Below, in pieces: positions 1 to 64,000 of a DNA stretch of 64,000 nucleotides; the first letter of the stretch is position 1, and each line of letters starts with the position of its first letter. This DNA comes from Cognatundibacterium oligocarboniphilum. GTDB lineage: Bacteria; Pseudomonadota; Gammaproteobacteria; Burkholderiales; Burkholderiaceae_D. A model generated the notes under the pieces. The model did not search any database, was not told where the DNA came from, and was given only the letters and a program-made list of their open reading frames with translations. The position numbers and the translations under genes were made by a program. Where the stretch lies: the NCBI RefSeq assembly GCF_013377855.1, contig NZ_JABXYJ010000003.1, positions 321,259 to 385,258 on the forward strand, in the 5' to 3' direction.

Positions 1-1052
1 AGCTGATCAAGACCAATCTGCTGTGCTCGACGATTTGCGATAAAGCGCAAATATCCTTTGAACATTGGCGCATTTAATCCGAGCACTCCACGCGGCATTG
101 TATCCTCTGCGTAGCGATATTCCAACTCCACCGCACGCAAAAACAACGATTTAATTTCGTCGCGAAATGCAGGAGTCCACAAATGCGGATTTTCCATCTT
201 AATTGTATTGATCAGATCGATCCCGAAGTTACAGTGCATCGATTCGTCGCGCAAAATGTACTGATATTGTTCAGCCGCACCCATCATTTTATTCTGCCGG
301 CCCAATGCCAGAATCTGCGTGAAACCAACGTAGAAAAACAGTCCCTCCATCAGGCATGCGAACACGATCAGCGAACGCAGTAAAGTCTGATCGGCTTCGG
401 TGGTGCCGGTCTTGAATTCAGGATTCGTCAGCACATCAATGAAAGGGATCAGGAACTGATCTTTGTCGCGGATAGATTCGATCTCGTTATACGCGTTGAA
501 AATTTCGCCTTCATCCAGACCCAGCGATTCGACGATGTATTGGTAGGCGTGTGTATGGATTGCCTCCTCAAACGCCTGGCGCAATAAGTACTGACGACAT
601 TCCGGCGCAGTGATGTGGCGATAAGTGCCGAGCACGATATTGTTGGCAGCCAGCGAATCGGCCGTGACAAAGAAGCCCAGGTTACGCTTGACCAGACGGC
701 GTTCATCTTCAGACAGGCCGTTCGGATTTTTCCAGAGTTCAATATCGCGCTGCATATTGATTTCCTGCGGCATCCAGTGATTGGCACAACCTGCGAGATA
801 TTTATCCCATGCCCACTTGTATTTGAAGGGTACCAGCTGGTTAACGTCGGTCTGGCCGTTGATGATGCGCTTGTCGGCAGCGTTCACACGGCGTGCAGTG
901 TCTTCGGCACTGGCAACATGAGGCTGGCTGATGACAGCAGGATTCAATGCCGTCTCCTGCATCTGCAAGCCAGGTGCGGCAGGCAAAGGTTGTGCCGGCA
1001 TCTGCCTGACAGCAGGTGCGGTGGACGTTTCTTCTTCATCCCAGGATAACAT
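1..1052 (-). CDS. nrdB: Ribonucleoside-diphosphate reductase subunit beta (partial, C-terminus cut by window edge)
   Basis: Class Ia ribonucleotide reductase small subunit, which houses the di-iron tyrosyl radical needed by NrdA to make deoxyribonucleotides in the cytoplasm. The frame runs open from an ATG at 1052 ([10 protein letters not shown]) to the window edge, about 350 codons. The conserved block [19 protein letters not shown] is followed by the metal-ligand and radical segment [14 protein letters not shown]. Tyr170 there occupies the E. coli Tyr122 position, so this is not a class Ic enzyme, which lacks the radical tyrosine. A later [13 protein letters not shown] segment supplies further iron ligands. 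An AAGGAA ribosome binding site lies 8 nt before the ATG. It follows nrdA after 134 bp and is probably cotranscribed with it. Confidence 0.96.
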
Positions 1053-1131
1053 TTCTTTATTCCTTACAAAAAAGCGCCTCGATATCCGTATCAGATCAAA
1101 GTGCAAAATAATTTATCAGCTGCAATCATTG

Positions 1132-1165
1132 ATACGGGACAGCCGCATGACGGACTATCCCGTAT
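1132..1165 (-). promoter_or_regulatory. Hairpin in the nrdA-nrdB intergenic region
   Basis: An 11-bp inverted repeat (ATACGGGACAG at 1132-1142 and CTATCCCGTAT at 1155-1165, one G-T pair) with a 12-nt loop lies in the 134-bp gap between nrdA and nrdB. It has no uridine tract on the minus strand, so it is not a classical terminator. It may tune the NrdA:NrdB ratio by mRNA processing or attenuation; that role is inference. Confidence 0.45.
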
Positions 1166-1186
1166 ATTTAAAATGACTGCAAAGTC

Positions 1187-4105
1187 TTATTGGCAGGCTT
1201 CGCACTCTTCGAAGCCAGGGTCGCCGGGCCGCAAATAACAAGCTGCGCCGTCCGCTTCCGCCGCCACTGCTGGCACAGCTGCCGTTGCGGGAGCCACATT
1301 GAAGGCACCGCTGCCGCCATCAACCGCCACCGCATTCAGGGCGCCGGTCTTGGTTGTCGATTTTTCGGTATGTGTTGCACCGATTGTACGCAGGTAGTAA
1401 GTGGTTTTCAGGCCACGCAGCCAGGCCAGTTTGTAGGTTTCGTCGAGCTTTTTACCCGATGCGCCCGCCATGTAGATATTCAGGGATTGCGCCTGGTCTA
1501 TCCATTTCTGACGCCGCGCAGCAGCTTCCACCAGCCAGGAAGGGCTGACTTCAAAAGCGGTGGCATACAGGTCACGCAGATCCTGCGGAATGCGGTCAAT
1601 GCGGGACAGACTACCATCAAAGTATTTAAGATCGGCAATCATGACCTCATCCCACAGGCCGCGCAGTTTCAGATCGCGTACCAGATATTCATTGATTTCT
1701 GTAAATTCACCCGACAGGTTCGACTTCACATACAGGTTCTGATATGTCGGTTCGATACAGGCTGATACGCCGATGATGTTAGAAATCGTCGCGGTCGGTG
1801 CAATCGCTACACAGTTCGAGTTGCGCATGCCGAATTGCTTGATGCGGTTACGCACCGTGTTCCAGTCCATTGTTTCGGAGAAATCTGCTTCCAGATAGCC
1901 GCCACGCTCTTCCGCCAGCATTTTCAGCGAATCCTGCGGCAGGATGCCGCGATCCCATAAGGATCCCGGATAGGAGCTGTAAGTGCCACGCTCTTCCGCC
2001 AGCTCAGTCGATGCCAGATAGGCGTAATAACAAACGGCTTCCATCGACGTATCAGCAAACTGCACCGCTTCATTCGAGGCATATGGCACACGCATAATGT
2101 GCAGGCAATCCTGAAAACCCATGATGCCCATGCCGACCGGACGGTGACGCAGATTCGACTGACGTGCTTTTTCTACGGCATAGTAATTAATATCAATGAC
2201 GTTATCCAGCATACGCATCGCTGTGCGGATGGTTTTCTGCAGTTTGACATGATCCAGCTGACCGTTTTTCATGTGTGCCGGCAAATTCACAGAACCCAGG
2301 TTACAGACAGCGATTTCACTTTCATTCGTGTTCAGTGTGATTTCAGTGCACAGATTGGAAGAATGCACCACACCGACATGCTGTTGCGGTGAACGGATAT
2401 TGCATGGATCTTTGAATGTAATCCATGGATGGCCGGTTTCAAACAACATCGACAGCATCTTGCGCCACAGGTCCAGCGCCGGGATTTTTTTGAATAATCC
2501 GAGTTCACCGGAAACAGTTTGCGCTTCATACGCCAGATAAGCCTGCTCAAATGCTTTGCCGTATTTATCATGCAGATCAGGAACATCGGAAGGTGAGAAC
2601 AGTGTCCATTCCCCTTTTTCCATCACGCGCTTCATGAACAGGTCAGGAATCCAGTTAGCCGTATTCATATCGTGCGTACGGCGGCGGTCGTCACCTGTGT
2701 TCTTGCGGAGATCAAGGAATTCCTCAATGTCCATGTGCCAGGTTTCCAGATAAGCGCAGACTGCGCCTTTGCGTTTACCGCCCTGATTCACCGCCACAGC
2801 CGTGTCATTCACCACCTTCAGGAACGGCACCACGCCCTGCGACTTACCATTGGTACCTTTAATATGAGCGCCGAGCGCACGTACAGGCGTCCAGTCATTT
2901 CCCAGACCACCGGCAAATTTAGCCAGCAGTGCGTTTTCCTTCAATGCATCATAAATACCAGCCAGATCATCGGACACGGTGGTCAGATAGCAGGAAGACA
3001 GTTGGGAACGCAGCGTACCGGAATTGAACAGTGTCGGCGTCGAGCTCATGAAATCAAAACTGGACAGCAAGTTATAAAACTCGATGGCACGGGCATTGCG
3101 ATCTTTTTCTTCCAGCGCCAGCCCCATCGCCACGCGCATATAGAAAGCCTGCGGCATTTCGATGCGGGTGCCGCGCACATGCAGGAAATAGCGGTCATAT
3201 AAGGTCTGCAGGCCAATATAGCTGAACTGCAGATCGCGGTCAGCGATGAGCGACTTCGCAAGACGATCCAGATCGAATTCTGCCAGACGCGCATCCAGCA
3301 ATTCGGCGGCAATCCCTTTCTGAATAAACTGCGGGAAATAAGTGATGTATTCGGCTGCGGCATCCTGCTGCGCCACTTCCTTACCGAAAACTTCTTTACG
3401 AACGGTATGCAACAGCAGGCGTGAAGTCACCTGACTGTATGCAGGCTCTTTTTCCATCAGCGCGCGCGCTGCCAGAATTGCCGATTTGTGCAATTCCTCG
3501 ACCGGTACGCCGTCATACAGATTTTTCAGCGTTTCAGTCAGAATTGCTTCCGCATCGGCCAGCTTATCCAGCCCTACGCAGGCTGCGGTGATCAGGGCGC
3601 GGACTTTTTCGATATCCAACAGCACTTTTTCACCATCAGCGACGACATGAATCTGCGGCAGCTTTGCCTGGGAAGCACGTTGCGCCTCCTGTGCCAGACG
3701 ACGTTCTTCCTGATGTTTGGCGCGATACAGCACATAAGCACGGGCGACGTCATGTTCGCCGGAACGCATCAGCGCCAGCTCAACCTGATCCTGGATATCT
3801 TCAATGTGGAAAGTGCCGCCAGCCGGCTGCCGGCGTAACAGTGCGGCCACCACGGTTGCCGTCAGCTGCTCAACCAGTTCGCGGACACGTGCCGATGCAG
3901 CACCTTGGCCACCATTAACCGCCAGAAATGCTTTTGTCATTGCAATCGCGATTTTTGAGGGTTCAAAACCAACTACAGCACCGTTACGGCGGATCACGCG
4001 GTGCTCGCTGTATGTATGAGCAGACGTACCTGACTGGGAAGTCGTGCTCAGCAAAGTACCAGGATCGGAATACGATGGCGTTGTTGTTTCAATTGAAGAG
4101 TGCAT
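1187..4105 (-). CDS. nrdA: Ribonucleoside-diphosphate reductase subunit alpha
   Basis: Large catalytic subunit of class Ia ribonucleotide reductase, 972 aa, reducing NDPs to dNDPs with NrdB. An N-terminal ATP-cone (about residues 35-130) gives allosteric overall activity control. The active-site segments are visible: LSSCYLTTVSDD (redox Cys), SSNLCTEITLNTNESE (thiyl radical Cys and Glu), and AVCNLGSVNLP (second redox Cys). The C-terminal tail ends CEACQ, the swinging dithiol pair. It is longer than E. coli NrdA (about 760 aa), as is usual for betaproteobacterial versions with an extended N-terminus. The ATG at 4105 has GGAGG a few nt upstream. It stands first in the nrdA-nrdB unit and has NrdR-type boxes about 210-255 bp upstream. 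Confidence 0.97.
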   Translation of the reverse strand: MHSSIETTTPSYSDPGTLLSTTSQSGTSAHTYSEHRVIRRNGAVVGFEPSKIAIAMTKAFLAVNGGQGAASARVRELVEQLTATVVAALLRRQPAGGTFHIEDIQDQVELALMRSGEHDVARAYVLYRAKHQEERRLAQEAQRASQAKLPQIHVVADGEKVLLDIEKVRALITAACVGLDKLADAEAILTETLKNLYDGVPVEELHKSAILAARALMEKEPAYSQVTSRLLLHTVRKEVFGKEVAQQDAAAEYITYFPQFIQKGIAAELLDARLAEFDLDRLAKSLIADRDLQFSYIGLQTLYDRYFLHVRGTRIEMPQAFYMRVAMGLALEEKDRNARAIEFYNLLSSFDFMSSTPTLFNSGTLRSQLSSCYLTTVSDDLAGIYDALKENALLAKFAGGLGNDWTPVRALGAHIKGTNGKSQGVVPFLKVVNDTAVAVNQGGKRKGAVCAYLETWHMDIEEFLDLRKNTGDDRRRTHDMNTANWIPDLFMKRVMEKGEWTLFSPSDVPDLHDKYGKAFEQAYLAYEAQTVSGELGLFKKIPALDLWRKMLSMLFETGHPWITFKDPCNIRSPQQHVGVVHSSNLCTEITLNTNESEIAVCNLGSVNLPAHMKNGQLDHVKLQKTIRTAMRMLDNVIDINYYAVEKARQSNLRHRPVGMGIMGFQDCLHIMRVPYASNEAVQFADTSMEAVCYYAYLASTELAEERGTYSSYPGSLWDRGILPQDSLKMLAEERGGYLEADFSETMDWNTVRNRIKQFGMRNSNCVAIAPTATISNIIGVSACIEPTYQNLYVKSNLSGEFTEINEYLVRDLKLRGLWDEVMIADLKYFDGSLSRIDRIPQDLRDLYATAFEVSPSWLVEAAARRQKWIDQAQSLNIYMAGASGKKLDETYKLAWLRGLKTTYYLRTIGATHTEKSTTKTGALNAVAVDGGSGAFNVAPATAAVPAVAAEADGAACYLRPGDPGFEECEACQ

Positions 4106-4317
4106 TGAGCCTCCAGAGTCGGAATTGGTGCCGTTCCTGATCAGTCAATCAGTCAGGATGACGCGCGGGTTAATTGAATATTGCGCCTAACTACTAGTCG
4201 GCTCTCCCCATTCAGAATGGCGGAAAAACCTTGTCATTTCTTTTTTTAACTCGGTTTTCCCTTAAATTGAAGGGCCGTTCAAGAAAAATGAAGCAAGAAA
4301 GATAAAACCAGAAAAAC

Positions 4318-4359
4318 CACTACATATAGTGCACGAATAAAGAATGAACCTAATTCTAG
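4318..4359 (-). promoter_or_regulatory. Tandem NrdR-type boxes upstream of nrdA
   Basis: Two palindromic sites lie in the 489-bp gap 4106-4594. The first, CACTACATATAGTG (4318-4331), closely fits the NrdR box (consensus acaCwAtATaTwGtgt). The second is CTA-ATTC-TAG (4350-4359). Their centres are 30 bp apart, near the roughly three helical turns typical of paired NrdR boxes. A TATATG-like -10 element on the minus strand overlaps the first box, the usual way NrdR represses. I see no gene in the rest of this gap. Confidence 0.65.
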
Positions 4360-4594
4360 TACCCGACCCCGGCAGATGCAACCGCTTTCCATGTTATATT
4401 TTTTATTGTTTTTCACACAGGGTGATTGACTTTCATGAATATTCAGAAATCCTTGGAAGCTGACGCAAGTGAGTACTAACAGAAAACATCTCTGCAATAT
4501 ATCTGCCGGACTGTATGCCAGAAAACAGTCTGTGTTGACAACTGCGATGTAGGGGTGAAATGAAGGAATAAGTACTGGAAATTGAGGATGGAAA

Positions 4595-6034
4595 TTAGTC
4601 CTGAATTTTGAGCTTCTGTATCTGGTAACGCAACTGGCGGAAACTGACGCCCAGCAAATCTGCTGCCTGCGTCCGGTTGTGGCGGGTTTTTTCCAGCGCC
4701 CGGCGAATCATCTCGCGTTCAATGCTTTCCAGATAGTCCGGCAGGGAGCAGGGCAATTCAGGAAACTCGAAATTTTCAGCATGTGGCTCTGCTTTTTCCT
4801 GCTCAGGCGCTGCGATGCCGGCACTGCTCACCGGGAGCGCGGGTAAGCCTGACTCCGGCATGGCGGTAACCGGTTTTCCACTTAATGCCAGATCGTCGGG
4901 CTGAATACAGCCCTCATTTGCAAAAGCCAGCGCCCGCTCCAGAATATTTTCCAGCTCCCGGACATTGCCGGGAAAGCGGTAGGCGCGTAAAGCTTCCAGC
5001 GACGCCGCCGACAAAGTCACGCTGCTTCCCGCCAGCCGCCCCAGAATTCCAGCCGACAGCAATTCGATATCTTCCAGCCGTTCCCGCAACGGCGGCAAAT
5101 GCAGCTCAATCACATTCAGCCGGTAATACAGATCCTGACGGAAACGCCCCTCACTGACGCACTGAGCCAGATTCTGGTGTGTGGCACTGATAATGCGGAC
5201 ATCGACCGACTCCTCCGTCGTCGCACCGACCTTACGGATACGCCGTTCCTGGATCGCACGCAATAGCTTCACCTGCATGGCGAGCGGCAGATCCGCCACT
5301 TCGTCCAGCATTAAGGTTCCGCCGTTCGCTGCCTGAAAAAAACCTTCCCGATCATCCATCGCACCGGTGAATGCGCCCTTGCGGTAGCCGAAAAATTCGG
5401 CTTCCATCAGATTTTCCGGTATCGCGCCGCAATTCACTGCGATAAAGGGTTTACTCATGCGCGAACTGGACATATGGATTTCCCGCGCCGCCAATTCCTT
5501 GCCGCTGCCGGACTCGCCGGTAATGATGACTGGCGCCATGCTACGCGCCAGCCGTTTTATTTGCGCCCGCACCTGTTGCATTCCGCCGGACTGCCCGATC
5601 AGCAAGGGGGCGACGACAGATTGCGTATCTTCGGGTTTTGCCTGTGGCACCGCATTAATATTGAGTGCGGAATAAACCAGCTTACGCAGATGGTCGAGTG
5701 CCACCGGTTTCGAGACATAATCAAACGCACCGGCTTTCAGGGCATTGACCGCATTATCTGCACTACCAAAAGCCGTGATCACGGCCACCGGCGTATTTTT
5801 GTAACCGGCATTGATCTCGGCCACCAGCTCCATGCCTGAGCCGTCCGGCAAACGCATGTCGGTCAACACCAGGGCATAGCTCTTGTTTTGCAACAACTGA
5901 CGCGCTTCAGCCAGATTCTCGGCACTGTCGACATCCAGCCCCATCTTGATGAGTGTGATTTCGAGCAGTTCCCTCAGGTGAGCTTCATCATCCACCACCA
6001 GGATGCGCGGACAGGTCGCCACATTGATCGTCAT
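4595..6034 (-). CDS. pilR: Sigma-54-dependent response regulator PilR
   Basis: NtrC-family activator, 479 aa, that switches on type IV pilin (pilA) transcription in response to PilS. Domains in order: receiver (residues 10-125, phospho-acceptor Asp59 in LVLTDMRLP), AAA+ sigma-54 interaction domain (about 145-375, Walker A GESGSGKE, GAFTGA loop intact, LMLDEVADLP), and a Fis-type HTH at the C-terminus (NRTQAADLLGVSFRQLRYQ). The ATG overlaps the pilS stop by 4 bp, so the pair is translationally coupled. No pilA lies in the window, so its target is elsewhere. Confidence 0.94.
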   Translation of the reverse strand: MTINVATCPRILVVDDEAHLRELLEITLIKMGLDVDSAENLAEARQLLQNKSYALVLTDMRLPDGSGMELVAEINAGYKNTPVAVITAFGSADNAVNALKAGAFDYVSKPVALDHLRKLVYSALNINAVPQAKPEDTQSVVAPLLIGQSGGMQQVRAQIKRLARSMAPVIITGESGSGKELAAREIHMSSSRMSKPFIAVNCGAIPENLMEAEFFGYRKGAFTGAMDDREGFFQAANGGTLMLDEVADLPLAMQVKLLRAIQERRIRKVGATTEESVDVRIISATHQNLAQCVSEGRFRQDLYYRLNVIELHLPPLRERLEDIELLSAGILGRLAGSSVTLSAASLEALRAYRFPGNVRELENILERALAFANEGCIQPDDLALSGKPVTAMPESGLPALPVSSAGIAAPEQEKAEPHAENFEFPELPCSLPDYLESIEREMIRRALEKTRHNRTQAADLLGVSFRQLRYQIQKLKIQD

Positions 6035-7797
6035 GCATTCAATCCAGAAAAATTAATCACAAACCGGCCGCTGGGTTCGGCATCAGCGGAATCAGTATCC
6101 ACCCGGTATTCATAATCCAGCAGACAGTGGTTGTTCAGACACAATTCACGCGCCATATACAGACCCAGTCCGGTGCCCATGCGGGAAGTTGTATAAAAAG
6201 GTTCAAACAGATGCGCCCTGACATCGTAACTGATTGCGGGACCATCATCCTGGATATGCAGCTCCTGACGCCCGTTCACACTGACCTGCGCATACAGACG
6301 AATGCTACCCGAGCGCCCGCTGGCATAGCGCACCGCATTCGACAACAGGTTATTCACCACTTCCATTAAATGTCCCGGATCAAAACTGACCTTGAAATCA
6401 GTATCGTCGAAAACACGGATCAGATCAGGAGCAATCCGTCTGGTTTCCGAAAAATCATGCACGCAATCGCGCACCCGTTTCATCAGAAAATAGGGCTCGA
6501 CGTCATTCCTGGCCTTGCGCGACAACTTCAGGATATCTTCAATCAGCTGGTTCAGACGCGCCACATTGTCATCCACAATTTTCAGCAAACGCCTGGCCTG
6601 ACCAAGGTCGCCGTCTTCCTGGCTGCGATCGGCCAGATCCTCATTGAGCAAGGATGCGGCGTATGAAATCGAGGACAGCGGATTCCTGACTTCGTGCGCA
6701 ATACTCGCCGTCAGGCGTCCCATGGATGCCAGTTTTAGCTGCTGTGCCTGGTTTTCAATATCCGACACATCCTGCATGAAAATGACGGTGTAATTATGTC
6801 CGCTTATCTGCAAGCCGGTGACTGCCGTGTCAGTCACGATCATAAACCGCAGCTTCAGATGCGTGATGAAATGAGGGTGATCAATACGGCCTGGCAGGCT
6901 GGCGATGTCTGCCTCGGGACGCAAACCTGCCCTTGTTTCATCCAGATAACAAGGGATGGATACGAAAGAGATATCCCCTTCCGGATTATTCACGGTACGC
7001 GCGTTCTGATGCAGCTCCATGCTCGTCAGCACATCCGCCATGGGACGCAGTGCAATGATATCTGTCAGTCGCGTGCCGATCATGGACTTGTCCAGATGCC
7101 CGCCAAGCATGCGTTCTGCGGCCGGATTAATCTCGAACACACAGCGATGCTGGTCAAGCACCAGAATCCCGTCATCCATATCATTAATCACCAGATGATT
7201 GATCGCCTGCTGTAATGCCAGCTCATTGCCGCGCTGCAATGCCAGTTGTTCCTGCCGGATCAGATTACTGGCCAGCCGGTTCACCACGTAGACCACAGCA
7301 AAATACGAAGCGCCGAACAACCCTGCCTGCGACACCAGATTTCCGTCGCTCTGTTCCAGCAGACGGTAACTGGCTTCCAGCAGCATCAACAGGCTGACTA
7401 CCGCACAAAAAAAGAATGCCCATAGCAAGGGGGCCAGAATCGAAACGCCCGCCAGAGGAAACAGGAACAGGATATGCAAACCGCCCTTGCCGCCGCCAGA
7501 TCCGACATACAGCAAAGAGATGCTCAGGATATCAATCGCAATCTGCGATAACAGTTGCAGGATGAAATGCCTGGTATGCACCAGTTTCAAGACCACAAAA
7601 CCGATACTCAGGAACAGATAAACAATGCAGATGTCGCGCGCAAACAGATGCGAATAAACCCAGATATCTTTGGTGCTGCGCAGATTCAGCAGTAACAGCA
7701 GACTGATCGCGACCATCACCCGCGAAATGTTCAGCGTCTGTAGCGAACGCCAGAATGAAGGGCTGGGGTCAGGGAAAGTGGAGAGTGGAATCAACAT
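6031..7797 (-). CDS. pilS: Sensor histidine kinase PilS
   Basis: Membrane histidine kinase, 588 aa, partner of PilR. The N-terminal third has about six hydrophobic segments (residues 25-190), as in PilS. A PAS-like segment follows (ILVLDQHRCVFEINPAAERML), then a HisKA domain with phospho-acceptor His368 (ASIAHEVRNPLSS) and a HATPase domain with the N box (NLLSNAVRYA) and G2 box (GTGLGLYMARELC). It overlaps pilR by 4 bp and begins 21 bp after the PP0621-type gene, so pilS-pilR is the distal part of a four-gene minus-strand unit starting at ypjD. Confidence 0.93.
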   Translation of the reverse strand: MLIPLSTFPDPSPSFWRSLQTLNISRVMVAISLLLLLNLRSTKDIWVYSHLFARDICIVYLFLSIGFVVLKLVHTRHFILQLLSQIAIDILSISLLYVGSGGGKGGLHILFLFPLAGVSILAPLLWAFFFCAVVSLLMLLEASYRLLEQSDGNLVSQAGLFGASYFAVVYVVNRLASNLIRQEQLALQRGNELALQQAINHLVINDMDDGILVLDQHRCVFEINPAAERMLGGHLDKSMIGTRLTDIIALRPMADVLTSMELHQNARTVNNPEGDISFVSIPCYLDETRAGLRPEADIASLPGRIDHPHFITHLKLRFMIVTDTAVTGLQISGHNYTVIFMQDVSDIENQAQQLKLASMGRLTASIAHEVRNPLSSISYAASLLNEDLADRSQEDGDLGQARRLLKIVDDNVARLNQLIEDILKLSRKARNDVEPYFLMKRVRDCVHDFSETRRIAPDLIRVFDDTDFKVSFDPGHLMEVVNNLLSNAVRYASGRSGSIRLYAQVSVNGRQELHIQDDGPAISYDVRAHLFEPFYTTSRMGTGLGLYMARELCLNNHCLLDYEYRVDTDSADAEPSGRFVINFSGLNA

Positions 7798-7818
7798 GGC
7801 AACTGATGGCGCGCTGCA

Positions 7819-8046
7819 TCAGTGCAGGTCGGCATGGGCCGTCGAGCAAAAGGTCTGCTGCCCTCGGATCACCGCTTCAGACGCCGGCAGGTAGATCTGG
7901 CAATGCGCGCAGCAAACCATGGTCTCGGCGTCTCCCGCAGCAGACGGTGTAACAGGTGGCGGCATATCCTGCGCCGCCGGCCGGGCTTTTTTACGGATGG
8001 CAAGAATCACCAGCAGTCCAAAAACCAGCCAGATCAACAATCTCAT
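7819..8046 (-). CDS. PP0621-family small membrane-anchored protein
   Basis: Protein of 75 aa with one N-terminal membrane helix (MRLLIWLVFGLLVILAI), a basic/proline-rich linker, and a C-terminal segment with four cysteines (CCAHCQIYLPASEA...FCSTAH) that resembles a small metal-binding knuckle. Proteins of this kind sit beside pilS in many betaproteobacteria and pseudomonads; the function is unknown. I chose the ATG at 8046, which overlaps the upstream ypjD stop by 4 bp, rather than the longer open frame reaching 8235, because the upstream part is a shadow of ypjD. Confidence 0.8.
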   Translation of the reverse strand: MRLLIWLVFGLLVILAIRKKARPAAQDMPPPVTPSAAGDAETMVCCAHCQIYLPASEAVIRGQQTFCSTAHADLH

Positions 8047-8849
8047 GTCAGACTCCTGTGCAACAGGACTTCCAGTACAAAACGGCTGCCGACATACGCC
8101 AGCAGCAAGGTCAGGAATCCGCTCAGGGTAAAGTTCAGCACGGTCCTGCCGCGCCAGCCGCGCCAGTGACGGCCTGCCAGCAAAATGGCAAACAGCAGCC
8201 AGGACAGCAAAGACAAAATGGTTTTGTGATCCCATTTAAATGCAACACCCAGCACCTGCTCAGAAAACACCACGCCCGACAAGACGGTCAGCGTCAGCAG
8301 GATAAATCCCAGCGTAATCATGTGAAACAGGACTTTTTCCATCGTCATCAGTGCCGGCAGCTTGTCAATCACCGCATTCAGCCAGGGCCGGGTCTGCGAC
8401 TGCAATTTGTGCAGATGCTTATCCTGCAGGCTCATGATGAGCGCATGAAAAGCCGCGATCGTCAGTGTGCTGTAGGCCAGCAGCGCAACTGCAACATGCC
8501 ATGGAAACATGGTCGTCTTACCGGTCAGGGCAATCATGCTCCCGGGGAAAATCGCCGGTAACACCACCACAGCGACTGCTGGCGGAAAAATAAAAAATTT
8601 CAGCCCGTCCAGCGCGACATTCCGGTTCTCTAATAAGTAAACAGAAACCGTGACCCAGAGCGCAGCGGACAACATCACAGCAAAGCCGACCCGCAAGGCC
8701 TCTCCTGCCAACAATGCCTGCCACAACGATACGCCATGCAACAGCCAGGCCAGCATACCGGCAGCGGCAGCCACACGGCGGCGTGTCAGCGGAATTACCA
8801 GTGCAGTCAGATACATCAGTGCTGCCAGAAAAGATAAATAGATTTGCAT
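8043..8849 (-). CDS. ypjD: YpjD/CcsA-type cytochrome c assembly family inner membrane protein
   Basis: Polytopic inner membrane protein, 268 aa, with about eight hydrophobic helices. It belongs to the CcsA/CcmC-like family (PF01578); conserved features include the tryptophan and histidine segment around GKTTMFPWHVAVALLAYSTL and the later FKWDHKTILSLLSWLLFA. In E. coli the homologue (YpjD/CorE) lies divergent from ffh. Here ffh is 25 kb away, so this gene marks the left border of an accessory insertion. Its exact role (haem handling or magnesium/cobalt resistance) is not settled by sequence. Confidence 0.85.
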   Translation of the reverse strand: MQIYLSFLAALMYLTALVIPLTRRRVAAAAGMLAWLLHGVSLWQALLAGEALRVGFAVMLSAALWVTVSVYLLENRNVALDGLKFFIFPPAVAVVVLPAIFPGSMIALTGKTTMFPWHVAVALLAYSTLTIAAFHALIMSLQDKHLHKLQSQTRPWLNAVIDKLPALMTMEKVLFHMITLGFILLTLTVLSGVVFSEQVLGVAFKWDHKTILSLLSWLLFAILLAGRHWRGWRGRTVLNFTLSGFLTLLLAYVGSRFVLEVLLHRSLT

Positions 8850-9073
8850 CTGTTGAGTTTACACCATGTTGTTGTGATTGTTGATGATGAGAAGCCTGTG
8901 CAGAAGGCGACAAAAATCAAACACCGGCAGGATTTCTGGCCAGTGAGGAAAATATTTTCATTTATACAATAAAAATCTATGCACCGGGCTTGCTGTTGTG
9001 ATTGAACTTTTTTTGATTTTTTAGCACTAAACTGCTTGCGCTCACGCCATGCCGGGCGCACCAAGGGATAGTA

Positions 9074-9102
9074 TTAATCGATTCTTATCACTTTTCTATA
9101 AT
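9074..9102 (+). promoter_or_regulatory. Possible promoter giving a leaderless or very short 5' UTR
   Basis: A perfect TATAAT (9097-9102) stands 17 bp after a weak -35 (TTAATC, 9074-9079). It is only 7 nt ahead of the ATG of the S46 peptidase, and no Shine-Dalgarno sequence precedes that ATG. If used, transcription would start at or next to the start codon. The rest of the 8850-9108 gap holds nothing else I can name. Confidence 0.4.
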
Positions 9103-9108
9103 AAAACG

Positions 9109-11271
9109 ATGAAAAAGACACTTATCACACTGGCAGTCCTCAACATAGCGTCCGTCGCTTATGCCGACGAAGGGATGTGGATGCCTCAGCAATTGCCGCA
9201 AGTGGCAAAAGAACTGAAAGCAGCAGGTCTGAAACTGGACCCGAACAGCCTGACCAAGCTGACCGAATTCCCGATGGGCGCGATTGTCAGCCTGGGCGGC
9301 TGCTCCGCCTCATTCGTCTCACCACAGGGTCTGGTTGCGACCAACCACCACTGCGTATATGGCAGCGTTGCCTACAATTCCAAGCCGGAACGTAACCTGC
9401 TGGCCAATGGTTTTCTCGCCAACTCACTGGAAGAAGAATTGCCGGCTGCACCTGGCTCACGTATTTTCGTGACCAAAGAAGTCACCAATGTGTCTGACAA
9501 AATCATCGATAAAGATGTCGCCAGACTGACTGGCAAGAAGCGCGTTGACGCAATTGAAAAAAATTCCAAGACGCTGGTTGCCGAATGCGAAAAAGATGCC
9601 GGTCACCGTTGCAATGTGTATCCCTACTATGGCGGGCTTGAGTTTTACATGATCAAGCAGATGGAAATCCGCGACGTACGCCTGGTACATGCGCCGGCTG
9701 AAGGCGTCGGTAAATTCGGCGGCGATACCGATAACTGGATGTGGCCGCGCCATACCGGTGACTACGGCTTCTATCGCGCCTACGTCAGCAAAGACGGCAA
9801 AGCCGCAGATTACAGCAAGGACAACGTCCCTTACGTTCCAAAACACTATCTGAAACTGGCGAAAGACGGCCTCAAAGAAGGTGATTTCGTGATGGTGCTG
9901 GGCTATCCTGGCCGCACCAACCGCCACCGCCTGCCATCGGAAGTCGCTTATACGTTCGACTGGAATTACCCGGCATTCGTCAAAGCCTCCGGCGAAGCGC
10001 TGTCGATCATTGCCAAAGAAACCGCTGATAGTCCGGATGCCAAGCTGAAATATGCCAGCCAGGTGGCAGGTATCAACAATTACTACAAAAACCGTCAGGG
10101 CATGCTCGACAGTTATGCGGGCAGCGATTTCCTGGCACGCAAGACCAAAGAACATGAAGAACTGAAGACATGGATCAACAGCAATCCGGCCCGTGCCAAA
10201 GAATTCGGTGACGATATTGTCCAGGTTGAAAAGTTGATCGCTGAACGCGATGCGCAGGGCAAACGTGACTTCTTCCTCGAACGCTCTTTCCCGCGCCTGC
10301 TGTCGACCGCGCGCGCGCTGTACCGTCTGGCGAATGAAAGCACCAAGCCGGATGCAGAACGCAAAGCCGGTTACCAGGTACGCGACCTGCCTCGCTTCAA
10401 AGCCGGCGTGGAAGCAGTTGAACGCAACTACGTCGAAAACGTCGACAAGGCGCTGGTACTGAACAGTCTCAAACAATACGCTGCGCAGCCGGCCAAAGAC
10501 CGGAATGCCGATTTTGACAGCATCATGGGTATCAAGGACGGCATGAGCGAAGCCGATCTGAAAGCATTGCTGGATAAAATATACGCAGGCAGCAAACTGG
10601 CTGACAAAGCAAGCCGTGCCGCCTGGTTATCGGCCAAACCGGAAGATTTCAAAGCCAGCGACGACAGCTTCATCAAAGCTGCGGTCGCAATGTATCCAGC
10701 CAGCCTGAAGCGTGAAGCGGAAGAAGAAGAACTGGCCGGCAAAATCCAGCAGTCTTATGCCAACTACATGAAAGCGAAAATTGCTTACATGAAGAGCAAA
10801 GGGCAAGCTGTTTATCCTGATGCCAACAGCACGTTGCGCGTGACATTCGGTAAAGTCGCCGGCCGCGATCACGGTACTGCAGACGGCCTGGCATGGGCGG
10901 CATTCACCACGGTCAACGGCATCCCGCCGAAAGCCACCGGTCAGGGTGAATTCAATGCGCCTGCGGCACAGCTGGCAGCCATCAAAGCCAAGGATTTCGG
11001 CAAATATGTCGATCCGCATCTGAAGACGGTGCCGGTCGCGTATCTGGCGACACTCGACATTACCGGCGGCAATTCCGGTTCTGCAGCACTCAATGCCAAG
11101 GGCGAACTGATTGGCCTGGCATTTGACGGCACGCTCGATTCCATCATTTCCGACTGGGATTACAACAAGGCCAACACCCGCTCGATTCAGGTGGATCTGC
11201 GCTACATGCTGTGGCAGATGAAACACGTTGATAAGGCAGATCGTCTGATCAAGGAAATGGGCGCGGAATAA
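9109..11271 (+). CDS. S46 family dipeptidyl peptidase, DPP7-like
   Basis: Secreted or periplasmic serine exopeptidase, 720 aa, removing dipeptides from peptide N-termini. A Sec signal peptide (MKKTLITLAVLNIASVAYA) is followed by a chymotrypsin-fold S46 domain. The triad is readable: His81 in VATNHHC, Asp218 in RHTGDYGFYR, and Ser656 in GGNSGSAAL. The residue that sets P1 preference in Porphyromonas enzymes (Gly673 in DPP7, Arg673 in DPP11) is Gly674 here (LAFDGTLDS), which predicts preference for hydrophobic rather than acidic P1 residues. The ATG at 9109 was chosen over an in-frame ATG at 9049 because it begins the signal peptide. A hairpin terminator follows. Confidence 0.93.
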   Translation: MKKTLITLAVLNIASVAYADEGMWMPQQLPQVAKELKAAGLKLDPNSLTKLTEFPMGAIVSLGGCSASFVSPQGLVATNHHCVYGSVAYNSKPERNLLANGFLANSLEEELPAAPGSRIFVTKEVTNVSDKIIDKDVARLTGKKRVDAIEKNSKTLVAECEKDAGHRCNVYPYYGGLEFYMIKQMEIRDVRLVHAPAEGVGKFGGDTDNWMWPRHTGDYGFYRAYVSKDGKAADYSKDNVPYVPKHYLKLAKDGLKEGDFVMVLGYPGRTNRHRLPSEVAYTFDWNYPAFVKASGEALSIIAKETADSPDAKLKYASQVAGINNYYKNRQGMLDSYAGSDFLARKTKEHEELKTWINSNPARAKEFGDDIVQVEKLIAERDAQGKRDFFLERSFPRLLSTARALYRLANESTKPDAERKAGYQVRDLPRFKAGVEAVERNYVENVDKALVLNSLKQYAAQPAKDRNADFDSIMGIKDGMSEADLKALLDKIYAGSKLADKASRAAWLSAKPEDFKASDDSFIKAAVAMYPASLKREAEEEELAGKIQQSYANYMKAKIAYMKSKGQAVYPDANSTLRVTFGKVAGRDHGTADGLAWAAFTTVNGIPPKATGQGEFNAPAAQLAAIKAKDFGKYVDPHLKTVPVAYLATLDITGGNSGSAALNAKGELIGLAFDGTLDSIISDWDYNKANTRSIQVDLRYMLWQMKHVDKADRLIKEMGAE

Positions 11272-11293
11272 ACGCTTCCGTCTTCATCCCCTG

Positions 11294-11325
11294 AAAAAGC
11301 CTGATCATCGTGTCAGGCTTTTTTA
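11294..11325. terminator. Bidirectional rho-independent terminator
   Basis: The stem AAAGCCTGA / TCAGGCTTT is flanked by an A-run on the left and a T-run on the right. It lies between the convergent S46 peptidase and the nos cluster and can serve both strands. Confidence 0.85.
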
Positions 11326-11354
11326 TTATCTGTAACCTGCCGGCGCCTGCCAGC

Positions 11355-11996
11355 TCAATGCATATGACGACGCGCACCGTGCAGTTGCTGCAGCAAAGCG
11401 GCATCCAGCTGCGTGCTACGCAAGATTGAGCCGCCATGCGCACTGACATAATCTCCGGCTGCTGCCAGACCGGAAAAAGCAGGCAGATTACCGGCCCGCA
11501 TCGGCCCTGGCGTATCTGAACCATGCACATACCATGCGCTGTCTGCCGTCACCCATGTCCCCTGACGCAAGTCACGTACATAAGCGACAGCGACCTCGCT
11601 TTGCTGGCGACCACGGCTGTAACGCCCGATATCCTGCAGATACACGAATAATGTCAGCGGCGAATCAAAAAACTGCGCATCACCATTCCGGAAAATCAAT
11701 TGCGCCGCCCATGTCCCGGTTTTGGCTGGATACATGCCGCATACCGGGCAACGCGCATCCGGTGGTACCGGGCGGACTGCATACACGCTCAGGCCGGACG
11801 CGGGATCAAACGGTTGCGGCGGCGCCACCACGCAGATGTCACCGGTCAACACTGGTCCTGTGCGCACTTCATGCTGCTTGCCGGGCATCCACTGAAGACT
11901 GGCGAGCACAGACAAGCCTGCACAGGTGCCCCATACCCATCTCCACGCCACCAGCTTCACACGGTCAGTCAGCATCATTTTTTCTACTTTCCTCAT
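11355..11996 (-). CDS. NosL-like protein with a CxxCGM metal-binding motif
   Basis: Second NosL-type protein of this cluster, 213 aa. One N-terminal hydrophobic segment (about residues 17-35) anchors it to the inner membrane facing the periplasm. The core carries Cys83-x-x-Cys86-Gly-Met (CPVCGMYPAKTGTW), the classic NosL copper motif, then a NosL-like domain (AQLIFRNGDAQFFDSPLTLFVYLQD). Unlike the upstream nosL it has no lipobox. It is the last gene of the nos operon, 27 bp after nosL. The start could be the internal ATG at 11978, which has GAGGA upstream. A role in copper delivery to NosZ is inferred from motif and context. Confidence 0.8.
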   Translation of the reverse strand: MRKVEKMMLTDRVKLVAWRWVWGTCAGLSVLASLQWMPGKQHEVRTGPVLTGDICVVAPPQPFDPASGLSVYAVRPVPPDARCPVCGMYPAKTGTWAAQLIFRNGDAQFFDSPLTLFVYLQDIGRYSRGRQQSEVAVAYVRDLRQGTWVTADSAWYVHGSDTPGPMRAGNLPAFSGLAAAGDYVSAHGGSILRSTQLDAALLQQLHGARRHMH

Positions 11997-12023
11997 TGCA
12001 TGGCATCTCAGCCGGTGCTTCCG

Positions 12024-12554
12024 CTACATCTTGCTGTCGTGCAGCGCACCGCCGCTCAGATCGACCATATCAGCGCGGATATCGGCATAACGCAACAACC
12101 GGCCGCCCCACTGGGTCGCAAACTGGCCGGCAGCACTCTCCTGTGAAAAACTCGCAATCGTCGTTCCCATTGATCCGCGTCGCCGGCTGCCAAATACGTA
12201 GTAAGCCGCATTCGCATCAATCCAGTTTCCCTGCGGCTGCTCCCAGTCCGCCTTGCCCATATCCTGCACATAAACCGCCTGCACTTTCCTGACCTGCTCC
12301 GGCGCCAGAAGAGTATGAAACAGTTCAACGGTATCGCAGAAAAATACCGGATTATTCTGTCCCGCATAAAATACCTGTGCCTTGGGGCCGGGAAAGTCCG
12401 ACAACAACATACCGTCCAGATCGCAGGTGGTGCGAGGATCGATCTCCAGCGGCGCCACGGACTGCTCCATTTTTTTCTCTCCGCATCCCTGCAGGATTCC
12501 CAGCATCACTGCTGTCAGCAGTACGGTGCGTCGTTTTTGATTGATTGGATTCAT
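12024..12554 (-). CDS. nosL: Copper chaperone lipoprotein NosL
   Basis: Outer-periplasmic lipoprotein, 176 aa, that delivers copper for assembly of the CuZ centre of N2O reductase. A signal peptide ends in the lipobox LQGC (Cys23). The NosL signature appears as CDLDGMLLSDFPGPKAQVF, so the second cysteine of the usual CxxCGM is Asp here. It lies 8 bp after nosY and 27 bp before the second NosL-like gene. The two proteins may be specialised for different steps or oxidation states of copper, which is inference. Confidence 0.92.
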   Translation of the reverse strand: MNPINQKRRTVLLTAVMLGILQGCGEKKMEQSVAPLEIDPRTTCDLDGMLLSDFPGPKAQVFYAGQNNPVFFCDTVELFHTLLAPEQVRKVQAVYVQDMGKADWEQPQGNWIDANAAYYVFGSRRRGSMGTTIASFSQESAAGQFATQWGGRLLRYADIRADMVDLSGGALHDSKM

Positions 12555-12562
12555 GATGTTCC

Positions 12563-13375
12563 TTATTTAAATCTCCAGCGCGCGACTGCCAGCGGCAGCA
12601 CGATCCAGCCCAGCATGACCATCGTCAGCAGCCAAGGCTGCGCCAGCATTGCCGGAACAATACTGTTCAGGCCATACAGCCCGCGCATGTCTTCCAGCGA
12701 AAATACATTCAGGATGCGGAATACATCTGCCGGATTGAGCAGCAGCAGATAAGCAAAAATATCACCGCCATACGCGCCGCCGGTGGCAACCAAGCCGCCC
12801 AGCAATAACAGATCAAACACCAGCACGAAAAAAAACCACAGCGCAATCGCCAAACCCGAAGCGCGGGTCCGCTCGCGGGCCAGTACCGACACGCAAACCG
12901 CCAGACTGAGAAACACCAATCCCAGCAACACCGATGTCAGGACAAAACCGAGATAGTGATACAAACCACCCCAGGAAAACTGCTGGAACAGCAGCACCGC
13001 GACCAGCGCAAATCCGCTGCAGGTCGACAAGCTGAGTGCAGCAGCCAGGCCGAGATATTTGCCCAACAGGATTTCGAGGCGGGTAATCGGTAATGCCAGC
13101 AGCAGGTCGAGCGAGCCGCGCTCACGTTCACCGACAATGGCATCGAACCCCAGCAGCAAGGCAATCAGAGGGATCAGATAAATCACCAGGCTGACTAGGC
13201 TAGCAATCGTGAATTCAATCGAACGCAGACCGATCTGCCCTTGTTGCGCACCGCCGAAATACGTGATCACCAGCGAAAACACCGTAAATACCAATGCAAC
13301 TGCCAACACCCAGCGGTTCCGGATACGGTCGCGGAATTCCTTGAACGCGAGGGTCAGAACTTGAGAAATCTCCAT
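12563..13375 (-). CDS. nosY: ABC transporter permease NosY
   Basis: Inner membrane permease, 270 aa, with about six helices, partner of the NosF ATPase and NosD. Together they supply the sulfur species and help copper loading for the NosZ tetranuclear CuZ centre. The N-terminus (LTLAFKEFRDRIRNRWVLAV) and the loop IVGERERGSLDLLLALPI match the NosY/ABC-2 permease family. It starts 11 bp after nosF and ends 8 bp before nosL, inside a tightly packed operon. Confidence 0.92.
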   Translation of the reverse strand: MEISQVLTLAFKEFRDRIRNRWVLAVALVFTVFSLVITYFGGAQQGQIGLRSIEFTIASLVSLVIYLIPLIALLLGFDAIVGERERGSLDLLLALPITRLEILLGKYLGLAAALSLSTCSGFALVAVLLFQQFSWGGLYHYLGFVLTSVLLGLVFLSLAVCVSVLARERTRASGLAIALWFFFVLVFDLLLLGGLVATGGAYGGDIFAYLLLLNPADVFRILNVFSLEDMRGLYGLNSIVPAMLAQPWLLTMVMLGWIVLPLAVARWRFK

Positions 13376-13386
13376 CTTCCTGTCCC

Positions 13387-14346
13387 TTAATCCGACAAAC
13401 CCAAAAAAACATCTTCCAGCGATGATTCACGCACACTCAGATCAGTCAACTCCGAACCCAGTGTCATCAGTGCAGCCAGCGCAGTCATTTTGTCGGCGCG
13501 CGGACAAGTTAGCTGCCAGCTACCGGCATTATCCAGCGCATTCCACCTTACCTGCGGCAGGTGCGCAGTCAGTTGCACGGCGCGCTGGCCGACATGCGCG
13601 CTGCAGCGGATCTCCAGATGCAGCGGCATCTGCATCTGTTCACGCAGATACTGAACCGTGCCGCTGGCCTGAATTTTTCCACCGGCCATGATCGCCAGAC
13701 GGTCAACCCTCTCCTGCAGTTCAGCCAGGATATGAGAGGTAATGATGATGCTGACGCCCTGGTCGCGCAGCGTATGCAGGGTTGCGTAAAAGTCGCGGAT
13801 CGCCTGCGGATCAAGGCCATTGGTGGGCTCATCGAGGAACAACAAGCGCGGTGTTCCCAGCAATGCCTGGGCGAACCCCAGACGTTGCCGCATGCCTTTG
13901 GAATAATCGCGCACTGGTCTTTGCATTGCCTGCGCCAGTCCGACCCGCTCCAGGATGGCGCTGCACTGTGCCTGCGGAGCGTGTTTCAGCTGCGCAAAAA
14001 AACGCAGGGTTTCCAACCCGCTAAGATTATCGTAGAGCACCACATTTTCCGGCAGATAACCCAATTGCCGCCGGGTGGTCCGGAATGCCCGGCTGCTGGT
14101 CGCCTTCCCACAAATCAGCATCTGGCCTGCGGTCGGAGAAATCAGTCCGAGCATCATTTTGAACAGGGTACTCTTGCCGGCGCCGTTATGCCCGATGAGT
14201 CCGAAAATCTCACCTTGCCTGACTTCCAGATCAACGCCGTCAACGGCATGTATTGCGCCATAGTGTTTTTTAATGCCGCTGGCATGAATCAATGTGTCAC
14301 CGCCACGGGTGGCACTAGCATCAGTGGCCGGGGAAATGCTTGCCAT
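13387..14346 (-). CDS. nosF: ABC transporter ATP-binding protein NosF
   Basis: Cytoplasmic ATPase of the NosDFY complex, 319 aa. Walker A GHNGAGKST, signature YSKGMRQRLG and Walker B LLFLDEPTNGLDP are all intact; a C-terminal regulatory extension of about 90 residues follows. I chose the ATG at 14346 (MASISP), preceded by GGAG at good distance, over a longer open frame from 14397. With this start it overlaps the end of nosD by 26 bp, implying translational coupling. Confidence 0.92.
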   Translation of the reverse strand: MASISPATDASATRGGDTLIHASGIKKHYGAIHAVDGVDLEVRQGEIFGLIGHNGAGKSTLFKMMLGLISPTAGQMLICGKATSSRAFRTTRRQLGYLPENVVLYDNLSGLETLRFFAQLKHAPQAQCSAILERVGLAQAMQRPVRDYSKGMRQRLGFAQALLGTPRLLFLDEPTNGLDPQAIRDFYATLHTLRDQGVSIIITSHILAELQERVDRLAIMAGGKIQASGTVQYLREQMQMPLHLEIRCSAHVGQRAVQLTAHLPQVRWNALDNAGSWQLTCPRADKMTALAALMTLGSELTDLSVRESSLEDVFLGLSD

Positions 14347-15592
14347 GCCATATACTCCATTCTTTGTGATTTGCCTGCATGTGCGGTTTGGGATCAACGA
14401 TCCCCGGCACCCGCAATACCGGAAACTGTTGTGCCAGCATGTGCAGGGCCTGCAGTGCCGGACTCGCCAGCAGCAGCTTCATACCGGGATATTGCCAGCT
14501 CAGCCGGTCAACAATGTCGTTGGCTTCGTAAGGCACATCGCCGATACCATTGCCGTCGCGATCCCAGCCCAGATAATTGCTCCAGTAATTCCCATCTTTG
14601 CTACCCCAGCGTTCATCACGGGCACCGACGTAGCGAACCTGCTCACGATTGGCGATGAAGTCATTGTTTTCGACGGCATTGCGGGTGGAGCCGGCAGAAA
14701 TATGGACGCCGATAAAATTGTCTACCACCAGATTATTCCGGATCGTGGTGTACTCGACGTCATAGATAAATAAGCCGCGCTGGTTACCTGCCACCACATT
14801 GTTTTCAATCACCGAATCCTGCGCAGTGCGCAACATGATGCCGTGATCAGAATTGCCCCAGGTGCGGTTGTTTCTGACCACGTTGTCGCGCACCTCCATC
14901 AGTGCCAGACCGCCACGGTTGTAGTAGCTGTCATTGTCTTCCCACAGATTGAAATTGGAATTCATGTAATGCGTGCCATAACGGCTGTGGTGCAGACGAT
15001 TTTTCCGGAACACTGCGTGGTGCGAGACATCCACATACAAAGCGTCACGCACAAAGCTGATGTTATTGCCGATGATCTGCGCCCCTGTCGTGTTATATAG
15101 CTGAATACCGTTGCCGCGCTGCGAGGAAGCATAGTCGCGCTTGCCGGTGATGACATTGCCCTCAATCCGTACCTGATCCGATTTTTCTATCCACAATCCA
15201 AACAGGTTATAGCTCAGGTCGCAATCCAGCACGGCAGCGCGGTGCGAACCCGGCCACAGATAAATCCCGGCATTCTGATCCTTGAGACTGTCCCCCGAAT
15301 CGCGAACCTGTAATCCCTGCAGGGTGACATCGGTTGCCTGCACCCGGATCGTGTCTGCATGCAGTCCGCCACTGATAACCGGATGCCCGATTCCGCGCAG
15401 CGTCAGCGGCTTATCGATCACGAGATTTTCCTGATACTGCCCGTGCTCGATTTCCAGCACATCACCTGCGGCAGCATGACGAACTGCCTGCTGAACAGAT
15501 TGCCCGGCATGCACCCGGATCAGCGCAGCCTGCGCCGACCCGCACAGCAACGCGGCACTCAGCAACCAGCTGATCCGGTAACGATATGTCAT
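14321..15592 (-). CDS. nosD: Periplasmic copper-processing beta-helix protein NosD
   Basis: Periplasmic protein, 423 aa, that works with NosFY in CuZ maturation of N2O reductase. A Sec signal peptide (ending CGSAQA) leads into a long right-handed parallel beta-helix with repeated short motifs such as VIGNNISFVRDALYVD, VVRNNRTWGNSDHGIML and VIENNVVAGNQRGLFIYD (CASH/NosD repeats). The tail has the typical YWSNYLGWDRDGNGIGDVPY calcium-like loop. It overlaps nosR by 4 bp and nosF by 26 bp. Confidence 0.94.
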   Translation of the reverse strand: MTYRYRISWLLSAALLCGSAQAALIRVHAGQSVQQAVRHAAAGDVLEIEHGQYQENLVIDKPLTLRGIGHPVISGGLHADTIRVQATDVTLQGLQVRDSGDSLKDQNAGIYLWPGSHRAAVLDCDLSYNLFGLWIEKSDQVRIEGNVITGKRDYASSQRGNGIQLYNTTGAQIIGNNISFVRDALYVDVSHHAVFRKNRLHHSRYGTHYMNSNFNLWEDNDSYYNRGGLALMEVRDNVVRNNRTWGNSDHGIMLRTAQDSVIENNVVAGNQRGLFIYDVEYTTIRNNLVVDNFIGVHISAGSTRNAVENNDFIANREQVRYVGARDERWGSKDGNYWSNYLGWDRDGNGIGDVPYEANDIVDRLSWQYPGMKLLLASPALQALHMLAQQFPVLRVPGIVDPKPHMQANHKEWSIWHGKHFPGH

Positions 15593-18246
15593 ACCAGCAG
15601 CAATCCCAGTGTCTTGAGCGTCAGGAATAAGACCGCGCCAATCAGCAGATTTTTAAAGCCGACATAACTCAGCATATCCATCACGCTGGCATAGCGGTAA
15701 TTCGCCTGCCACCATGGACCGTCTTTCACATAGCGTCGTCCGGACAGACGGATCAGTACTTCATACACGCTCCAGCCAAACCACCAACCGATAATCGCTG
15801 CCGACGATAAACGCCCCATCGCCGCCAGCAACCAGGCCAGGCTGACTGCCAGCGCCAGCGATAAACCGGCGATCTGCAAGGCTTTCTGGGATGCCCATCC
15901 TTCAGCGCTCCATGGCCAGAGATGGTCGCGCAATTCCAGCCACAGCCAACGCAAACCACGCGCACCAGCCTTATGTGGCGGCGCTACCGGATCAGTCGGC
16001 ATCCGAGGATCGGGCCCCTGTTTTTTGCTGACGGCACTCACCGAATCAGACGATACCGGATGAATCGGAATAAAGTAACCGTCACGGCCGATGGCGGTGA
16101 TTTCCAATCCGTCACGCTCACGCCGTTTCCGCTCTTTGGCCAGCGGCGGACAGGCTTTGACATCGGTGTACAACACCATACAATCCAGGCAGTGCAGGCA
16201 TTCGCGATGATCGATCCGCCCAGCCGCATCAATCGCCAGCGAGCCGCAACCGACAGCGCAGGCTTTACAGCTCTTGCAATCCTGTTTGCGACGCAGGCCA
16301 AACCAGCGGAAGGTGCTCGGCATCGCCAGCGATGCGCCCAGCGGGCAGATGTATTTGCAGTAAGGTCGTTCAATGAACAGCGACAGTCCCAGCAGGGTGC
16401 AGACAAACAGACCATAAGGCCAGGTGCGGTGGCTGATGCCGACCAGGAATGTGGTCTTGAACGGCTCCACCTCTGCCAGCATTTCCGCCAGTCCCATCGA
16501 AAACACCGATATCGTGAGCAGGCCGAAAAAAATACCATACTTGATCCATTTCAGCCTGTCATGCCAGACCCGCGGCAGATGCCCCTGAAAGCGCTTCAAT
16601 CCGATCAGGCCGCCAAGCTTGTACATGGCTTCGGATAAAGAACCGAACGGACACATCCAGCCGCAGAACAGTCCGCGCCCGAACAGGAACACAGTGACAA
16701 TGATGAAAATCCAGAACAGGAAAATAAACGGATCCGTCAGAAATAACGACCAGGTCCACTGAAACAGCAGCGCGTGGAACCAGGTCAGCACCTGCGTGAT
16801 GGAAGGCTGCGCCATCGCACCGAAACCGACGAAACCGATGCTCAGCGCCCAGGCGCTGTATTTGAAAGCATTGACCGGCCACTTGTTCTTATGGGTAGAC
16901 AGACGGGTCAGTTTTTCCCGGAATGCATACACTACGCCAACCGTCACCAGCAACAGGGCAAACAGGGCAATTTCCAACGCTTTGGATTTCCATACCCGCA
17001 CCCAGGGTGCTGCCGCCTCTTCGATCTGCGGCCGGCCACCTTCCAGATAGCTGGCAGGCATCCAGTAAGTAGTATCAAAACTGGTAAAACTCTTGCTGCC
17101 GGTAGCGCGGTCAATACGATTGCCGAGGAACGACAGTTTCCACGGATAAGAGGCCGAGAATGCCTTGGAACGAATCACGAAAATCGCCGATTCCGTATAT
17201 GCCGGCGCGCCATCGGCAGCAATGCCATATAAATTCAGGTAATCCAGATCGCGGAAAGTGAACGAATCACCGCCCTGTTTCACCTGCACCCGGTCATAGA
17301 TACCACCGCGCACAAAGCCGGAGCCTTTGAACGATTCCTTACCCGCCGTGCGGATCACGAACAGCGCATGCTCATGCGGCTTCAACTGACTATGCAAATT
17401 GTTCCAGCTGTTGTCACCCAGCAGACTGCGACCGATATCGGGATGATTCAGATCACCAAACCAAAGCTCAATGAACGGCGTGTCACTATGCTCCAGGCCA
17501 AGCTGTTCATTTTTCACCTGTATTTTTTGCAGCGCACCCGCCTTGACCAGCTGTTCCCAGCTGTAATGCTGGCCGGTAACGGCATAGTGCGCCGCTTCCC
17601 GCACCACCGGCGCCATGATGCCGACCTGACGCGCGACTGCCGCGCCGGAAGTCATCAGCACCTGGTTCTGCGCAATCACCGTCACCGTGGCACCGGAAAT
17701 CGCATCCACACCGAGCACGCCTTCATCGGCGCGGGTCTGACCGACCTCGATTTTATCGGTGACCGATTTACCGACATATTGCTGGTTAAATTTCAGCAAT
17801 GCCGATTCGGGAATGCCAAGCAACAGAATAGGCTCGGAATGTTTTAACACTTTAATGCCGGTGAAATGCCCGGTGGCATCCATACCGATCAGCGTGACCA
17901 CCGGCTTGCCGGAATAGGCCGGCGTATCGGTGATATCGGTCGACAGCATCACATAGCCGAGTAATTTCTTTCTACCGGCTTCTGCCACACCATAGGCTTC
18001 CACATACGGCGGCTGCCCCATGCGGGGAGAAAAACTGCTGGCAGCCGGGAATACCTCGGCACATGGCACCAGCGCGCATAAATCTTTTGCCGTATGCAGA
18101 TCATCCGGCAATTTCGCTTCATAAGCCCCTGCCTGCGCCCGTGGCGCCATCATCAGCAAACTGCCCAGAAGGAAAAAAAATGCGGCCAGACGGTACGCAA
18201 AATCACGCACATCTCTGACCGCTAAGCTCTTGCAAAGTAAGTACAT
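15589..18246 (-). CDS. nosR: Nitrous oxide reduction flavoprotein/iron-sulfur membrane protein NosR
   Basis: Polytopic membrane protein, 885 aa, required for nosZ expression and for electron supply to NosZ. An N-terminal signal segment leads to a periplasmic FMN-binding domain with the flavinylation motif DAISGAT, Thr187 being the likely FMN attachment site. Several membrane helices follow with the paired CxxxCP motifs (FCGWMCPFG, YCKYICPLG), then a cytoplasmic ferredoxin-like domain (CKSCKACAVGC and CLHCLDC...CPP). AGGAA precedes the ATG. It lies 84 bp downstream of nosZ, the reverse of the Pseudomonas nosR-nosZ order. The nearby nosX is the probable flavinyl transferase for Thr187. Confidence 0.95.
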   Translation of the reverse strand: MYLLCKSLAVRDVRDFAYRLAAFFFLLGSLLMMAPRAQAGAYEAKLPDDLHTAKDLCALVPCAEVFPAASSFSPRMGQPPYVEAYGVAEAGRKKLLGYVMLSTDITDTPAYSGKPVVTLIGMDATGHFTGIKVLKHSEPILLLGIPESALLKFNQQYVGKSVTDKIEVGQTRADEGVLGVDAISGATVTVIAQNQVLMTSGAAVARQVGIMAPVVREAAHYAVTGQHYSWEQLVKAGALQKIQVKNEQLGLEHSDTPFIELWFGDLNHPDIGRSLLGDNSWNNLHSQLKPHEHALFVIRTAGKESFKGSGFVRGGIYDRVQVKQGGDSFTFRDLDYLNLYGIAADGAPAYTESAIFVIRSKAFSASYPWKLSFLGNRIDRATGSKSFTSFDTTYWMPASYLEGGRPQIEEAAAPWVRVWKSKALEIALFALLLVTVGVVYAFREKLTRLSTHKNKWPVNAFKYSAWALSIGFVGFGAMAQPSITQVLTWFHALLFQWTWSLFLTDPFIFLFWIFIIVTVFLFGRGLFCGWMCPFGSLSEAMYKLGGLIGLKRFQGHLPRVWHDRLKWIKYGIFFGLLTISVFSMGLAEMLAEVEPFKTTFLVGISHRTWPYGLFVCTLLGLSLFIERPYCKYICPLGASLAMPSTFRWFGLRRKQDCKSCKACAVGCGSLAIDAAGRIDHRECLHCLDCMVLYTDVKACPPLAKERKRRERDGLEITAIGRDGYFIPIHPVSSDSVSAVSKKQGPDPRMPTDPVAPPHKAGARGLRWLWLELRDHLWPWSAEGWASQKALQIAGLSLALAVSLAWLLAAMGRLSSAAIIGWWFGWSVYEVLIRLSGRRYVKDGPWWQANYRYASVMDMLSYVGFKNLLIGAVLFLTLKTLGLLLV

Positions 18247-18330
18247 ATTGTTCCTGCGAAATCGGTAACGCAGCTCCGGCCATACAACGGAAAAACAGTT
18301 TCCGGTCTGTTTTTCCGTCTCAATGGACGA

Positions 18331-20253
18331 TCAGCCCTCGACGATCATGCGTGTGCGCATCTCCAGATGCAAGGCATGACAGAAATTGGTGCAATAAAGC
18401 CAGAATACGCCGGGCTTATCCGCCACAAAATTCACCGAAGCCGTTTCCAGCGGATTCACCACAAACTGCACGTTATATTTAGGAATCGCAATACCGTGCG
18501 TCAGATCCTCGATCTTGTCCAGATTGGTCAGGATCAGGGTGACTTCATCACCTTTTTTCAGCTTGAATTCACGCATGCTGAATGCCGGTGCCTGTGAGGT
18601 CAGTTTCACCGTCACCTTCTTGCCGTTGCGGAATACGCCGGACTCTTTCGGATCTTTGACTGCCAGCGGGAAATCATCCAGGTTGTACACCTGCTTCGGA
18701 CGCAACAGATCGCGTTTGAAGATGATGAAATCGTGCGGCTCGCCGCGTACCGGATGATCGGCCAGCAAAACCATTTTTTCGCCGGAGATATCGATGAACT
18801 GCTCGTTTTCCGGATGCAGCGGGCCAACCGGCAGGAAACGGTCTTTCGAGAATTTACAACCGACAGCGAGATATTTGCCATCTGCGGCGCGGGTTTCGGA
18901 TTGTGAGGCATTCAAGTGGCCTGGCTGATACTGCACATCGAGCCGGTCGACCACATATTTCGCATTCTTGTCGCCTTTGTGGAATTTAATCGCGGCGTCG
19001 ACATTCCATTTCACCACCTGGCTGTCCAGGAACAGCGTGGTGTAAGCATTGCCGCGACCATCGAAGGCGGTATGCAATGGGCCCAGACCCAGTTCGACTT
19101 CTGCGACGATGGCATCGTCAATTTTTTCCAGCTTGCCATCAAACCAGTCGAGCACTTTCGCCAGCTCGATCACGGTAGCGGTCGGCGACAATTTACCGGC
19201 GCAGATGAAGTACTTGGCATCCGGGCTGGCGTTCACACCATGCGGATTTTTCGGAACGCTGACATAGGCGGTCAATGCCGTTTTCGGATCTTTATTCGCT
19301 TCATGCGTACCATCCACCACCGGCACTTTGGAATCGCCGATCGTCTTGAATTTACCGGCTTTCACCGCCGCTTCAATCCGCGCCACGTTGAAGAACAGGC
19401 AGGCATCGCGTTCCGCCGACATCATGTCTTCATAATGCACACCCATTTCGGTGTTGTACTGATTGGTCGCTGCCAACTTGCCGTCATAGGATGTCGCTAC
19501 CAGATCACAGTTGCCATCAATCAGCACCTGCCAGCGTACTTCCATGCTTTCTGCATCGACGCAGGTGAACAGGGAGCGGTATTTGCTGCCGTCTTCGATA
19601 CCGGCATTCGGCAGCGGGATCGAGAATTCGCCGCCGCAGAAAACGCGGGTGGTGTAGTTGATTTTTTCATCGACCGGATCAGCCTTGTCCGGGAAAATAC
19701 CGTGGAAGCCCTGCACATTCGGCAGGTCGGTGATCTTGTCGCAGATGAAGTAATCTAGGCGGATACGGGCAACGCGTGAATTGATCTTGTCGTTGATCCA
19801 GGCGTAGCGGCCATCGTAATTACCATCCTTGTAGGAAGCATGGGTGTGATGGGTGTCGGCCACATTGTATTTCAGGCTGCCATCAGGTCTGGTGCCCATG
19901 ACTTTCTTGGATTCATTGGTGATGCCCCAGCCAACCAGCGCATCCGGCACAAAGCAGGGAATGCGGTGAATTTCACGGCCGGACGGCAAGCCCAGCACAC
20001 GCATATCACCGTTATGACCACCACTCCACAGGCCATAATAAGTATCGAGTTCACCCGGTTTCAGATGGGTTACATCTGCCGCGCTGTGCGCTGTTGCACT
20101 GGCGCTGCCAGACGCTTCTGCGGAAGCAGATGCACCGGATTTGTTATTGCATGCCACCAGACCAGTCAGACTGGCCAGGGCTGCCGTATTCATGAACTTA
20201 CGACGCCCCATCGCCAACGCATTTTCTGTGTTCGGTTTTTGATCTTGACTCAT
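18331..20253 (-). CDS. nosZ: Nitrous-oxide reductase NosZ (clade I type)
   Basis: Periplasmic copper enzyme, 640 aa, reducing N2O to N2, the last step of denitrification. The N-terminus has a Tat motif (GRRKFMN, Arg17-Arg18), followed by a lipobox-like LVAC with Cys35. The beta-propeller CuZ ligands are in DTHHTHASYKDG, PHGVNASPDAKYFI, LGPLHTAF, QPGHLNASQSET and GEPHDFI. The C-terminal cupredoxin domain has the CuA loop CTNFCHALHLEM (Cys621, Cys625, His629, Met632). The loop carries Asn623 where Pseudomonas and Paracoccus NosZ have Trp. It is the first gene of the operon and has an FNR/Dnr-type box about 100 bp upstream. Confidence 0.97.
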   Translation of the reverse strand: MSQDQKPNTENALAMGRRKFMNTAALASLTGLVACNNKSGASASAEASGSASATAHSAADVTHLKPGELDTYYGLWSGGHNGDMRVLGLPSGREIHRIPCFVPDALVGWGITNESKKVMGTRPDGSLKYNVADTHHTHASYKDGNYDGRYAWINDKINSRVARIRLDYFICDKITDLPNVQGFHGIFPDKADPVDEKINYTTRVFCGGEFSIPLPNAGIEDGSKYRSLFTCVDAESMEVRWQVLIDGNCDLVATSYDGKLAATNQYNTEMGVHYEDMMSAERDACLFFNVARIEAAVKAGKFKTIGDSKVPVVDGTHEANKDPKTALTAYVSVPKNPHGVNASPDAKYFICAGKLSPTATVIELAKVLDWFDGKLEKIDDAIVAEVELGLGPLHTAFDGRGNAYTTLFLDSQVVKWNVDAAIKFHKGDKNAKYVVDRLDVQYQPGHLNASQSETRAADGKYLAVGCKFSKDRFLPVGPLHPENEQFIDISGEKMVLLADHPVRGEPHDFIIFKRDLLRPKQVYNLDDFPLAVKDPKESGVFRNGKKVTVKLTSQAPAFSMREFKLKKGDEVTLILTNLDKIEDLTHGIAIPKYNVQFVVNPLETASVNFVADKPGVFWLYCTNFCHALHLEMRTRMIVEG

Positions 20254-20321
20254 GACAAGTTCCCCATAAACGGCCGCTCATTTTTCTCGCGAATGGCCTC
20301 GTTGATAAATTTTGACCGATG

Positions 20322-20365
20322 CAAATAGTGCGGGATCAGGTGAATGCGTGATTGAGATATATCAA
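20322..20365 (-). promoter_or_regulatory. FNR/Dnr-type box and predicted nosZ promoter
   Basis: TTGAG-ATAT-ATCAA at 20352-20365 differs from the FNR/Dnr consensus (TTGAT-N4-ATCAA) at one position. On the minus strand a TATTTG (20322-20327) lies about 31-36 bp beyond the box centre, the spacing expected for a -10 of a class II promoter with the box at -41.5. This fits anaerobic or NO-responsive control of nosZ. Confidence 0.75.
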
Positions 20366-20401
20366 CCCGCTCTTTGTCGCTGCCGGTGAGCTTTGAAAAT
20401 C

Positions 20402-20415
20402 TTGACGCAAGTCAT
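20402..20415. promoter_or_regulatory. Second FNR/Dnr-type box between nosZ and cytochrome c
   Basis: TTGAC-GCAA-GTCAT is a near-palindrome of the FNR/Dnr type. Its centre is exactly 50 bp from that of the box at 20352-20365. It may serve the divergent cytochrome c gene or act as an upstream site for nosZ. The rest of the 20254-20647 gap shows nothing else I can support. Confidence 0.55.
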
Positions 20416-20647
20416 ATTTTTACCAATAACGCTGTGAGAACATCGCTGCACTGAACAACAGATGCTTGTTCCGGGCAGGGTTTTTCCTTTTTTTTCTGTC
20501 GTCATCGCTGATGCCTGACTCTCGGGAATTTGTGAAAAAAAACCGTCGCCCGCTGCAGCCTTCCGCATGGTTTGCCGGGTATTGTCCGCCAATGACGAAG
20601 CGCGCCGGATGCGCTGTATTTTTTAATTTTTTTGAGAAAGTCTCACG

Positions 20648-21046
20648 ATGAAAATTGCTTCACTCGTTATCGCCAGCATCAGCCTCGCCGTACTGGCTGC
20701 CTGCGGTCAGAAAGCAGCAGAAACGCCTGCAACAGAATCCGCCTCCACGCCACCGGTCGCTGCAGCACCAGCGGCTGCTGCACCGGCTGAAAACAAAGTC
20801 GGCAAAACCGTATTCGGCAACACCTGCTCCATGTGTCACGCAGCCGGGGTGGCCGGTGCGCCGAAACCAGGCGACAAAGCAGACTGGGGACCGCGCATCG
20901 CCCAGGGCATGGACACGCTGTACAAACATGCGATGGAAGGTTTCAACGGTGCCAAAGGCCAGATGCCGGCGCGCGGCGGCGCGCCTGCGCTGACCGATGA
21001 TGAAGTCAAGGCCGGTGTGAACTACATGGTCGATCAGTCACGCTGA
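20648..21046 (+). CDS. c-type cytochrome lipoprotein (class I, c5-like)
   Basis: Periplasmic membrane-tethered monohaem cytochrome, 132 aa. A lipoprotein signal ends in LAAC (Cys19), an Ala/Pro-rich linker of about 30 residues follows, then the haem-binding CSMCH and a distal Met in GQMPARGG. It is transcribed divergently from nosZ and is followed by nosX, so it is a likely electron carrier in N2O respiration, to NosZ directly or via NosR. The exact partner is inference. Confidence 0.9.
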   Translation: MKIASLVIASISLAVLAACGQKAAETPATESASTPPVAAAPAAAAPAENKVGKTVFGNTCSMCHAAGVAGAPKPGDKADWGPRIAQGMDTLYKHAMEGFNGAKGQMPARGGAPALTDDEVKAGVNYMVDQSR

Positions 21047-21116
21047 TCCGCCACACCCCTGCGCACTCCGGTTCGCAGGGCATCACCATTTTTTTATTTA
21101 ATGTATGAGAGTCATC

Positions 21117-22178
21117 ATGTCTGAATCTCAGCCGATATCTCAGCCGGCATATCCGCCGATTCAAGCCGGACGCCGGCGCCTGGCACTGGCATTGCCGCTA
21201 CTGGCCTGCGGCCTGATGCTGCCGTCTGCCCGCGCGGCAACACCTGCCGCACCTGATCTGTATCAGGTCAGTCGTCCGCTGATGGGAACGCAGCTGGATC
21301 TGGCGCTGCACGGAATCGATCGGACGACTCTGACCAGCGCTGCAGATGCGGCACTGCGCGAAATGGCGCGGCTTGAGGCAATGATGAGCCGTTATCGTCC
21401 GGACAGCGCGCTGAACGCGATTCAGCTGGCAGCCGGCTTGCGTGAAGTGGCCGTGCCGCCAGAACTGATGCAGGTGTTGCTGATGGCGAAGGAGGCAGCA
21501 CAGCGTAACCCCGGGCAGTTTGACCCGACGGTCGGCTCCCTGAGCGACTGGGATTTCGATCCTGCGCATCCACATTTACCGGCACCGGAACAGATCGCCC
21601 GTCAGTTGCCGCTGGTCAATGCGCAGCATCTGATTCTGAACCCCCGTCGCGGCACGGCTTACCTGACGCAACGCGGTATGCGACTGGATCTGGGCGGGAT
21701 TGCCAAGCTACCGATTCTGCAGGCTGGCATGGATATGCTGCAACGGCACGGCGTGCGACATGCCATGATCAATGGCGGCGGCGATGTGCTGGTCAGCAGC
21801 CCGCCGGACCAGCGGCCATGGCGTATCGGCCTGCGCGACCCACGCCAGCCGGAACGTTTGCTGGGCAGTATTGCACTGCATCGCGGCTTCGTCGCCTCAT
21901 CCGGTGACTATGAACGGTATTTCACGCATGACGGACAGCGCATGCACCATATTCTCGATCCGAAAACCGGCTACCCGGCGCACGGACCACATGGCGTGGT
22001 GCTGGTCAGTGAGCAGCTCAGTGCAATTAACGGTCTGGGTGCCGCCATTATGGTGGCGGGCGCAGAAGCTGGCCGCAGGCAACTGGCAGGCATGCGGGGC
22101 ACCGATGCACTGATTGCCGGTGCCGATCAGGAGATCTGGTTATCCGCCGGCATGCGGCAGCGTTTGCAGGCAATCTGA
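21117..22178 (+). CDS. nosX: FAD:protein FMN transferase NosX (ApbE family)
   Basis: Exported flavinyl transferase, 353 aa, expected to attach FMN covalently to the Thr of NosR. The N-terminus has a twin/triple-Arg signal (GRRRLALALPLLACGLML, cleavage near ARA). ApbE features include SRPLMGTQLDL, MSRYRPDSALNAI, the MRLDLGGIAK segment, ASGDYERYF and HHILDPKTGYPA. After GGIAK the usual GYAVD-like residues are replaced by LPILQ. The start at 21117 is chosen because GAGAG precedes it closely; an in-frame ATG at 21105 is the alternative. It lies 70 bp after the cytochrome c gene and ends 19 bp from the convergent marR. Confidence 0.88.
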   Translation: MSESQPISQPAYPPIQAGRRRLALALPLLACGLMLPSARAATPAAPDLYQVSRPLMGTQLDLALHGIDRTTLTSAADAALREMARLEAMMSRYRPDSALNAIQLAAGLREVAVPPELMQVLLMAKEAAQRNPGQFDPTVGSLSDWDFDPAHPHLPAPEQIARQLPLVNAQHLILNPRRGTAYLTQRGMRLDLGGIAKLPILQAGMDMLQRHGVRHAMINGGGDVLVSSPPDQRPWRIGLRDPRQPERLLGSIALHRGFVASSGDYERYFTHDGQRMHHILDPKTGYPAHGPHGVVLVSEQLSAINGLGAAIMVAGAEAGRRQLAGMRGTDALIAGADQEIWLSAGMRQRLQAI

Positions 22179-22197
22179 CGGCGACTATTGCCACGGC

Positions 22198-22596
22198 TCA
22201 GGCGCTCAGTAAACGCAGTATCTGCCTGACTTCGGCCAGCTGCACATGATGCAGCTGTGCCAGTTCAGCCACCAGCTGCGCACCTTTTGACGTCAGATGA
22301 ATTTCCACGCAACGCCGGTCCTGCTGTCCGGGACGGCGCTCAATCAGCCCTGCTTTCACGCAACGACTGACCAGTGCGACCACGCCATGATGATGCGATT
22401 GCAGACGCTCTGCCAATTCAGCAATGGTCGCCCATTCCCGTCCGGGAAAACCCCGTATCTGCAACAGCAACAGGTACTGCAAACCCGTAATGCCGCGCTG
22501 GCTCGCCACCTCTTCACTGAAGCGCAGGAAGCGTCTGAGCTGATACCGGAAAGCAGCCAGCATTTCAAAATCATTTTTAGTCAATGGCGACGTCAT
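22198..22596 (-). CDS. MarR-family transcriptional regulator
   Basis: Winged-HTH regulator, 132 aa, with the MarR layout: N-terminal dimerisation helix, then ITGLQYLLLLQIRGFPGREWATIAELAERLQ (HTH), HHHGVVALVSRCVKAGLIER (recognition helix) and the wing RRPGQQDRRCVEIHLTSKG. I use the ATG at 22596 rather than a TTG at 22611. A perfect 9-bp inverted repeat lies about 150 bp upstream, between it and the divergent Yip1-type gene, and is the natural operator candidate. The ligand is unknown. Confidence 0.88.
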   Translation of the reverse strand: MTSPLTKNDFEMLAAFRYQLRRFLRFSEEVASQRGITGLQYLLLLQIRGFPGREWATIAELAERLQSHHHGVVALVSRCVKAGLIERRPGQQDRRCVEIHLTSKGAQLVAELAQLHHVQLAEVRQILRLLSA

Positions 22597-22747
22597 CAAT
22601 ACATCCGGCAAAGTTTATCAGCAGTAAGCAGTCATCATAACGCAGATATTTTTCTGTCTGCAGCTCAACCCCGGCTGCGGGCAAGGTCTGCGCGCTTCGT
22701 TGTTCCGGTTTCATTGCACAGACTCCGGGTTTTCTTGACTTTTCCGA

Positions 22748-22770
22748 TTTATATCATACATTGATATAAA
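22748..22770. promoter_or_regulatory. Perfect inverted repeat, likely MarR operator
   Basis: Arms TTTATATCA (22748-22756) and TGATATAAA (22762-22770) are perfectly complementary around a 5-bp spacer, the size expected of a MarR dimer site. It stands in the 22597-22918 gap between marR and the divergent Yip1-type gene, so it could control both. I see nothing else in that gap. Confidence 0.65.
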
Positions 22771-22918
22771 TTCGGTTTGTCAGTGACTGGGACTATCCAG
22801 CGCAGATGATTGAATCCCTCTATTGGAACCGGCGCGCCGCACTGAATCTCCCTGCCAGCGAATCAATGCATCAGCGTCCGCGACCAGTACTCCTGCCACC
22901 TCACAAGGACAAGACATC

Positions 22919-23488
22919 ATGAATTTGCTGAATCTGGGAAAAATGCCTTTCTCTTTTCATGGCGGCTGGGACACAGTTGCCCGTATCCACCCGTCCGTGA
23001 TCCGCAGCTTTGTGCTGCTGGTTCTGCCATGCTCGCTGATACCGCCGCTGGCATTGCTGTATGCAGGCAGCCATCATGCCGGTCTGTACTGGGTCAGCGC
23101 CCCCTATCTGCGCTGGCAGGAAGTGGCCGCCGTGTTCTTCGTGATGGAGTTACTCAGCGTGCCATTGATGGGCTGGCTCATCGGCAGGATGGCAGCAGAT
23201 CATCAGGTCACGCTGGATTTCAAAGACAGTTTCCTGCTAGCCAGCATCACGGCAGTGCCGATGTGGCTGTCGAGCCTCGGATTACTCTCCGCCGATCTGT
23301 GGCTGGTGATTGCCTGCGTGATCATGGGGCTGATGCTGGCCGCCAGTGTGCTGTACCACGGTCTGTATGCGATTCTCAAAATGGAAGATACTGTCGATGC
23401 CCAGGCGATGAGCTATCAGATATTTTCATTCGGCGGCGTGGTCTGGATCATGCTGTGCGGCTTCGTGGCGCTGCCGCTGATGTTGTAA
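22919..23488 (+). CDS. Yip1-domain inner membrane protein
   Basis: Integral membrane protein, 189 aa, with about five hydrophobic helices and the Yip1/DUF1282 layout (GGWDTVARIHPSVIRSFVLLVLPCSLIPPLAL, then four more helices). The function is unknown in bacteria. The ATG at 22919 has AAGGAC upstream and begins a sensible N-terminus; the open frame extends to 22823 but without a ribosome site. It faces the divergent marR across a palindromic operator, so it is probably the regulated target. Confidence 0.8.
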   Translation: MNLLNLGKMPFSFHGGWDTVARIHPSVIRSFVLLVLPCSLIPPLALLYAGSHHAGLYWVSAPYLRWQEVAAVFFVMELLSVPLMGWLIGRMAADHQVTLDFKDSFLLASITAVPMWLSSLGLLSADLWLVIACVIMGLMLAASVLYHGLYAILKMEDTVDAQAMSYQIFSFGGVVWIMLCGFVALPLML

Positions 23489-23577
23489 TCGTTGTCATAC
23501 ACGCTTCCGTAACCGGTTTTTTGCGCTGTCCGGCTGGCGGCATCTGCGCCGCCTGCCGCCAGCAAACCATCATTCGC

Positions 23578-23659
23578 ATATACTCCCCTGTCTTTTTCAA
23601 AAAATAGTTCAGTTGTCATCATCAATAAACGGTATTTTTATATACTCCCTGGAGTATAT
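23578..23659. repeat. Dispersed paired motif, copy A (half-site plus perfect palindrome)
   Basis: ATATACTCCCC at 23578-23588 is followed 62 bp later by a perfect palindrome with arms ATATACTCC (23640-23648) and GGAGTATAT (23651-23659). The same half-site plus palindrome, with the same 62-bp offset, recurs at 59430-59512, and a related pair lies at 36687-36758. The copy lies in the 23489-23778 gap, upstream of the PilJ-domain gene. It could be a regulator operator or a tiny mobile repeat. Confidence 0.65.
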
Positions 23660-23778
23660 TTAAAGCATACGTTTCTGCCGGCATCTTTCCTGCGCTGCAT
23701 CCGGCCTAGTTCCATTGACGAATAGACCAGACCGATCGTGACGTTTAGCATCTCCGGCATCATCCGGGAGATATCATC

Positions 23779-24567
23779 ATGAAACGCAGAACCTTCCTCA
23801 TCGGCAGCCTGATTGCAGGCAGCGGCCTGATCGCGCCGGCGCTGGCGCAAGTCACCAACATCAGCGATGCCATCAACAAAGCAGGTCGACAGCGCATGCT
23901 GGCACAGCGGCTGGCGAAGGCCTATCTGCAGCTGGGCATGGATGTCGATACCGAACATGCCCGGAAGATTCTGGATCAGTCGCTGTCTGTATTTGATCGC
24001 CAGCTGGTTGAATTGCGTACCTTCGCTCCGAATCCGGAAACGAAAGCCAGCCTGTCGGAATCAGAAAAACTGTGGCTGGATTACAAGCAGCTTCTGGTCG
24101 GCAAAGCGCCGAACAAAAACGATGGGAAAAATATTCTCACTCTCAGCGACAAACTGATGCGTCTGGCGGACGACAGCACGACGCAGCTGGAAAAAATTGC
24201 CGGCAACAGCAGCGGCAAATGGGTCAATCTGGCCGGACGGCAAAGGATGCTGTCGCAACGCATGTCCAAGCTCTATATGGCAATGCAGTGGGAAATCGCA
24301 CCTGCCGATGCCGGCAATCTGCTCGATGGCGCCCGCAAGGAATTCATCGCCGCGCAAAATCTGCTCGGCAGCGCTTCGGTTAACACCACGAAAATCAAAG
24401 ACGAACTCGGACTGGCGCAGCAGCAATGGCTCTTTTTTGATCATGCGCTTCACCATGCTGAAGATCCGAAAACTCGGCATCAGTCAGCCACCAATGTCGC
24501 CACCAGCAGCGAGCGCATCCTGGAGCAGATGGACAAAGTCACCAGCCTGTATCAGCAACTGGCCTGA
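23779..24567 (+). CDS. Exported protein with two PilJ-type sensor repeats
   Basis: Protein of 262 aa with a Tat-like signal (MKRRTFLIGSLIAGSG, cleavage near ALA-Q) and two copies of the type IV pili methyl-accepting chemotaxis N-terminal domain (PF13675). The signature is seen twice: INKAGRQRMLAQRLAKAYLQLG (about residues 32-53) and VNLAGRQRMLSQRMSKLYMA (about 150-170). This fold is helical and related to the NarX nitrate sensor domain. There is no membrane helix after the signal and no signalling domain, so it would be a free periplasmic protein. Its ligand is unknown; closeness to nos genes suggests nitrogen oxides, which is inference. Confidence 0.85.
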   Translation: MKRRTFLIGSLIAGSGLIAPALAQVTNISDAINKAGRQRMLAQRLAKAYLQLGMDVDTEHARKILDQSLSVFDRQLVELRTFAPNPETKASLSESEKLWLDYKQLLVGKAPNKNDGKNILTLSDKLMRLADDSTTQLEKIAGNSSGKWVNLAGRQRMLSQRMSKLYMAMQWEIAPADAGNLLDGARKEFIAAQNLLGSASVNTTKIKDELGLAQQQWLFFDHALHHAEDPKTRHQSATNVATSSERILEQMDKVTSLYQQLA

Positions 24568-24719
24568 CGGTGTCTCTCCGCGTGCCCCCGTCCGCCCCGT
24601 ATTGCATGACCGCTGTTACCGGCATGGCCACAGCGGATTGAACCAGCGTGGACAGCGAAAGTTTGCTCAGTTGGTTTTCGAAATGAGATAATCGGACATT
24701 GATTTTTTATGATGTGCCG

Positions 24720-26186
24720 ATGAACAAGTCGCCTATCACCTCTCTGGACCCGGACGACTGGGTCGCATTCCGCCAGCAAAGCCATCGGATGATGGACGAC
24801 ATGCTCGATTATCTGGAACAGATCCGTCAGCGCCCGGTATGGCAGGACATTCCCGAAACAACCCGCGCCAGATACAGCGAAGCCCTGCCGCGTGAAGCCA
24901 TCAGCATCGCTGCCGCGCACCAGCGCTTCATGGAAGAAGTGCTCCCCTATTCCGCTGGCAACAGCCATCCCGGCTTCATGGGCTGGGTGCAGGGCGGCGG
25001 CACGCCCGTCGGCATGCTGGCAGAAATGCTGGCAGCTGGCCTGAATGCGAATGTCGGCGGCCGCAATCAGATGCCCGTCGAAGTCGAACGGCAAATTGTG
25101 CGCTGGATGCGCGAGCTGTTCTCGTTTCCGGAAACCGCCAGCGGCGTATTCGTGACCGGCACCTCAATGGCCAATCTGATGAGCGTGCTGATCGCCCGCA
25201 CCGCAGCGCTGGGCAAGGAAGTGCGGCAAACCGGCCTGTGCAGCGACCATATCCGGCTCGTCGCTTATACCTCGGCCGAAGCCCACGGCTGCGTTGCCCA
25301 GGCGATGGATTTGTCCGGCCTCGGCAAACAGGCGCTGCGCCGGATTCCGACGAATGCGCAACACCAGATGGATCTCGCCAGCCTCAAAGCCGCCATCGCG
25401 GCCGACCGCGCAGCAGGTCTGCGCCCCTTTTTCATTGCCGGTACTGCCGGTACCGTCGATGTCGGCGCCGTCGATGATCTGCATGCGCTGGCGGCGCTGG
25501 CAAAGGCAGAACAACTGTGGTTCCACATTGACGGCGCTTACGGCGCATTAGGCATGATGTCGGACAAGGTACGTCCACTACTGCGCGGCATAGAAAATGC
25601 CGACTCGATTGCCTTCGATTTTCACAAATGGGGACAAGTCCCTTACGATGCCGGCTTTTTGCTGGTGCGCGACAGCAGTAAACACATGGATGCGTTTGCC
25701 GCCCCGGTCGCCTACCTGCGACGCGAGGCGCGCGGCATCGCTGGTGGCTCGCCCTGGCCCTGCGACTTCGGTCCCGATTTGTCGCGCAGTTTCCGCGCAT
25801 TGAAAACCTGGTTCACATTGCAGGTGTACGGCACCGAAAAATTAGGGCAAATGATTTCGTATACCTGTGAACTGGCGCAAGCGATCTGCAGCGCCGTCCA
25901 GGCGCATCCTGAACTTGAGCTGCTGGCGCCGGTCGCACTGAATATCGTTTGTTTCCGCTATCGCGGTCTGCCATCTGTCCAGCTCACCGATCATGAGAGC
26001 GACCGGCTGAATCAGGAAATCGTGTTTGAACTGCATGAATCCGGCGTCGCCGCACCATCAACCACGATTGTCGATGGCCACCTTGCCATCCGGGCTGCGA
26101 TTGTCAATCACAGAACCAGCGAGGAAGATATTCAACGTATGCTGGCAGCAGTCATTGCGAGCGGCCGCAAGCTGATTTCCCGCTGA
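24720..26186 (+). CDS. Group II pyridoxal-dependent decarboxylase
   Basis: Cytoplasmic PLP enzyme, 488 aa, of the aromatic-L-amino-acid / glutamate decarboxylase family (PF00282). The PLP lysine is Lys303 in FDFHKWGQVPYDAGF; the PLP Asp is in FHIDGAYGALG. The substrate region SAGNSHPGFMGWVQGGGTP resembles aromatic amino acid decarboxylases. The ATG at 24720 was chosen over a TTG at 24699. It is 29 bp ahead of a TPR/ATP-grasp protein and in line with a further PLP enzyme, so its amine or aldehyde product may feed a small biosynthetic pathway. The true substrate cannot be read from sequence. Confidence 0.88.
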   Translation: MNKSPITSLDPDDWVAFRQQSHRMMDDMLDYLEQIRQRPVWQDIPETTRARYSEALPREAISIAAAHQRFMEEVLPYSAGNSHPGFMGWVQGGGTPVGMLAEMLAAGLNANVGGRNQMPVEVERQIVRWMRELFSFPETASGVFVTGTSMANLMSVLIARTAALGKEVRQTGLCSDHIRLVAYTSAEAHGCVAQAMDLSGLGKQALRRIPTNAQHQMDLASLKAAIAADRAAGLRPFFIAGTAGTVDVGAVDDLHALAALAKAEQLWFHIDGAYGALGMMSDKVRPLLRGIENADSIAFDFHKWGQVPYDAGFLLVRDSSKHMDAFAAPVAYLRREARGIAGGSPWPCDFGPDLSRSFRALKTWFTLQVYGTEKLGQMISYTCELAQAICSAVQAHPELELLAPVALNIVCFRYRGLPSVQLTDHESDRLNQEIVFELHESGVAAPSTTIVDGHLAIRAAIVNHRTSEEDIQRMLAAVIASGRKLISR

Positions 26187-26215
26187 CCGAAAAATCCGAC
26201 CTATAAGGAGAATGT

Positions 26216-27472
26216 ATGGCTGTTCCGGTCGAAGTTGCTGCACAAGCGTTTTCCCCGCTGATCGGCCTGGCGCCGATGATGCGGCATGTGTTTGAAGGTC
26301 GGGATTTACAGCCACTCGCCACGGCATTGTTAAAGCGCGCCGGCGATGATCCCGACGATGTGAATGCGCTGATGGATTGCGTCACCGTCATGCAGCTGGC
26401 CGGCCACAAAGAGCTCGCCATGACGATGCAGCAGCAGGCGATTGCGCAGCAGTCACTGTACACGTTTGCTCCCAAAGCACAGGTCGGGCTGAAGCTGCTG
26501 GTCATCATGGGACCGGGCGACCTGATGGCCAATACTCCGGTCGAATTGCTGCTGGAAGATTCCGATGTCGAACTGAGCTTGTTGTATCTGTCGCTCGATA
26601 CGCCGTGGCCGGAAATGGTGCCGGAACACGACGTGCTGCTGGTAGCGATTGCCGAATCCAATGCCAATCAGGAATTATTACGCCAGGTCGGACTGATGAC
26701 CGCCAACTGGCCGCGCCCGGTGATCAATTTACCGCAGCGGATTGCTGTCCTGTCACGCGATGGCGTCTGTGCCGTGCTGCAAAATTGCCCCGGCGTCGAT
26801 ATGCCGCTGACTGCCAGAGCAGAACGTGCCACCGTTGAACAACTGGCACAAGGGCAGATCCCGCTTCGCAGCCTGCTGAGTGATGCAGATTTTCCGCTCA
26901 TCATCCGCCCGCTGGGTTCCCATGCGGGTACGCAACTCGAAAAAATGAATGCGCCACAGGATTTACTGCCGTATCTGCAGCAAGTCAGTGCGGAAGAATT
27001 TTACCTCTCGCGTTTCGTCGATTATTCAGGTAGCGACGGCCAGTTCCGCAAGTACCGGGTCGCAGTCGTTGAAGGCAAGCCGTATATCTGCCATTACGCG
27101 ATTTCCTCGCACTGGATGATTCATTACCTCAATGCCGGCATGGGAGAAAGCGCTGAAAAACGTGCCGAAGAAGCTGCCTGCATGGAGCACTTCGATCAGG
27201 AATTCGGCCTGCGTCATCAGGCCGCTATTCTGGCGATCGATCAACGCATGGGCCTGCCTTACCTCGGTATCGACTGCGCTGAAACGCAGGACGGCAAACT
27301 GCTCATCTTTGAAGTCGATAACGCCATGATCGTGCATGCACTCGATCCGGTAGATTTGTATCCCTACAAAAAACCGGCAATGGAAAAAGTATTTAAAGCG
27401 TTCCGTCAATTGCTGGAACACGCCCGCCACCATCCTGACACACCTGCTGCGTCCGCAGAATGCGTCAGTTAG
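26216..27472 (+). CDS. TPR-like / ATP-grasp ligase-like protein
   Basis: Protein of 418 aa. The N-terminal quarter (residues 20-85) is helical and TPR-like (LATALLKRAGDDPDDVNALMDC...). From about residue 95 it has a nucleotide-fold domain, and from about 220 an ATP-grasp core: FPLIIRPLGSHAGTQLEKM, EEFYLSRFVDY, KYRVAVVEGKPYICHYAISS and, near the end, LGIDCAETQDGKLLIFEVDNAM (metal-binding Asp/Glu/Asn). Such proteins join a carboxylate to an amine or thiol using ATP. AAGGAG precedes the ATG. It overlaps the next PLP gene by 13 bp. The substrate is unknown; being flanked by two PLP enzymes suggests it activates an amino acid or peptide. Confidence 0.72.
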   Translation: MAVPVEVAAQAFSPLIGLAPMMRHVFEGRDLQPLATALLKRAGDDPDDVNALMDCVTVMQLAGHKELAMTMQQQAIAQQSLYTFAPKAQVGLKLLVIMGPGDLMANTPVELLLEDSDVELSLLYLSLDTPWPEMVPEHDVLLVAIAESNANQELLRQVGLMTANWPRPVINLPQRIAVLSRDGVCAVLQNCPGVDMPLTARAERATVEQLAQGQIPLRSLLSDADFPLIIRPLGSHAGTQLEKMNAPQDLLPYLQQVSAEEFYLSRFVDYSGSDGQFRKYRVAVVEGKPYICHYAISSHWMIHYLNAGMGESAEKRAEEAACMEHFDQEFGLRHQAAILAIDQRMGLPYLGIDCAETQDGKLLIFEVDNAMIVHALDPVDLYPYKKPAMEKVFKAFRQLLEHARHHPDTPAASAECVS

Positions 27473-28959
27473 GCTCTTGTGCAGCACTGCTGGTCAGCGG
27501 CGGTGACTCGCGGATCACTCCTGACCCGGTAACGGGTCGGAACAAATACGGCTGCCTGGCAACGCCGGATACCGGGGTGATTGCACTGGGTTCGTCAACA
27601 GCGTCCTCCATTTCGGAAAAAGGATTCCGTGCAGCGGAAGCCCTGCGGCTGAGTTGTGAACAACAACTTGCCACAGCCAGCGAAGCGGAAGTGTATCGCC
27701 GGCAGATGGATCTGGTGCGCGGTGAATTACTGAGTTTGTGCGGCTGCGCCCCTGATTCGGGAGTGGAAGCCGTGATCGCAGCCTCCGGCACCGACATGCA
27801 TCTGCTGATTGCGCAATTGTTGCAACTGCCGCTGACACTGATGATCGATCAGGCTGAAACCGGAAGCGGACTGGCCGCGGCACTGCGCGGCCAGCATTTC
27901 AGCAAAGATTCCACCTGCCTGGGTGGTATCCCGGACACAGCCAGCATCAGCAACTGGCAAGGCGCTCTGCAAATGCTGGCGGCGCGCGACGAAACAGGGC
28001 AAGCGCTGACTGCCGGGCAGATGCGGGAATCCTTGTTTGCGGCAGCAGAACCCGTACTTGCAGCGGGTGGGCAGATATTGTGCATACTGACCGATGTCAG
28101 CAAAACCGGGCTGATTTTCCCTGATATCGCGAGTCTCAAGGCTTTGCAGCAACAATGGCCGCAACAGGTACATGTACTGGTCGATGCCTGCCAGTTCAGG
28201 ATCGCCCAATGCAGCCTGCAGGCATATTTGCGACATGGCTTCATGGTTGCGCTGACCGGTTCCAAATTCCTTGCCGGCCCCACCTTCAGCGGCGCATTAC
28301 TGTTGCCTGCCAGTGTTGCCGCGATACTGCGGTCACGCTCATTACCGCCCGGTGCACAGGCTTATTCGGTGGCTGGCGACTGGCCGGCCAGTTTTGCAGC
28401 GGCGCAAAGTCTGCCGCAACAGGCCAATTTCGGCCTGCTGCTGCGCTGGGAAGCGGCACTCGCAGAATTGCGCGACTTTGTCCGGCTCGATGAGCAGCAT
28501 ATCCGTGATTTTCTATCCGATTTCAAACAGGCAGTGCTTGCCAGGCTCAGCAGCGAACCGCATTTCAGCGTGTTGCCCAATCCGGCGCTGGATCGTAGTG
28601 CACTGCACGATAGCGACAGCTGGGATGCGGAACAGAGCATCTTTCCATTCCTGTTATACCGCCCCATTTCTGCCGGCAACAGACAGCTTCTGAACAGGGA
28701 ACAGACGATGCAGATATATCTGGCATTGCAACAGCCATCGGCATCACACCGGTATCAGTTGGGGCAGCCAGTGCTGTGCGAGCTGCGCGACGGCATAGCG
28801 GTCAGCGCTTTGCGCCTGTGCGTCAGCGCCGCCATGTTAAGCGCAGCGCGCCAGAAACCGGTGGCGCAGCAACTGATCGACGACGCCCTGGCGGCACTCG
28901 ATCAGCTGGCGGTACTGATTAGCGCAATGCAGCAGCCGCCAAACACATCACGGCTTTGA
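27460..28959 (+). CDS. Fold-type I PLP-dependent enzyme, class V-like, unknown substrate
   Basis: Protein of 499 aa that resembles class V aminotransferases/cysteine desulfurases only in key places: the PLP-binding Asp and Gln in HVLVDACQFRIAQ (Asp about 242) and the Schiff-base lysine Lys269 in VALTGSKFLAGPTF. The N-terminal part (GVIALGSSTASSISEKGF) and the large insertion after residue 330 are not familiar to me. The ATG lies inside the end of the ATP-grasp gene (13-bp overlap) without a clear ribosome site, which suggests translational coupling. It closes a three-gene operon of unknown product. Confidence 0.7.
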   Translation: MRQLGSCAALLVSGGDSRITPDPVTGRNKYGCLATPDTGVIALGSSTASSISEKGFRAAEALRLSCEQQLATASEAEVYRRQMDLVRGELLSLCGCAPDSGVEAVIAASGTDMHLLIAQLLQLPLTLMIDQAETGSGLAAALRGQHFSKDSTCLGGIPDTASISNWQGALQMLAARDETGQALTAGQMRESLFAAAEPVLAAGGQILCILTDVSKTGLIFPDIASLKALQQQWPQQVHVLVDACQFRIAQCSLQAYLRHGFMVALTGSKFLAGPTFSGALLLPASVAAILRSRSLPPGAQAYSVAGDWPASFAAAQSLPQQANFGLLLRWEAALAELRDFVRLDEQHIRDFLSDFKQAVLARLSSEPHFSVLPNPALDRSALHDSDSWDAEQSIFPFLLYRPISAGNRQLLNREQTMQIYLALQQPSASHRYQLGQPVLCELRDGIAVSALRLCVSAAMLSAARQKPVAQQLIDDALAALDQLAVLISAMQQPPNTSRL

Positions 28960-29009
28960 ATTGCATTTCAGAAAAATTTACCTCTCGGTAAAAGATGACG
29001 GCAATCCGC

Positions 29010-29438
29010 TCAGGCGGATTCCCTGATGAGATGACCGTTGCCGCCGCTGTCGATTGTTTCCGACAAAATCAGGGCTTCTTTGGAAGGTATCTGCAGCAGC
29101 AGATTATTGGTTTCTTTGTCAATCACCAGTAACATCATCTTGCCTGAGCCACTGTCAACGCTGAACTGCAGGCTGCCAAAATGCGGCTGCGCATTCTGAT
29201 TGAGCTGTTCGGCAGATTTTTTCAACAAAGTGTGGTTGTCGCTGCTCTGACTGACAACAGTGGCAGCCGTATTGTCGCTGTCAACCTGTCCCGACTTAGC
29301 GGCAGCCACAGCTTGTGCAATCGTTGGCGAGGGCGGCAAAGGTGAGAGCGCAACATCCGAGGGCGCAAGGTAATTCTGTACCGCGGCTTGCACCACAGCA
29401 CCAGACTGATTACCGACAGAAAGTGTTACGCCATCCAT
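29010..29438 (-). CDS. flaG: FlaG-family flagellar protein
   Basis: Protein of 142 aa whose C-terminal half matches FlaG (PF03646): LQFSVDSGSGKMMLLVIDKETNNLLLQIPSKEAL. FlaG proteins influence flagellar filament length. No other flagellar gene is in the window, so it is an orphan copy. GGGGA precedes the ATG. It converges with the PLP operon, ending 50 bp from it. A strong AT-rich palindrome lies about 113-135 bp upstream of its start. Confidence 0.85.
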   Translation of the reverse strand: MDGVTLSVGNQSGAVVQAAVQNYLAPSDVALSPLPPSPTIAQAVAAAKSGQVDSDNTAATVVSQSSDNHTLLKKSAEQLNQNAQPHFGSLQFSVDSGSGKMMLLVIDKETNNLLLQIPSKEALILSETIDSGGNGHLIRESA

Positions 29439-29550
29439 TCCCCGCTCCCCTCAATACTCATTCAGTCTGCTGATTCATCCTAGCACTTAAGCCGGACAAC
29501 CGCCAGTTTTTGTTGGAAATCATCAACTTAGCGCATTAATAAAAGCTAAT

Positions 29551-29573
29551 TGTAAAATATTTAATATTTTACA
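29551..29573. repeat. 23-bp near-perfect palindrome, candidate operator
   Basis: Arms TGTAAAATATT (29551-29561) and AATATTTTACA (29563-29573) are perfectly complementary with a single-base centre. It is AT-rich, so it is more likely an operator than a terminator. It lies between flaG and the end of the ABC ATPase gene, about 113 bp upstream of flaG. Confidence 0.55.
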
Positions 29574-29631
29574 GCAAGAAATTGACCAGCGTTTCACGGC
29601 ACAGGTGCAATCTGCCTAATGGTTTAATGGC

Positions 29632-30429
29632 CTAATCAACGGCGGCCATTTTCAGTTCATCGTTATGATGACGTTGTTGTTCCTCCATCACCAGTTGGCC
29701 CAGTTCACGCTTTAGCGCATTGAATTCCGGTGCCGCCGGATCGCGCAAACGCGGCAGATCGATCAGCAAATCTTTTTTGACTGTCCCGGGACGGTAAGTC
29801 ATCACGATGATGCGGTCAGCCAGATAAATGGCTTCTTCGATACTGTGCGTAACAAAGATAATGGTTTTTTTCAGCTCGCTCCAGATACGCAGCAATTCAT
29901 CCTGCAAATTGCGCCGGGTCAGGGCATCGAGCGCACCAAAAGGTTCATCCATCAGCATAATCGGCGAATCCAGCGCCAGCACGCGTGCAATTGCCACCCG
30001 CTGCCGCATACCGCCCGACAGGTCTTTCGGAAAGCGCTGCCGGAAATCCTTCAGTCCCAGCATGTCCAGCAACCCGGTGCAGCGACGTTCGATACTGGCG
30101 CGATCCAGCCCTTTGATTTCCATACCGAAAGCAATATTCTGCTCCACCGTCATCCACGGAAACAGGGCATATTCCTGAAACACCATGCCGCGATCCGGCC
30201 CCGGCTCGGTCACCCGCTGGGCATTCGCCATGATTTCGCCTGAAGTCGGCAGAGAAAATCCGGCAATCGCATTTAACAATGTGGATTTACCACAGCCGGA
30301 AGGGCCGAGCAGACAGACGAACTGCCCCTGAGGAATCTCCAGCTGAATATCCCGCAAGGCCACCACTTCTTTATCGCCGGTCTGGAAAATTTTATTGACC
30401 GCTTGGATACAGATATGTGCCGTGTTCAT
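29632..30429 (-). CDS. ABC transporter ATP-binding protein (nitrate/sulfonate/taurine type)
   Basis: ATPase of 265 aa of the NrtD/SsuB/TauB family. Walker A GPSGCGKST, signature LSGGMRQRVAIARVLA and Walker B PIMLMDEPFGALD are intact, followed by the H-loop THSIEEAIYLADR. It directly abuts the permease gene (ends of the reading frames touch), forming the import machinery with the binding protein at 31368-32363. Substrate class is set by the family only. Confidence 0.9.
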   Translation of the reverse strand: MNTAHICIQAVNKIFQTGDKEVVALRDIQLEIPQGQFVCLLGPSGCGKSTLLNAIAGFSLPTSGEIMANAQRVTEPGPDRGMVFQEYALFPWMTVEQNIAFGMEIKGLDRASIERRCTGLLDMLGLKDFRQRFPKDLSGGMRQRVAIARVLALDSPIMLMDEPFGALDALTRRNLQDELLRIWSELKKTIIFVTHSIEEAIYLADRIIVMTYRPGTVKKDLLIDLPRLRDPAAPEFNALKRELGQLVMEEQQRHHNDELKMAAVD

Positions 30430-31248
30430 TTAATTCTCCAGTCCGCGATGCCAGCGCAGCAGGTAGTTATTCAGTTTATTCATGGCAAGGTCGATTGCCA
30501 GACCCAGCAGGCCGATACTGATCATTCCGGCAATGATTTTGTCAGACCAAAAATATTCGCGCGCCTCCAGAATACGGAAGCCGAGGCCATTATTCACGGC
30601 GATCATTTCCGAAACGATCACCACGATGAATGCCGTGCCGATCCCGATCCTGACACCGGATAAGATATACGGTACCGCAGCAGGCAGCATCACGCGCAGA
30701 AACAGCGTGCCCTGCCCTGCTCCCAGATTGCGGGCAGCCCGGATATAGATACCGTCAACATGGCGCACGCCGGCAATCGTGTTCATCAGCACCGGAAAAA
30801 AAGCCCCGATCGAAATCAGGAAAATCGCTGGCGGATTACCCAGCCCGAACCAGAGAATAGACAACGGAATATACGCAATCGGCGGAATCGGACGCAACAC
30901 CTGAACCAGCGGATTGAGCCAGGCATACACCCGCTGGCTGGAGCCCATTGCCAGCCCCAGCGGCAATGCCAGACCGGTACCAACAACAAAGCCGACCAGC
31001 ACCCGGTACATGCTGCCGATCGTATCGCGCACCAGTTCACCGGAAAACATCCAGGACAGGCGACTCATGCTGGCAGGATCATAGGCTTCCTGCGGCAAGG
31101 CGTACTCCATCCATTTTCTGACCACCGCCAGCGGGGACGGCAGCACCTGCGGATTGACCCATTCGTTGCTGGTCACCAGTTGCCAGATTGCGATCAGGAT
31201 CACGGGCACAATCAGCCCCGCGCCCATTTCACGCCATTTCAGTTTCAT
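30430..31248 (-). CDS. ABC transporter permease (nitrate/sulfonate/taurine type)
   Basis: Inner membrane permease of 272 aa with about six helices and the EAA loop (AARNLGAGQGTLFLRVMLPAAVPYIL), BPD_transp_1 family as in SsuC/TauC/NrtB. It lies between its binding protein (120 bp upstream) and its ATPase (no gap downstream). Because the family covers nitrate, sulfonates, taurine and thiamine precursors, the substrate is open. Confidence 0.9.
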   Translation of the reverse strand: MKLKWREMGAGLIVPVILIAIWQLVTSNEWVNPQVLPSPLAVVRKWMEYALPQEAYDPASMSRLSWMFSGELVRDTIGSMYRVLVGFVVGTGLALPLGLAMGSSQRVYAWLNPLVQVLRPIPPIAYIPLSILWFGLGNPPAIFLISIGAFFPVLMNTIAGVRHVDGIYIRAARNLGAGQGTLFLRVMLPAAVPYILSGVRIGIGTAFIVVIVSEMIAVNNGLGFRILEAREYFWSDKIIAGMISIGLLGLAIDLAMNKLNNYLLRWHRGLEN

Positions 31249-31367
31249 GTGTCATCCTCACAGTACCGGAAAGAAATGCAGGCTGGCGGTATGCACCTTG
31301 CAGCCTGCGAATACGAGCAACGTTTCATATGGACGGGTCTTGACTGGCGCCCATCTGCGGATCTGAT

Positions 31368-32363
31368 TTAACGGATATTCAGGTTTTTCTTCGCCTGTTC
31401 CAGCAAGTCGGTTTTCACCCAGTCTTTCGCGACCGGTGGCTTTGCCATTCTGCCGATACCGTATTTCTGCATCAGATCCGTCGTGATCTGAATGTGCTCA
31501 GCAGTGACATCGTAAGAGTAAGGTGAATTCTCAATCGCATTCACAAAATCTTCATGGCTGACCTGCCCTTTGAACATATTTTCGCGCACGTATTTTTCCG
31601 CCAGCTCTTTATTGTCGATAAAGGTTTTGGTGGCCTCAACGAAGCAGCGCATGAATTTTTCAGCCGTCGGCCGATGCTCTTTATAGAATTTTTCCGTCAT
31701 CACCATGGTGCGCACCGGCTCGCCGATCGGTGTATCGTAAGGTTTGATGATTTCCTTGCCAAAACCTTTGTTGATCGCCTGCGAGGAATACGGTTCAGAC
31801 TGCATGATGGCATCCAGATTTTTGCCGAGCAGCGCCTGATTCAGGTCGGGAAAACCGAGATAAATGATCTGCACATCTTTGCCCGGCTGATCGGAATACG
31901 TCAGGCCATTTTGTGCCAGCTCTGCCGCCAGCAGGATGTCCTGAATGCCGCCCCGGGTCACACCGACTTTTTTCCCTTTCAGATCTTTGACGGATTTAAT
32001 ACCGAGGTCAGCCCGACCGACCAGACGCGCACCGCCTTTGGCGAAACCAGCCACCAGATAAATCGGGGTGCCGCTGGCACGCGCAGAAATCACGGCTTCT
32101 GAAGATACCGCGCCAACATCCAGTTCTCCGGCAATCACGGCCTGCATGGCATCGAGCCCTTTGGCAAACACGCGCTCTTCCACTTTAATACCGCATTTCG
32201 GCGCAATTTCCTTGATGTAGGAAACCGCCCCGTAGTGGGCAAATTTCAGATTTCCCAGACGCACCAGCTCCTGTGCCTGCGCGCTGGCTACCAGGCACAG
32301 CAGGCTGGCCGATATCATGCCTAGCATGAGGGCTGTTTTTTGGATGGATGTTTTTTTCAACAT
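31368..32363 (-). CDS. ABC transporter substrate-binding protein (SsuA/NMT1-like)
   Basis: Periplasmic binding protein, 331 aa, with a Sec signal peptide (cleavage near ASAQA-QE). The fold and motifs fit the NMT1/SsuA/TauA group: GVTRGGIQDILLAAELAQNGL, LDVGAVSSEAVISARASGTPIY, DAIMQSEPYSSQAI. AAGGAG precedes the ATG. It heads the three-gene importer. The ligand-binding residues cannot be assigned from sequence alone; nitrate, sulfonate or an aromatic acid are all possible. Confidence 0.87.
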   Translation of the reverse strand: MLKKTSIQKTALMLGMISASLLCLVASAQAQELVRLGNLKFAHYGAVSYIKEIAPKCGIKVEERVFAKGLDAMQAVIAGELDVGAVSSEAVISARASGTPIYLVAGFAKGGARLVGRADLGIKSVKDLKGKKVGVTRGGIQDILLAAELAQNGLTYSDQPGKDVQIIYLGFPDLNQALLGKNLDAIMQSEPYSSQAINKGFGKEIIKPYDTPIGEPVRTMVMTEKFYKEHRPTAEKFMRCFVEATKTFIDNKELAEKYVRENMFKGQVSHEDFVNAIENSPYSYDVTAEHIQITTDLMQKYGIGRMAKPPVAKDWVKTDLLEQAKKNLNIR

Positions 32364-32504
32364 ACGATCTGTCTCCTTATGAATTTCTATGCCGCGGCAG
32401 CGGGGACGCCGCAGGAAATAGTGTGATCAGCCGACCCTGTCTTTACGGTTGCTTTGCGATTGCAGCCTGTGATTTTAGGCGGATTTTTCATCGCCGTCAG
32501 CGTA

Positions 32505-33650
32505 TCAGCGAATGAAGTGCTTGTCCCGGCCGATCAGGGTCAGTTCGACAAACTCGCTGCCGCTATGATCTTTTTCGCTGTAGTCCACCGTCAGCCCGCC
32601 AAAATCATGCCGCTTCACGCCCTCCAGCGCCCGGATCAGACCGTCCCTGGTCAGGTTTTTTCCGGCGCGGCGCAAACCTTCGACCATCACTTTGGCAGAC
32701 ACAAAACCTTCCATCGCGGCGTAGGACTCGGGCACCTTGTATTCTTTCGCCAACAGCTTGAATTCCTGTCCCAGAATCGTGGACAGCAAATGCGGCGCAG
32801 GCATGATCTGCGACACCATGATGCCGGGTGCGTCTTTGCCGAGGCTGTCAATAAATGATTGTGAGGCATTGTTAGACAAGGTCATGATCTGCACGCCGCT
32901 GCCCGCAGCGCGCAAACCTTTGATCAACTCGGCGGCAGGACCGGCAGAGGCGACCAGAATCAGTGCCTTTGCCTGCGAGGCCTGCACTGCCTGTACCGCT
33001 GCCCGGACATCCGGCTTGGTGCGGTCATAACTGACGATGGCAGACGGTTTTAAGCCTTTCATCTCCATCGCGGTACGAAATCCCTCCAGTCCGTCCTGCC
33101 CGAAGCTGTCATCCACATGAAGAATCGCAATTTCCTTCAAACCGATCGTGGAAAACTGCTCTACCGCTTTCCTGACTTCTGCCTGATAAGTGGCGCGCAC
33201 ATTGAACACATAATGATTCACCGGATGGTGAAATACGGCTGCGCCGGTGCTCGGGGCAATCAGCGGAATTTTGTATTCAGCCAGCAAGGGCAGCAGCATC
33301 TGGGTGTGCGGCGTGCCGCGGCTTTGAAACAGCGCAAAGACATGTTCCTGCCGGATCAGTTTGTCGGCATTTTTTGCCGTCAGGGCCGGATCGAACTGAT
33401 CATCCAGTGTGCGCACTTCGATTTTGCGTCCGTAGATACCGCCAGCAGCATTGACTTTCGCAAAATACGCATTGGCACCCGCCATCATTTCCCTGACTGG
33501 ACCAGCAATCTGACCGGTCACGCCGACCGTCTGCCCCAGCAACAGGCTGCTCTCTGTCACGCCTTCTTCCGCGCTGGCGAACAAAGGGGCAAACATGGTA
33601 CCGATCAGCAGGCCGGCGAACCAGCGCCGCCGCAATCCGAACAAATTCAT
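32505..33650 (-). CDS. LivK-type periplasmic binding protein, orphan
   Basis: Protein of 381 aa with a signal peptide (cleavage near FASA-EE) and a type I periplasmic binding fold (Peripla_BP_6): ESSLLLGQTVGVTGQIAGPV, YFAKVNAAGGIYGRKIEV, DDQFDPALTAKNADKLI, IAPSTGAAVFHHP, AILHVDDSFGQDGLEGFR. Such proteins normally feed LivHMGF permeases, or act as sensors for amino acids, amides or urea. No LivHMGF genes are near it. It stands 141 bp upstream of the SsuA-type binding protein gene on the same strand and may be cotranscribed with that importer. Confidence 0.85.
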   Translation of the reverse strand: MNLFGLRRRWFAGLLIGTMFAPLFASAEEGVTESSLLLGQTVGVTGQIAGPVREMMAGANAYFAKVNAAGGIYGRKIEVRTLDDQFDPALTAKNADKLIRQEHVFALFQSRGTPHTQMLLPLLAEYKIPLIAPSTGAAVFHHPVNHYVFNVRATYQAEVRKAVEQFSTIGLKEIAILHVDDSFGQDGLEGFRTAMEMKGLKPSAIVSYDRTKPDVRAAVQAVQASQAKALILVASAGPAAELIKGLRAAGSGVQIMTLSNNASQSFIDSLGKDAPGIMVSQIMPAPHLLSTILGQEFKLLAKEYKVPESYAAMEGFVSAKVMVEGLRRAGKNLTRDGLIRALEGVKRHDFGGLTVDYSEKDHSGSEFVELTLIGRDKHFIR

Positions 33651-33949
33651 GAAGTCTCCTGAATAGCTGTTTTGTGCTGCTGCATCACCGGATGCGGCAG
33701 TTTTTTATGGCTACACTGTATATCGCCGATCCGCCAATCAGAACACTGGGGATACTACTTAGCCTGTTCTGACACAGTCCTATTGCAAGGTCGCTGGCAG
33801 CATGACTGCATCGCCACACGGCCTCAGGATTTTGGCTGGCATCAGGCGTCAATCGGTTAAAATACAGGGCTACCTGACACGCGACGGCATTCCGCCAGTC
33901 TGTGTGCAGAATGAAATTGCACTTACCTCAAAGATTTTACTGATCCGCT

Positions 33950-35317
33950 ATGCTCGATAATCTCACCCAACGCCTCGCCAAAGTTGTCAAAACCATGCGT
34001 GGCGAGGCCCGCCTGACGGAATCCAACACGGCCGACATGCTGCGCGAAGTCCGTATGGCCTTGCTGGAAGCCGACGTCGCCCTGCCTGCCGTCCGCGACC
34101 TGATTGCCCGCGTCAAGGAAAAAGCGATGGGCGAAGAGGTACTGGCCTCACTGACGCCGGGTCAGGCACTGGTCGGTGTGGTACAGAAAGAGCTGGCCGT
34201 GCTGATGGGCGCCGATCTGGGAGGCGAAGCGGTACAGCTCAGTTTTGCCTGCCAGCCGCCTGCCATTATCCTGATGGCGGGTTTGCAGGGTGCCGGTAAA
34301 ACCACGACCGTTGGTAAGCTGGCAAAATACCTGCGCGAGCAGAAAAAGAAAAAAGTTCTGACTGTTTCAGCCGACGTCTATCGGCCCGCTGCGATCACGC
34401 AGTTACAAACGGTCACGGAACAGGTTGGCGCCGATTTTTTCCCTTCCACGCCGGATCAGAAACCGGTGGCTATCGCACTGGCAGCACTGGACTACGCCAA
34501 AAAGCATTTCCATGATGTCCTGCTGATCGATACCGCTGGCCGCCTGGGTATCGATGAAGCCATGATGCAGGAGATCGCTGCCGTACACGCAGCGGTTCGT
34601 CCGATCGAGACGCTGTTCGTGGTGGATGCGATGCTCGGTCAGGATGCAGTCAACACCGCCAAGGCTTTTAACGATGCCCTGCCGCTGACCGGCGTTGTGC
34701 TGACCAAGCTTGATGGTGACGCACGCGGCGGTGCCGCCCTGTCGGTACGCCACGTCACAGGCAAACCGATCAAATTTGTCGGTATCGCAGAAAAACTCGA
34801 CGGACTGGAAGCCTTTGATGCCACGCGCATGGCGAACCGGGTACTGGGTATGGGCGACATCCTGGCGCTGGTGGAATCCGCCCAGAAAAGCATGGACGTC
34901 GAAGCGGCCCAGAATCTGGCGCACAAGCTCAAAGACGGCGGCAAGTTCGATATGAACGATTTCAAAATGCAGATTTCCCAGATGAAAAACATGGGCGGTC
35001 TGGCTGGTCTCATGGACAAGCTGCCGGCCCAGATGCAACAGGCTGCAGCGGGCGCCAATATGGATCAGGCCGAAAAATCTGTGCGGCGCATGGAAGGCAT
35101 TATCAATTCCATGACGCCGCTGGAACGGGCTAAACCGGAACTGATCAAGGCCTCCCGCAAACGCCGGATTGCCGCCGGTGCCGGCGTGCAGATTCAGGAA
35201 GTCAACCGCATGCTGGCGCAATTTGAACAGATGCAATCCATGATGAAAAAACTGCGTGGCGGCGGCATGATGAAAATGCTGCGCAGCATGAAAGGCATGA
35301 TGCCCGGTAAGCGCTGA
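33950..35317 (+). CDS. ffh: Signal recognition particle protein Ffh
   Basis: SRP54 GTPase, 455 aa, that binds 4.5S RNA and signal sequences and targets nascent membrane proteins to FtsY. The N domain is followed by the G domain (G1 GLQGAGKTTTVGKLA, DTAGRL, TKLDGDARGGAALS) and a methionine-rich M domain from about residue 300 (MKNMGGLAGLMDKLPAQMQQ, MMKKLRGGGMMKMLRSMKGMM). In related genomes it lies beside ypjD; here 25 kb separates them. The 299-bp gap upstream (33651-33949) shows only a TAAAAT at 33858-33863 as a possible -10 and no gene. Confidence 0.97.
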   Translation: MLDNLTQRLAKVVKTMRGEARLTESNTADMLREVRMALLEADVALPAVRDLIARVKEKAMGEEVLASLTPGQALVGVVQKELAVLMGADLGGEAVQLSFACQPPAIILMAGLQGAGKTTTVGKLAKYLREQKKKKVLTVSADVYRPAAITQLQTVTEQVGADFFPSTPDQKPVAIALAALDYAKKHFHDVLLIDTAGRLGIDEAMMQEIAAVHAAVRPIETLFVVDAMLGQDAVNTAKAFNDALPLTGVVLTKLDGDARGGAALSVRHVTGKPIKFVGIAEKLDGLEAFDATRMANRVLGMGDILALVESAQKSMDVEAAQNLAHKLKDGGKFDMNDFKMQISQMKNMGGLAGLMDKLPAQMQQAAAGANMDQAEKSVRRMEGIINSMTPLERAKPELIKASRKRRIAAGAGVQIQEVNRMLAQFEQMQSMMKKLRGGGMMKMLRSMKGMMPGKR

Positions 35318-35343
35318 CCCCGGATTGAATATGTACAGCAACA

Positions 35344-35387
35344 GGCTGGCGCACAGAGGAGAAATATCCTGTGTCAGCCATTTTTTT
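35344..35387 (+). terminator. Rho-independent terminator of ffh
   Basis: A bulged stem (GGCTGGCGCACAG pairing with CTGTGTCAGCC) is followed by seven Ts, starting 27 bp after the ffh stop. The sequence on to 35560 contains a second short hairpin (AGAAATCC / GGATTTCT) and no gene. Confidence 0.65.
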
Positions 35388-35560
35388 AGATAGAAATCCA
35401 ACGAAGCGCGGATTTCTGCCGGATTTCTTAAAAAATTCCAAAAAAACACTTGCATCACCGGAAAAACCGCACCACTATGAGCGAAGCGTGAAGTAACGCA
35501 ATGCGGGAACCTGGCAACACGCCTGCGTTCCGTCGATGAAATTTGTGAAGGAGGCTATGT

Positions 35561-35890
35561 ATGGCAACAGCAACGAAGAAAACAGCAGCAAAACCAGCCG
35601 CAGCGGCCAAGAAACCAGCGGCAGAAAAACCGGCAGCGCGCAAGCCAAATGCCGCATTCATGAAGCCGATGACCATTTCCCCAACACTGGCAGCAGTCAT
35701 TGGCGCAGCGCCGATGCCGCGCACTGAAGTGACCAAGAAAGTCTGGGAATACATCAAGAAGCACAATCTGCAAGACGCAGAAAACAAGCGCAACATCAAC
35801 GCAGACGACAAGCTGAAAGCCGTTTTCGGTGGCAAGAAGCAGGTTTCTATGTTTGAAATGACCAAACTGATCTCCGGCCATCTGTCCTGA
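35561..35890 (+). CDS. SWIB/MDM2-domain protein with a histone H1-like tail
   Basis: Small basic protein of 109 aa. The first 35 residues are Lys/Ala/Pro-rich (TKKTAAKPAAAAKKPAAEK), like bacterial histone H1-like nucleoid proteins. Residues 38-108 form a SWIB domain (MTISPTLAAVIGAAPMPRTEVTKKVWEYIKKHNLQD...). Such SWIB proteins occur in betaproteobacteria and chlamydiae and are thought to act on chromatin or nucleoid structure. A strong AAGGAGG sits just ahead of the ATG, suggesting high expression. A bidirectional terminator follows. Confidence 0.88.
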   Translation: MATATKKTAAKPAAAAKKPAAEKPAARKPNAAFMKPMTISPTLAAVIGAAPMPRTEVTKKVWEYIKKHNLQDAENKRNINADDKLKAVFGGKKQVSMFEMTKLISGHLS

Positions 35891-35953
35891 TTTCAGGCGC
35901 CGTCAGTGCCAGTGCTTTGGGAAACTCCATAGGAATTTTGTCCCATCCCAAAC

Positions 35954-35982
35954 AAAAATGCCCGCATCGCGCGGGCATTTTT
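35954..35982. terminator. Bidirectional rho-independent terminator
   Basis: A 12-bp A/T-flanked stem (AAAAATGCCCGC / GCGGGCATTTTT) lies between the convergent SWIB gene and lytic transglycosylase gene. Confidence 0.9.
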
Positions 35983-36033
35983 GTTTCCGGAGTCAGCTGA
36001 AATATTCAGGTTTTGCCGAATGCTGAAACCGTA

Positions 36034-36657
36034 TCAGCCGTTACGGTTTTTATATTCCCAGTTTTTCCAGTTGGACAGCACCGCATTCGGATATTCCGGC
36101 CTGCCACGGCTGCCGTTGTAGCGGCCCAGCGCCAGAAACAGGTCGCCCTTTTCCATATCGAGATACAACCGCAGGATGGAACAGCCATAGCGCAGATTGG
36201 TTTGCATCTGAAACAGCTTGGTCGCATCGCCATCTCCTATCGTACGCGACCAGAACGGCATCACCTGCATGTAACCACGGGCTCCGGCGGTGGAAGTCGC
36301 ATATTTACGGAAACCGGACTCCACCTGCATTAACCCCATCACCATTGCAGTATCCAGGCCGGCACGTTTTGATTCATACCAGATGGTTTCCAGCAGTTCG
36401 ATACGGGTCTGATAATCGGGTATCCGTTTTGCCAGCCGGGATGACATTTCCCCCAACCAGTGCAAATAACGAATACGGTCTTCGATATGGCTGAAATCAG
36501 GCTTCGGAGGACGCGGGTCGGCAATTGCTCTCGACAGCGCCAGCCGGATCGAATCGGCCATTGCCTCTTCCTGCTGATTACCGGCATACACCACACATGC
36601 CGGAAGCAGCAGCGTCAGCCACAACAGACGGCGAATGACAGCAAACAAACTGAGCAT
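36034..36657 (-). CDS. Lytic murein transglycosylase (SLT family)
   Basis: Periplasmic peptidoglycan-cleaving enzyme, 207 aa, with a signal peptide (cleavage near VVYA-GN). The catalytic Glu is in GLMQVESGFRKYATS, followed by the family motifs GARGYMQVMPFW and LRYGCSILRLYL and then ALGRYNGSRGRPEYPNAV. The ATG at 36657 begins the signal peptide; the open frame extends to 36720 but that part covers the repeat element. It lies downstream of proS on the same strand, a common betaproteobacterial pairing. Confidence 0.9.
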   Translation of the reverse strand: MLSLFAVIRRLLWLTLLLPACVVYAGNQQEEAMADSIRLALSRAIADPRPPKPDFSHIEDRIRYLHWLGEMSSRLAKRIPDYQTRIELLETIWYESKRAGLDTAMVMGLMQVESGFRKYATSTAGARGYMQVMPFWSRTIGDGDATKLFQMQTNLRYGCSILRLYLDMEKGDLFLALGRYNGSRGRPEYPNAVLSNWKNWEYKNRNG

Positions 36658-36686
36658 GCTTTCCGATGACAAAAAAACGCGAAATC

Positions 36687-36758
36687 GGGGGAGTATCTGT
36701 AATTTCCGAGCGCTTCTCATGACAAAAAAAGGCTCCTTTTACATACTCCCCCCAGTAT
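36687..36758. repeat. Dispersed paired motif, copy C
   Basis: GGGGGAGTAT (36687-36696, the reverse complement of ATACTCCCCC) and a palindromic site with arms ATACT (36743-36747) and AGTAT (36754-36758) lie 30-100 bp upstream of the lytic transglycosylase ATG. The half-site is inverted relative to copies A and B, and the spacing is about 51 bp instead of 62. Confidence 0.5.
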
Positions 36759-36759
36759 T

Positions 36760-38490
36760 TCAGGCGCCAGCAAGCTTGCTCTGAACCAAAGCCAGCATCT
36801 CAGCAACTGGAACGTTGGTTGCCTCCGTATCACGACGGCCGACATATTCGAGCTTGCCTTCTTTCAGGCCACGGTCGCCGATCACCACACGATGCGGTAC
36901 ACCGATCAGTTCCCAATCGGCAAACATGGCGCCCGGACGTTCGCCACGGTCATCCAGAATCACATCGATACCGGCGTCCAACATGGCCTGATACAGCTTT
37001 TCGGTCTCGGCTTTCACGGCTTCGCTGCGATCCATGCCCATCGGGCAGATCACGACTTCAAACGGGGCAATCGCGGTCGGCCAGATAATGCCTTTGTCGT
37101 CGAAATTCTGTTCAATCGCCGCGCCAAGAATCCTGGTCACGCCAATGCCATAACACCCCATTTGCAACAACTGCGGCTTGCCGTTTTCATCGAGGAAAGT
37201 CGCTTTCATGTCTTCCGAATAACGGGTGCCGAGCTGGAAAACGTGACCGACTTCGATACCGCGCTGAATCGCCAGCACGCCCTTACCGTCCGGCGAAGGG
37301 TCACCGTCGACGACGTTACGCAGATCGGCAACCACCGGCTCCGGCAAATCACGTCCCCAGTTGGCGCCGGTAAAATGGAAATCAGCCTGATTCGCACCAC
37401 AGACAAAATCCGCCATATTCGCCACGGTGCGATCCGCCACCACGTTCACAGGCTTGCGGGTATTGATCGGTCCCAGATAACCCGGTTTGGTACCGAACCA
37501 TTCCACGATTTCGGATTCAGTCGCAAAACGGTAGTTCGCAAGACCCGCGACCTTACTGGTTTTTACTTCATTCAGCTCATGGTCACCGCGCAGCAACAGC
37601 AGCCAGACCTGCTTGTCTTCTTCTTTTTCGCCTTCCACGGTCAGGACGATAGATTTCACCGTGTGCTGCAAAGGAATCGAAAGCAGCGCCGCCACATCTT
37701 CACACTTGGCTTTGCCCGGTGTCGCGGTCTTGGTCAACGCTGCGCTGGCAGCAGGACGTGATGCGGACAAAGCGATCGCTTCGGCAGCTTCCATATTGGC
37801 AGCGTAATCAGAAGTCGGGCAATACACCAGTGCGTCTTCGCCGGTTTCGGCAATCACGTGAAACTCGTGCGAACCGGAGCCGCCAATCGCGCCGTTATCG
37901 GCAGCAACAGCGCGGAATTGCAGGCCGAAACGCTGAAAAATACGGGTATAAGCGTCGTACATGATCTGGTACGACTGCTTCAGACCTTCCACATTGCGGT
38001 CGAACGAATACGCATCTTTCATCGTGAATTCACGGCCACGCATCAGGCCGAAACGCGGACGGCGCTCATCGCGGAATTTGGTCTGGATATGATAAAAATT
38101 CACCGGCAGCTGACGGTAAGAACGGATCTCAGAACGCACCACGTCGGTGATCGCTTCCTCGGAAGTCGGCTGGATGATGTAATCGCGGCCATGGCGGTCT
38201 TTGACGCGCATCAGCTCCGGCCCCATCTTGTCCCAGCGGCCGGTTTCCTGCCACAGTTCGGCCGGCTGCACGACCGGCATCAGCATCTCTATGGCACCGG
38301 CCCGGTTCATTTCTTCCCGGATAATATTCTCCACTTTACGGATGATGCGCAAGCCCATCGGCATATAGTTATAAATGCCGGAACCAAGGCGTTTGATCAT
38401 ACCGGCACGCATCATCAGTTTGTGGCTGACGATCTCTGCATCGGCAGGGGCTTCTTTCAGTGTGGAAATAAAAAATCGGGTAGCTCGCAT
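36760..38490 (-). CDS. proS: Prolyl-tRNA synthetase
   Basis: Class II aminoacyl-tRNA synthetase, 576 aa, of the bacterial type with an editing insertion. Motif 2 is in [25 protein letters not shown]; the YbaK-like INS editing domain covers about residues 225-400; motif 3 is [14 protein letters not shown]; the anticodon domain follows. The ATG at 38490 ([15 protein letters not shown]) matches the family N-terminus, rather than an upstream start at 38526. It is divergent from rppH. Confidence 0.97.
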
Positions 38491-38715
38491 GACAGTGATT
38501 CTTTTTAAATGGAAGGTTATAATCAACTCAATTTTAAAGGATTAGCTGGCTAATGCGCCCACTCTTTGCATATTTGATGAAGGAAACCGCGTTTTGTTCG
38601 CCAGACTTGGTGCTGCCCGTTCCCGGATCGGCCTATTTTTGACGTAACCAACGCATTCAATTGCTTTTCAATTGCAGGATAAGCCGTTTAGCCACAGAAA
38701 GTTTTGAGGTTAAAC

Positions 38716-39282
38716 ATGCTAGATCGTGAAGGCTTCCGCCCTAACGTCGGCATAATTTTGCTGAATGCCAACAATCAGGTCTGGTGGGGCAAGCGTGTGC
38801 GCGAGCACTCCTGGCAATTCCCACAAGGCGGGATCAAATATGGCGAATCTCCTGAGCAGGCGATGTTTCGTGAACTGGAAGAAGAAACAGGACTGCTGCC
38901 GGAGCATGTCAAAATTATCGGCCGCACTCGTGACTGGTTACGCTATGAAGTGCCGGATCATTTTATCAAACGCGAAATTCGTGGACACTACCGCGGACAA
39001 AAGCAAATCTGGTTTCTGCTGCGTATGATAGGCAGGGATTGCGATGTTAATCTGCGGGCATCGAATCACCCTGAATTTGACGCATGGCGCTGGCATGAAT
39101 ACTGGGTGCCGCTGGATGTCGTGATTGAATTCAAGCGCGATGTGTATCAGCTCGCCCTGCAGGAACTGTCGCGTTATATCCACCGCAACGACCACCCTGC
39201 CGCGCATCGGCAACGTAATAGGCAAAACCAGAAACCATCTCCTGCGCTGTCCCCCGACACTGAACAGGAAAAATCGGAATAA
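38716..39282 (+). CDS. rppH: RNA pyrophosphohydrolase RppH
   Basis: Nudix hydrolase, 188 aa, that removes pyrophosphate from mRNA 5' ends and so triggers RNase E decay. The N-terminus [17 protein letters not shown] and the Nudix box [23 protein letters not shown] (about residues 38-60) are typical. The last 40 residues are a basic, low-complexity tail. The ATG at 38716 is used rather than a TTG at 38704. It is divergent from proS and 3 bp ahead of the CNP1-like gene. Confidence 0.95.
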
Positions 39283-39285
39283 ACT

Positions 39286-39828
39286 ATGCCAGACCTGACA
39301 ATTCGCCATATCCGCGCTCTTGCCGCCATCCCGCTGCTGATGCTGCTGCACCTGCCTTTGACCTCGGCAGCCGGCCAACAGACAAAGCCGCCGGAAGACG
39401 ATGAAGCCAGCAAGGAATGGCTGGAAACTGCGCTGCAGCTACCGGCCGCGCCCATCGCGAACAACCTGATTACGTTTTACAACAGCGATAGCCAGTCTTT
39501 TGCGGTAGACCGTCTTTCATTGTCTGTCGCGAAAGACGGCACCATACGCTACACACTGATTGCAACCAGCAGCAGCGGTGTGAAAAACATCAGTTACGAA
39601 GCGATCCGCTGCGAAACGTATGAGAAAAAACTGTATGCATTCGGACGGCCGGATGGCACCTGGTCCACCTCACGCCGCCAGATCTGGGATCGCATTTCCA
39701 ACACTGGTGCCAACAAACAGCATCATGTGCTGTTTAGCGAATATTTCTGCGATGGCACCACGGTAGCAGGTAAGGCACCGGAACTGCTGGATCGCCTGCA
39801 GGGGAAGCGGATTCCCTACAGCCGCTGA
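39286..39828 (+). CDS. CNP1-like family exported protein
   Basis: Protein of 180 aa with a signal peptide (cleavage near TSAAG) and the CNP1-like domain (PF08750): NNLITFYNSDSQSFAVDRLSLSVAKDGTIRYTL, ISYEAIRCETYEKKLYAFG, HHVLFSEYFCDG. The function is unknown. It is probably cotranscribed with rppH and is followed by a terminator. Confidence 0.85.
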   Translation: MPDLTIRHIRALAAIPLLMLLHLPLTSAAGQQTKPPEDDEASKEWLETALQLPAAPIANNLITFYNSDSQSFAVDRLSLSVAKDGTIRYTLIATSSSGVKNISYEAIRCETYEKKLYAFGRPDGTWSTSRRQIWDRISNTGANKQHHVLFSEYFCDGTTVAGKAPELLDRLQGKRIPYSR

Positions 39829-39859
39829 CCCATCGCAGTCACACTGGCAATCTGCCCAT

Positions 39860-39887
39860 AAAAAAGGACGCCACAGCGTCCTTTTTT
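39860..39887. terminator. Rho-independent terminator
   Basis: The stem AAAAAAGGACGC / GCGTCCTTTTTT lies between the convergent CNP1-like gene and proB and can act on both strands. Confidence 0.9.
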
Positions 39888-39909
39888 CATACTACTCATA
39901 CACATCAGG

Positions 39910-41028
39910 TTACAACAACACCAGATTATCCCGGTGTATGAGTTCCGGTTCCTCCACAAAGCCCAGTATGTTCAGGATTTCCGCAGAAGGTTTGCGGCGG
40001 ATCCGGCGGGCGTCGGCACTGGCATAATTTGATAGTCCACGGGCAATCGCCCTGCCTGCCTCATCCACGCAGGTAATCACTTCGCCACGACCAAATTCAC
40101 CCGTTACATCCAGCACACCAATTGGCAATAAAGATTTGCCATCCTGAGTCAGTTTTAATACGGCACCGGCATCCAGCACTACCTTGCCTGCCGTCTGCAA
40201 ATGGTCTGCCATCCATTGTTTGCGGGCTGCCAGCGGCGCCATGTCAGAAATCAGCTGTGTGCCAATCGCCTCCCCCTGCGCCAGACGCAGCAACACATTG
40301 TCTTCCCGCCCCCAGGCAATCACAGTGTGCGCGCCGGAGCTGGCAGCGCGCTTGGCCGCCAGAATCTTGGTCAGCATCCCGCCACTGCCCAGACTGGAGC
40401 CTGCGCCACCGGCCATCGCTTCGAGCGCGGCATCTCCGGCTCTGGCTTCGTGAACGAATTGCGCCTCCGGATTTTTACGCGGATCAGCGGTGTACAAGCC
40501 TTTCTGATCCGTCAGAATAATCAGCGCATCGGCCTCAATCAGATTCGCCACCAGAGCGCCCAGCGTATCGTTATCGCCGAATTTGATTTCATCGGTGACT
40601 ACCGTGTCATTTTCATTAATGATCGGCACCACGCCAAAACCCAGCAATGTAAACAAGGTAGAACGCGCATTCAGATAGCGCTCACGGTCAGCCAGATCGG
40701 CGTGTGTCAGCAAAATCTGCGCGGTTCCGGTCTGATACGCTCGAAAACTGGTTTCGTAAATCTGCGCCAATCCCATTTGTCCGACGGCAGCACATGCCTG
40801 CAGTTCGTGGATGCCGGTCGGACGCTTATCAAATCCCAGCCGTTGCCGCCCTTCAGCAATCGCCCCGGAACTAACCAGCACCACCTCTTTTCCCATGGCA
40901 CGCAGCGCGGCAATTTGCGCTGCCCATTTTTCGATGGCGATACGATCCAGTCCCTTCCCATCATTCGTCACTAAAGAAGAGCCGACTTTGATGATCAGAC
41001 GTCGCGCATGTTGAATCACAGAGTGCAT
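39910..41028 (-). CDS. proB: Glutamate 5-kinase
   Basis: First enzyme of proline synthesis, 372 aa, phosphorylating glutamate. The amino acid kinase domain ([62 protein letters not shown]) is followed by a PUA domain (about residues 275-365) as in E. coli ProB. It lies downstream of obgE but behind a terminator, so it has its own promoter; several AATTCAG inverted repeats occupy that region. Confidence 0.96.
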
Positions 41029-41047
41029 AAAAAACCAGACAGAAATA

Positions 41048-41110
41048 AATTCAGAATTTCTGAATTATACTTTATATCGAAAAATGCTTGTTATCCTGAA
41101 TTAAATTCAG
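41048..41110 (-). promoter_or_regulatory. proB promoter region with repeated AATTCAG inverted repeats
   Basis: Two palindromes share the same arms: AATTCAGA-ATT-TCTGAATT (41048-41066) and CTGAATT-A-AATTCAG (41096-41110), with centres about 46 bp apart. A further ATTCAGAAA lies at 41152. On the minus strand a TATAAT (41064-41069) touches the first palindrome, so a bound protein would block or position RNA polymerase at proB. Confidence 0.5.
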
Positions 41111-41201
41111 AGCAAATAAAATTTTATTGATCATTGTCCTGAAAATTTGCATTCAGAAACTATCCACATTGATCGCCTGAACGGCCCATTTCCAGTATAA
41201 A

Positions 41202-41231
41202 AAAAGCCTGACACCAGAGTGTCAGGCTTTT
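41202..41231 (-). terminator. Rho-independent terminator of obgE
   Basis: The stem GCCTGACAC / GTGTCAGGC with a CAGA loop is followed on the minus strand by a run of seven Ts, 16 bp after the obgE stop. Confidence 0.9.
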
Positions 41232-41247
41232 CATCGATATCAGGGAA

Positions 41248-42417
<1,170 letters not shown>

Positions 42418-42561
42418 TTATACAGGATCTCTCACAGACAATTTTTCTGAACCAGCAAGGTTACGTACCATTATCCTGGCAAGGTGCTGCGGATGCAGAC
42501 AATCACATGCGGGACAAGGAGCTGTCATTCTGACAGGGGAGTTTTGCGTCAATCCTAAACT

Positions 42562-42592
42562 AAAAAGGCTCTACCAATGGCAGAGCCTTTTT
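42562..42592. terminator. Rho-independent terminator between rpmA and obgE
   Basis: The stem AAAAAGGCTCT / AGAGCCTTTTT with a 9-nt loop lies 55 bp after the rpmA stop. The rest of the 42361-42646 gap shows no gene. Confidence 0.85.
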
Positions 42593-42646
42593 ATTGTACT
42601 GGCTTGCGCCCTGGTCTGAATTACTTCAAAACAAACTCATCAAACC

Positions 42647-42904
42647 TTAAGCTGCAACAACAATTGCGTACTGGTGCTTGTTGGCACCTTTGATTGCAAA
42701 TTGTACTTTGCCGTCAACCAGAGCAAATAAAGTGTGATCTTTGCCCATACCAACGTTTTCACCAGCGTGTACACGTGTACCGCGTTGACGAACGATGATA
42801 CCGCCAGCATTGATTGCCTGGCCGCCGTAAACTTTAACGCCTAAGCGTTTCGACTCTGAGTCACGGCCGTTGCGCGTGGTGCCGCCGCCTTTTTTGTGTG
42901 CCAT
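42647..42904 (-). CDS. rpmA: 50S ribosomal protein L27
   Basis: Ribosomal protein of 85 aa that reaches the peptidyl-transferase centre. The N-terminus [20 protein letters not shown] and [19 protein letters not shown] are diagnostic. It follows rplU by 44 bp and is cotranscribed with it. Confidence 0.98.
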
Positions 42905-42948
42905 TTAATAGCTCCTTGATACAGGTAATAAACAGATAACCGTGGGGA

Positions 42949-43260
42949 TTAGCCGTTGATAGATACGATTTGCAGTTCAGTGTAGTTTTGGCGGTGGCCC
43001 TGACGCTTCTGGTAATGCTTACGACGACGCATTTTGAAAATACGTACTTTGTCGTGACGACCGTGATCTACTACCTTAGCCAGCACCGTAGCACCTGCGA
43101 CCAATGGAGCACCAAATTTAATGGTCTCACCTGCGCCCAATGCGAGCACTTGATCAATGGTGATTTCGGAGCCAATGTCTGCAGGTATCTGTTCTACTTT
43201 AAGTTTTTCACCAGCAACAACTTTATATTGTTTGCCGCCGGTTTTTATGACCGCGTACAT
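42949..43260 (-). CDS. rplU: 50S ribosomal protein L21
   Basis: Ribosomal protein of 103 aa, starting [19 protein letters not shown] and containing [14 protein letters not shown] near the C-terminus. The ATG at 43260 matches the family start; the open frame reaches 43308 but the extra 16 codons are not conserved. A consensus sigma-70 promoter lies about 80 bp upstream. Confidence 0.98.
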
Positions 43261-43337
43261 GGGAAACCTCATCAAATAAATAAAAAGAATTTTCTCCGCC
43301 CTGCCCATTACTGCCCGGGAATTCGGGAAAACCCCAA

Positions 43338-43366
43338 ATTATACATAGGCCACAACCCCAAGTCAA
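43338..43366 (-). promoter_or_regulatory. Sigma-70 promoter of rplU-rpmA
   Basis: On the minus strand TTGACT (43361-43366) and TATAAT (43338-43343) are separated by exactly 17 bp, close to perfect consensus, as expected for a ribosomal protein operon. Confidence 0.85.
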
Positions 43367-43535
43367 AGACAATTTGCACACTTTTTCAGCAGCCACTGTG
43401 CTGCCGCTGCCCGACAATTCATTGAATTTTCATGCCGCACGTCAAAATCCGGCGTTTCTTACTATTGGTAACAGCGCAAATTCGATGGCGGCGTCGTATA
43501 ATCTCGCGGTCTTGGATTATTTAGCAGGATTCCCC

Positions 43536-44516
43536 TTGTCTGCCACTGCAAACCACAACCCCATTACGGAAGTAATTGCCACGGATATGTCGGCAGTCAA
43601 TCAGGTTATCCGTCAGCAATTGCATTCCGACGTCACTCTGGTCAACCAGATTGCCGAATACATCATCAGTGCCGGCGGTAAGCGCATCCGTCCGATTCTC
43701 GTATTGCTGATTGCCAATGCTTACGGATATCAGGGAAAACATCATCACGAACTGGCGGCGATCGTAGAGTTTATTCACACCGCAACGCTGTTGCACGATG
43801 ACGTGGTCGACGAATCATCCCTGCGACGCGGACGCCAGACCGCCAACGCCTTATTCGGTAATGCGGCCTCAGTACTGGTTGGCGACTTTCTGTATTCCCG
43901 CGCTTTCCAGATGATGGTGTCGATCAACAGTATGCGCGTCATGCAAATCATGGCGGATGCCACCAATGTGATTGCTGAAGGAGAGGTTCTGCAATTGCTG
44001 AATATGCACGATCCGGATGTCACCGAAGAGCGTTACCTGCAGGTTATCCGCTCCAAGACAGCCAAGCTGTTTGAAGCTGCTGCCGAGGTCGGGGCGCTGA
44101 TTGCCGGCGCGAATGACAAGCAGATCAGCGCTGCAGGAGAATATGGGCGCAGCATCGGCACCGCATTTCAGCTAATCGACGATGTGCTGGACTATTCCGG
44201 AAACGCAGAAGATATCGGTAAAAATGTCGGCGATGATCTGCGTGAAGGCAAGCCAACCCTACCCCTGATTTATCTGATGAAAAACGGCACCGATGCAGAA
44301 AAAGAACTGGTGCGTTCATGTATTGAGCAGGGTGACGAATCGCAGTTTGACCTGATTCTGAGCGCCATCACCAGCTCCGGCGCACTTGATTACACCCGAC
44401 AGGAAGCCATCCAAGCGGCGGAACGTGCCGCTGCCGCAGTCGCCACCTTGCCTGCATCGCCTTACAAAGAAGCACTCCTCACGCTGAGTCAGTTTGCGGT
44501 ACACCGCAATCACTAA
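43536..44516 (+). CDS. ispB: Octaprenyl diphosphate synthase
   Basis: Trans-prenyltransferase, 326 aa, that makes the ubiquinone side chain. The first Asp-rich motif is LLHDDVVDESSLRRG, the second LIDDVLDYSG; GGKRIRP binds the isoprenyl diphosphate. The open frame reaches back to 43374, but a TATAAT at 43497-43502 suggests transcription starts near 43509. I therefore propose a TTG start at 43536 preceded by AGGA, which gives the usual family length. The ATG at 43587 is a shorter alternative. It is divergent from rplU. Confidence 0.92.
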   Translation: MSATANHNPITEVIATDMSAVNQVIRQQLHSDVTLVNQIAEYIISAGGKRIRPILVLLIANAYGYQGKHHHELAAIVEFIHTATLLHDDVVDESSLRRGRQTANALFGNAASVLVGDFLYSRAFQMMVSINSMRVMQIMADATNVIAEGEVLQLLNMHDPDVTEERYLQVIRSKTAKLFEAAAEVGALIAGANDKQISAAGEYGRSIGTAFQLIDDVLDYSGNAEDIGKNVGDDLREGKPTLPLIYLMKNGTDAEKELVRSCIEQGDESQFDLILSAITSSGALDYTRQEAIQAAERAAAAVATLPASPYKEALLTLSQFAVHRNH

Positions 44517-44545
44517 TTAATAGCAACCCCACTCAAAATGCATAT

Positions 44546-44575
44546 TTGCGATTGCCTTGATACAGGCAATCGCAA
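44546..44575 (+). terminator. Strong hairpin after ispB
   Basis: A perfect 12-bp stem (TTGCGATTGCCT / AGGCAATCGCAA) with a 6-nt loop lies 30 bp after ispB. It has only a weak T-rich tail, so termination may be partial. The rest of 44517-44767 has no gene; I looked for a tRNA here and found none. Confidence 0.55.
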
Positions 44576-44767
44576 TTCGGTCTCCCTATCTGTCCCCAGC
44601 TTCCAGCAGCATTGATAACGTCGTCTCCCTTCGCACAAAGGCAACAGATCACACATCACGCTTGCCCCCAGTTGTAAAAATAAGTAGCTTAGCTTTACAA
44701 AACAAAGTATCGGCTGCATTATCCCGAAGCAACTGATTGATTTGGCAAACTTTACCTACTGATCATT

Positions 44768-46504
44768 ATGTCCGCCGTCCCCCCAAATTCTGCATCACAG
44801 GTTTCGACACCCGGCCTGGCGAGGGCCTTGTTGCAAGGTAATCTGCTGACTCCGGTGCAAGTTGACACCATTGTCAAAAAAACGCAGCAGGATAAGACGC
44901 CGTTTATTGATGAGCTGCTGCAAAGCAAACACATGAACGCGCGGGATCTGGCCAGTTTTTGTTCGGACACTTTCGGCTATCCCTTACTGGATTTAACTGT
45001 CATTAATGAAAATCTGCTACCGGACAAGCTGGTGGACCAGAAACTCATGCAGACACAGCGCCTGTTACCGATTGCAAAAAAGGGAAACAAGCTGGCACTG
45101 GCGGTATCCGATCCCACCAACAATTCAGCATTTGACCAGGTCAAGTTCCAGACCAGCCTGAGCATCGAACTGATCATGGTGCAGCATGACGTGCTGCTGA
45201 AATTACTGGAGAAAATCAGTAAAACCTCAGAACAAAATCTGAATGAATTGTCCGGGGACGATTTTGATCTGGATTTCAAGGACGATGATGCAACCCTCGC
45301 AGCGAATGCCGCTGCCGATGCGCAGGCCAATGAAGTCGATGATGCGCCGATAGTCCGTTTCCTGCAAAAAATGCTGGTCGACGCCATCAATATTGGCGCA
45401 TCCGATCTGCATTTTGAACCTTTCGAAAAATTTTACCGTATTCGTTTCAGGGTTGACGGCGAGCTGCGGGAAATTGCCCAGCCACCACTGGCAATCAAAG
45501 ATAAGCTGTCATCCCGGATCAAGGTTATTTCCAAACTTGATATCTCTGAAAAGCGCGTACCGCAAGACGGCAGGATGAAACTGGTCCTGAGCCCCACCAA
45601 ATCGATTGATTTCCGTGTCAGCACTTTGCCGACGCTGTTTGGCGAAAAAATCGTGATGCGTATTCTGGACGGTTCTCAGGCACAGATGGGGATTGATGCG
45701 CTGGGTTATGACCCGGATCAGAAAGAAACCCTGATGAACGCGATCCAACGCCCTTACGGCATGGTACTTGTGACAGGGCCGACCGGTTCGGGAAAAACAG
45801 TTTCCCTGTATACCTGCCTGAATGTGATCAACAAACCCGGCATCAATATTTCGACTGCAGAAGATCCAGCTGAGATTAACTTACCCGGCGTCAATCAGGT
45901 TAACGTCAACGATAAAGCCGGCCTGACGTTTGCCGCTGCGCTCAAATCTTTCCTGCGTCAGGATCCGGACGTGATCATGGTCGGTGAGATCCGCGATCTG
46001 GAAACGGCGGATATCGCGATCAAAGCGGCGCAAACCGGTCATATGGTGTTTTCCACGCTGCATACGAACGATGCGCCGTCCACGCTGACACGCCTGATGA
46101 ACATGGGTGTGGCGCCGTTCAACATTGCCTCCTCGGTCATCCTGATCACCGCGCAGCGGCTGGCGCGCAGGCTCTGCACCTGCAAACGCCCGGCGGACAT
46201 TCTGGATGAGGTGTTGCTGCAGGCTGGTTTCAAAGAGGAAGACCTCGACGGCAGCTGGAAACCCTACGAACCAGTTGGCTGCGAGCGTTGCAGCGGTAAT
46301 GGCTATAAAGGTCGTGTCGGTATTTATCAGCTGATGCCGATTTCGGAAGAAATTGAGAGAATTATTCTCAACAGCGGCAGTGCAATGGAAATTGAAGCCC
46401 AGGCCCAGCGCGAAGGCATCCGTAACCTCCGCCAGTCCGGCCTGTTAAAAGTGAAGCAAGGACTGACCAGTCTTGAAGAAGTTCTGGGATGCACTAACGA
46501 ATAA
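44768..46504 (+). CDS. pilB: Type IV pilus assembly ATPase PilB
   Basis: Hexameric extension ATPase, 578 aa, powering pilus assembly from the cytoplasm. The N-terminal MshEN/GspE_N domain is followed by the ATPase core with Walker A GPTGSGKTVSLYTCL, the Asp box and Walker B segments, and the His box (HMVFSTLHTNDAPSTLTRL). The Cys motifs CTCKR and CERC bind zinc. It heads pilB-pilC-pilD. Confidence 0.96.
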   Translation: MSAVPPNSASQVSTPGLARALLQGNLLTPVQVDTIVKKTQQDKTPFIDELLQSKHMNARDLASFCSDTFGYPLLDLTVINENLLPDKLVDQKLMQTQRLLPIAKKGNKLALAVSDPTNNSAFDQVKFQTSLSIELIMVQHDVLLKLLEKISKTSEQNLNELSGDDFDLDFKDDDATLAANAAADAQANEVDDAPIVRFLQKMLVDAINIGASDLHFEPFEKFYRIRFRVDGELREIAQPPLAIKDKLSSRIKVISKLDISEKRVPQDGRMKLVLSPTKSIDFRVSTLPTLFGEKIVMRILDGSQAQMGIDALGYDPDQKETLMNAIQRPYGMVLVTGPTGSGKTVSLYTCLNVINKPGINISTAEDPAEINLPGVNQVNVNDKAGLTFAAALKSFLRQDPDVIMVGEIRDLETADIAIKAAQTGHMVFSTLHTNDAPSTLTRLMNMGVAPFNIASSVILITAQRLARRLCTCKRPADILDEVLLQAGFKEEDLDGSWKPYEPVGCERCSGNGYKGRVGIYQLMPISEEIERIILNSGSAMEIEAQAQREGIRNLRQSGLLKVKQGLTSLEEVLGCTNE

Positions 46505-46519
46505 GCGGAGAGCAGTTAA

Positions 46520-47746
46520 ATGGCCACTAATGCAGTCAAGCCAGCAAAACAAACCAAAGAAATTCTCTACGCCTGGGAAGGCAAGGATAAATTCGGAAAA
46601 ACCGTCCAAGGAGAATTGCGCGCCGGCGGCGAAGCGATTGTCAATGCCACGTTGCGCCGTCAGGGAATTCTGGTCACCAAGCTGAAAAAGAAAAGCTACA
46701 GTACCGGCAAAAAAATTACGGATGCCGATATCACACTGTTTACCCGTCAGTTGGCGACCATGATGAAGGCAGGTGTGCCGCTGCTGCAATCTTTCGATAT
46801 TGTGGCAAAGGGCAATGCCAATCCATCCGTCTCCAAACTGCTGCAGGATATCCGTGCCGACGTTGAAACCGGGACCAGTCTGAATCAGGCATTTCGTAAG
46901 TATCCGCTGTATTTTGACCCTCTGTTCTGCAATCTGGTCGGAGCAGGCGAGCAGGCCGGTATTCTGGAAGATCTGTTGACGCGACTGGCGCTGTACAAAG
47001 AAAAAACCATGTCGATCAAAAAGAAGATCAAGTCCGCACTGACTTATCCGATCGCCATTTTATCGGTTGCCTTTATTGTGACTGCGGTCATCATGATCTG
47101 GGTGGTACCAGCCTTCAAGCAGGTGTTTACCAGCTTTGGCGCCGATCTCCCTGCACCAACCCTGTTCGTCATGGCCGTTTCCGATTTCTTTGTCAGTTAC
47201 TGGTACATCATTTTTGGTGGTCTGTTTGGCAGTATTTACTTCTTCTTCCAGGCATGGCGCCGCTCGCTGCAAATGCAAAGAACCATGGATAGACTGCTGT
47301 TGCAAGCGCCGATCTTTGGCGCAGTCATCCGCAAGGCGACCATTGCACGCTGGACCAGAACGCTGGCCACGATGTTTGCTGCCGGTGTGCCGCTGGTAGA
47401 ATCTCTGGATTCCGTGGGTGGTGCGGCAGGTAATGCGGTTTACCTTGATGCCACGATCAAGATCCAGACCGAAGTCAGTACCGGTACCAGCCTGACAGTG
47501 GCGATGCAGAATGCGAACGTCTTTCCGACCATGGTGACGCAGATGGTAGCGATCGGCGAAGAATCCGGTGCGCTCGACAATATGCTCGGTAAAGTCGCTG
47601 ACTTTTATGAAGAGGAAGTGGATGAAGCCGTTGCGTCTTTATCCAGTCTGATGGAACCGCTGATCATGGTCATTCTGGGCGTACTGATTGGCGGCCTGGT
47701 GGTATCCATGTACTTACCGATTTTCAAGTTAGGCTCTGTGGTCTGA
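46520..47746 (+). CDS. pilC: Type IV pilus inner membrane platform protein PilC
   Basis: Inner membrane protein, 408 aa, with two T2SSF domains (about residues 75-200 and 280-400), each with conserved FTRQLATMMKAGVPLLQSFDI and WTRTLATMFAAGVPLVESLDS starts and three hydrophobic segments. It couples PilB to the growing pilus. GGAGAG precedes the ATG; its stop overlaps the pilD start by one base. Confidence 0.96.
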   Translation: MATNAVKPAKQTKEILYAWEGKDKFGKTVQGELRAGGEAIVNATLRRQGILVTKLKKKSYSTGKKITDADITLFTRQLATMMKAGVPLLQSFDIVAKGNANPSVSKLLQDIRADVETGTSLNQAFRKYPLYFDPLFCNLVGAGEQAGILEDLLTRLALYKEKTMSIKKKIKSALTYPIAILSVAFIVTAVIMIWVVPAFKQVFTSFGADLPAPTLFVMAVSDFFVSYWYIIFGGLFGSIYFFFQAWRRSLQMQRTMDRLLLQAPIFGAVIRKATIARWTRTLATMFAAGVPLVESLDSVGGAAGNAVYLDATIKIQTEVSTGTSLTVAMQNANVFPTMVTQMVAIGEESGALDNMLGKVADFYEEEVDEAVASLSSLMEPLIMVILGVLIGGLVVSMYLPIFKLGSVV

Positions 47747-48612
47747 TGCTGTCTGAATACATTTTCTTTACCTTGCCCGGAAACTCTGTCAGCACAGCGA
47801 TCTGGGCTATTTTCGGATTATTGGTGGGCAGTTTTCTGAATGTTGTCATTTATCGCTTGCCGAAAATGATGCAGCGGGAATCAGACAATTACGTCGCCAG
47901 TGAATCAGGGCAGCCGCTGCCGCACACAGATCGCTTCAGCCTTATGCTGCCGCGCTCGGCCTGCCCGCATTGCGGCCACCAGATCACGGCACTGGAGAAT
48001 ATACCGGTGATCAGTTACCTGCTGATCGGTGGCCGGTGCACCAGCTGCAAATCCCCGATTTCAGTCCGCTATCCACTGGTTGAGCTGTTCACCGCTCTCT
48101 TATCAGGAGCAATGATCTGGCATTTTGGCAGCGGCCTGGCCGGACTGTCGGCCATGGTACTGGGCTTTTTTCTGATCGCCATGACCATGATCGATGCTGA
48201 TACGCAACTATTGCCGGACGACCTGACCTTGCCCCTGATATGGTTAGGTTTGCTGGTCAATCTGAATGGGACATTCACCTCGCTGTCTTCTGCCGTGATT
48301 GGTGCAGTCGCCGGCTATCTGTCACTCTGGAGCATCTACTGGATTTTCAAGCTCGCAACAGGCAAGGAAGGCATGGGCTACGGAGATTTTAAATTGCTGG
48401 CCGCACTCGGCGCCTGGATGGGATGGGCCATGCTGCCGGTAATTCTGCTGCTGTCTTCCGTTGTCGGTGCAGTGGTCGGGATCATCATGATCCTGTTGTC
48501 CCGCATGGGCAGAAACACACCCCTGCCTTTCGGTCCCTATCTGGCAGGTGCCGGTCTGATCGCCTTATTCTTTGGCAAGAAGCTGGTCGCCATGTATCTG
48601 GGTGGAGTTTGA
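47746..48612 (+). CDS. pilD: Prepilin peptidase PilD
   Basis: Inner membrane aspartic peptidase and N-methyltransferase, 288 aa, processing type IV prepilins. The cytoplasmic zinc knuckle CPHCGH...CTSCKSPIS, the first catalytic Asp in MIDADTQLLPDDLT and the GxGD Asp in GMGYGDFKLLA are all present, within about eight membrane helices. It overlaps pilC and coaE by single bases (TGATG junctions). Confidence 0.96.
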   Translation: MLSEYIFFTLPGNSVSTAIWAIFGLLVGSFLNVVIYRLPKMMQRESDNYVASESGQPLPHTDRFSLMLPRSACPHCGHQITALENIPVISYLLIGGRCTSCKSPISVRYPLVELFTALLSGAMIWHFGSGLAGLSAMVLGFFLIAMTMIDADTQLLPDDLTLPLIWLGLLVNLNGTFTSLSSAVIGAVAGYLSLWSIYWIFKLATGKEGMGYGDFKLLAALGAWMGWAMLPVILLLSSVVGAVVGIIMILLSRMGRNTPLPFGPYLAGAGLIALFFGKKLVAMYLGGV

Positions 48613-49235
48613 TGTCACGACGTTTCAGTATCGGCCTGACTGGCGGTATCGGAAGCGGCAAGACCACCATCGCCAACATGTTTGCCGGGTATGGCGCGGC
48701 GATTGTGGATACCGATCTGATCGCACATGAATTGACCTGCCCGCAAGGACTGGCGATGCCAGCGATTTTGAGCAGATTTGGCGCGCAGTTCATCAATCCC
48801 GATGGCGCCATGAACCGGCAACGGATGCGCGAACATGTTTTTTCCAATCCGGATGCCAGACATCAGCTTGAACAGATTCTGCATCCGCTGATCCGGCAGC
48901 AAACCGAACAGGCAGCACAAACGACGCCTGGTCTCTACCTGATTTTCGTTGTACCGTTACTGACCGAGTCCGGCAACTGGCGGCAGAGGGTCGACCGGAT
49001 ACTGGTGATCGACTGCGATGAACAGACCCAGATACAAAGAGTCATTCAGCGCAATCATCTCTCGCAGCAGCAGGTCATCGCTATCATGCACGCGCAGGCG
49101 ACCCGGCAACAAAGGGCTGAAGTTGCCGATGACATAATCTTCAATGACGGCGATTTGCACCTGATCCGGCAGCACGTTTTTGAACTGCACCGGAAATATT
49201 TGCAACTGGCAGGCATCCCGCCGGATCAGAACTGA
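48612..49235 (+). CDS. coaE: Dephospho-CoA kinase
   Basis: Last enzyme of coenzyme A synthesis, 207 aa. The P-loop GLTGGIGSGKTT and the following VDTDLIAHELT are diagnostic, as is VPLLTESGNWRQRVDRILVIDCDE. The ATG overlaps the pilD stop (TGATG). The long open frame upstream to 48423 is a shadow of pilD. Confidence 0.96.
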   Translation: MSRRFSIGLTGGIGSGKTTIANMFAGYGAAIVDTDLIAHELTCPQGLAMPAILSRFGAQFINPDGAMNRQRMREHVFSNPDARHQLEQILHPLIRQQTEQAAQTTPGLYLIFVVPLLTESGNWRQRVDRILVIDCDEQTQIQRVIQRNHLSQQQVIAIMHAQATRQQRAEVADDIIFNDGDLHLIRQHVFELHRKYLQLAGIPPDQN

Positions 49236-49361
49236 AACCGCAGCCATGTCCGATTAGTTTATGTGACAAAAAAATTGCACGCGGCATTTGTATTTTCCCG
49301 CAGTATGGTTCAGAATCACGTGATACTTGTGTTGGCACAAATCTAAAACAGGGACACTATT

Positions 49362-50117
49362 TTGATTGTTTACGAATACCCTTTCAATGAGCGTATTCGC
49401 ACGCTGTTGCGGTTGGAAGACCTGTACGAAAAATTCATTTTTTTCCTGCATCAGTCTGATCCTTTACAGCATCATGTGGCGCTTTCCACTATTTTCGAAA
49501 TGCTGGAAGTAGCAGGACGTGCTGACCTCAAATCAGACCTGTTGCAGGAACTTGAGCGACAAAAGCAGACATTGATCAGTTTCCGCTCCAACCCGAATGT
49601 GCAGACAGAAATGCTGGACAAAGTACTGGAAGACGTGGATCGTGCCAGCAGCGCTCTGATTGCCTGTACCGGCAAGACAGGACAGAATGTACGGGACAAT
49701 GAATGGCTGATGAGCATTCGCGGCAGAACGATTATTCCCGGTGGTGCCTGCGAGTTTGATCTGCCCAGCTATCATGCCTGGCAAAAAAATCCTGCTGAAA
49801 AACGGTTTGCCGATATTTCGGCCTGGTTTGCACCGATTGCCCCTTTATTCGATGCCATCAATGTCGTACTGCGTCTGCTGCGTGAATCCGGAACCACTGC
49901 CAAAGTCGTTGCCCAGGCCGGCAGTTATCAGCAGATGTTGCAGGGGAAAATCTACCAGTTGCTGCGAGTCAGCGTCGTCCAGGAACTCGGAGCGATTCCT
50001 GAAATTTCTGCCAACAAATATATGCTCTGGATACGTTTCATGTCACAAGGGGGCGACATGAAGCCCAAAGCGGTCGAAAACGATATCCCGTTTGATCTGA
50101 CGCTCTGTAATTTTTAA
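49362..50117 (+). CDS. zapD: Cell division protein ZapD
   Basis: FtsZ-bundling protein, 251 aa, DUF1342 family: [47 protein letters not shown]. The frame begins with a TTG codon, and the residues from there match the family N-terminus exactly, with no nearby ATG, so a TTG start is very likely. It lies between coaE and yacG as in other betaproteobacteria. Confidence 0.94.
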
Positions 50118-50124
50118 AGAATCC

Positions 50125-50319
50125 ATGGTTACCAAGGTAAATTGCCCGACCTGCCACGAGCAGGTTGAATGGGTTGAAGCCAGTCGCTGGCGCCCATTTT
50201 GCTCGGAGCGCTGCAAACAGATTGATCTCGGCGCATGGGCCGAAGAAAAATACAGCATCCCGGCAGTGAATTTACCGGAAGACCCAGATACTGACGGCTC
50301 ACTGAATCCGGGCGCATGA
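50125..50319 (+). CDS. yacG: DNA gyrase inhibitor YacG
   Basis: Zinc protein of 64 aa with the four-cysteine site CPTC...FCSERCK and the tail [13 protein letters not shown]. YacG blocks gyrase. It begins 7 bp after zapD. Confidence 0.95.
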
Positions 50320-50339
50320 ACCAGCGTCTTGCGACTATC

Positions 50340-51899
50340 CTAGCGTTTTTTCGGAATCCCGTATTTTCTGAGTTTACCGGCAATCATGGAGTGCGAAGTT
50401 TTCAGCCTGGCGGCCAGCTTCCGGCTGGAAGGGTATTGCGGATAGAGCCGCTCCAGCAGGGATTGCTCAAACAGATCAACTGAGGCATCCCAGTCTTCGG
50501 CCACATCCAGATTCACCTCATCGGCGCTGATGCTGCCTTCAGCCCAATCCAGGTCCGCCGCATCCAGCACCCGCTGATCCGACATGGTGATCGCCCGGAA
50601 CACCACGTTCTGCAATTGCCGTACATTGCCCGGCCAACGGTTCGACACCAGCGCGGCGCAGGCGGAGGCATTCAGGCGACATACGGCTTTCTGTGACTGG
50701 GTGCAGGCGCGTTCGATGAAATGCGCTGCCAGCGGCAAAATATCATCCGGACGGTCACGTAACGCCGGCATTTCCAGGTGCAGAACATTCAGCCGGTAGA
50801 ACAGGTCTTCCCGAAACAAGCCTTCCTGCACCATTTTTCGCAAGTTGCGATGGGTTGCACTGATGATGCGGACATTGACACTGACTTCCTTGTCGCCGCC
50901 GATACGCCGGAATTTACCATCGTTCAGAAAACGCAGCAGTTTTGCCTGCAGATACAGAGACATTTCGCCAATTTCATCCAGAAACACCGTACCACCGTCA
51001 GCCATCTCAAACAAACCCGGCTTGCCGCCGCGCTGTGCACCAGTGAATGCGCCGGACATATAACCAAATAATTCACTTTCTGCCAGGCTCTCCGGCAGTG
51101 CGGCGCAATTCAGCTCAAGAAACGGTGCATTGCTACGGTTGCTGGCGCCGTGACAGGCTTTTGCCAGCAACTCTTTTCCGGTGCCGGTTTCACCAGTGAT
51201 CAGTAAAGGCGCATCCACGACTGCGACCCGTGCCGCTTTTTTCTTGAGTGAGCGTATCTGTTCAGATTCGCCGATGATCAGATCAAAACCACTGCCAGCC
51301 GTGTTTTGGAGTGCATGAATCCGGCCGCCGATACGTGCCGGCGCATGGAATGTCAGCACGGCACCGAGCGACTTCGCCAGCAAAGCCGGCTCTGGCAGCA
51401 GCGGCTCAGAAACCGGTGTGACATCCATAAAAAAAGGTTCGCCATTCAGAATCACTTCCCGGCTGGGAATGCGGAAACTGTTACGGAGCAACTCATTCTG
51501 GATTTCGGCATCATCGAGTATCTGTGACAGACTCAGGCTGCACAAGGCGGCCTCCGTCATTCCTGCCACAGCGGCGGCCGCAGCATTGGCAATCACGACA
51601 CAGCCATTGCCATCAATCGCCAGTACCGGGTCCTCCATCACCGCCATGATGGTGTCCAGATGCAGACGACGACGCATACCGGGTAAGACATCGATCACCT
51701 CAATGTCGCCTACGCCGCGCACTTGCTGACAGTCCTGCCGCAATTCCGGCAGCATGTATTCGAGCAGGTCCGGGCTATCAATATAAATCTGCGGCGGATC
51801 CACTTCGACCGCTACCACGTTCAGGCCGCGCTTTGCGAGCACCGCCAGAATTTCATGCGCAATACCAACCCGGTCCCTGAACTGTATATTGATGCGCAT
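50340..51899 (-). CDS. TyrR/PhhR-like sigma-54-dependent regulator
   Basis: Activator of 519 aa. The N-terminal ACT domain (residues 1-75, INIQFRDRVGIAHEILAVLA) binds an amino acid; a PAS domain follows (about 78-190); the AAA+ domain has Walker A GETGTGKE, an intact GAFTGA loop and TVFLDEIGEM. The C-terminus is a TyrR-type HTH (YPSSRKLAARLKTSHSMIAGKLRKYG). E. coli TyrR lacks GAFTGA, so this is closer to Pseudomonas PhhR and can drive sigma-54 promoters. It is the last gene of the alr-dadA operon, whose upstream region has a sigma-54 promoter and a TyrR-type box. Confidence 0.9.
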   Translation of the reverse strand: MRINIQFRDRVGIAHEILAVLAKRGLNVVAVEVDPPQIYIDSPDLLEYMLPELRQDCQQVRGVGDIEVIDVLPGMRRRLHLDTIMAVMEDPVLAIDGNGCVVIANAAAAAVAGMTEAALCSLSLSQILDDAEIQNELLRNSFRIPSREVILNGEPFFMDVTPVSEPLLPEPALLAKSLGAVLTFHAPARIGGRIHALQNTAGSGFDLIIGESEQIRSLKKKAARVAVVDAPLLITGETGTGKELLAKACHGASNRSNAPFLELNCAALPESLAESELFGYMSGAFTGAQRGGKPGLFEMADGGTVFLDEIGEMSLYLQAKLLRFLNDGKFRRIGGDKEVSVNVRIISATHRNLRKMVQEGLFREDLFYRLNVLHLEMPALRDRPDDILPLAAHFIERACTQSQKAVCRLNASACAALVSNRWPGNVRQLQNVVFRAITMSDQRVLDAADLDWAEGSISADEVNLDVAEDWDASVDLFEQSLLERLYPQYPSSRKLAARLKTSHSMIAGKLRKYGIPKKR

Positions 51900-51916
51900 T
51901 GACGAAAGAAGAAATA

Positions 51917-52477
51917 TTAGTAAGGTTCAGGAATATACACACGTGGCCGTGCATGCTGGCTGCGAAAGCTGGCAGCCGTTGCCAGTCCGCGCAAACGGCT
52001 CAGATCAAACTGCTCCAGCTGCTGCACCACCGCGCGGTTCACGGTCATTTTAACTTGCATCATGAGCAGATCCACGCTTTGCTGGCTGCTGCTGCGGGAG
52101 GGAGATATCGGTTCATCAACCGCTTCTGCACTATCTGCGGCCTGTGCAGCGGCTTTCAGTGCGACACGCTCTTCGGCTTCCACGAAACAGCGATACACAT
52201 CCGCCAGCGTGATGACGCCGTTACAGTCACGGCAATGCCAGGCATCTTTTTCTTTGGCGTCACGACCGACCAGACCATCCTTGCTCAGGGTCGACAGGAT
52301 AGAACGGATCATGCGTGGCGTCTGGCCGGTAGCCTGCTGCAGGCCGGCGACCGTTGTTGCGCGTGGCATGACCACCATGATCTGCGCCAGTAATTCAATC
52401 GCCGTATAAAAACGGGTATTCAGATTGCTGTCGGCAAACACCTGGGTGGAGGACAGTAATTGTTCAAACTGGCTCAT
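51917..52477 (-). CDS. Winged-HTH regulator, Rrf2-like, in the dad operon
   Basis: Protein of 186 aa. Residues 20-70 form an HTH ([46 protein letters not shown]); residues 78-105 ([21 protein letters not shown]) look like the [11 protein letters not shown] end of Rrf2 proteins, with two cysteines. The last 80 residues are low-complexity then helical. It overlaps dadA by 4 bp. The family call is tentative. Confidence 0.65.
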
Positions 52478-53766
52478 GCCAACCCCCTCGAAATAATAAT
52501 AGGACGATTCACACTGCCATAGCGATCCATATACAACCCCTCGGTCGAAATCGCCGGACGCTTACCTGAAACGATATCGGCAATGAACTGCCCGGAACCG
52601 CAGGCCATGGTCCAGCCCAGCGTACCATGTCCGGTATTGAGGAACAGATTGCGATACGGTGTCGGCCCGATAACCGGGGTGCCATCCGGCGTCATCGGAC
52701 GCAGGCCGGTCCAGAATTCAGCTTTGGCAACGTCGCCGCCACCCGGAAATAAGTCGGTGACTGAAAATTCCAGCGTATCGCGGCGGTCACGCCGCAAATC
52801 GAGGTTATAGCCGGTGATTTCAGCGGTGCCACCGACCCGGATACGATCACCCAGGCGGGTGATGGCGACCTTGTAGGTTTCATCCATCACGGTCGATTCC
52901 GGCGCGCAACTGGCATCAGCGATCGGCACAGTGATCGAATAACCTTTGATCGGGTATACCGGAATCCGGATACCCAATTCACGCAGCTTGATGGGAGAGT
53001 AGCTGCCCAGCGCAAGCACATAGCTGTCTGCCTTGAATTCACCGGCAGAGGTGATGACGGAAGTAATCTGGTCTCCCTCTTTCACCAGGCGCTCAATGCT
53101 GACGCCATAGCGGAACTGAGCCCCCAGCCCTTCTGCCAGCTTCGCCAGATTTTGGGTGAATTTAAAGCAGTCGCCGGTCTCGTCGCCCGGCAGACGCAAT
53201 GCGCCGACGAATTTTTCCTGCACATTCGCCAGTGCCGGCTCTACCTGCAGACAACCCGTCTTATCCAGTTTTTCGTATGGCACATCGTAACGTTTCAGAA
53301 TGGCGATGTCGGCTTCTGCGGCATCGAGCTGCGCCTGATTGCGGAACAGTTGCAGAGTGCCCTGCATCCGTTCGTCGTAATGGATGCCGGTATCCGCACG
53401 CAATTGCTGCAAGACATCGCGGCTGTATTCCGCCATGCGCAGCATCCGGCCTTTGTTCACTTCATAGCGTGCGGCAGTGCAGTTCATCAGCATCTGCATG
53501 ACCCAGCGCCAAGTGTTCAGGTCAAAAGTAGGGTTGATTGCCAGCGGGCTGTGTTTCATCATCAGCCATTTAATGGCCTTTAACGGCACGCCGGGACCCG
53601 CCCAGGGCGCTGAGTAACCGGGGGAGACCTCACCGGCATTTGCATAGCTGGTCTCCAGCGCCGGTGCGGGCTGGCGCTCGATCACAGTGACTTCATGACC
53701 GGCTTTTGCCAGAAAATATGCAGAGGCGGTACCAATGACGCCTGCTCCGAGAATGACGACTTTCAT
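52474..53766 (-). CDS. dadA: D-amino acid dehydrogenase (small subunit)
   Basis: FAD enzyme, 430 aa, oxidising D-alanine to pyruvate and passing electrons to the respiratory chain at the inner membrane. The dinucleotide fold [40 protein letters not shown] and the C-terminal [14 protein letters not shown] and [16 protein letters not shown] are diagnostic. It overlaps alr and the HTH gene by 4 bp each, so the operon is translationally coupled. Confidence 0.96.
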
Positions 53767-54965
53767 ACTGAGACTCCTTGACTGCCCATCAATGCGGGGG
53801 TGAATTCTTCTTGATTTGTGTTGCCTGCTGCCTGTCCGGCCCGGAAACCTGCGGCATCGGTATCATTCATGTAATGACGCTGATAACGTGCACCGAGACT
53901 GGTCAGAATTTCATAGCCAATCGTGCCTGCCTTTTCAGCAATCTGATCGACCGTATTCGTTGCTGAAATAAGGTCAACCAGCGCACCGGGGTACAGATCG
54001 GCCTCAGCCACTCCGGTCACATCCAGTGTGATCGTGTCCATGGAAACCTTACCCACCATCGGTGCCGCCTGCCCCGCGATATGCGCGATGCCGCAATTAC
54101 TGAGACTGCGCAGCCAGCCATCAGCATAGCCCACAGCCACAGTCGCAATACGACTGACCCGCGTGCTGCGCCAGGTCGCACCATAGCCGACGCTGGTATT
54201 GGGCGGGATTTCGCGGGTCTGGATAATGCGTCCCTGCAGATACGCTACCGCCTTCATCGGATTGGCCTGACCGGCAACCGGCGCCACGCCGTATAAGGCG
54301 GCGCCGGGGCGCGCCAGATCGAAATGAAAATCCGGCCCCAGGAAAATACCGGAAGAATTTGCCAGACTACCCTTGGCGTCTGGGAATAACTGACGCAACA
54401 GACGGAACTGATCGAGCTGCCGGCGGTTCATCGGATTGGCCTGATCTTCCGCGCAGGCCAGATGACTCATCACATGCGAGACGGCAATTCCATCCAGCAG
54501 GCTGGGGACTTGTTTCAGCTGTGCCAATTCAGCCGCAGACAATCCCATGCGCGCCATACCGGTATCGACCTGGACGATCGCTGGCAATGCCCGCTGCTCC
54601 TGCTGCGCCAGCCGTTGCCAGGCCCGTATCTGTGACAGGCTGTTCAATACCGGTGTGCACTGGTACGCCAGGAAATCGGCTTCGCAACCGACTGGGGAGC
54701 CGTGCATCACGATGATCTGGGCGGCCTGCTGCAAATGCGAACGTAAGGCAATGCCCTCTTCCAGATGCGCAACAAAAAAATGCCGGCACCCTTCTGCATA
54801 CAGCGCCAGAGCGATCCTCTCCGCTCCCAGTCCATAAGCATCCGCCTTGACCGCAGCACCGCAGACTGCGGTACCCAGCCGACCCCGGAGCAAACGGTAG
54901 TTATCGCGCACTGCCTGCAAGTCGATATGCAGTACAGCGCCAGCTCTTGCTTCTATGTGTTGCAT
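53763..54965 (-). CDS. alr: Alanine racemase (catabolic, DadX-type by context)
   Basis: PLP enzyme, 400 aa, interconverting L- and D-alanine. The PLP lysine is in [12 protein letters not shown], the catalytic Tyr region in [14 protein letters not shown]. The last about 35 residues extend beyond the usual end. As first gene of an operon with dadA it should act in L-alanine catabolism rather than only in cell-wall supply. It has a sigma-54 promoter 46-61 bp upstream of its ATG. Confidence 0.95.
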
Positions 54966-55010
54966 CGTATTTGCACTCCATTACTTCAGAGAAATGAGAT
55001 ATTCACTCTT

Positions 55011-55026
55011 AGCAATGCCTGTGCCA
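55011..55026 (-). promoter_or_regulatory. Sigma-54 (-24/-12) promoter of alr-dadA operon
   Basis: On the minus strand the sequence TGGCAC-AGGCA-TTGCT matches the sigma-54 consensus TGGCAC-N5-TTGCW perfectly. The start of transcription would fall near 55000, about 35 bp ahead of the alr ATG. Confidence 0.85.
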
Positions 55027-55057
55027 TCTGTCGTTATCACAATAATTCAAGGACTTA

Positions 55058-55084
55058 ACCAGGGTGTCGGCATGACACCCTGGT
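55058..55084. promoter_or_regulatory. Perfect hairpin/inverted repeat upstream of the sigma-54 promoter
   Basis: Arms ACCAGGGTGTC and GACACCCTGGT (11 bp, 5-nt loop) lie about 60-85 bp upstream of the inferred alr start of transcription. There is no T-run. It could bind a regulator or aid DNA looping between the activator box and the promoter. Confidence 0.5.
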
Positions 55085-55090
55085 ACTGAA

Positions 55091-55108
55091 TGTATACTTT
55101 TCAATACA
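55091..55108. promoter_or_regulatory. TyrR/PhhR-type box
   Basis: TGTATACTTTTCAATACA fits the TyrR box layout TGTAAA-N6-TTTACA in its outer bases (TGTA...TACA) with the key G and C 14 bases apart. It is centred about 100 bp upstream of the inferred alr transcription start, a usual place for a sigma-54 activator site. The remaining AT-rich part of the gap (55109-55336) shows no gene. Confidence 0.6.
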
Positions 55109-55336
55109 CCTGATACCGTAAAACGGATGACCATATTTCATCACCAGTCGTAAATGTACTCAAATAATGACGGCGTACAATAAAAAATACACCGTATTGA
55201 TTTTAATACGCAACAAAATAAAAAAAGTGCAGAAAATAATCTCAGCACGAAAAGTAACAGAGAATTGGCGAAATGACAGAGAAAGTTGCGCCAAAAAGAC
55301 AGCGCGACGCGCCGGATTGACAAGATGAAAAGCGGT

Positions 55337-55363
55337 AAAAAACGGCATGGTTATGCCGTTTTT
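55337..55363. terminator. Rho-independent terminator after mutT
   Basis: The stem AAAACGGCAT / ATGCCGTTTT with a GGTT loop and T-runs on both strands stands 4 bp after the mutT stop. Confidence 0.9.
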
Positions 55364-55366
55364 GAT

Positions 55367-55813
55367 TCACAGGTCTGAGTCTGGTATGGTCAGATTGACT
55401 TCAGTCTGTAATAAACCCAGCCATTCCAGCAAGGGAATGGTTGCTGGCAATAAGGGACTGACGCCGACGCTGCCCTGCCAGGCAAACGCCTGCCCCTCCA
55501 TGCTTTGCGGCTCACCTTCCCATTCACGGCTGATGTAAAAATGCAGCCGGACATGCACATGCGGGTACACATGTTCCACGCCGCACCAGGGTTCGGCACT
55601 GAGGATATGAATTCCCAGCTCCTCGACAAATTCCCGCTTCAGTGCATCCAGAATCGGCTCACCCTGCTCCACTTTTCCACCAGGAAATTCCCAATAGCCG
55701 GCGTAAGGCTTACCTGACGGTCTTTCTCCAAGCAGCACATCGCCATTGGGTTTCATCAGAATACCGACGGCAACATCAATCGGGCCTTGCTGCGCAACTG
55801 CCGCCTCACTCAT
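55367..55813 (-). CDS. mutT: 8-oxo-dGTP diphosphatase MutT-like Nudix hydrolase
   Basis: Nudix enzyme of 148 aa. The Nudix box is GGKVEQGEPILDALKREFVEELGI; the preceding GERPSGKPYAGYWEFPG is typical of MutT. The ATG at 55813 overlaps the last 8 bp of the upstream ATPase gene. It probably removes oxidised nucleotides; substrate preference is from family only. Confidence 0.9.
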   Translation of the reverse strand: MSEAAVAQQGPIDVAVGILMKPNGDVLLGERPSGKPYAGYWEFPGGKVEQGEPILDALKREFVEELGIHILSAEPWCGVEHVYPHVHVRLHFYISREWEGEPQSMEGQAFAWQGSVGVSPLLPATIPLLEWLGLLQTEVNLTIPDSDL

Positions 55814-56684
55814 GCATTGCCCCATTCAGTCTGCCTGCGTAATCCCGTGCAAACTGCCATGCCACCCGCCCGGAACGGGAGCCGCGCTGCAACGCCCAGC
55901 GCAACGCTTCGGGGCGCGCCCCGGCAATTTGCTCTGCCGTGCAGGAAAAGGTCTGCAGCCAGTGCGCCACGATACCGAGGTAATCATCCTGCCGGAATGG
56001 ATAAAACGAGACCCACAGTCCAAAACGTTCAGAAAGGGAAATTTTTTCCTCCACGGTTTCTCCGGGGTGCAAATCACCATCGTCTCCGTGCGTATAGCCG
56101 CTGTTGTCGGACATTTTTTCCGGCAGCAGATGGCGGCGGTTTGAGGTCGCATAGATCAGTACATTATCTGACTGCGCGGCGATACTGCCATCCAGCGCGA
56201 CTTTCAATGCCTTGTAGCCTGCTTCACCTTCTTCAAACGATAAATCGTCGCAAAAAATGATAAAGCGTTCAGGGCGTTCAGCCACCAGATCGACGATATC
56301 CGGCAGGTCTGCCAGGTCGGCTTTATCCACTTCGATCAGACGCAACCCCTGGGTGGCAAATTGTTGCAGGCAGGCTTTGATCAGCGAAGATTTACCGGTG
56401 CCGCGGGCACCTGTCAGCAGCACATTGTTTGCTGGTCGCCCCTGCACAAACTGCTGTGTGTTCTGGGCGATCTGGGCTTTCTGGTCGGTGATATGGTGCA
56501 GGTCATCCAGCGTGATCACGGAAGGATGGCGCACAGCCTGCAGATAGCCGCTGCCGCCTCGCTTACGCCAGCGAAAGGCATATCCCGCCAGCCAGTCCGG
56601 TGCGGGATGCGCCACCGGCAGCAGGGTTTCGAGGCGGGTCAGCACCTGCTCGGCACGGGTCAGGAAATGCTCAAGCTGATTCAT
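55806..56684 (-). CDS. DUF815 family AAA ATPase
   Basis: ATPase of 292 aa with Walker A LTGARGTGKSSLIKA and Walker B FIIFCDDLSFE; it belongs to DUF815 (PF05673), a group of single AAA proteins of unknown role. It lies between argJ (8 bp upstream) and mutT (overlap), the standard betaproteobacterial order. Confidence 0.9.
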   Translation of the reverse strand: MNQLEHFLTRAEQVLTRLETLLPVAHPAPDWLAGYAFRWRKRGGSGYLQAVRHPSVITLDDLHHITDQKAQIAQNTQQFVQGRPANNVLLTGARGTGKSSLIKACLQQFATQGLRLIEVDKADLADLPDIVDLVAERPERFIIFCDDLSFEEGEAGYKALKVALDGSIAAQSDNVLIYATSNRRHLLPEKMSDNSGYTHGDDGDLHPGETVEEKISLSERFGLWVSFYPFRQDDYLGIVAHWLQTFSCTAEQIAGARPEALRWALQRGSRSGRVAWQFARDYAGRLNGAMHE

Positions 56685-56692
56685 GACAACGC

Positions 56693-57931
56693 TCAGGAAC
56701 GGTAATCGGCATTGATCGAAACGTAATCATGCGACAGGTCACAAGTCCAGACGGTGGCCGCAGCATGGCCGCGCGCCAGCCTGACCCGGATCGTGATCTC
56801 GCTTTGCTGCATAACACGCTGACCGTCCTGCTCCTGATAATCGGGATTGCGCCCACCGTTTTTTGCCACCCAGACATCATCCAGATACAGGTTCAGCTTG
56901 CTGACATCCAGATCGCCGATACCGGCATAACCAATTGCGGCCAGAATACGTCCCAGATTCGGATCGGAAGCAAAAAAAGCTGTTTTGACCAGCGGGGAAT
57001 GCGCGATCGAATAAGCAATCTTGCGACACTCGTCAACAGATTGTCCTTCTTCCACTGCAATCGTGATGAACTTGGTTGCACCTTCACCATCGCGGATGAT
57101 CATATGCGCCAGTTTCTGTGCCAGTGCGGTCACGGCAGTGGCCAGCAGCCGGTATTCGGGAGAGTCGATCTCAGTAATTTCCACCTCGCCGGCACCGGTG
57201 GCGATCAGCATGAAAGAATCGTTGGTGGACGTGTCGCCATCAATTGTAATGCAGTTAAACGACTGGTCTGCAGCCTGCTTCACCAGATGATCGAGTACCG
57301 GCTGCGCGACTTTGGCATCCAGCGCCAGATAGCCCAGCATGGTTGCCATATTCGGCTTAATCATACCTGCGCCTTTGCTGATGCCGGTCATCCGTACCGT
57401 CTTGCCTTGAATCTGTACGGTAGCAGAAGCCGCTTTCGGTTGCGTGTCGGTGGTCATGATGGCTTCAGCGGCATGGAACCAGTTATCTTCTTTCAGATTC
57501 GCAATAGCCTGCGGCAATCCGGCCACCAGCCGGTCTACCGGCAGTTGTTCGAGAATCACCCCGGTAGAAAACGGCAATATCTGTGCGGCTTCACATTGCA
57601 ACAACTCTGCCAGCGCAGCACAGGTGGCATTCGCGGCAGCCAGCCCGGTGTCACCGGTGCCGGCATTGGCATTACCCGTATTCACCACCAGCGCGCGGAT
57701 CGTACCAGTCGCCATACGCAACCCCTCCAGATGGGCCTTGGCGACCTGCACCGGCGCAGCACAGAAACGGTTCGTAGTGAACACACCTGCCACAGTGGCC
57801 GTTGGCGCCAGCTCCATGACCAGCAGGTCTTTGCGGTTGGCTTTGCGGATTCCTGCTTCGGCATAACCCAGACGGATACCGGCAACCGGTTTCAGATCAG
57901 CAGCGACAGGGAGGGGAGAATTAACGGCCAT
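56693..57931 (-). CDS. argJ: Bifunctional ornithine acetyltransferase / N-acetylglutamate synthase
   Basis: Arginine pathway enzyme, 412 aa, cleaving itself into two chains. The autoproteolysis site is the Ala-Thr in [20 protein letters not shown]; the substrate loop [15 protein letters not shown] and the C-terminal [20 protein letters not shown] are typical. It heads the argJ-DUF815-mutT unit. Confidence 0.96.
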
Positions 57932-58088
57932 GGTAGTTTTCCTAGCGATGAAATCAAGCCGACATTGTAGGGCATTTTATTACGCTGCAATGCAAAAAAA
58001 ACTGCGCCTGCCGGTTGTCTGTCGCCCCCTTCGGCGGAGGAAAAAACAGGTCAGCGGCAGAGTATTGCAGGAGCGCAGCAGCGCGTCA

Positions 58089-59297
58089 TCAAAGGCCGAT
58101 GATCATCTGCGCAATGATGTTTTTCTGGATTTCGTTGGAGCCGCCGTAAATCGACAGTTTGCGCATATTCAGGTAATTACTGCCCAGCGCACGGAGTTCA
58201 CCGGAAGTGGCGGCATAGCCGGTAAAAGCGTCGTCCATTGCCTCGCGCTGGAACGCCTGCGCCTGCGGTCCGGCAGCAAGCATCATCAGCTCGGTGATGT
58301 TCTGCTGAATTTCCGTACCCTTGATTTTCAGAATCGAGGCTTCCGGTCCCGGTGCACGCTGCTGAGCCTCGGCTGACAGAACGCGCAGATTGGTGATTTC
58401 CAGCGCCATCAGGTCAATCTCGACCTGGGCAATCCGCTGTGCAAATTGCGCATCTTCCAGCATTGACACACCGTTGCGGTACTGCTCTTCGGCGAGCCGC
58501 TTGAGCCGCGCCAGTTCGCGTTTTGCAATACCGATGCCGGCAATATTGGTGCGCTCATGCCCCAGCAGAAACTTGGCGTAAGTCCAGCCCTGATTTTCCT
58601 CGCCGACCAGATTCTGCGCCGGCACCCGGACCTGATCAAACCAGACTTCATTGACCTCGTGCGCGCCATCTGCGGTAATGATCGGCCGTACCGTTACGCC
58701 CGGCGTACGCATATCAATGAGCAGAAAAGAAATTCCGCGCTGCGGCTTGACCTCTTTGTCGGTACGCACCAGGCAAAAAATCCAGTCGGCGTATTGTGCC
58801 AGCGTGGTCCAGGTTTTCTGACCATTCACCAGATAATAGTCGCCATCGGCATCCCGCTGCCGCACCGCGCTGGTCTTGACGGCAGCCAGATCGGAACCCG
58901 CCCCCGGCTCGGAATAGCCCTGACACCACCATTCTTCGCCGGCCAGAATCTTCGGCAAAAACCGTTGTTGTTGCGCTGGCGATCCGAATTCCATCAGCAC
59001 CGGCGCCACCATCTTGATACCGAACGGCGGCAGCCGCGGCGCACCGGCGCCTGCACAGGCTTCGTCAAACAGATATTTTTGCACCGCATTCCAGCCGGTG
59101 CCGCCAAACGCCTGCGGCCAGGTACTGCCGCCCCAGCCACGGGCATGCAGAATACGTTGCCAACGCAGGTAATCGTCACGCTGCAAAGGCCAGCCCTGCC
59201 GCACCTTGTCACGGATATCTGCCGGCAATGCCTGCGCCAGAAAAGCCTGCACTTCCTGACGAAACGCCAGATCAGCCGCACTCAGATTTAAATCCAT
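58089..59297 (-). CDS. Acyl-CoA dehydrogenase
   Basis: Flavoenzyme of 402 aa, oxidising acyl-CoA thioesters. Motifs: WWCQGYSEPGAGSDLAAVKTSA (FAD/substrate), NGQKTWTTLAQYADWIFCLVRT and the C-terminal MRKLSIYGGSNEIQKNIIAQMI. The ATG at 59297 has GGAG upstream and matches the family start; the frame stays open to 59444. It sits alone between argJ and secA, which are usually adjacent, and a copy of the dispersed motif lies upstream. The substrate is unknown. Confidence 0.92.
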   Translation of the reverse strand: MDLNLSAADLAFRQEVQAFLAQALPADIRDKVRQGWPLQRDDYLRWQRILHARGWGGSTWPQAFGGTGWNAVQKYLFDEACAGAGAPRLPPFGIKMVAPVLMEFGSPAQQQRFLPKILAGEEWWCQGYSEPGAGSDLAAVKTSAVRQRDADGDYYLVNGQKTWTTLAQYADWIFCLVRTDKEVKPQRGISFLLIDMRTPGVTVRPIITADGAHEVNEVWFDQVRVPAQNLVGEENQGWTYAKFLLGHERTNIAGIGIAKRELARLKRLAEEQYRNGVSMLEDAQFAQRIAQVEIDLMALEITNLRVLSAEAQQRAPGPEASILKIKGTEIQQNITELMMLAAGPQAQAFQREAMDDAFTGYAATSGELRALGSNYLNMRKLSIYGGSNEIQKNIIAQMIIGL

Positions 59298-59429
59298 AGA
59301 CACTCCACACAGAATAGTCGGAACAAAGGGAACAGAGACTTTCAAGACGAGTATGCCGGAAATCGACAGGCAAGGCAGCCAGCCCGGCAACGTAAATGCT
59401 TCCAGCGCCACAGAATCCATCGCGCAGAA

Positions 59430-59512
59430 ATATACTCCCCCCATGTTTTATCAAAACCAGCCTGGCATCCAGATGTAAATTGGATGTTTATATATACTCC
59501 CCATGAGTATAT
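59430..59512. repeat. Dispersed paired motif, copy B
   Basis: ATATACTCCCCCC begins at 59430; 62 bp later (59492) starts a palindrome with arms ATATACTC and GAGTATAT around CCCAT. The 62-bp offset is identical to copy A. It lies in the 59298-59736 gap between the acyl-CoA dehydrogenase start and the secA terminator; I see no gene there. Confidence 0.65.
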
Positions 59513-59582
59513 TTTTAATTTTTCCAGACATTAAAAATATTCATGCAGGTGTAACAACATAGCCACGACATTCATAGGCAAT

Positions 59583-59612
59583 AAAAAAAGGGATGAGTTT
59601 CCTCATCCCTTT
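59583..59612 (-). terminator. Rho-independent terminator of secA
   Basis: The stem AAAGGGATGAG / CTCATCCCTTT is followed on the minus strand by seven Ts, about 125 bp after the secA stop. Confidence 0.85.
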
Positions 59613-59736
59613 ACCTGCTTTCACATGCTTGCAAATGCTCACGTGCCTTCGTTTGCCTTGATCCGGCCACAGCACATGATTTCTCTGCGTTTCAGTCCGC
59701 GGCGTGAATCTGCCACCGGTCAATTCAAGTGCCTGC

Positions 59737-62496
59737 TCAGGCCAGCTTGCCGTGACACTGCTTGTATTTCTTGCCGCTGCCGCATGGGCAAGGGTCATTA
59801 CGCCCCACCTTTAAGCCGTAGACCATTTCCGGCTGACCGTCATCTGCCAGGGCGGCGGGGGCCAGCATGTCCTCAGGGGAAGCATTAGCGTCAAAGTCCG
59901 CGTGCTGGTAATGCACGTTTTCCACCTGCGACTGCGCCATCTGCTCTTCCGCCGCCTCGATTTCCTCGCGTGACTGGATCCGCACTGTGACGACGGTCCG
60001 GATGACTTCGCCTTTAATCAGATCCAGCATTTGCGCGAACAGTTCAAAGGCTTCGCGTTTGTATTCCTGTTTCGGATTTTTCTGCGCATAACCGCGCAGG
60101 TGGATACCCTGGCGCAGATGATCCAGCGCTGCCAGATGTTCACGCCAGTGAGTGTCGATGCTCTGCAACATCACGCTGCGCTCAAAGCCCGCAAATGATT
60201 CTTTACCGACCAGCGCCACTTTGGCGTCGTATGCCGCATCGGCGGCTTGCTGCACGCGTGCCAGAATGTCTTCGTCCACCAGATTCGGCTCATCCGCGAG
60301 CACCTTCTTCAGCGGTACATCCAGCGCCCACTCCGACGCCAGCACGGCTTCAAGCCCGGCGATGTCCCATTGTTCCTCAACCGATTCGGCAGGCACATAG
60401 GTTCTGACCACATCGCTAAACATGCCATGCCGCAGCGATGTCATCAGCTCGGTAATGTCTTGAGCTTCGAGCAATTCATTACGCTGCTGGTAAATCACTT
60501 TACGCTGATCGTTCGCCACGTCATCGTATTCCAGCAACTGTTTGCGGATATCGAAGTTACGCGCCTCGACTTTGCGCTGGGCAGATTCAATCGAACGGGA
60601 AACAATGCCGGCTTCGATCGGTTCACCTTCCGGCATTTTCAGACGTTCCATGATGGCGCGTACGCGGTCGCCGGCAAAAATGCGCAGCAACTGATCATCC
60701 AGCGACAGATAGAAGCGGCTGGAACCCGGATCGCCCTGACGACCGGAACGGCCACGCAGCTGATTATCTACGCGACGGGATTCATGACGTTCGGTACCGA
60801 TGATATGCAGGCCGCCTGCATTCACCACTTTTTCATGCAGCGACTGCCATTCATCGCGCAGCTGTTGCGATTGCGCCTGCTTTTCGGTATCCGATAAGGC
60901 AGCGTTCGCCTCAATCATCTGCACCTGTTTGGCGACATTACCGCCAAGGACGATATCGGTACCGCGTCCCGCCATGTTGGTGGCAATCGTGATCGCCTGC
61001 GGACGTCCTGCCTGCGCGACGATTTCCGCCTCGCGCGCATGTTGCTTTGCATTAAGCACGTTATGCGGCAGTTTGGCCTTCGCCAGAATGCCGGACAACA
61101 GCTCGGAATTTTCAATCGAGGTAGTACCGACCAGCACCGGCTGACCGCGTTCGTAGCAATCCTGAATGTCTTTCAGCATCGCGCCGTATTTTTCCTCAGC
61201 CGATTTGTAGACCTGATCCTGACGGTCTTTACGCTGGGACGGACGGTTCGGCGGAATCACCACGGTTTCCAGACCGTAGATTTCCTGGAATTCATATGCT
61301 TCCGTATCTGCGGTACCGGTCATGCCGGACAGCTTGGCGTACATACGGAAGTAATTCTGGAAAGTGATCGAAGCCAGCGTCTGGTTTTCGTTCTGAATGC
61401 GCACACCTTCCTTGGCTTCAACTGCCTGATGCAAGCCGTCCGACCAGCGACGGCCGGTCATCATCCGACCGGTAAATTCATCCACAATCACGATTTCATC
61501 GTTCAGCACTACATAGTGCTGGTCTTTGAAATACAACGCATGGGCGCGCAGCGCCGCATACAGATGGTGAATCAACGTGATGTGCGCAGGGTCGTACAGC
61601 GATGCACCTTCCGGCAGCAGCCCCATCTGGGTCAGGATTTTTTCGGCTTTGTCGTGCCCTGCTTCGGTCAGCAGAACCTGATGCGCTTTTTCATCTTTGG
61701 TGTAATCACCGGGCACCTCGATGACGCCCTTGCCATCCGGTGTTTCCTCGCCGATCTGCAAAGTCAGCAGCTTCGGCACTTCGTTCATTTTGTAATACAG
61801 CTCGGTGTGATTTTCTGCCTGTCCGGAAATAATCAGCGGTGTGCGGGCTTCATCGATCAGGATCGAATCGACCTCGTCCACCACCGCGAAATTCAGGCTG
61901 CGCTGCACGCGCTCCCTGGCCTCAAACACCATGTTGTCACGCAGGTAGTCAAAACCGAATTCGTTATTGGTTCCGTAGGTGATGTCGGAGGCATACGCTT
62001 CCTGCTTGGCATCATGGTCGAGCTGCGACAGGTTGATGCCGGTACTGAGACCCAGCCAGCCGTACAGTTGCCCCATCCATTCCGCATCGCGTTGCGCCAG
62101 ATAGTCATTCACCGTCACCACATGCACGCCTTTGCCGGACAGCGCATTGAGATAAATCGGCAGGGTACCCATCAGGGTTTTACCTTCACCGGTACCCATT
62201 TCCGCGATTTTTCCGTAATGCAGCACCATCCCGCCGATCATCTGGACGTCGAAGTGGCGCATTTTCAAGACGCGCTTACTGGCTTCGCGGCAGACTGCAA
62301 ATGCTTCGACCAGCAGATCGTCAAGCGTTTCGCCTTTCGCCACACGAGCCTTGAATTCAGCAGTCTTGGCTTGTAATGCCTCGTCTGACAACGCCTCAAA
62401 CTGAGGTTCCAGTGCGTTGATCTGACGCACCGTTTTTTGGTATTGCTTCAAAAGCCGCTGATTACGGCTGCCGAATATCTTGGTCAGGAATGACAT
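59737..62496 (-). CDS. secA: Preprotein translocase ATPase SecA
   Basis: Motor of the Sec export pathway, 919 aa. The DEAD-like motor has [19 protein letters not shown] (Walker A), the [19 protein letters not shown] segment and [14 protein letters not shown]. The C-terminal zinc-binding SEC-C motif [20 protein letters not shown] is intact. It is in the usual position beside the M23 peptidase and dciA. Confidence 0.98.
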
Positions 62497-62667
62497 GCTA
62501 TGAACGAAAAGTTAAATTCTGGAAAAAGATTGCCGCAATGCTTGCTTTCACAGCAACATTAAGGGATAACTCACGATTCTACCATGCGGCTCAAGCTTCA
62601 CCAGTAAACACTGAGCAAAAGCTGGCCGTATTGGCAGGAGTTGGTGGCTATTTGTGCAAACTCAAGT

Positions 62668-63624
62668 TTATTTTTGATTCAAAGCTGCAACATTTGCCAG
62701 ACTGGCGCCCGCAGACAGGAATTTATGCGGATTTTGCGGCACATCCTTGACCCTGACCTCGAAATGCAGATGCGCCCCGGTTGAGCGCCCGGTTGAGCCG
62801 ATATCAGCGATATGCTGACCGCGTTTAACGATATCGCCGAGTTTCACATAGATTTTAGAGGTGTGCGCATAACGGGTAATCAAATCCCCGCCGTGGTCAA
62901 TTTCCAGCATATTGCCAAATTGCGGATGGTATTCGGCAGCGATTACCACGCCGCCGGCCGCAGCCACAATCGGGGTGCCGGTCGGCGCCGGAAAATCAAT
63001 GCCTTCATGAAAAGCATTGCGCCCTGTGAACGGGTCCAGCCGCCAGCCGAAACCGGATGCGTTGTAACTCACATTCACCGGCTGAATTGTGGGCAGCAGC
63101 TTGGACTGCATCTTGAATCCCATGAGCTTGGTTTCCACCACATTCAGATAATCGGAACGGTGCTCCACATCGGTGGACAAGGCATCAAGCGCCGCCTGAA
63201 ACTCGGACATATTCAACTCATGTGCAGGGGCGCTGGAAATTTCCGGTCCGCCCCGCGCTGGTAGCTCCTTGAAATTAAACTCTTCCGGTTTGATGCCGGC
63301 CAGCCCCTGCACCCGCTCTCCCAGCGCATCCAGCCGGATCAGCTGCGCCTGCATTTCCCCCAGTCTGACCGCCATTGCCGCCAGGTTTTCTTTCACATAG
63401 CGGTCTTTGGCGTTCGGATCACTGCTCAGTGCCGCACCGGCCGGCAGAATGGTTTTTAAAAACGGCACATCGGCGCTCGCCAGCCGCAAAGTCACTGCGG
63501 CCATCAGGGCGGCGCACAACATGGTGACGATCAAGAACCCTAACAATCCGATCACAATGTGATGCGTCGCCAGCGTGACGGATTTGGCCTGCGTGAAACG
63601 GGAATGCATCAGAATGATCTGCAT
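62668..63624 (-). CDS. M23 family peptidoglycan endopeptidase
   Basis: Inner-membrane-anchored, periplasmic metallopeptidase of 318 aa. One membrane helix (about residues 22-48), a coiled-coil-like region, then the M23 LytM domain with zinc ligands in RNAFHEGIDFPAP and AHLHFEVR. Both the first His/Asp pair and the last HxH are present, so it should be catalytic. A good AGGGGGAAG precedes the ATG at 63624. It is divergent from dciA. Confidence 0.93.
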   Translation of the reverse strand: MQIILMHSRFTQAKSVTLATHHIVIGLLGFLIVTMLCAALMAAVTLRLASADVPFLKTILPAGAALSSDPNAKDRYVKENLAAMAVRLGEMQAQLIRLDALGERVQGLAGIKPEEFNFKELPARGGPEISSAPAHELNMSEFQAALDALSTDVEHRSDYLNVVETKLMGFKMQSKLLPTIQPVNVSYNASGFGWRLDPFTGRNAFHEGIDFPAPTGTPIVAAAGGVVIAAEYHPQFGNMLEIDHGGDLITRYAHTSKIYVKLGDIVKRGQHIADIGSTGRSTGAHLHFEVRVKDVPQNPHKFLSAGASLANVAALNQK

Positions 63625-63685
63625 TTCTTCCCCCTGTGAGCTTCTGACGCTAAAGACTGCGCCGCTTTATGGTAATGTGCTGCCC

Positions 63686-64000
63686 ATGTCGACATCTTCA
63701 TCACCTCCGTTTCGAATCCATATCAGGCGCGGACGCCCAGTTCAGGGTGCCAGCGGCGCTGCCGATTTTCTGCGCATGAATGAAAAATTCTCGCCTCTGT
63801 TGCCGGCGATCCAGCGCAATGTGTCGTTACAAAAAGATTGTGCGGCGATCCTGCCGCCGATATTTGATACTTGCGAAGTCATGCAGCTGGCTGAAAACCG
63901 GCTGACGCTTTCTGCGCCGAATGCAGCCCTGGCGACGAAGCTGAAACAATATTGCCCGAAACTGCAGACTTACCTGCTCGAACGTGGCTGGCAGATTAAC
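63686..64000 (+). CDS. DciA-like DUF721 protein (partial, C-terminus cut by window edge)
   Basis: The open frame from the ATG at 63686 (MSTSSSPPFRIHIRRGR) runs to the window edge, 105 codons. It has the DUF721/DciA layout: a basic N-terminus, a helix region, then LAENRLTLSAPNAALATKLKQYCPKLQTYLLERGW. DciA proteins load the replicative helicase. The position upstream of secA-M23 and divergent from them is typical of betaproteobacteria. Confidence 0.85.
   Translation, partial: MSTSSSPPFRIHIRRGRPVQGASGAADFLRMNEKFSPLLPAIQRNVSLQKDCAAILPPIFDTCEVMQLAENRLTLSAPNAALATKLKQYCPKLQTYLLERGWQIN

Follow-up and report, generated by a model that had tools for sequence, protein, structure and literature searches.

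The window, the 64,000-nucleotide stretch of DNA analysed here, carries a cassette of three genes, encoding two PLP enzymes and an ATP-dependent ligase, which recurs as a unit and is very probably linked to the flagellum. We consider it somewhat probable that flagellin is the target of the cassette, and evenly balanced whether the cassette is a protein-modification system dedicated to the flagellum; that the modification sits at the flagellin C-terminus falls a little short of an even call.

Gene order and conservation of the cassette

The first gene (DEC; 24720..26186, plus strand) encodes a group II PLP-dependent amino-acid decarboxylase of 488 aa (PF00282). An AAGGAG ribosome-binding-like site, read from the sequence at 26205..26210 on the plus strand, precedes the second gene (GRASP; 26216..27472, plus strand), whose 418-aa product joins a TPR-like N-terminus to a RimK/LysX-like ATP-grasp ligase, and the third gene (PLP; 27460..28959, plus strand) encodes a divergent class V-like PLP enzyme of 499 aa with Lys269 and Asp242-x-x-Gln245. 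These positions match the layout given in a preliminary description of this DNA, three genes in line with a 29-bp gap and then a 13-bp overlap: DEC stops at 26186 and GRASP has its ATG at 26216, and GRASP stops at 27472 with the PLP ATG at 27460. Convergent with the cassette is FlaG2 (29010..29438, minus strand), a second FlaG paralogue (PF03646, 50.4 bits vs a cut-off of 23.8), a neighbour absent from the preliminary description. Beyond FlaG, sulfonate-type ABC transporter genes occupy 29632-32363 on the minus strand, contrary to the earlier statement that no transporter gene lies beside the operon. Because the binding-protein gene of this transporter recurs in 3 of 95 loci, all in the genus of the window, the transporter is probably not part of the cassette.

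Of 89 genome loci fetched, 64, from 22 genera, carry the complete trio on a single strand; the 89 were picked by their match to PLP or to the ligase, and the window is not among them. Searches seeded with the ligase only give 21 strong loci with fetched flanks (450 bits or more), and DEC stands beside GRASP at 20 of these. With all three genes together in that many loci, the homologues are not mostly apart, which had been named as the outcome that would speak against a novel unit, and the idea of one conserved unit of two PLP enzymes and an ATP-dependent ligase stands. So does the statement that the trio has no named pathway: none appears in Pfam, NCBIfam, PADLOC or the literature searched, and no matching description of the cassette was found in that literature. 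An ATP-grasp gene tabulated in a paper on Bradyrhizobium RpoN (PMC13207237, of which a part was available to us) could not be tied to the GRASP family. A role in anti-phage defence was rejected, as PADLOC models compared with DEC, GRASP and PLP gave 0 families at E up to 0.01. All sampled loci belong to one phylum, and shared phylogeny adds to the correlated distances among the three proteins. Below, invariant refers to aligned rows only, because stop-containing, over-long, contig-end-cut or near-duplicate copies were excluded from the alignments.

The three cassette proteins

DEC passes the curated cut-off of PF00282 (222.6 bits vs 27), and its nearest solved structure is 4obu. Lys303, Asp271 and Tyr332 are invariant in 29 of 29 aligned sequences (the window and 28 of 37 fetched copies), which bears out the earlier assignment of gene 1 as a clear group II decarboxylase with Lys303; we take Lys303 to be the Schiff-base lysine and Tyr332 the catalytic-loop tyrosine. 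Against TIGR03812 (MfnA), DEC scores 78.4 bits, below the cut-off of 299.4. In a few lineages the ligase has a SerC-like enzyme as its partner in place of DEC.

For GRASP, the sequence alone has no Pfam match. Compared with the PDB, the family profile matches a RimK-type ATP-grasp at E 7e-4 and a TPR protein at E 9e-3; the nearest structure, 3vpd (E 7e-4), is named ribosomal protein S6 modification protein. Of 39 members, up to 12 give weak TPR matches (E up to 0.1). Every one of the 39 aligned copies (the window and 38 of 41 fetched) has D353 and E366, the putative metal ligands, and 37 of 39 have D368; presumably these are the metal-binding acidic residues of ATP-grasp enzymes. The profile matches and the invariance of D353 and E366 agree with the earlier reading of gene 2 as a TPR-like N-terminus on an ATP-grasp core. 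GRASP scores 15.9 bits against the RimK model TIGR00768, far under its cut-off of 143.4, and a structure predicted from two sequences (the window and L002) has a mean pLDDT of 34.9.

The PLP protein of the window, taken alone, matches 0 families and so does not reach the PF00266 cut-off. Across the family, 3 of 35 members touch Aminotran_5 (PF00266) at E up to 0.1, the best at 2e-4, and a few members give weak Aminotran_5 or cysteine-desulfurase-type matches. All 35 aligned sequences (the window and 34 of 40 fetched copies) retain K269, D242 and Q245, a combination of Lys with Asp-x-x-Gln that we take to be the class V aminotransferase motif; a divergent PLP enzyme without a familiar family, as previously described, remains the fitting label. 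Comparing the PLP profile with DEC and a SerC-like protein gave no match, and a structure predicted from the window and L002 sequences has a mean pLDDT of 32.8. As a side observation, the SerC-like partners and a ParB-like gene beside a rhizobial PLP gene hint at a link to O-phosphoserine, which we offer as a hunch.

The cassette often lies in flagellar neighbourhoods

Of the 64 complete cassettes, 26, from 9 of the 22 genera, have a flagellar marker no more than 10 kb away and the other 38 have none at that distance; the markers were detected with home-made profiles and single sequences, which under-count. At some loci the labels FlaG, flagellin, FlgN, MotB, FlgK, FlgE-type and FlaF are backed by Pfam; FlgB is taken from record annotation, and FliD, FliS, FliT, FliK-like and FlhB-like were labelled by eye. 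Markers are also found near ligase-bearing loci of other orders or classes that have no PLP gene (L131, L134, L136, L161), and the flagellar contexts of the cassette differ between lineages. The distance to a flagellin-domain gene is at most 15 kb in at least 13 of 80 genomes vs 1.65 expected, and in 4 of the 13 (G352, G163, G405, G293) the gene is probably that of the flagellin-like hook protein. In addition, TPR-ATP-grasp paralogues are found directly upstream of flhB-flhA-flhF-like genes.

FlaG gives a further link. The window genome has its other FlaG next to flagellin, on a separate contig (G000:C30:264519, flagellin at G000:C30:265980), and the genus FlaG copies that are away from flagellin stand beside DEC in 17 of 17 cases, the sole FlaG of G021, near a contig start and on a different contig from flagellin, being left unassigned. 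Sigma-28 promoters were rejected as a general explanation: the window has no sigma-28-type promoter, and a motif widened after a first look is perfect in 4 of 34 DEC upstream regions vs 0 of 276 control genes (overall p 0.19) and, in a second set, in 0 of 35 vs 2 of 753, with no general enrichment.

Presence of the cassette covaries with the flagellin C-terminus

Among the sampled genomes of the genus, 10 of the 12 with the complete trio have a flagellin ending in ...LLR, and all 18 that lack the PLP gene have one residue more (Gly in 17, Ala in 1), in a table without G007 and G035 (both trio), G008, G019, G021 and G024. The association between trio and flagellin end (Fisher p 2e-6) is post hoc, drawn from a scan of 1840 column tests, and the pattern is spread over the flagellin tree (8 state changes vs 8.8 with shuffled labels). 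Two trio genomes, G004 and G026, break it. Flagellin length and bulk composition show no difference between trio and non-trio genomes.

Outside the genus, an extra Gly is present in 0 of 22 PLP-bearing vs 6 of 17 PLP-free genomes (p 0.004), counting one main, hand-chosen flagellin per genome and leaving further flagellins (e.g. in G386, G067 and G062) uncounted. Excluded from this comparison are G037 and G040 (no C-terminus), G061, G073, G075, G352 and G427 (no match) and G070 (weak match), and the flagellins of L131, L134, L161 and L143 were read and kept out of the table. The other 11 of the 17 PLP-free genomes have no extra Gly, and therefore a bare end does not need the cassette.

A further gene pattern accompanies Gly-extended ends. 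In 4 of 4 ligase-bearing genus genomes known to have a +Gly flagellin, a gene for an HExxH protein lies between FlaG and DEC, and in one of these the ligase is interrupted by a stop. No HExxH gene was seen beside the cassette in the 10 R-ending genomes, although in one of them, G017, the contig stops some 300 bases before the start of DEC and such a gene may lie beyond.

A proposed mechanism and its alternatives

In our best model, which we hold at even odds, the two PLP enzymes would supply a unit for the RimK-like ligase to attach to flagellin, perhaps at the C-terminus. DEC would convert an amino acid to an amine by decarboxylation, and the class V-like enzyme would make or reshape the amino-acid precursor. 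The TPR-like N-terminus of GRASP may hold the protein target as the ATP-grasp core turns a carboxylate into an acyl phosphate and then an amide. If the preferred acceptor is the carboxylate of the terminal Arg/Lys, cassette genomes would therefore keep a bare ...LL(R/K/Q) end and cassette-less genomes could carry a gene-encoded extra Gly. A bolder scheme, possible rather than probable, is a capping system in which a TPR-guided, RimK-like ligase couples an amine or amino acid from the two PLP enzymes to the C-terminal Arg/Lys carboxylate of flagellin; cassette-less lineages would come to fix the extra Gly, and where Gly is still encoded, an HExxH peptidase of the same operon would trim it first. 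Such a cap would presumably be placed on the inner wall of the filament's channel, and the model predicts a C-terminal mass shift of flagellin. As far as we know, flagellin is otherwise modified on its side chains, by sugars, methyl groups and decorations of these. If the model is right, it would be a new type of filament modification, made by amino-acid chemistry and a protein-directed ligase, and it would give a role to three families without names in a cassette that is patchy but widespread.

It is fairly unlikely that the cassette modifies the flagellum elsewhere than at the flagellin C-terminus, for example by acylating or amidating a flagellin sugar, a side chain, FlaG or a hook component, with the C-terminal correlation being incidental. 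ATP-grasp genes do occur in known flagellin-modification clusters, according to the parts of the sources available to us (Shewanella SO_3265, PMC3765264; C. difficile CDR20291_0245, PMC5207246), and some of the neighbours examined are glycosyltransferase-type genes, at L077 and L079 (TPR/glycosyltransferase-9-type, downstream of the cassette) and at L127, a Cupriavidus plasmid (upstream of a split ligase gene). However, the window cassette has no nucleotide-sugar or glycosyltransferase gene, no sugar gene lies within the cassette or constantly beside it among 40 clustered loci, and a target away from the C-terminus leaves no place for the C-terminal covariation.

We also think it unlikely that the product of the cassette is a diffusible small molecule of amide type from which motile cells simply benefit. 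The preliminary description suggested that the PLP pair and ATP-driven ligation make a small molecule; the enzyme trio as a unit survives from it, but a free small molecule as the main reading does not sit with the repeated siting in flagellar clusters, the FlaG linkage and the flagellin covariation, and 40 loci show no constant transporter or carrier-protein neighbour. In favour of a diffusible product are PLP homologues beside NRPS genes where the annotation shows no flagellar gene: a homologue directly follows a giant NRPS gene in Sinorhizobium and an AMP-binding gene of an NRPS locus on Rhizobium plasmids. At L060, a PLP homologue accompanied by an ATP-grasp and a decarboxylase other than those of the cassette precedes an ORF that is NRPS-like by eye. 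Two Rhizobium plasmid cassettes have no flagellar neighbours by annotation and HMM labels, and DEC is able to persist alone, being under purifying selection in a genome pair that has lost GRASP and PLP. It is very unlikely that genomic hot spots and common descent account for the flagellar link and that the cassette serves general amino-acid metabolism: the 38 marker-free cassettes, the single phylum and the phylogeny shared in the protein distances suit this reading, but the excess of nearby flagellin-domain genes, the flagellar contexts that differ between lineages and the FlaG copies beside DEC do not.

Comparison with known systems

RimK/LysX-type ligases share with GRASP an ATP-grasp core with a putative metal-binding D...E.D/N, whereas GRASP adds a TPR-like N-terminus and a fixed pairing with two PLP enzymes. 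RimK is the ribosomal protein S6 C-terminal glutamate ligase and acts on a protein C-terminus. In the archaeal cofactor pathway of methanofuran biosynthesis, MfnA and MfnD are a group II decarboxylase and an ATP-grasp amine ligase. We know of no flagellar link for this pair, which resembles the cassette in decarboxylation followed by ATP-dependent amide formation.

The sfmABCDE operon of Shewanella oneidensis is likewise flagellum-linked and has an ATP-grasp gene last; its other genes, in the part of the paper available to us, are NeuB-, TPP-enzyme-, reductase- and methyltransferase-like, with no PLP pair, and the modification is described there as likely a nonulosonic acid on serines (PMC3765264). 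The type B cluster of C. difficile also places an ATP-grasp gene in a flagellin-decorating cluster (PMC5207246, seen in part). It differs in its glycosyltransferase, FemAB-like and cyclodeaminase-like genes, as far as the available portions of the two papers go (PMC5207246, PMC5207245), and the word stem decarboxyl is absent from PMC5207245. The type B flagellin glycan, in the portion of that paper available, bears a taurine-Ala-Gly cap, in which taurine is an amine (PMC5207245).

A conserved three-gene cassette

The three open reading frames, with their 29-bp gap and 13-bp overlap, lie exactly as the preliminary description had placed them: a decarboxylase (DEC, 24720-26186), a TPR/ATP-grasp ligase (GRASP, 26216-27472) and a divergent PLP enzyme (PLP, 27460-28959), all on the + strand. 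DEC is a group II decarboxylase, as that description had said, and its closest solved relative is 4obu, a 'pyridoxal-dependent decarboxylase domain protein'. The TPR-like plus ATP-grasp make-up claimed for the second gene is seen only at the family level, through a profile of 39 GRASP sequences (A1) that matches, at E 7e-4, the ribosomal protein S6 modification-type ligase 3vpd and, at E 9e-3, a TPR protein. PLP was described as having no familiar family; we likewise find stray class V-type matches only, and even a profile search of the PDB gives no match at an E threshold of 1. The catalytic residues expected for the three enzymes are invariant in aligned members, with the exception of GRASP D368, a putative metal ligand kept in 37 of 39. 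The ligase of the window is 97% identical to that of Undibacterium griseum (now Cognatundibacterium griseum; Oxalobacteraceae, Burkholderiales). At two fetched loci the PLP ORF exceeds 820 aa, roughly 300 aa above the usual length (L052, 8028-10493; L065, 9085-11559).

Of 399 genomes in the order, 48 have a PLP homologue, as do 14 of the 36 in the genus. GRASP-type matches were obtained in 11 genomes out of 274 for the class and 23 out of 299 for the phylum. Among 89 loci selected for matching PLP or GRASP, 64 carry a complete same-strand trio spanning at most 6.4 kb, in 22 genera, and 58 of these 64 have the order DEC-GRASP-PLP (one further locus, L080, has it by tblastn, its long ORF beginning earlier). 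Three complete cassettes read PLP-GRASP-DEC and two GRASP-PLP-DEC, the latter order being present on two Rhizobium plasmids too. When GRASP alone seeded the search of the class and phylum, 21 strong loci (450 bits or more) were compared with their flanks, a 22nd (G899) not being among them: DEC adjoins GRASP in 20 of the 21, and PLP is present as well in 13 of the 21. The sole strong locus without DEC, L134, has in its place a class V aminotransferase, SerC-like in appearance. This variant, a GRASP homologue followed by a SerC-like gene that takes the place of DEC and PLP, is seen in L134 (9924-12277), L136 (8564-10940) and L128 (11941-14306), and adjoins flagellar genes in the first two. Genomes G069 and G289 have no DEC at the locus and carry one elsewhere. 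Within the genus, 22 of 36 genomes have a DEC (11 by search, 11 at trio loci), and no ligase match appears in the DEC-free genomes among the 36. Over 63 loci, the pairwise distances for DEC, GRASP and PLP are correlated with one another (r 0.83-0.88), in part through shared ancestry.

In the window, a PilJ-domain gene with two PilJ stretches (23779-24567) lies directly upstream of the cassette; the U. griseum gene at this position has no cluster partner among 40 loci. Further upstream, 18331-22178 is an ordinary denitrification locus, with a TAT-dependent nitrous-oxide reductase NosZ, a 132-aa ORF and an ApbE-like FMN transferase gene scoring below its model cut-off. Sulfonate-type ABC transporter genes lie beyond FlaG (29632-32363, - strand); their binding protein is SsuA-family-like, below cut-off, and its gene recurs only in L046, L047 and L049.

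Flagellar neighbourhoods

Of the 64 complete cassettes, 26 have a flagellar marker within 10 kb, and these come from 9 of the 22 genera. Outside the genus, the cassette adjoins FlhB-like/FliK-like genes and fliC-flaG-fliD in L052 and L065, is placed ahead of fliC-flaG-fliD in L063, and follows fliS in L148. It adjoins flgN, with motB, a sigma factor and an flhF-like gene, in L085; L164 shares this context and has flgB-type genes on the opposite side. In one genus of another class, the cassette adjoins flagellins and flgK/flgE genes (L143, L157) or flgK/flgE only (L150), and in L161 only DEC and GRASP are present in the flagellin/flgK/flgE context. In at least 13 of the 80 genomes with a cassette gene, the flagellin domain PF00669 is matched within 15 kb, versus 1.65 expected under random placement; any PF00669 match is found in 77 of these 80 versus 44 of 52 PLP-free genomes. 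In G069, two TPR-ATP-grasp paralogues directly precede flhB-flhA-flhF-like genes (L186, 7052-12349); these fusion ORFs are 832 and 543 aa long, and the N-terminus of one looks cysteine-rich and zinc-like by eye.

Within the genus the nearby marker is FlaG alone. The gene directly after the cassette (29010-29438, - strand) is FlaG, and it is a second copy, as the genome's other FlaG adjoins flagellin on a different contig. The genus has 49 FlaG matches. The 17 that lie apart from flagellin all adjoin DEC, 10 with the trio and 7 with a shortened cassette; one further copy (G021) could not be placed in either class. All seven shortened-cassette genomes lack PLP and keep DEC whole, while GRASP is whole in two, stop-interrupted in a third and undetectable in the remaining four. 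At L179, L181, L182 and L184, DEC adjoins FlaG, and GRASP and PLP are not detectable. For the DEC-only pair L179/L184, dN is 0.009 against a dS of 0.21, so DEC is still under purifying selection; where it persists without GRASP and PLP it may have its own separate use.

Covariation with the flagellin C-terminus

Flagellin length and composition do not differ with cassette presence. In a column scan of the flagellin alignment (11 versus 11 genomes), the top of 1840 tests is the last column (p 2e-4). Flagellin ends ...LLR in 10 of 12 complete-trio genomes of the genus and ...LLRG in the other two (G004, G026), whereas 18 of 18 without PLP have one added residue (17 Gly, 1 Ala); over these 30 genomes the ...LLR end is associated with PLP state (Fisher 2.2e-6). 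The eight of these 30 that lay outside the scan tests (six with shortened cassettes, G006 and G025) all fit the pattern.

A flagellin tree built without the C-terminus, and with four outgroup flagellins included, shows 8 changes of end state, close to the 8.8 seen with shuffled labels. In six sister comparisons, which rest on flagellin trees rather than species trees, only the flagellins of the trio side have R as the last residue (G017/G009; G027-G033/G003; G022/G010-G001-G012; G014/G018-G034; G000-G029/G028-G016; G006/G025); G004-G026/G031 is a tie. Hitch-hiking is unlikely because cassette and flagellin are 0.66 to 2.8 Mb apart in G005, G014 and G026, the three trio genomes of the genus with both on one contig. 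Outside the genus, the extra Gly occurs in 0 of 22 sampled PLP-bearing versus 6 of 17 PLP-free genomes. It may be the older state, since 4 of 6 main flagellins of PLP-free genomes in the same family end in Gly.

A gene with an HExxH motif lies between FlaG and DEC in L053 (5601-6533), L057, L180, L183 and L185, the motif being an invariant HEFGH in all five proteins; none was found at the other examined loci or in the window. The flagellin end is known for four of the five, and all four end in Gly. The gene is beside the cassette in 0 of 10 R-ending trio genomes (p 0.001, from few lineages). The encoded protein is uncharacterised and resembles Peptidase_Mx1 only weakly (E 2e-4, under the cut-off).

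Proposed mechanism and known systems

We regard the cassette, its conservation, its flagellar placement and its covariation with flagellin as established. On the proposed mechanism, DEC would produce an amine, PLP would make or reshape an amino acid, and GRASP would hold a protein target by its TPR part and form an amide. RimK adds residues onto a protein C-terminus, which makes the flagellin C-terminal carboxylate the natural candidate site.

PLP homologues are also present at rhizobial NRPS loci. In L124 (Sinorhizobium medicae WSM419 pSMED03), one of them (11971-13506) shares 4 bp with the 3' end of a giant NRPS gene and is followed by genes for a SagB-type dehydrogenase and a PPTase; this is possibly a little-known peptide cluster, and our literature search found no paper on it. 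L060 (8102-18216) combines a PLP homologue, a PF14397 ATP-grasp, an Orn/Arg-type decarboxylase and, by eye, an NRPS-like ORF; its ATP-grasp and decarboxylase are unrelated to GRASP and DEC, and the three activities are the same. The rhizobial loci and L060 suggest that chemistry of the trio type is used for peptides too.

Among the matches listed in the open-licence literature, we find no description of the DEC-GRASP-PLP trio or of a C-terminal flagellin ligase. We read the cassette as a probable flagellin-modification system; a categorically new mechanism is the bold case. The published flagellin-modification clusters of Shewanella (PMC3765264) and C. difficile (PMC5207246) each contain an ATP-grasp gene, a feature shared with the cassette, but both clusters build sugars.
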